DNA from: Saccoglossus kowalevskii
Lineage: Eukaryota; Hemichordata; Enteropneusta; Harrimaniidae
Length of the DNA: 21,232 nucleotides
Direction of reading: 5' to 3'
Assembly: GCF_000003605.2 (NCBI RefSeq)
Contig: NW_003130355.1
Span: 571,126-592,357 of the forward strand
The translations under genes were made by a program, and so were the position numbers. The notes under the pieces were generated by a model. That model saw nothing but the letters and a program-made list of their open reading frames with translations, was not told the origin of the DNA and ran no database searches. Each line of letters begins with the position of its first letter. Position 1 is the first letter of the stretch. Positions 1 through 21,232 of this stretch are shown here, in pieces.

Positions 1-160
1 GATATTATGTATTATTATCATAATTATTTACGGTACAATAATCTCAAACTGATAATTTTGTATCAAATATTATTTCACATTTTTCATCCCTGTCAATTAA
101 GAAAAAAGAAAAAAAGACTATTTTTTTACATTTGAGTAAGTTGTAATTTAAATTAAATAA

Positions 161-820
161 GCAGCCTTTCAGCTGAGATAGCTCCGCTGTTAGCAATGCA
201 CATTTCAATTAAAGAACAGAAGATATCATGAGAAAATGAACAATATGTAACCTTGCTGTTTTCAACAAGAATTCAAAAATATCACTTTCACCAAAAAATG
301 ACAAAAATATTCACTAAAATTAGTGAATTAAAGATATCATCACGAAATGAACAAATCTGAGAGAGGTCCACATGTAGTACCTATATATGTGATATCAAAG
401 CAATCAGACTTGAGGTTTTTAACAAGAAGTCGAAAATATCACTTTTTACCAAAAATGGCAAAAATATTCATCAAAATTAGAGAATTGAAGATATCATCAT
501 GAAATGAACAAATCTGAGAGAGGTCCACATGTAGTACCTATATATGTGATATCAAAGCAATCAGACTTGTGGTTTTTAACAAGAAGTTGAATACATCACT
601 TTTTACCAAAAATGACAAAAATATTCACCAAAAATAGAGAATTTGAGATTTTGACATGAAATGAACGAATCTGAGAAAGAACCATCCAAGGTACTTGCAT
701 ATCAAATTTGAAAACATTCTGACTTGCGGTTTCGAAGAAGAAGTTGAAATTGGAAAGTTGACGACGACGGACGCCGAACGATGACAGACAATCAGTAATA
801 TGAACAGCTCCGCTGTGTCG
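161..820 (+). repeat. Dispersed repeat, copy I: array of a 157-bp unit
   Basis: The motif ATGAACAAATCTGAGAGAGG and its variants recur at exact 157-bp steps (CTGA at 357, 514 and 671), with a more diverged unit before them. Each unit runs through GATATCATCA, GGTCCACATG, AATCAGACTTG, a purine-rich AAGAAGT tract and AAAATGACAAAAATATTCA. The block is bracketed by direct repeats AGCTCCGCTGT at 180-190 and 806-816. It lies in PGM3 intron 5, antisense to PGM3. I do not recognise a named family. Confidence 0.85.
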
Positions 821-867
821 ACTTTGTCTTCATGATGACTAGAATATATTCTTTGTCATAAACTCAC

Positions 868-941
868 CATAGTCCTTGTATTCTGCATTTAATGACTGGA
901 CACCTTCTGTTAATGCCTGAGATAGGCCTGGACTACTTGGC
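868..941 (-). CDS. pgm3: PGM3 coding exon 5 ([14 protein letters not shown])
   Basis: This is a 74-bp exon. Its first base completes Arg134, giving [18 protein letters not shown], followed by [10 protein letters not shown] and one base of Gly159. The vertebrate protein has RDTRPSSEKLSQ and later DYGLLTTPQLHY. The acceptor is GTTTTCTAG|G and the donor is TATG|GTGAGT. The next exon should start by completing Gly and reading L-x-T-T-P-Q; nothing like that is present in 1-867, so it lies outside the window. Confidence 0.92.
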
Positions 942-3900
942 CTAGAAAACAAACAAACTGGGTCATAGTACAGAAAAATATTTTTGATTCAAATCTTGAA
1001 ATAAAGCAAATTATGGCCGATGTTGAAAAAAGGGTGCATGAAAAGCAGTTTCCGTTGCAATATTAAATTTTTTTGAATTAGCATGCAACCATTAGAATTT
1101 GCATAAATAGATTGTATATATTTCGCTGTAATATTGAAGAGATTACAAACAAATAGAAAGAAAGAATATGAAAACTATTGGAGAATGTGCAAACCAACAA
1201 ACTTCTTTAATTATTCATAACATCAAGTATGAAAGTGAAGTCTTTGGACAACAAATAAGCAAGGTTCGAAATATTCAGAGGAATTTACTGAATCTTCCAT
1301 TTCAGGAAAAGCTCAAAAAATCTTAAGTAGCTAGCTGAGTTAATTGATTCTGAGATTGAGAAAATTTAATTTTTACTCAAAAAATAATCTCAACCCCTTA
1401 AACACTGATAAAAATACGAGATACGATTACCTGGTGTCTCTTGCAATTATAACGTGAGCAGTTTGCGAAACATCAATCATTTCACATTCAACTATTTTCT
1501 GCAAGGCTCCAACGATGTCCCCGTCTCTGAAATTGAGACCGATATTCGTTAGCATACATGTCTTTTGTGATACTGTCTTATATTTATAACAATCATAAAT
1601 TGAATAAACATAATATAATAAATATACTCAAAATATAATACCAATAACTATAATCAATCAATGATTTGTAAGAGCATGCCAGGATTTGTGATATGGGATA
1701 AAGATTTTACAAGAAGCAAACTCTTGCAATTTTAAAACGCTTGAAACCGATCGCAATTTGTGTGCAAGTCAATCAAAAGCATTCCCAACCAATAGTGTCA
1801 CAGAATACAATGGGTGTTTTGAAATTTCAATTATGTACGTAAATGAGCGAGACTATCGCCGCATTCGAAAACGCAAAATACACTTACATGTGCATGTATT
1901 ACATGATTTGCTAATACCCCCGGTAAGCCCTGCGTGTCCAATCAAAGAAAGCTTAGAAAGAACTCCCATGTGCTGAGAGTATTGGAGACGTATTAAAAAT
2001 TAACAAGCCATGCATGACACAGTTCCCCTGAGAGTTACCAAATTTAGGATATATAGTTTTGTTTATAGTGATATTATTATAGCATTATTCAAAACAAAAT
2101 GGTCACCGGTCGGCCATTTTGAATCAGATTGTCAAACCAATACATCTGTATACATGTATCTATAAAATGAGGTATGAGGAATATATATATTTGAACATAA
2201 TCAGTCAAAGCATGTCAGAGATATCGCACTAGAACCGCATTCATTGAAGCAGCCTCTTGGCTAAGGTAGCTCCACTGATAGCAATGCACCTTTCAATTAA
2301 AGAATTAAAGATATCATCACAAAATGAACAAATCTGAAAGAGGTCCACCTGAGATATCTATATGTATAATAACAAAGCAATCAGACTTGCCATTTTTAAA
2401 AATGACAAAATATTCACTGAAATTAGAAAATAGGAGATATCATCACTAAATGGTCAAATCTGAGTAAGGTCTACCAAAAGTAGTTTTCAAGAAAAAGTTG
2501 AAAAAGTAACTTAATGGTCGAAATAGCTCTGCTGTCTTACAAGAACTTTGTGGTACCCATTTTTGCACCGTAAATTCAGACCGTATGTAAACCGTTTTGT
2601 AATAAAATGTGTGTATTTTTATGAACATGTTTGTTTCTTCATTGCAAAAATGTTGTGGAAATCAATGACAACTTGTTTTGCATTTTTTTTTTTCTTCAAA
2701 AGGTCGTAATATTTTCCTGAGCCCGGCTTAGTGGACGAAATATGTAATTGGGATAGTTTTTCATGGATGGTGAAATAGTTACAATTTTAAACTAAAAAAA
2801 AATCATCTTTTTTAGATGGTCCTTGATTATAAGCGCTCCCCCTATTTTTCACCGATTTTACATGTTCAGCCACCTGGGCTTATGATCGGGGAAGTACGGT
2901 ATAGTAAGATAAATACTGTAAATTACTCATACAACACAAACATTCAAATATGATTTGTAGACGCTCAATCTTGTACAGAGATACAAAGAAAAATGCTGCT
3001 CATTTATTAGATCAACTTTTTCTTGCTTGGCCATACATAGTGATAGTGCCCTCTAGAGTTAGGAAATTGAAATTCTTTCAGTGAAATTTTTCACAAAGAT
3101 TACTGTCTTTTTTATTTCAAAATGTGGGCAGTTTAATCTTAATTCTTAATAAAACTATTTATTACATATTTTCTTGTGATATTAATGGTATACGAACTGT
3201 ATTTGCTCTATCAGAAGTGCATGTGATTATGCAAGTTCAATATGGCAGTATGTTTTGATAATTTCGTAAGTTTGGTCTTCAAAAAACAAAAACAAAAGTG
3301 TTTTGGTCTTGTATTCGCTTCTAATGGAGATGGGCTTCTAATCAGGCAAATAGGATATTAATTTGCAAGCGTGTTCAATCACAAGCTAACTTAGCCTAGC
3401 CTCAAACAGATTTTCTGTTCATTCTGAGATCTCACGCAATGCTTAAAAAGACGCAAATCAAATGTTTGCTACAAAAAACAAGTGATTTGAATTTGGAATT
3501 CACTTTTTTTATGGTTCAATGTTGAAATGATGATCTTTAAAAAAGGGTTGTATTGTGTCATCAAAATTGAGTATTAAGTGTAGAAACACACAAAAAATAG
3601 TTTCTCGCGATTTCTTGACACCACTACGATGCAATAACTTTTGTTTTTCCTGGTTTAACGTTAATTATCCATGCTCGTTAATTGCCTAACACCAGATCTT
3701 GCTGTGAATAGAAAATGGTCTATTGCCATTTTAGCCATTCCTCAGACAATTAAAATGAATCAACTGTGGTGTGCTATATAAGCATGGTTCATCACCATCC
3801 CATATTGTAACACGATATACAGAGGAAACTTATGTAAACGTTCAAGTCTAGGTTTAAAGAATTAGAAATGATGTGTACATTTCATAAAGACATACTTTAA

Positions 3901-6900
3901 CTGATGCCTGCCACTATAAATAATATTACAAGAGACCTAACGTCAAATTGCTTAGCTTCTTCAAAACAAGGCTGATGAAGTTTGTATGGTGAGAAATTTG
4001 CTAATTGCCAGAAAATATTTTCACACAAATATGCATTCAAAATGACTTACTTTTCATTGGCCAATAATGTAGCATGTTTCTCCCATGATGCTACTAACAT
4101 TTCACCCATTGGCTCGATCAATTTGACTCCATTATCGCACTCAGGATTGTGGGAGGCTGTTATCATCACACCAACGGCAGCTACAAGTGAACCAGACAGA
4201 TTGTCATTCAGATATAAATTGAAACAAGACAGTATGTAGTCCCTGTCATTTAATTATAAAATACTCATGTCAAAATAATACATGGAATATCTGCAAACAA
4301 ATGAATTAATATGTACTCTATGTGGGTACAACTCATCATAAAGTAATTTCCCTTAATCCAGTATTGTACTGATAACTGATAACTTCCATTGACCCATGTC
4401 CGAAATCTCAAGAGTGCACAAGTGCAACAATGTGTCATACATGCTCAAGAAACTGCATTCATAAATCTGAGTAAACCTTGATGTACCTTTAATAACAACT
4501 TTACTTCTTTGTTAATGCAGGTTTTTGTATACTACCAGGACCTGGATTTGTTTCAGTATCACTACTATAATTCCAATCAAAATGTAGCTCTGACCCCTCT
4601 CTACAGTTACCACTGAGATTCGTAATGGTATGACCCATTTATCCACCAGCTGACAACTGAAGCTACATGTAGGCCTCATGTGTCAATGTGCCTGGCCAAG
4701 ATTTATAAACAGTAACTGTAAAATGTTTTCACTAATCTTCAACTTTGTGACCCGGTATTTATAATGGAATGCAATTTTTACAGTTTAAAGATTTAATATA
4801 CAACAACATTTTTGACCACTTTTTTTTCAAAATTTCCGCGTTAATTTATCATAAAAACCAAACAAAAACCAGACTGTGGTCTATTTCTGTCACTGATTCA
4901 GATCAAGGTCATGACATCACTAAAAACCCCAGCATTACGATCTAATCTAATTATTTATTCTGAGCATGCTCAGTTGTTCTGTCAGTGTTGTTAGGAGAGG
5001 TAATTTTGAATGAAAATCGTTTTAAAAGACCCACTTAGGATTTTCAGATCTGAAAAAAAAATTAACAGAGACTTGTTTATCAACCTGCCAAGTTTCATAG
5101 ATATCTGCTGCAGAATTTCTTAGAAAATCTTGGAGATGTAAAGGAAAGTGGATGGACGGAAAACAGAAATTAGAAACTACATGTATAGTCCGTCTTCAGG
5201 CTGCGTCTGAACAAGAACGAATTATAAAATATTTGCCCCAGTTGAAGTACAAACTTCAATATAGTCACACGGAACACACGCTGGGCTATTATTGTCAATT
5301 TTTATTACCATGCTGGTCAAATATACAATACTAATTCCCAACTTCCATGAATCTGCGATGGCATTCTGGTTGTATTTGCGACTTTGTTAGTAAGGTCACT
5401 CAGCAAGTTGGTGAGGTCACAGTACAAGTTGGTGAGGTCACGGAGAAAGTGTGTGAGGTCACTGAACAAGTTGGTGAGGTCACTAAGCAAGTTGGAGAGA
5501 TCACTGACCAAGTTGGTGAGGTCACAGAAAAAGTTGGTGAGGTCACAGAGAAAGTTGGTGAGGTCACAGAGCAAGTTGGTGAAGCCACAGTACAAGTTGG
5601 TGAGGTCACAGAGAAAGTGTGTGAGGTCACTGAACAAGTTGGTGAGGTCACAGAGAAAGTGTGTGAGGTCACTGAACAAGTTGGTGAGGTCACTAAACAG
5701 ATTGGTAATGTTACAGGGCAAGTTGGTGAGGTCACTCAGCAAGTTGGAGAGATCACTGAGCAAGTTGGTGAGGTCACAGAAAAGGTTGGTGAGGTCACAG
5801 AGAAAGTTGGTGAGGTCACAGAGCAAGTTGGTGAAGCCACAGTCAAAGTTTGTGAGGTCACTGAGCAAGTTGGTGAGGTCACTGAGCAAATTGGCAAGAT
5901 CACTGAGAAAATTGGTGAGGTCATTGAGCAAGTTGCTGAGGTCACTGAGCATATTGGTGAGGTCACTGAGCATATTGGTGAGGTCACAGAGCAAGTTAGT
6001 TAGGAAAATAAACAACTTGGTGAGGTCATTGAACATAGTTGTGTGCAAATGTAACATACTGTGCCTGGAAAGACACTAAAATAAACTTATATGCATAGAA
6101 ACATGTTTTGTTTATGTTTACATTTTGTCATGAACAAACCTTTAGTAGCTTTGGATCTCAGCACAGCCAATAAACCCATACGATACAATACAGAATCTAA
6201 TGTATCAGCCCTGCAACCAAATCAATGTTGGAATTATCAGGTGACAATCATGAATAGATATATCTTAATCATCCCTGTAATCATATGAAGATGTATTATG
6301 ATTGGAGATTCTGGTCAACAAGTTAAATTCTCTTTTTTCTGGACTGGACTGGTACATGTATGTTCAAATAGCACAAAACGTTCTGTTCAAAAAAATGTGT
6401 TTTCCTATAATTTGTCATTTTGTTTGCTGTGTTTCATCAGAAATTCAACAATTTGGCACTTAAATCAACTACTCCTATTACTATCAATACAACAAACCAT
6501 TGATCATTTAGTTTCAACTTTCTGAGGGCAGTCATACATGCACACATAAAATAATAACAATTTAAAAGCTTTTACACTGTTGTCTAAAATAGCATGATTG
6601 ACATCAGTTTTTGGACATTACAGTGACTATTACAGTTTTGCAACATATTGCAAATTTTGTACTGCATCACGTTTTGTATGGATACCAAGGCAACAAATTT
6701 AACACATATATGTATGAAAGACATTGATTATGTTCACAAACTTGAAAGCTCACTTTCAATTTTTATTTATGGTATGCGTGATTTGTAGGCTCTGTAAAAA
6801 AAAGCCATATTTTACAAGTGTTTACATCGCCATCTACGTCGAGTATATTCTAATGGTAGTTTGGTACCTACATTTATATTGGTCTAAGATTTGCAGGTTA

Positions 6901-7239
6901 TAGCGCCCTCACTTAGTTGGGTTATGGTGTTAGAGGTGTAATTGTTGGAATAAATTTCCTCATTGTTCTTTTTAATATATTCATTCATTACCTAACCCAA
7001 TGAGAACATGGCTGAAATCGCTTGATTCAGGGGGACGGTTAAAACAGCACACCATTTGATTGGAAATTCCTGATTTTAATATCTTCAGCTATGCGATGAT
7101 TCGACAAGTCACTGATCGTTTTATTTGTACCTTACCTTGCTCTGAAACCGGCAGTGCCGTATGTAAATTGTCTGCCATCTGTGCGTGTGTGCTGTGATGC
7201 GCCTCGTAGGGCTGCACTCCACCACTCGTTATTCGCCAT
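868..7239 (-). CDS. pgm3: PGM3 (phosphoacetylglucosamine mutase), 5' part: five coding exons, 3' end outside window
   Basis: This is a gene model; coding segments are 7136-7239, 6140-6210, 4051-4180, 1431-1526 and 868-941. PGM3 converts GlcNAc-6-phosphate to GlcNAc-1-phosphate in the cytosolic hexosamine pathway that makes UDP-GlcNAc. The joined exons total 475 nt with no in-frame stop and encode residues 1-158 plus the first base of Gly159, of about 540 in the family. Landmarks in order: YGTAGFR (27-33), [17 protein letters not shown] (39-55), the phosphoserine loop TASHNPE (66-72, Ser68), DNGVKL (74-79), ARDTRPSS (130-137). All occur in the expected order for PGM3. Intron phases are 2, 1, 2, 2, 1 and each junction restores a sensible codon. 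The later sugar- and phosphate-binding domains must lie beyond position 1. It is divergent from MGAT2. I am very sure of the family; exact splice sites are inferred. Confidence 0.95.
942..1430 (-). other. PGM3 intron 4
   Basis: This is a 489-bp phase-2 intron, donor GTAATC and acceptor TTTTCTAG. It is AT-rich and I see nothing else in it. Confidence 0.85.
1431..1526 (-). CDS. pgm3: PGM3 coding exon 4 (linker and ARDTR)
   Basis: This is a 96-bp exon encoding residues 103-133 with split codons at both ends. It ends HVIIARDT and two bases of Arg134, the equivalent of vertebrate VVIGRDTR. The acceptor is CTCAATTTCAG|A with a branch-point-like CTAAC about 25 bases upstream, and the donor is CCAG|GTAATC. 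The 27 residues between LANE and IIARDTR agree in length with the family but are poorly conserved, as is usual there. Confidence 0.92.
2249..2540 (+). repeat. Dispersed repeat, copy II
   Basis: This is the same family as the 161-820 block but shorter, with about one and a half units. It opens with GCAGCC and AGCTCCACTG (2268) followed by AGCAATGCAC, continues with AAGATATCATCAC and AAATCTGAAAGAGGTCCAC, and closes with AGCTCTGCTGT at 2525-2535. It is in PGM3 intron 3, antisense to the gene. Confidence 0.8.
2812..2905. repeat. MITE-like remnant ending TACGGTA
   Basis: It contains GATTATAAGCGCTCCCCC and CTTATGATCGGGG in a purine/pyrimidine arrangement and ends in TACGGTA (2895-2901). On the other strand this is TACCGTA, then a GATCATAAGC-type motif and TATAATC repeats. 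I associate this layout with short non-autonomous DNA transposons of marine invertebrates. No intact terminal repeat pair is visible. Confidence 0.35.
4051..4180 (-). CDS. pgm3: PGM3 coding exon 3 (catalytic phosphoserine loop TASHNPE)
   Basis: This is a 130-bp exon encoding [14 protein letters not shown], then [26 protein letters not shown] and two bases of Lys102. In the alpha-D-phosphohexomutase superfamily the Ser of TASHNP is phosphorylated and carries the phosphate in catalysis; here it is Ser68. The acceptor is TTCACTTGTAG|CT and the donor is AAAA|GTAAGT. Cys73 stands where vertebrate PGM3 has an acidic residue (ECDNG rather than EEDNG), just after the loop, so it is unlikely to abolish activity. 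Confidence 0.95.
4960..4973. repeat. 14-bp perfect palindrome CTGAGCATGCTCAG
   Basis: This is a perfect inverted repeat with no spacer in PGM3 intron 2. Its core GAGCATGCT also occurs in the 62-bp array near 14800-15070. It could be a dimeric protein site or chance. Confidence 0.5.
5388..6045. repeat. 21-bp minisatellite, about 30 units
   Basis: The unit is approximately GTTGGTGAGGTCACAGAGCAA. The GGTCA core recurs at exact 21-bp steps from 5393 to 6023 (31 slots). Twenty-four slots keep AGGTCA, six have variants such as AGATCA or AGCCAC, and one near 6002 is degenerate. The absence of indels over about 600 bp leaves frames open on both strands: plus-strand heptads V-G-E-V-T-E-Q, minus-strand heptads L-T-N-L-L-S-D. 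A 12-unit (252-bp) higher-order repeat is visible: the run starting GTTGGAGAGATCACTGA at 5491 recurs at 5743. It lies wholly inside PGM3 intron 2, so I treat it as non-coding. Confidence 0.97.
6140..6210 (-). CDS. pgm3: PGM3 coding exon 2 ([17 protein letters not shown])
   Basis: This is a 71-bp exon. With the split codons it reads [25 protein letters not shown], matching the helix that follows YGTAGFR in PGM3 (vertebrate form [16 protein letters not shown]). The acceptor is a clean TTGGTTGCAG. The donor is AAAG|GTTTGT, with GT but weak U1 complementarity. One leading and one trailing base match the phase left by exon 1 and required by exon 3. Confidence 0.92.
6211..7135 (-). other. PGM3 intron 1
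   Basis: This is a 925-bp phase-2 intron, donor GTAAGG and acceptor TTGGTTGCAG. It is AT-rich. I see no other exon, RNA gene or clear repeat in it. Confidence 0.85.
7136..7239 (-). CDS. pgm3: PGM3 coding exon 1 (start codon, YGTAGFR motif)
   Basis: The exon encodes residues 1-34 plus two bases of Arg35. It ends in [10 protein letters not shown], the conserved N-terminal motif of phosphoacetylglucosamine mutases. The ATG has a strong Kozak context (A at -3, G at +4), and an in-frame TGA lies 12 bases upstream of it, so the start is well fixed. The donor is GCAAG|GTAAGG (phase 2); a second possible GT downstream is excluded by an in-frame TAA. A longer open frame covers the same bases in another register, but it gives no family match. 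Confidence 0.93.
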
Positions 7240-7279
7240 AGTTCGTTTTCAGTTTGCCACATTGCCGACACTTGACCAT
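7229..7279 (-). other. Overlapping upstream ORF across the PGM3 start
   Basis: An ATG at 7279 opens a 16-codon frame that ends at 7229, past the PGM3 ATG at 7239. A second out-of-frame ATG at 7262 opens a longer frame that runs through coding exon 1 into the intron. Whether either is transcribed depends on an unknown start site. The PGM3 ATG itself has the strongest context of the three. Confidence 0.45.
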
Positions 7280-7453
7280 TTAAGTCTTTGATAATAAATC
7301 AACCATGAACTCCATCGGCGTTTTGTGAGTGCATTGCAACGATATTACTAAAGTTTACGCAAATAAAAGTGTTGTTTATATTTAATTTTAATAATAAAAC
7401 GACATGTTTGATGTTTTTTATTAATATGTTTACGATACCGAAGAATATATGTA

Positions 7454-7465
7454 TATATAAAAAGG
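7454..7465 (+). promoter_or_regulatory. TATA-like box TATATAAAAAGG
   Basis: This is a good TATA match on the plus strand, about 280 bp before the MGAT2 ATG. Initiation about 30 bp downstream would put several short upstream ORFs into the leader (for example 7567-7599 and 7615-7650), which argues that the main start site may lie further downstream. AT-rich DNA produces such matches by chance. Confidence 0.25.
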
Positions 7466-7536
7466 CAGCCAAAGTATTATCGTTCTCGTGTCAGCTGATC
7501 GAAAGAAAAAAGACACAGCTAAGCGGTATAGAATTA

Positions 7537-7547
7537 GCACATGCGCA
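7537..7547. promoter_or_regulatory. NRF1-like site GCACATGCGCA
   Basis: Read on the minus strand with one flanking base (7536-7547), this matches the NRF1 consensus YGCGCAYGCGCR at 10 of 12 positions. NRF1 sites are common in divergent housekeeping promoters. The two mismatches make this only suggestive. Confidence 0.3.
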
Positions 7548-7647
7548 TTTCATTTTTTCGGTTGATATGGAAGAAAGAAATACGAGGAATACCGTTTAGT
7601 TGTTCACACAAAAAATGACAAGTCTCGTTGAAGCCCTTTCCTCTGGA

Positions 7648-7666
7648 TGACGTAGAAATGACGTGG
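7648..7666 (+). promoter_or_regulatory. Paired TGACG sites, TGACGTAG and TGACGTGG (UPRE/CRE-like)
   Basis: TGACGTAG (7648-7655) and TGACGTGG (7659-7666) are in the same orientation with starts 11 bp apart, about one helical turn. TGACGTGG is an exact match to the unfolded-protein-response element TGACGTG(G/A) bound by XBP1 and ATF6; TGACGTAG is a CRE/ATF-like half site. They lie about 80 bp upstream of the MGAT2 ATG and about 410 bp upstream of the PGM3 ATG. Binding is inferred. Confidence 0.45.
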
Positions 7667-7739
7667 ATTTGACATATGTGGGATCTCGTGGTGTGTGGTG
7701 TTAGGTTAGACTACAAACAACCACAGATAGGTTGGTGAC

Positions 7740-7796
7740 ATGCAATGCGGCCTTTCCGTGTTTTCAAGTTGTTGGTGTTTCTTATGTTACTGGTGA
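7740..7796 (+). other. Overlapping upstream ORF across the MGAT2 start
   Basis: An ATG at 7740 lies 5 bases before the MGAT2 ATG, in a different frame, and reads 18 codons to TGA at 7794-7796, overlapping the main coding region. Both ATGs have G at -3 and C at +4, so neither clearly dominates by context. Any transcript starting upstream of 7740 carries both. Confidence 0.6.
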
Positions 7797-8362
7797 CGTT
7801 TTCGCTATATATCTTAGTGTCCAATGAGGAAGCGAACCACCAATCTCGGAGACCCCAGGGCCATGATGTGTACGACGTAGCTGTAGTTGATCCTCCTGCG
7901 CCGCATCCAATACGAAACGTGGTTAGAAGTCGTGAAAACGAGCCCATTCACTTCGCTCAAGGAAAACCGCTGTCAAGTTCAAGGACTGTTGATCCCCGCG
8001 GTCAAAATGATACGAAGAATATTTCTTCTCCCAACAACACATTCAATAAAGTCCGAGATGGAAATGAAATTTTTGAGAAATCATCTCAACCTAAAATCAA
8101 CTTCAAAAGCATTGATGACATGAAGGCTGCAATGTTAGAGACAAATCACCGGCAACACATACGAAATTTGGACAAGTTTCCAACACGACCTTCTGACGGT
8201 GTCGTGATTGTCGTACAGGCTCACCAAAGACACGAATATCTTCAGTACTTAGTGAACTCGATGAGAACAGTGCCTGAAATTAACGAAGTGTTGCTGGTAA
8301 TTAGTCTTGACTGGTACAGTGACGAAATGAATGCTATAGTGGACAATATTGATTTCTGTCAG
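7745..8362 (+). CDS. mgat2: MGAT2 (alpha-1,6-mannosyl-glycoprotein 2-beta-N-acetylglucosaminyltransferase), first coding exon
   Basis: MGAT2 is a Golgi type II membrane enzyme that transfers GlcNAc from UDP-GlcNAc in beta-1,2 linkage to the alpha-1,6 mannose arm, a step needed for complex N-glycans. The exon encodes 206 residues of a protein that is about 450 long in vertebrates. It has a short basic cytosolic tail (1-8), one hydrophobic anchor (about 9-25), a low-complexity stem with three N-glycosylation sequons (Asn88, Asn92, Asn97), and the start of the catalytic domain: IRNLDK (139-144), VVQAHQRHEYLQYLVNSM (156-173), INEVLLVIS (179-187), NIDFCQ (201-206). This aligns with vertebrate LRNVDK and VVQVHNRPEYLRLLLDSL. 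The start follows an in-frame TGA at 7736. The donor is CAG|GTAAGC, phase 0. The catalytic EDHYL-type region must be in later exons, which I do not find. It is divergent from PGM3. Confidence 0.94.
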
Positions 8363-8479
8363 GTAAGCCAATTTTGAAATACATTTTTGACTTGAAAATA
8401 AATGTTATAATGCAGTTTTGATGGAGAAAAGATCATCCTGTCTACATCTTTTGGTGTGAAATTTTAAAACGCAAACATG

Positions 8480-8535
8480 TTTTTATTTATTTGTTAGTTT
8501 GTTTGTCTATTTATTTATTTCTTTATTTACTTACT
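8480..8535. repeat. TTTA/TTTG-rich simple repeat
   Basis: This is an imperfect run of TTTATTTATTTG and related tetranucleotides just inside MGAT2 intron 1. Confidence 0.8.
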
Positions 8536-8963
8536 CTTGCTTATGATAAACATTTTTCTGTAATGTTGTAAAATGGGTCTTGTTGATGGATATTATTTTA
8601 GTTTGTGATTGTCTTTTGGGATTTTGGTCAGATTTTCAGCACAAACAATTTCCAATCAGTATTTTAGGGTGTTTAGTTTGAAAGGATGAAATTTTGTGAA
8701 ACTTTTTTTACTCACAAAATTACATGATTTCTCTTGAATTAAGAAATTTGATAAAATTGTCTTTCGCCAAATTGAAGACATTTTCATAGATTCTTGAGCC
8801 AAAAGTTGACAGCGAAGTTATGAAAGTAGTTTTAATTGGTTTACCGTAATCTTTACTGATATGACCATTCATTAAATTGAAATTTATTAGTACTTTGCAT
8901 TGTTGATCTGTGCAACAGTGTGTCTGTGTTGCAGTGTGTTCTTTCTACTTTCACATTTAGCGT

Positions 8964-9137
8964 AAAATCTGTATTAGAAGCCGCATCCCTAATAGAAGTC
9001 ACATCCATTCTTTTTGAATAATTTAGAACCAAATATTCACCATTTCTCATATGTGTAGATGCTCTAATAGAAGCCGCATTTCCTCTATTGCATTGTACCA
9101 TTTTAATAGAAGCCGTGGTTTCTAATACAGATTTTAC
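8964..9137. mobile_element. MITE-like element with 18-bp perfect terminal inverted repeats
   Basis: GTAAAATCTGTATTAGAA at 8964-8981 is the exact reverse complement of 9120-9137. Inside are subterminal direct repeats TAATAGAAGCCGCAT and variants near 8975, 8992, 9065 and 9104. TACCGTAATC near 8843 and the outer bases TACTGTAAAATC (read inward from about 9143) suggest the original element may have been longer. No transposase is present and I cannot define a target-site duplication. Confidence 0.65.
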
Positions 9138-9403
9138 AGTACACATGACCTTAAACATAAAAACTATAACAAGTCTAATCCAACTAATGAGAATTTCCAT
9201 CGTTTCGATATAGCATACGTATCGATGAATACCACTTTTTATATTAGAAATGGATTTATTATACTGGATCATTAAATTTTTTATTATTTTGACCATAAAC
9301 AGACATGTTCTTGTCCTCAGTAAAAATCACAATACCCTTGTGGCAACAAGTGGCGAATTACTGCTACATAACTTTCCGTCATTCCAGATTTGATCTGCTT
9401 AAT

Positions 9404-9406
<3 letters not shown>

Positions 9407-9436
<30 letters not shown>
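9407..9436. repeat. AT dinucleotide microsatellite
   Basis: This is about 15 AT units followed by a short ACACAC tail. Confidence 0.97.
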
Positions 9437-9444
<8 letters not shown>

Positions 9445-9649
9445 CTAATAGAGCAGTTTTAAATATTCATATTTGCTTGTAACTATTAACTATGAAAAGA
9501 TGTATGGCACAGTTTTCTGTTCTCATTGAATTTAAAATACCTTTGAGTTATTTTTGAGCAATAGGAAATCTACTTTACTTTAATTTAAAATTAAAATTTA
9601 CTTTAATTAAAATTCATTGTCATTCAGTGTTTTCCCAACACGTGTGCCA

Positions 9650-10130
9650 GAGATACATCAATGCTGCCTGTAAATCATTCGTTTCCTCCACTCTGGTGAG
9701 GGACTATGGTGTTTAGAGTAGGAATAGTGAACTACTACTGAACTATGAAATTTACGATGCTGTGACCCACTGCAAACTGAACCGCTACCATCGTGATCCG
9801 TTTGAGGCATGCATCCAGTATAATTGAAGCTATTCTAAATCTGTATTCAATGCAACATACAATGATGCTGTTGTAGTTGCTGGTAGTGATTTGTAGCATT
9901 CACAACTGAGGCTTCAATTGCCTCCATGCCCTGGAGTATTCCTAAACTCTTCAAACACATTTTGCTATAAAAATGGGAGCCATCTCAACTTCGAAGTTCA
10001 AGCCCTCTGCCACATTCAACTGTGCGTATGTTTTCTGCAGAATTTCCTCCAGTAAATGAGTTTGTAATTTTTTAACAACTGATGACGATGAGAGTTGACA
10101 TGCTTTACAAAAATTGTTGCTTTCAATACA
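9650..10130 (-). pseudogene. Possible decayed coding patch, unrecognised
   Basis: This patch is richer in GC than its surroundings. On the minus strand one frame is open over about 55 codons (about 9965-10130) and contains LLEEILQKTYAQLNVAEGL and FEVEMAPIFIAKC. After a frame change it continues with LGILQGMEAIEASVVNATN, and further interrupted frames follow. There is no ATG-led gene, no clear splice sites and no family I recognise. It may be a fossil transposon or simply non-coding DNA. Confidence 0.2.
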
Positions 10131-10219
10131 TCATTATCATCATAATCTTCATCAGCCATGTAAATCACTATATGACAATTGTCCTCTGCATGTATGCTGA
10201 ATGCATGCATGTGATTCAT

Positions 10220-11850
10220 ACTTGTACATGTGGATTAGCAGACACGGAGAGAGATTACAATATTAACAAAGAGTTTTAGCTTTACATGTATAGTTCATCA
10301 GATGTGCTTGTGAAAGAGAAAATATGGTGCATGTAGACATTATTATGCAATAGATTAGATTACTGTCTTCAATGACATTTATAATTGGTATTCAACCTCT
10401 CAGTGTGGAGTCTACTCTTGTATGCTCCATACAGTATTTCTACAAACTGGCTTTCTTTTATTTCTGTTATTATAAGATGTGCTGAAAAGAATCTGAGAAA
10501 AAAAAAATTTTAGAATTGTTTAGGCACGCTTTTTTTTCATTCTATTCCACTCAATACTTAGAACATACAAAGACGTTCACAGAGGGATGACTATTGAACT
10601 GAGCAGTTTTTCAGACACAGTGAAACTAATTGTTATGCGCTAAACATTGTACTAATGTTTACCTCTCTATGTATGTGTACTGGAGCTAGGAATTCTATCC
10701 TATACTACGTACAGTTGATTAAAAGAAATTCAACCTAATGAGGTGTGGCAAATCTATTCTGGACATCATATTGCAAATGTTATATTGCAGATATTTTGGG
10801 TGTATAAAATTTGAACATAACCATAGGCTGTAAAGAGTCTGGTGTAAATTTCACTAAGTTAGTCAAATACTAGTACCAGTACACGTCATTTCCTCTTATT
10901 TTCAAATCATATAATGAAGTCATATAGAAATAATTGCTACGTTCACACGACAGCATTTTATTGGAGCCCTAATCTTTATCATAATTATTCTGTGTGGTTG
11001 TTCCTGTTATACGATTTTGTGATAAAATTACACAAATATATAATTTACTATATTCACTGTGTAACTAGCATTACATGTAAAATATTAAACAGCAGTATCC
11101 AGTCAACATTCATGAAGTTTCAAATTATTTTATTATTACTCTGCACAAAAACTGATTACCAATATTCCCAGCCATTAAGACTTTCCACTATACCTAGCCC
11201 ATATGCAAATCTAATTTAATACATCGAATAACAGTTTAATTAGACTTTAATTAAATGTAACTTTTGTATTTTGACTCTCTCCAGCAGGTCAGGTAGTATC
11301 AGAGCAGCACTTTAGTATAATTGAGTATGGATATGTGTGTACCTAGGACTTTCAATAAATTTGTATATTGTACCTAACGTGATATTTTACATTATGCCTT
11401 TACGCTTTGAATGCCAGTCACTTTTCACAAAATAAAAATATTTTTTTCCAATTTTTTTTTTTTTACCAATTTTAAGCAAATCCTTTAACAAAAAAAAGGA
11501 ATTAAAAAAAAAACAATTTATGGAAAGTACATAATAATTAGTCAATTTGTAGTTCCACCAAAGAATTTTCCGATACCATGTAACATAAAACATCTGTCAA
11601 TAGACCTAATTTTTCAGAAAAAAAATATGTTTTTAAACTGATTAACTCTGTTAATATGCCAGTAAAATACATATTCAATTAATCTAAATTACAATTGTCC
11701 TTTCAATGCGTTCACTTCACAAAATTCATAAATTTGTACTTGTTTCTTTTCTTGCCTTTTTACACGAATAATGAAATTTTCAATCCTTAAAATGTATTTG
11801 TTTCGTATTAATCTGGAAATTAATTGAAACACTGAAGTTAACTTATTATT
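10220..11850. other. Intronic stretch with no gene seen
   Basis: This is AT-rich intronic sequence with homopolymer A and T runs near 10500, 11440-11465 and 11490-11515. I see no coding segment, RNA gene or clear repeat. Confidence 0.6.
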
Positions 11851-14655
11851 TGCCAGCTTTTTTCACAATTTTGAAGCCATCAAGAAATTGTGTTTATTAC
11901 AGAAGGAATTTTTCATTATTACAAAATTACTACCTGACTCATAATATTAAACATTATTTGTCTTTTGCGAACTACTGCATTTACAGTCTAGTAGGATTTA
12001 GATTTCAATGGAATACAAGAAGACAATTAAGCAGTGCACACAGACATATCAATTATCCTGCCATGACCACAAGACATGGGCCTTTCAAACTGAAACATAA
12101 CAAACATTCTTCAGTCCATTATGCCTGTATATTGGAGAATCACACTGAGCACATACAGCACAGTTTATATTGTCCATGGTGTTTATTTGAGAAGCTTCTA
12201 TATTGATATCTGATCCTATGTGACCCCCATGGCGATCAGCATCTCCATAGTGGATGATTGCAAACACAATTGTGTGTGCTTTTTAAAAGCTGCTTTGAAA
12301 ACTCTCTAAATCCACCTTATGATTGCTCTGAATGAACTTCAACTGATTGGTGTTGCATCTAGCTTAGTGCTGATGTCATTAAAATCTGACTAAAAGATAC
12401 AGTCAAGTACTAGTAATGAGTCTAGTACAAATCTTTTCAGAACAATCTTCATTATGTCAAAGTGCTATGATTTGAAAGCTTTCTTTCTAAATGGGTTAGG
12501 TACTGAAATCGTCAGTGTTATCTACTTGGTGTTGAAATGTGCCGGTATGTAAAGTGTACACAAAAAGATGTCTACATCTACATGTACATGTTCAGTATGT
12601 GTGTGCAAAGATTCCAACTGCCATCCCTTCTATTTCATATGGTAAACCGTTAATCTGTTCCAAACTTTTCACCACCAGTTCCCTCTTTTCATCACAAATT
12701 GTCCCATTTATAGTCTGCACATTCCCTCAGAAGATTGGGACAAAAATGGCCAAATTATTTGGGTAAAAATGGAAAATTATGTCTGTTGGCCTCAAAATTA
12801 AGGTTCATTTCTAGAAATATTGAAAAAATATAAGAAAAAAGTGCAGAAAAATTTGGACAAGAAAATCTGGTGGTTAAAAGGTTAAGACAACATTTGACAT
12901 TTTATTTTTCTATCATGGTGTACATTTCTGTCGCATACATATTTGTTCAATTTGGATCTCACTTGATACATGGATTATGCTATTAATGTATGGCTTCGGA
13001 TAACATTTGTTTCATTGCCAGTAATTATAACACTAGACTCGCCCTGCTGTGGCAGCAGATTTTGATTCCTTTACGTACTTTGTGATTGTGCTCATCACAG
13101 TACATGTATTTCCACACATGCATGTACATATACATCATATGTTGCATGGGACTCATGCATGGGACTCATGTTGTGTTGTGACTGGCGTTTTAGTACCTAA
13201 TTAACAATGCATCAGAGCATTTTTTTTATGGAACTGATGTGAACATTTAGAACTACATATGTTTCTCTATTCTAAATGATAGTGAATTTGATACACCAGA
13301 AAATACTAGAATGTGCATGTGACCTTTTAGGGTTATGCATAGGACCTATTTTGATCTTGTGTAATTATGTTGCTGTTGAACTGGGTTATCAATGTCAACG
13401 TGTCTGTCAGCAGTCATTTATCAAGATTTCAATATTTAAAAAATGTTTGGACCAAAAATATGGGTTTCATCTTCTTACATATTTAATCACATACATGTAC
13501 TGCAGTATATTCATACATGTAGTTATACTGGTACATGTAAGATGGCTGAATAATAGTAATGTTGACAGCAAAGCTATTTTCACTTGTGATGCAATGATGC
13601 AATGTATCCATGCAGTATTTCAATTCGCTTTGCTTGTGACATTACGGCCACTGGATACACCACATCGCTTAAAAAAAATAATTCCCATACCCAACGAACA
13701 TCAGCTATCACATTCTGCCATAGTGCGGGACGTGTAAAACGCAAAGTTTGTTTAAACAAAATTTGAACACCACAGAGCATCATTTTTCTCTTTGAAAAGA
13801 GATGTCACCAGCTGCGGAAACAGATTTCTATCATCGCTAAACTGTACCATGATGGTTTTTTTTGTTGTCATACATTTTTGATAACCGGATAAAGCATTTT
13901 TTAGTGCGCCTGATTTGTTGATTCCTATGCTTCCAGATACACATTTTACCAGGATTCTGATGCATTGTATATTGACTTTTAATATTAAGAAATTTATTGA
14001 TTGTGGAACTCTAATGTCATGTTACACTGTAAAATAAGAATGGCCATTACTTACTGTACTACAATAGTTGAATGGAATAATGTACAAATGTATGCACTAA
14101 ACTGTAATTATTTTTATGTGACCTAAAAACGATGCAATGAAACCAGTCCCATCATATAAATTATTTGGTAATTAAAGACTTTAAGTTACTGTCATTTACA
14201 TTATATGGAGCACTGTGAACTGAAAAGCAATTAAACTCATCCTAAATTCCACAATACTAAATGCACTTAATCTAGATTAGCTCTCTGTATACCATTCTTA
14301 CTTTGCGTGGATTTGTACACTTTGTGACTGTTTTTGCTGTACTAGTAATGCATGTGATTTCCAAAATAACATAATAATGTGTCTCTGGTCAAAATAAGTT
14401 ATATATTAATGGTTCTGGTTTATGAGCTCTTCTAATAAAGAAAAGACATTATTTTTTTTTCAGATTATGATTCAGGTATGGCCTAAAACTGAAGATTACG
14501 GTGTCTAATCACCAAAATAAGTTTAAGGTCATTGTTTAGGGTCATTTCACCTTATTTTAGGATTTCAGAATTATGTTGGATAAAATTTCTCAGAACTATA
14601 CAAAACCTGATGTTGCCACCTCTTACACAGATCTTACAAAGTAGAATTGCAACTT
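11851..14655. other. Intronic stretch with only doubtful open frames
   Basis: It contains a 118-codon plus-strand frame at 11850-12206 overlapped by a 60-codon minus-strand frame (12085-12267), and a 153-codon plus-strand frame at 13276-13737. None resembles a known family, and the last runs through several TACATGTA repeats. A 13-bp direct duplication CATGGGACTCATG lies near 13145-13170. Nothing else is recognised. Confidence 0.5.
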
Positions 14656-14657
14656 CA

Positions 14658-15105
14658 AGGAGTTGAATTCAAATTTTACACTACTGAGCATGTTACTGCA
14701 CAAATATGCAATGCATTATGGGAGAGAACATCAAATTTTACACACTTGAGCATGTTACCGCACGTACATGTAGTGCATTATGGGAGAGAACTACAAATTT
14801 TACACTACTGAGCATGCTACTGCACATATATGCAATGCATTATGGGAGAGAACTTCAAATTTTACACAACTGAGCATGTTACCGCACATACATGTAGTGC
14901 ATTATGGGAGAGAACTACAAATTTTACACTACTGAGCATGCTACTGCACATATATGCAATGCATTATGGGAGAGAACTTCAAATTTTACACAACTGAGCA
15001 TGTTACCGCACATACATGTAGTGCATTATGGGAGAGAACTACAAATTTTACACAACTGAGCATGCTACTGCACATATATGCAATGCATTATGGGAGAGAA
15101 ATTCC
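14658..15105. repeat. 62-bp tandem array with alternating unit types (124-bp dimer)
   Basis: GCATTATGGGAGAGAA recurs at 14713, 14775, 14837, 14899, 14961, 15023 and 15085, exactly 62 bp apart. Two types alternate: one with TATGCAAT before the core (14713, 14837, 14961, 15085) and one with TACATGTAGT (14775, 14899, 15023). The strict alternation shows that the array grew as a 124-bp dimer. The rest of the unit is AAATTTTACAC then TGAGCATG and RCTGCACA/ACCGCACA. Confidence 0.97.
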
Positions 15106-17149
15106 ATTGTGTATAATGGGAATTTATTACCATTACCGTACAATCGCTCACTATTAAATGTAAATGTTTTGAAATCTTAAAACTTTATTAGGATCCATTT
15201 CAATAATATTTTTATTATTTCCATCTCATGTCACCAAAGAAAATATTGAGATACATGTATGAAGAAATAATGTCATCATATCCATCAAGTGCCAAGCTTT
15301 TCTATGACATTTTGGACTCTTGTTTCTCGAAAAATAGTCCAGTGACCTCAATTTTGTTTTTTAATTTCAGTATCCTAATGGCATGAACCCATAATAATGA
15401 AAACATGAAGATAACAATTAATCTTCAATTCAGCGTGAATCTCCTCAAAGTAGTGACATCAAGAGATCTAAATTTACTTTTTTGCTCTGCTGTCGACTTA
15501 GTTGAATAAGCTGTTCTTAATACTGATAGTCAGATGCATGGGTTTCATACTCACTATTAACCATTATACATTTGTTACAATATCAATTCTATAATTTTCC
15601 AATTTTGAAGAATATTTTTGGTAAAAATTGTTAATCAACTTCAGTACTCTGGATATGATGGCTTCCATGTAGTGAATCTAAAAATTGCAGATTGATGTGT
15701 CTCTATCAGATTTGTGTCAAATTTTGGCACCATTTGAAAAATGAAAGTGCATAATTTATCCAATATTTTTTTTTTTTAAATTATGAACAAGTTATTATAT
15801 GGGATATTATGCTCATTTGGTCCAAAATTAACAAAAGAATTTTAAAAAAATACACTATAATTTACAAAATGTTGTATCATCAATTTTTTTTGGGGGGGTG
15901 TTTGCAAAGGATTATTACGCTTTTCGTAAATCTCTATCTCGTACATCAAATTCATGCCTTTAGTTCACAAGACTTATTTCTTACACATTGCGAATTGTAC
16001 ATCACTAACTGCAGAGCTATATCAGCTAACTGGCTGCTTGTTTTTATTTAAATTATACATGTATATTTTGTGAGCAAACACTACGGCAATCTGGATATTG
16101 TCATCTCTCAGTAGACTTTAACACCTTTAAAACTGTCATGATTTAATTGATATTATAATAAATGGTCTTTGGAAGGCAGCACAGACCGTGTCAAAAGCTA
16201 GTCTGTTGCACAACCCACAGCTGTCAATACATCACATTTGTAATTGACATCAGCCAGAAGATAATACCATATTTGGTCTATTAGTAGCACATGCTTTACC
16301 AAAAAAACTGAGGTATTATTATGTTTAAAATAAGTAATGATTAGTTTACTAATGTAATTTTAGGTTTATACACCAGATCTTGCCTTTTAATAGAAACGAT
16401 CACTTCCAATCAATTGGCCAAGCAAATTATTCCTCTGAGGCTAAAAACATCCCTCTCAATATTGCCATGGTGATGTATTCTGGAATTCTTCACTGTTGAA
16501 AGATTCAGTGATTTTCCCCAACTTGCACAATTCATGGTAAATATGTCTCCTGTGAAATTAAAGCTGATTATAGCATTTCATTATATGTAATATGTGGTGG
16601 GACTTAATGCATGAATGAATAGATAAATTGTTATCTTAGGCCATAAAGAAGGTTTTTGCATCTCATCATTACACGTCATCGCAGGTTTTAGTTGGAAACC
16701 TGGGCCTCACACATTTTTTGTTTGCGTCTGAGGATATACTAAGGAAGAATTTCTTGTTGATATATTTCAGACATACATGTATCAATAAAAGACATTTATG
16801 AATGATCTTTAATAGAAAACAGATGCCATTACTGACACCATTCTCTTTAAGTATCCTTTGATTTGAACATTTGAGTGCCGAAATCAAATTATGAAGCTAT
16901 TCACAAATTAAACCACCTATTTTTTTCTCACCTCAATTTTGATGAAGATCTGTAGGCAAAAAAAATTATAATGTTCATTTGGTTCAAAATTCTTGAAAAA
17001 AAGTTTAAAAAAAATTGTGGTATTTAGGATAAATAAATTACTGTACTTGACATGTAGTTCACTTGTCAAACTTCACAACTTCAAAATTCACTGAAATTTC
17101 TCTGTGATTGTAACATACAGTTATAGGGTATTCATACAGGTAATACAGT
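15106..17149. other. Intronic stretch with no gene seen
   Basis: This is AT-rich, with a T8G7 run at about 15884-15898. The open frames here are short and lack any protein resemblance. I see no other structure. Confidence 0.6.
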
Positions 17150-17662
17150 TTTTTGCATACAATGTTTTTTCTTCAGTGAATATTATTGTCATTTTTGTTG
17201 GCAAAAATGGCATTATTGACTTTTTAAAACTACCAGCCAAACTACTTTAATAGTAACTGGTAATTAAACCATTGTATGTAGGTACCTTGCGTGGACCTGT
17301 ATCAAATTTGTTCATTTAAAGATGGTATTTTAAATTCTTTATTTTTAACAGATATTTTTACATTCACTGTCAACTTTGTCAAACAGAGCCAATCATATTA
17401 CTGATTTTATATTAGCATCCATTGGTGTCAGCATAAACTTTTCACTGTTTTGACTTCTTCTTGAAAACTGCAAGTCTGATTGTTTATTTCAGGATATCTT
17501 CAATTCTCTAATTCTGATGATTATTTTGTCATTTTTGGTAAAAAGTGATATTTTCGACTTTTTTTCCGAAAACTGCTTTGATATTATTTAAATGTATATA
17601 TATATTAGGTACCTCCAGTGAGCCTCTCACAGATTTGTTCATTTTGTGATGATACATGGGCA
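17150..17662 (-). repeat. Dispersed repeat, copy III: about three diverged units
   Basis: On the minus strand this reads ATCATCACAAAATGAACAAA, GGTACCT, GAAAATATCACTTTTTACC, AAAATGACAAAATAATCA and GAATTAGAGAATTGAAGATA, the same order as the left-hand copies. Older units continue to about 17150. It is in MGAT2 intron 1, antisense to the gene. Confidence 0.8.
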
Positions 17663-19972
17663 TTGTATCTTCGAATCTGTCGAAGTTTTCCTATGATAAA
17701 AATAGATGAAAAACTGTACATTGTACATGATTGACAAAACCTGTCACACTTTTATAACACGCCAACAAAGGACAAGGTAACCAGAGATTTATAACATTCA
17801 TTATACATGTGTGTACAAAATGTATAACCACTAATAAATTATTGATAAAAATAATATAAACACTCATAAAGTAAATATTAAGTAATGTATTCTCTGTCTA
17901 TTTAATTTAACCACGTTTGAATCAAAGTTTTATCTCTTTGTACCTACAGTTGTAGCATATCTAACATATATATCGTATATGCCATCTCTGTTCTCTGATA
18001 ATAATGGGATTTTATTAATCAATTGCAAACGTGACTCATCATCCAGATGAACAATGCCAGTTACCGTAATAGGTGAATCTCATCACTGAGCCGCACACGT
18101 ATAAATTTGTATGTCGTTATTTAATGTTACCCAGGTTGGCTGATTAAACATAACTCTTACTGTAAGAGGATCAATTGTGCGGTACAAATTTTTGTATTTA
18201 TCAATGGGTTATTTAGTTACAGGCAATACTATAAGAGCATCAGAAATTAATAGTCTATTAAAAGTGTTATGGGATCAAATAAAGTTGTCATTTGTTGTTA
18301 AAATAATACAAGTTTCCATATTGAAATAGAACAATTTTTGACATTGTCCCAAGTAAGATTGACTGCTCTCACATAGACATTGCTGTGTTTGGTCAAGTAC
18401 ATGTATGTGCACTCCTGTGACTGATGTTAACCTTTTAATACAATAAATGTAAATGGGGGAAGGAGTGTATACAGATAATGAATTTAATTTTTGGCTCGAA
18501 AACATCATTTTCTTGTTTATAGTCAGTTTCAGTTTTTTATTGACTCTCAAGTGAGTGCCATGGGGGAGTTACGATCGTTTACATGTACTGAATGACTAAA
18601 TCTTCAGCAATCATGTGATTTGATGCCAATAATTATTCCATACAATGAATTCCAAGTTGGCACTCACCGTACATGTATCGTGATGTTATCAAAGACTTAT
18701 CAGTAACGGCAATCGTGAAATAGTCCCTGTGTACAGTGTACTCTTTGAGTGACAGTAATGGAAATCAAAAAGCTGTCTGCGTGTGCAATGTACCCTGGAA
18801 AGTATTATTATACTGTGATTGAATACATCATATGAATTTCTTAGTGCTCGTTCGGACACTATCTGAAAACGAGGACTTATTGAAACAATGATTGACCTCT
18901 GTGCATTACATTCAAATGTCATATATACAAAATGTGCATCATATATAATATTATACATATACACATCAATTTGTTTCACAATCTGATTCAAGATGGGCAA
19001 TAGAGCAAATACAGTATGGTACTCCTATTCATTTGGATTTTTAATAGTAAAATTGTTCTTAATAGTACTTGCTGAATATTTTGTGTTAGGTATCGAAGTT
19101 ACTATCTAACCATATGTTGGGAAAAAGCTAGTGGTCATTCCAACGATTCTGGATTTTTTATATACATATATCTCACTGTTTTCTGTATGTAGCAAATGAC
19201 TGACTTACCTACAAATGTACAAGTAGTACCTGCGTTAACTCGGGAGAATATTAATCTTGTGATATTGTGTTACAGTAGTATTTATGAGTTTGCTTTGTAA
19301 AAAAAGACCAAAAAACAAATGAGACTGTATGGAAGTCTAAGTTTGCTTCCAAAAAAAATGTTTGCAGAAGGGCAGTACAGTGAGAGTATTGACTGATACA
19401 AATGTGTACTGTGTCTGAGTGCATACTTACTACTAACCTATCAAAAAATAATATAAGACAGATTTTGATGATTTTTGCTGTATATATTCACAACCATTTT
19501 CAATCAAGAAAATACATTTTATGAACTTTCCCCATCCTGAATATAAGATAATAACAAAATGTGACTATTATGATTAGAATGCATCAAATGTAATTATAGT
19601 TTTAAAATATTGACAAAATATTTCTCATATTGCAGTTACTTTCATGTACATTGTAAGCTGATACATGTACATGTATGAATCACCGTAGAATGTTTGTTTC
19701 TATATTGATTTACATTAAACTGGCAAATAAAACACGTTATGTGACATGGTTTACATATGTCACTCTTGAAATGAATGAATGGTATTAAAATTATCAGAAA
19801 TGTTATTTAAAGTACAAGTGTATTAATTTACCAAAAAAAATTGCTAAACAACAGCCACTTTTCAAGAAAATAACCACCATTATCATAACTGCCATAGATA
19901 AAGCCCAGGTCAGTGAAAACATAGAATCACATTCCCAATCAATCTATAGCACACAGCAATTCATTTACCGGT
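17663..19972. other. Intronic stretch with no gene seen
   Basis: This is AT-rich DNA with scattered TACATGTA palindromes (near 18400, 18577, 18669, 19646 and 19664). The minus-strand frames at 18275-18550 and 18689-19000 have no family resemblance and no supporting splice or start context. Confidence 0.6.
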
Positions 19973-20428
19973 ACTGTCAGTCTTTATTGGCAGGTTTTCT
20001 TCAGTTATTTCTTGCTGTTGTCATAGCTCTACTTCAATATTATACATACATGTACAATGTACATGTATAGGTACTACATGTGGACCTCTCTCAGATTTGT
20101 TCATTTTGTGATGATATCTTTAATTCTCTAATTATTATACATATAGGTTCTACATGTGGACAATTCGTGTACTGCCAGTCTTTATTGGCAGGTTTTCTTC
20201 AGTTATTTCTTGCTGTTGTCATACCTCTACTTCAATATTATACATACATGTACATGTATAGGTACTACATGTGGACCTCTCTCAGATTTGTTCATTTTGT
20301 GATGATATCTTTAATTCTCTAATTATTATACATATAGGTTCTACATGTGGACAATTCGTGTACTGCCAGTCTTTATTGGCAGGTTTTCTTCAGTTATTTC
20401 CTGCTGTTGTCATAGCTCTACTTCAATA
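19973..20428. repeat. 191/198-bp tandem duplication carrying copy IV of the dispersed family
   Basis: About 2.3 copies start at 19973, 20171 and 20362 (ACTGYCAGTCTTTATTGGC). Spacings are 198 and 191; the 7-bp difference is an AATGTAC-type slip inside the TACATGTA cluster near 20050. The copies are nearly identical, so the duplication is recent. Each complete unit contains a minus-strand piece of the 157-bp family (TACATGTGGACCTCTCTCAG then ATTTGTTCATTTTGTGATGA). Confidence 0.92.
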
Positions 20429-21232
20429 GTTGGTATTTATTACAATCGCTTGAAAGACTAAAACACGTAACATGTGCTACCTTAAAGTACTGTTACTACT
20501 TTTACTGTTCTGGTATTTGTATTGTTTACTTTGTATATTTTGTCTATACATGTATTACTAAAAGGAATATATCATATTTAAAAATCAATCAATTTTATTG
20601 GTAAACTCGAGACCAGCTGCCATTGTTGAACACTTTCCTACTATTTATAACATGTTTTTCTCATGAATTGTCTATGTATTGTGCATTCTGTAAACCATGT
20701 GTAGATTTCATGGCTTTCGATTGTATAATCTGTGTCTTGAAAACCCTAAAGATATATTCACTACTGCAAAATTTTCTGACTTGGAAAATTCGCGACAATT
20801 TAAAAAAATGTAAAGGGTTTGCTGAATTTTTTTGTTTTCGAGATATTTCTGGCTCAAGCGTGAAAAAATTGTTTCAGAAAAGAAAGAATGTTAAATGTAC
20901 AGTGGAAGTAAACAAGGTGACTTACATGTAATTATGTACTACCGGGTAAGTAATTTTAATTAATAATTGATTTTTCAGCCTTGGACGCTATTATAAAATC
21001 ATTAATTATTAAATTATGAACGGATATACTCATGGTGCATGTTAAAGATAGGGATCTTCTTTTAATTGAACATGGTACGATGGTTTAGTGTTTTTTTTAC
21101 CTCGCTTAACGAAGCATGTGGGTTCAATTTCCGAAGTTGTCTGCTTCATCAGTGGACCATGTTACACATTCACTGAACATGATATGCCAAGGGCTTAGTT
21201 GTGAGGCAATGACGGAATAAGTGAACTACATT
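20429..21232. other. Intronic tail of the window
   Basis: A 102-codon plus-strand frame (20623-20931) is rich in Cys and Phe and resembles nothing I know. It is followed by a donor-like GGGTAAGT at about 20944, but there is no good acceptor and no relation to MGAT2. A weak tRNA-like patch lies at 21078-21132. I see nothing else. Confidence 0.5.
21078..21132 (+). repeat. Possible tRNA-derived (SINE head) sequence
   Basis: TGGTTTAGTG at 21081-21090 resembles a pol III A box and GGTTCAATTTCC at 21121-21132 resembles a B box (GGTTCRANTCC). Their spacing of about 40 bp is normal for a tRNA gene. The intervening T8 run and the lack of an acceptor stem rule out a functional tRNA. It may be a SINE head or chance. 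Confidence 0.25.

What the first reader, a model, noticed from the sequence alone, without database searches (positions are those of the whole stretch)
868..8362. Head-to-head PGM3 and MGAT2: UDP-GlcNAc precursor synthesis and its Golgi user on one promoter region
The start codons are 505 bp apart and divergent. PGM3 makes GlcNAc-1-P for UDP-GlcNAc; MGAT2 spends UDP-GlcNAc to branch N-glycans. In human the two genes are on different chromosomes. A shared regulatory region could co-tune donor supply and N-glycan branching. The gene calls are seen in sequence; co-regulation is inference.
Basis: partly seen in the sequence, partly recalled or inferred. Interest (0 to 1): 0.75.

Follow-up and report, generated by a model that had tools for sequence, protein, structure and literature searches.

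The report
Head-to-head PGM3 and MGAT2 genes
In this animal genome a gene that helps make the sugar donor UDP-GlcNAc and a gene that uses it to branch protein sugars start back to back from one small, probably shared promoter region; the layout is real but of a very common kind, and nothing yet shows that the pairing itself has a purpose.

Summary
PGM3 (minus) has five in-frame GT-AG exons at 7239-868; MGAT2 (plus) has exon 1 at 7745-8362. The start codons are separated by 505 bp of gap-free sequence. MGAT2 continues along the scaffold as an 8-exon, 484-aa gene matching solved GnT-II at E=5e-115. Visible PGM3 is single copy, but its larger remaining part is unseen; a 27.8-kb N run abuts the window. 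The spacer lies in the main CpG-rich block of the window (7001-8400, mean CpG o/e 1.18 against 0.44 elsewhere), so one shared promoter region is likely. A UPRE-like site (TGACGTGG, 7659) is a hint, since XBP1s binds the human PGM3 promoter, but 22 motifs were scanned, the GFPT promoter here lacks this site, and a non-ER Hsc70 carries the CCACGT core. Divergent pairs are common (25% of neighbouring amphioxus genes), so some producer-user pairs are expected by chance. Conservation and expression could not be tested: no other animal genome is held. Verdict: a real, ordinary bidirectional gene pair; functional co-tuning is unproven.

The parts
7136..7239 (-). PGM3 exon 1 ([34 protein letters not shown]..), start codon at 7239
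   Evidence: splice site and frame; AGM1 match from residue 13-16 on; upstream in-frame stop
6140..6210 (-). PGM3 exon 2
4051..4180 (-). PGM3 exon 3, carries the ITASHNP loop
1431..1526 (-). PGM3 exon 4
868..941 (-). PGM3 exon 5 (last one visible; the gene continues towards the N run left of the window)
   Evidence: for the N run
7240..7744 (.). 505-bp spacer, probable bidirectional promoter; CpG o/e 1.32 against 0.50 for the whole window
7001..8400 (.). CpG-rich (probably unmethylated) block around the spacer; limits chosen by eye after an earlier profile
   Evidence: 500-bp windows: 19 inside, mean o/e 1.18, minimum 0.96; 378 outside, mean 0.44, 4 of 378 at 1 or more; 18 of 415 windows straddling an edge were in neither count. 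200-bp windows dip to 0.78 at 7601-7800
7745..8362 (+). MGAT2 exon 1 (206 aa: tail, signal anchor and stem by eye, start of catalytic domain)
   Evidence: donor
8363..21232 (+). MGAT2 intron 1 (first 12.9 kb of 42.1 kb as scaffolded); exons 2-8 follow beyond the window
7454..7463 (+). TATA-like sequence TATATAAAAA (MGAT2 strand only)
   Evidence: 0.25 such matches expected per 505 bp, so weak
7648..7666 (+). tandem CRE/UPRE-like sites TGACGTAG-N3-TGACGTGG, starts 11 bp apart
   Evidence: TGACGTGG expected 0.015 (whole region) to 0.034 (CpG-rich sequence) per 505 bp; 22 motifs scanned, and this one had been seen by eye beforehand
7540..7547 (+). NRF1 half-site-like CATGCGCA
   Evidence: expected 0.033 per 505 bp

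Best explanation
This is an ordinary bidirectional promoter. PGM3 and MGAT2, two probably broadly expressed glycosylation genes, start from opposite edges of one short, CpG-rich, probably unmethylated region; two back-to-back core promoters there fire outward and share open chromatin. Shown here: gene identity, orientation, distance, gap-free sequence, and a CpG-rich block between CpG-depleted gene bodies. Inferred: that the block is unmethylated, that both genes start in it, and that they share activators. The match in pathway (UDP-GlcNAc maker beside UDP-GlcNAc user) is most likely coincidence among the many divergent pairs of such a genome, possibly with mild passive co-expression. (The rivals overlap with this and with each other, so the odds need not sum to 1.)
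For: Exons and 505-bp spacing. Gap-free window. Full MGAT2 protein. Single-copy visible PGM3: 5 of 5 matches are the window's own exons (the search scores only its best candidates). CpG o/e 0.48 in the PGM3 body, 1.32 in the spacer, 1.05 in MGAT2 exon 1, 0.41 in MGAT2 intron 1, with TpG+CpA excess in both bodies (1.37, 1.42), the usual trace of body methylation (the reading is established knowledge). [quoted passage not shown]
Against: No transcription start was mapped; a 5'-UTR intron could put either start elsewhere. With 200-bp windows CpG o/e dips to 0.78 at 7601-7800. CpG-rich windows are not rare in the wider region (182 of 658 over 1.0; 9 of the 182 within C2221:571126-639227), and a second spot lies at 1351-2000 inside PGM3. 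PGM3 cannot be shown to be complete.
Confidence: 0.68

Rival explanations
1. Functional co-regulation: the shared promoter carries an XBP1/ATF6-type (UPRE) element that raises PGM3 (UDP-GlcNAc supply) and MGAT2 (N-glycan branching) together when secretory load rises.
For: TGACGTGG at 7659 with TGACGTAG about one helical turn before it; the spaced TGACGT pair occurs once in the 221-kb region. In human cells XBP1s binds the promoters of GFPT1, GNPNAT1, PGM3 and UAP1 (PMC10164557, passages; UPRE given there as GACGTG). The probable GFPT promoter of this genome has GCCACGT 76 bp before its start codon.
Against: 22 motifs were scanned, so one match at an expectation of 0.015-0.034 is not surprising. 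No ERSE or GC box in the spacer, while the passages of PMC10164557 stress GC boxes and TATA-less promoters for these genes. The GFPT promoter has no GACGTG within 500 bp of its start; the one TGACGTGG in that 20-kb stretch lies about 12 kb away. The cytosolic Hsc70 gene (named by eye) also has CCACGT about 97 bp before its start, and CCACGT is expected about 0.09-0.15 times per 500 bp. BiP, the natural positive control, was not identified: stretches were fetched from 3 of the 5 scaffolds with HSP70 matches. UAP1 gave 0 matches. 'MGAT' occurs 0 times in the main text of PMC10164557.
Confidence: 0.15
2. Ancient animal gene pair: PGM3 and MGAT2 were head to head in an early bilaterian, and vertebrates lost the pair, for example when MGAT2 became a single-exon retrocopy elsewhere.
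For: MGAT2 here has 8 coding exons over 60.4 kb, human MGAT2 one coding exon (recalled). [quoted passage not shown] RPL36AL, the human neighbour of MGAT2 (recalled), is a retrocopy that arose within mammals (PMC4219774, passages), so part of the human neighbourhood is recent.
Against: No second animal genome could be searched. Drosophila and C. elegans do not have the pair (recalled, not tested). The neighbour identified downstream (ZRANB1) does not match the human neighbourhoods as I recall them.
Confidence: 0.15
3. Two independent promoters that happen to lie close, each with its own start site and no shared control.
For: TATA-like sequence only on the MGAT2 strand. The paired TGACGT sites lie 79-97 bp from the MGAT2 ATG but more than 400 bp from the PGM3 ATG. 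With 200-bp windows CpG o/e dips to 0.78 at 7601-7800.
Against: At 500-bp resolution one CpG-rich block covers both 5' ends (minimum 0.96).
Confidence: 0.2
4. Assembly artefact joining two unrelated loci.
For: The scaffold holds many N runs (9 in the 221 kb inspected).
Against: No N run lies between the two start codons, and the gene models on either side of the junction are clean.
Confidence: 0.02

Closest known systems
Bidirectional (divergently paired) promoters of animal genes
   Same: Two protein genes on opposite strands with 5' ends under 1 kb apart; common, housekeeping genes enriched (PMC6292497, passages; PMC3815023, passages)
   Different: Nothing in kind; only the identity of the two genes
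Human PGM3-RWDD2A and RPL36AL-MGAT2 head-to-head pairs (recalled)
   Same: In human each of the two genes also sits head to head with a neighbour. In mouse cells lacking Mgat2 (27.9-fold down) Rpl36al is 15.6-fold down too (PMC4940165, passages), which fits their adjacency (my inference)
   Different: Other partners; Rpl36al is a retrocopy that arose within mammals (PMC4219774, passages); human MGAT2 coding region is intronless (recalled), here 8 exons
XBP1s control of the hexosamine pathway
   Same: PGM3 promoter is bound by XBP1s in human cells (PMC10164557, passages); a UPRE-like site is present here
   Different: No evidence that MGAT2 belongs to that programme; no stress test in this animal
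PDI-RhoGDI conserved microsynteny (PMC5722932, search listing only)
   Same: Neighbouring genes reported to be functionally linked
   Different: That pairing is reported as conserved; conservation here is untested

Membership tests
Phosphoacetylglucosamine mutase (PGM3/AGM1) | N-terminal AGM1-type sequence with TASHNP phosphoserine loop | tested here: met
   2dka E=7e-36, alignment through ITASHNP; phosphoglucosamine mutases E=7.5e-06 and weaker. The role of the loop is recalled
Phosphoacetylglucosamine mutase (PGM3/AGM1) | Domains II, III and IV | tested here: inconclusive
   0 matches in the genome for domains II and III, with 0 of 14 controls ringing; domain IV sought only by motif (none in 167 kb); 27.8-kb N run abuts the window
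MGAT2 (GnT-II) | Full-length GnT-II catalytic domain with EED metal site | tested here: met
   484 aa, residues 128-480 align to 5vcm at E=5e-115, EEDH aligned to EEDH; metal role recalled
MGAT2 (GnT-II) | Type II Golgi membrane protein (short tail, signal anchor, stem) | tested here: inconclusive
   sequence (MRPFRVFKLLVFLMLLVTFSLYILVSNEE..) reads so by eye; no topology program was run
Bidirectional promoter | Divergent genes with 5' ends less than 1 kb apart | tested here: met
   505 bp between start codons; transcription starts not mapped
Bidirectional promoter | CpG-rich, unmethylated shared region | tested here: inconclusive
   CpG-rich by o/e; methylation itself not measured
Bidirectional promoter | Transcription starts of both genes mapped inside the spacer | not testable with these tools
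   no expression data
XBP1s-regulated hexosamine pathway gene | UPRE or ERSE in the promoter | tested here: inconclusive
   UPRE-like TGACGTGG present, ERSE absent; weak controls
XBP1s-regulated hexosamine pathway gene | Induction by ER stress | not testable with these tools
   no expression data

The most novel reading that the evidence does not exclude
PGM3-MGAT2 is an ancient, selectively kept bilaterian gene pair whose shared promoter, through a UPRE/CRE-type element, matches UDP-GlcNAc supply to N-glycan branching, and which vertebrates lost when MGAT2 became a single-exon gene elsewhere.
Probability: 0.07. Interest if true: 0.55.

Novelty: new member of a known kind. Interest (0 to 1): 0.2.

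Why it matters
If the pair is conserved and co-expressed, it would be a simple genetic device that ties the donor sugar level to a branching step that consumes it, and a natural test case for nutrient control of N-glycans outside vertebrates. If not, it is one of many divergent pairs and a reminder that a meaningful-looking neighbour is expected somewhere in most genomes.

Tried and rejected
Looked for relatives of both proteins in viral contigs: 0 confirmed loci each (in one search three stretches matched a pattern but none was confirmed). No animal genome other than the window's own is held, so conservation could not be tested. Tested whether the human PGM3 neighbourhood is kept: the only Dopey_N match is on C4035, a 14.1-kb scaffold, so linkage is neither shown nor excluded. 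Looked for the rest of PGM3 by Pfam domains (controls rang in 0 of 14, so sensitivity is unknown) and by short motifs: nothing. Rfam: 0 families in the window. Tried to build a regulon control. GFPT: 6 exon-sized matches, none over the family's cut-off, 5 on C2442 and 1 on C1500; the C1500 one was not examined; probable start found on C2442. UAP1: 0 matches. HSP70 family: 26 matches on 5 scaffolds; four stretches from 3 of these 5 were fetched. By eye C1346 is cytosolic Hsc70, C3049 mitochondrial, C449 unassigned; BiP was not identified, and C1729 and C3372 were not looked at. The Hsc70 (2.5-kb) and C3049 (1.6-kb) stretches hold TGACGTGG in 0 of 2, but Hsc70 has CCACGT. Rejected the idea that the 222-252 aa open frames around 5317-6079 are a gene: they are a 21-bp minisatellite, open because 21 is a multiple of 3; its RNA fold is somewhat better than 20 shuffles (z -2.77), as expected of a repeat, and was not pursued. 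Literature: 0 papers with PGM3 + MGAT2 + 'bidirectional promoter' and 0 with PGM3 + MGAT2 + 'synten' in the open PMC library; a looser search (any 3 of 6 terms) held 381 papers, 10 listed, none of the 10 with PGM3 or MGAT2. The species was not identified; one literature search on assembly size found 0 papers. The chance estimate (0.016% to 0.1% for PGM3 alone) uses 40 to 80 related genes in 20,000, which is my assumption.

Full report
What was claimed.

What is there. The window is scaffold C2221:571126-592357 of a 572-Mb genome in 4,830 contigs, an animal's by gene content and introns. It is bounded on both sides by N runs, of 27,797 and 5,436 bp. PGM3 lies on the minus strand: exons 7239-7136, 6210-6140, 4180-4051, 1526-1431 and 941-868, clean splice sites, one open frame of 158 aa. 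The best solved matches are phosphoacetylglucosamine mutases, 2dka at 7e-36 and 4bju at 2.3e-35, with phosphoglucosamine mutases at 7.5e-06 or weaker; Pfam gives PGM_PMM_I at 1.2e-13. Searching the genome with these 158 aa returned 5 matches, 5 of 5 being these exons. MGAT2 lies on the plus strand: exon 1 at 7745-8362, Pfam MGAT2 at 8e-22. The family found 6 matches in the genome, 6 of 6 on C2221, one of them this exon. Reading the scaffold gave eight exons from 578870 to a stop at 639227 (60.4 kb, intron 1 of 42.1 kb as scaffolded) and a 484-aa protein. It aligns to solved GnT-II (5vcm) over residues 128-480 at E=5e-115. Three N runs lie between exon 1 and exon 3, so the linkage of the later exons rests on scaffolding. 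The nearest upstream in-frame stop is 4 codons before the PGM3 start and 3 before the MGAT2 start. One limit: PGM3 domains II and III were not found anywhere (the control genomes rang in 0 of 14, so this is no test of absence), and a few motifs were not found in the 167 kb readable around the window. The rest of the gene probably lies in the N run left of the window.

Is it a promoter? In 500-bp windows inside 7001-8400 (limits chosen by eye after an earlier profile) the mean CpG o/e is 1.18 (19 windows, minimum 0.96), against 0.44 outside (378 windows; 4 of 378 reach 1, at 1351-2000 in PGM3); 18 of the 415 windows straddle an edge and were left out. By part: PGM3 body 0.48, spacer 1.32, MGAT2 exon 1 1.05, MGAT2 intron 1 0.41; TpG+CpA is in excess in both bodies (1.37, 1.42). 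In invertebrates with mosaic methylation (established knowledge) this is the pattern of two methylated, broadly transcribed gene bodies with an unmethylated start region between. Against over-reading: 200-bp windows dip to 0.78 at 7601-7800, and in the wider 221 kb 182 of 658 windows exceed 1.0, though only 9 of the 182 lie within C2221:571126-639227. A CpG-rich window alone is not special; its isolation between two depleted gene bodies is.

Motifs. I saw TGACGTGG by eye, then scanned 22 motifs, several of them variants of it. It lies at 7659, with TGACGTAG at 7648, 11 bp apart. TGACGTGG is expected 0.015 times per 505 bp from the region or 0.034 from its CpG-rich part; the spaced TGACGT pair occurs once in the region. 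XBP1s binds the human PGM3 promoter and those of GFPT1, GNPNAT1 and UAP1 (PMC10164557, passages), so the lead is reasonable. Controls are poor or against it. The probable GFPT promoter has GCCACGT at -76 but no GACGTG within 500 bp. Cytosolic Hsc70 (by eye) also has CCACGT about 97 bp before its start. BiP was not identified in the 3 of 5 HSP70 scaffolds sampled, and UAP1 gave 0 matches. The spacer has no ERSE and no GC box, whereas the paper stresses GC boxes and no TATA for the human genes. I treat this as a hint only.

How surprising is the pair? [quoted passage not shown] With 40-80 UDP-GlcNAc-related genes among 20,000 (my assumption), PGM3 itself would have such a partner by chance in 0.016% to 0.1% of cases. 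But a reader looking for any meaningful pair among a thousand or more divergent pairs should find some, so the pairing alone is not evidence of function. That the human genes lie on different chromosomes (recalled) adds little: human MGAT2 has one coding exon (recalled) where this one has eight, and RPL36AL, its human neighbour (recalled), is a retrocopy that arose within mammals (PMC4219774, passages).

Surroundings. Downstream of MGAT2, ZRANB1 lies on the opposite strand (OTU part at 650.5-651.2 kb matching 3zrh at E=3e-39; RanBP zinc fingers and AnkUBD at 662.6-663.7 kb), so the two genes point towards each other. Left of the N run are an ankyrin-repeat frame, a DUF4062 frame and a STAND-NTPase frame just under its cut-off. 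None of this reproduces the human neighbourhood of either gene as I recall it; only 7 selected frames were scanned, so other neighbours may have been missed.

Verdict. A correct and careful observation of a real head-to-head gene pair, most likely one bidirectional promoter of the usual kind. Whether the pair is conserved or co-tuned is open and could not be tested here, since the session holds no other animal genome and no expression data.

Noticed in passing
5386-6041: In PGM3 intron 2, about 31 copies of a 21-bp minisatellite (GTTGGTGAGGTCACTGAGCAA). It is open in several frames on both strands (222-252 aa) and carries 24 copies of AGGTCA, a nuclear-receptor half-site (recalled), on one strand, against 9 in either orientation in the rest of the window.
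   Followed up: partly
258-676, 2295-2474, 17275-17654, 19971-20428: A dispersed repeat (84-nt arms 90% complementary between 307-390 or 464-547 and 20061-20144 or 20252-20335) lies in inverted orientation in the PGM3 part and in MGAT2 intron 1, locally amplified in tandem units of 157 and 191 bp.
   Followed up: no
14668-15104: A 62/124-bp tandem repeat (7 or 3.5 copies, 86 or 97% matches) in MGAT2 intron 1.
   Followed up: no
scaffold C2221:650538-668399 (L022, L024): ZRANB1 (minus strand) points towards MGAT2; to its right on the plus strand an open frame reads by eye like a two-pore potassium channel (0 Pfam families).
   Followed up: partly
L045 (G000:C4830, probably the mitochondrial genome): C4830 holds COX1 (E=8.1e-142). 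In a neighbouring frame that I read by eye as ND1, AAA sits at positions that are usually lysine and AGA at two positions read as serine, which by recall argues against a vertebrate, tunicate or echinoderm. Species not named.
   Followed up: partly
scaffold C2442:236471 (L039): Probable GFPT start: a 7-base coding first exon ATGTGTG with a GTAAGT donor, the only candidate in the 20 kb searched, and exon 2 starting G|GA ATA TTT GCA TAT about 2 kb downstream.
   Followed up: partly
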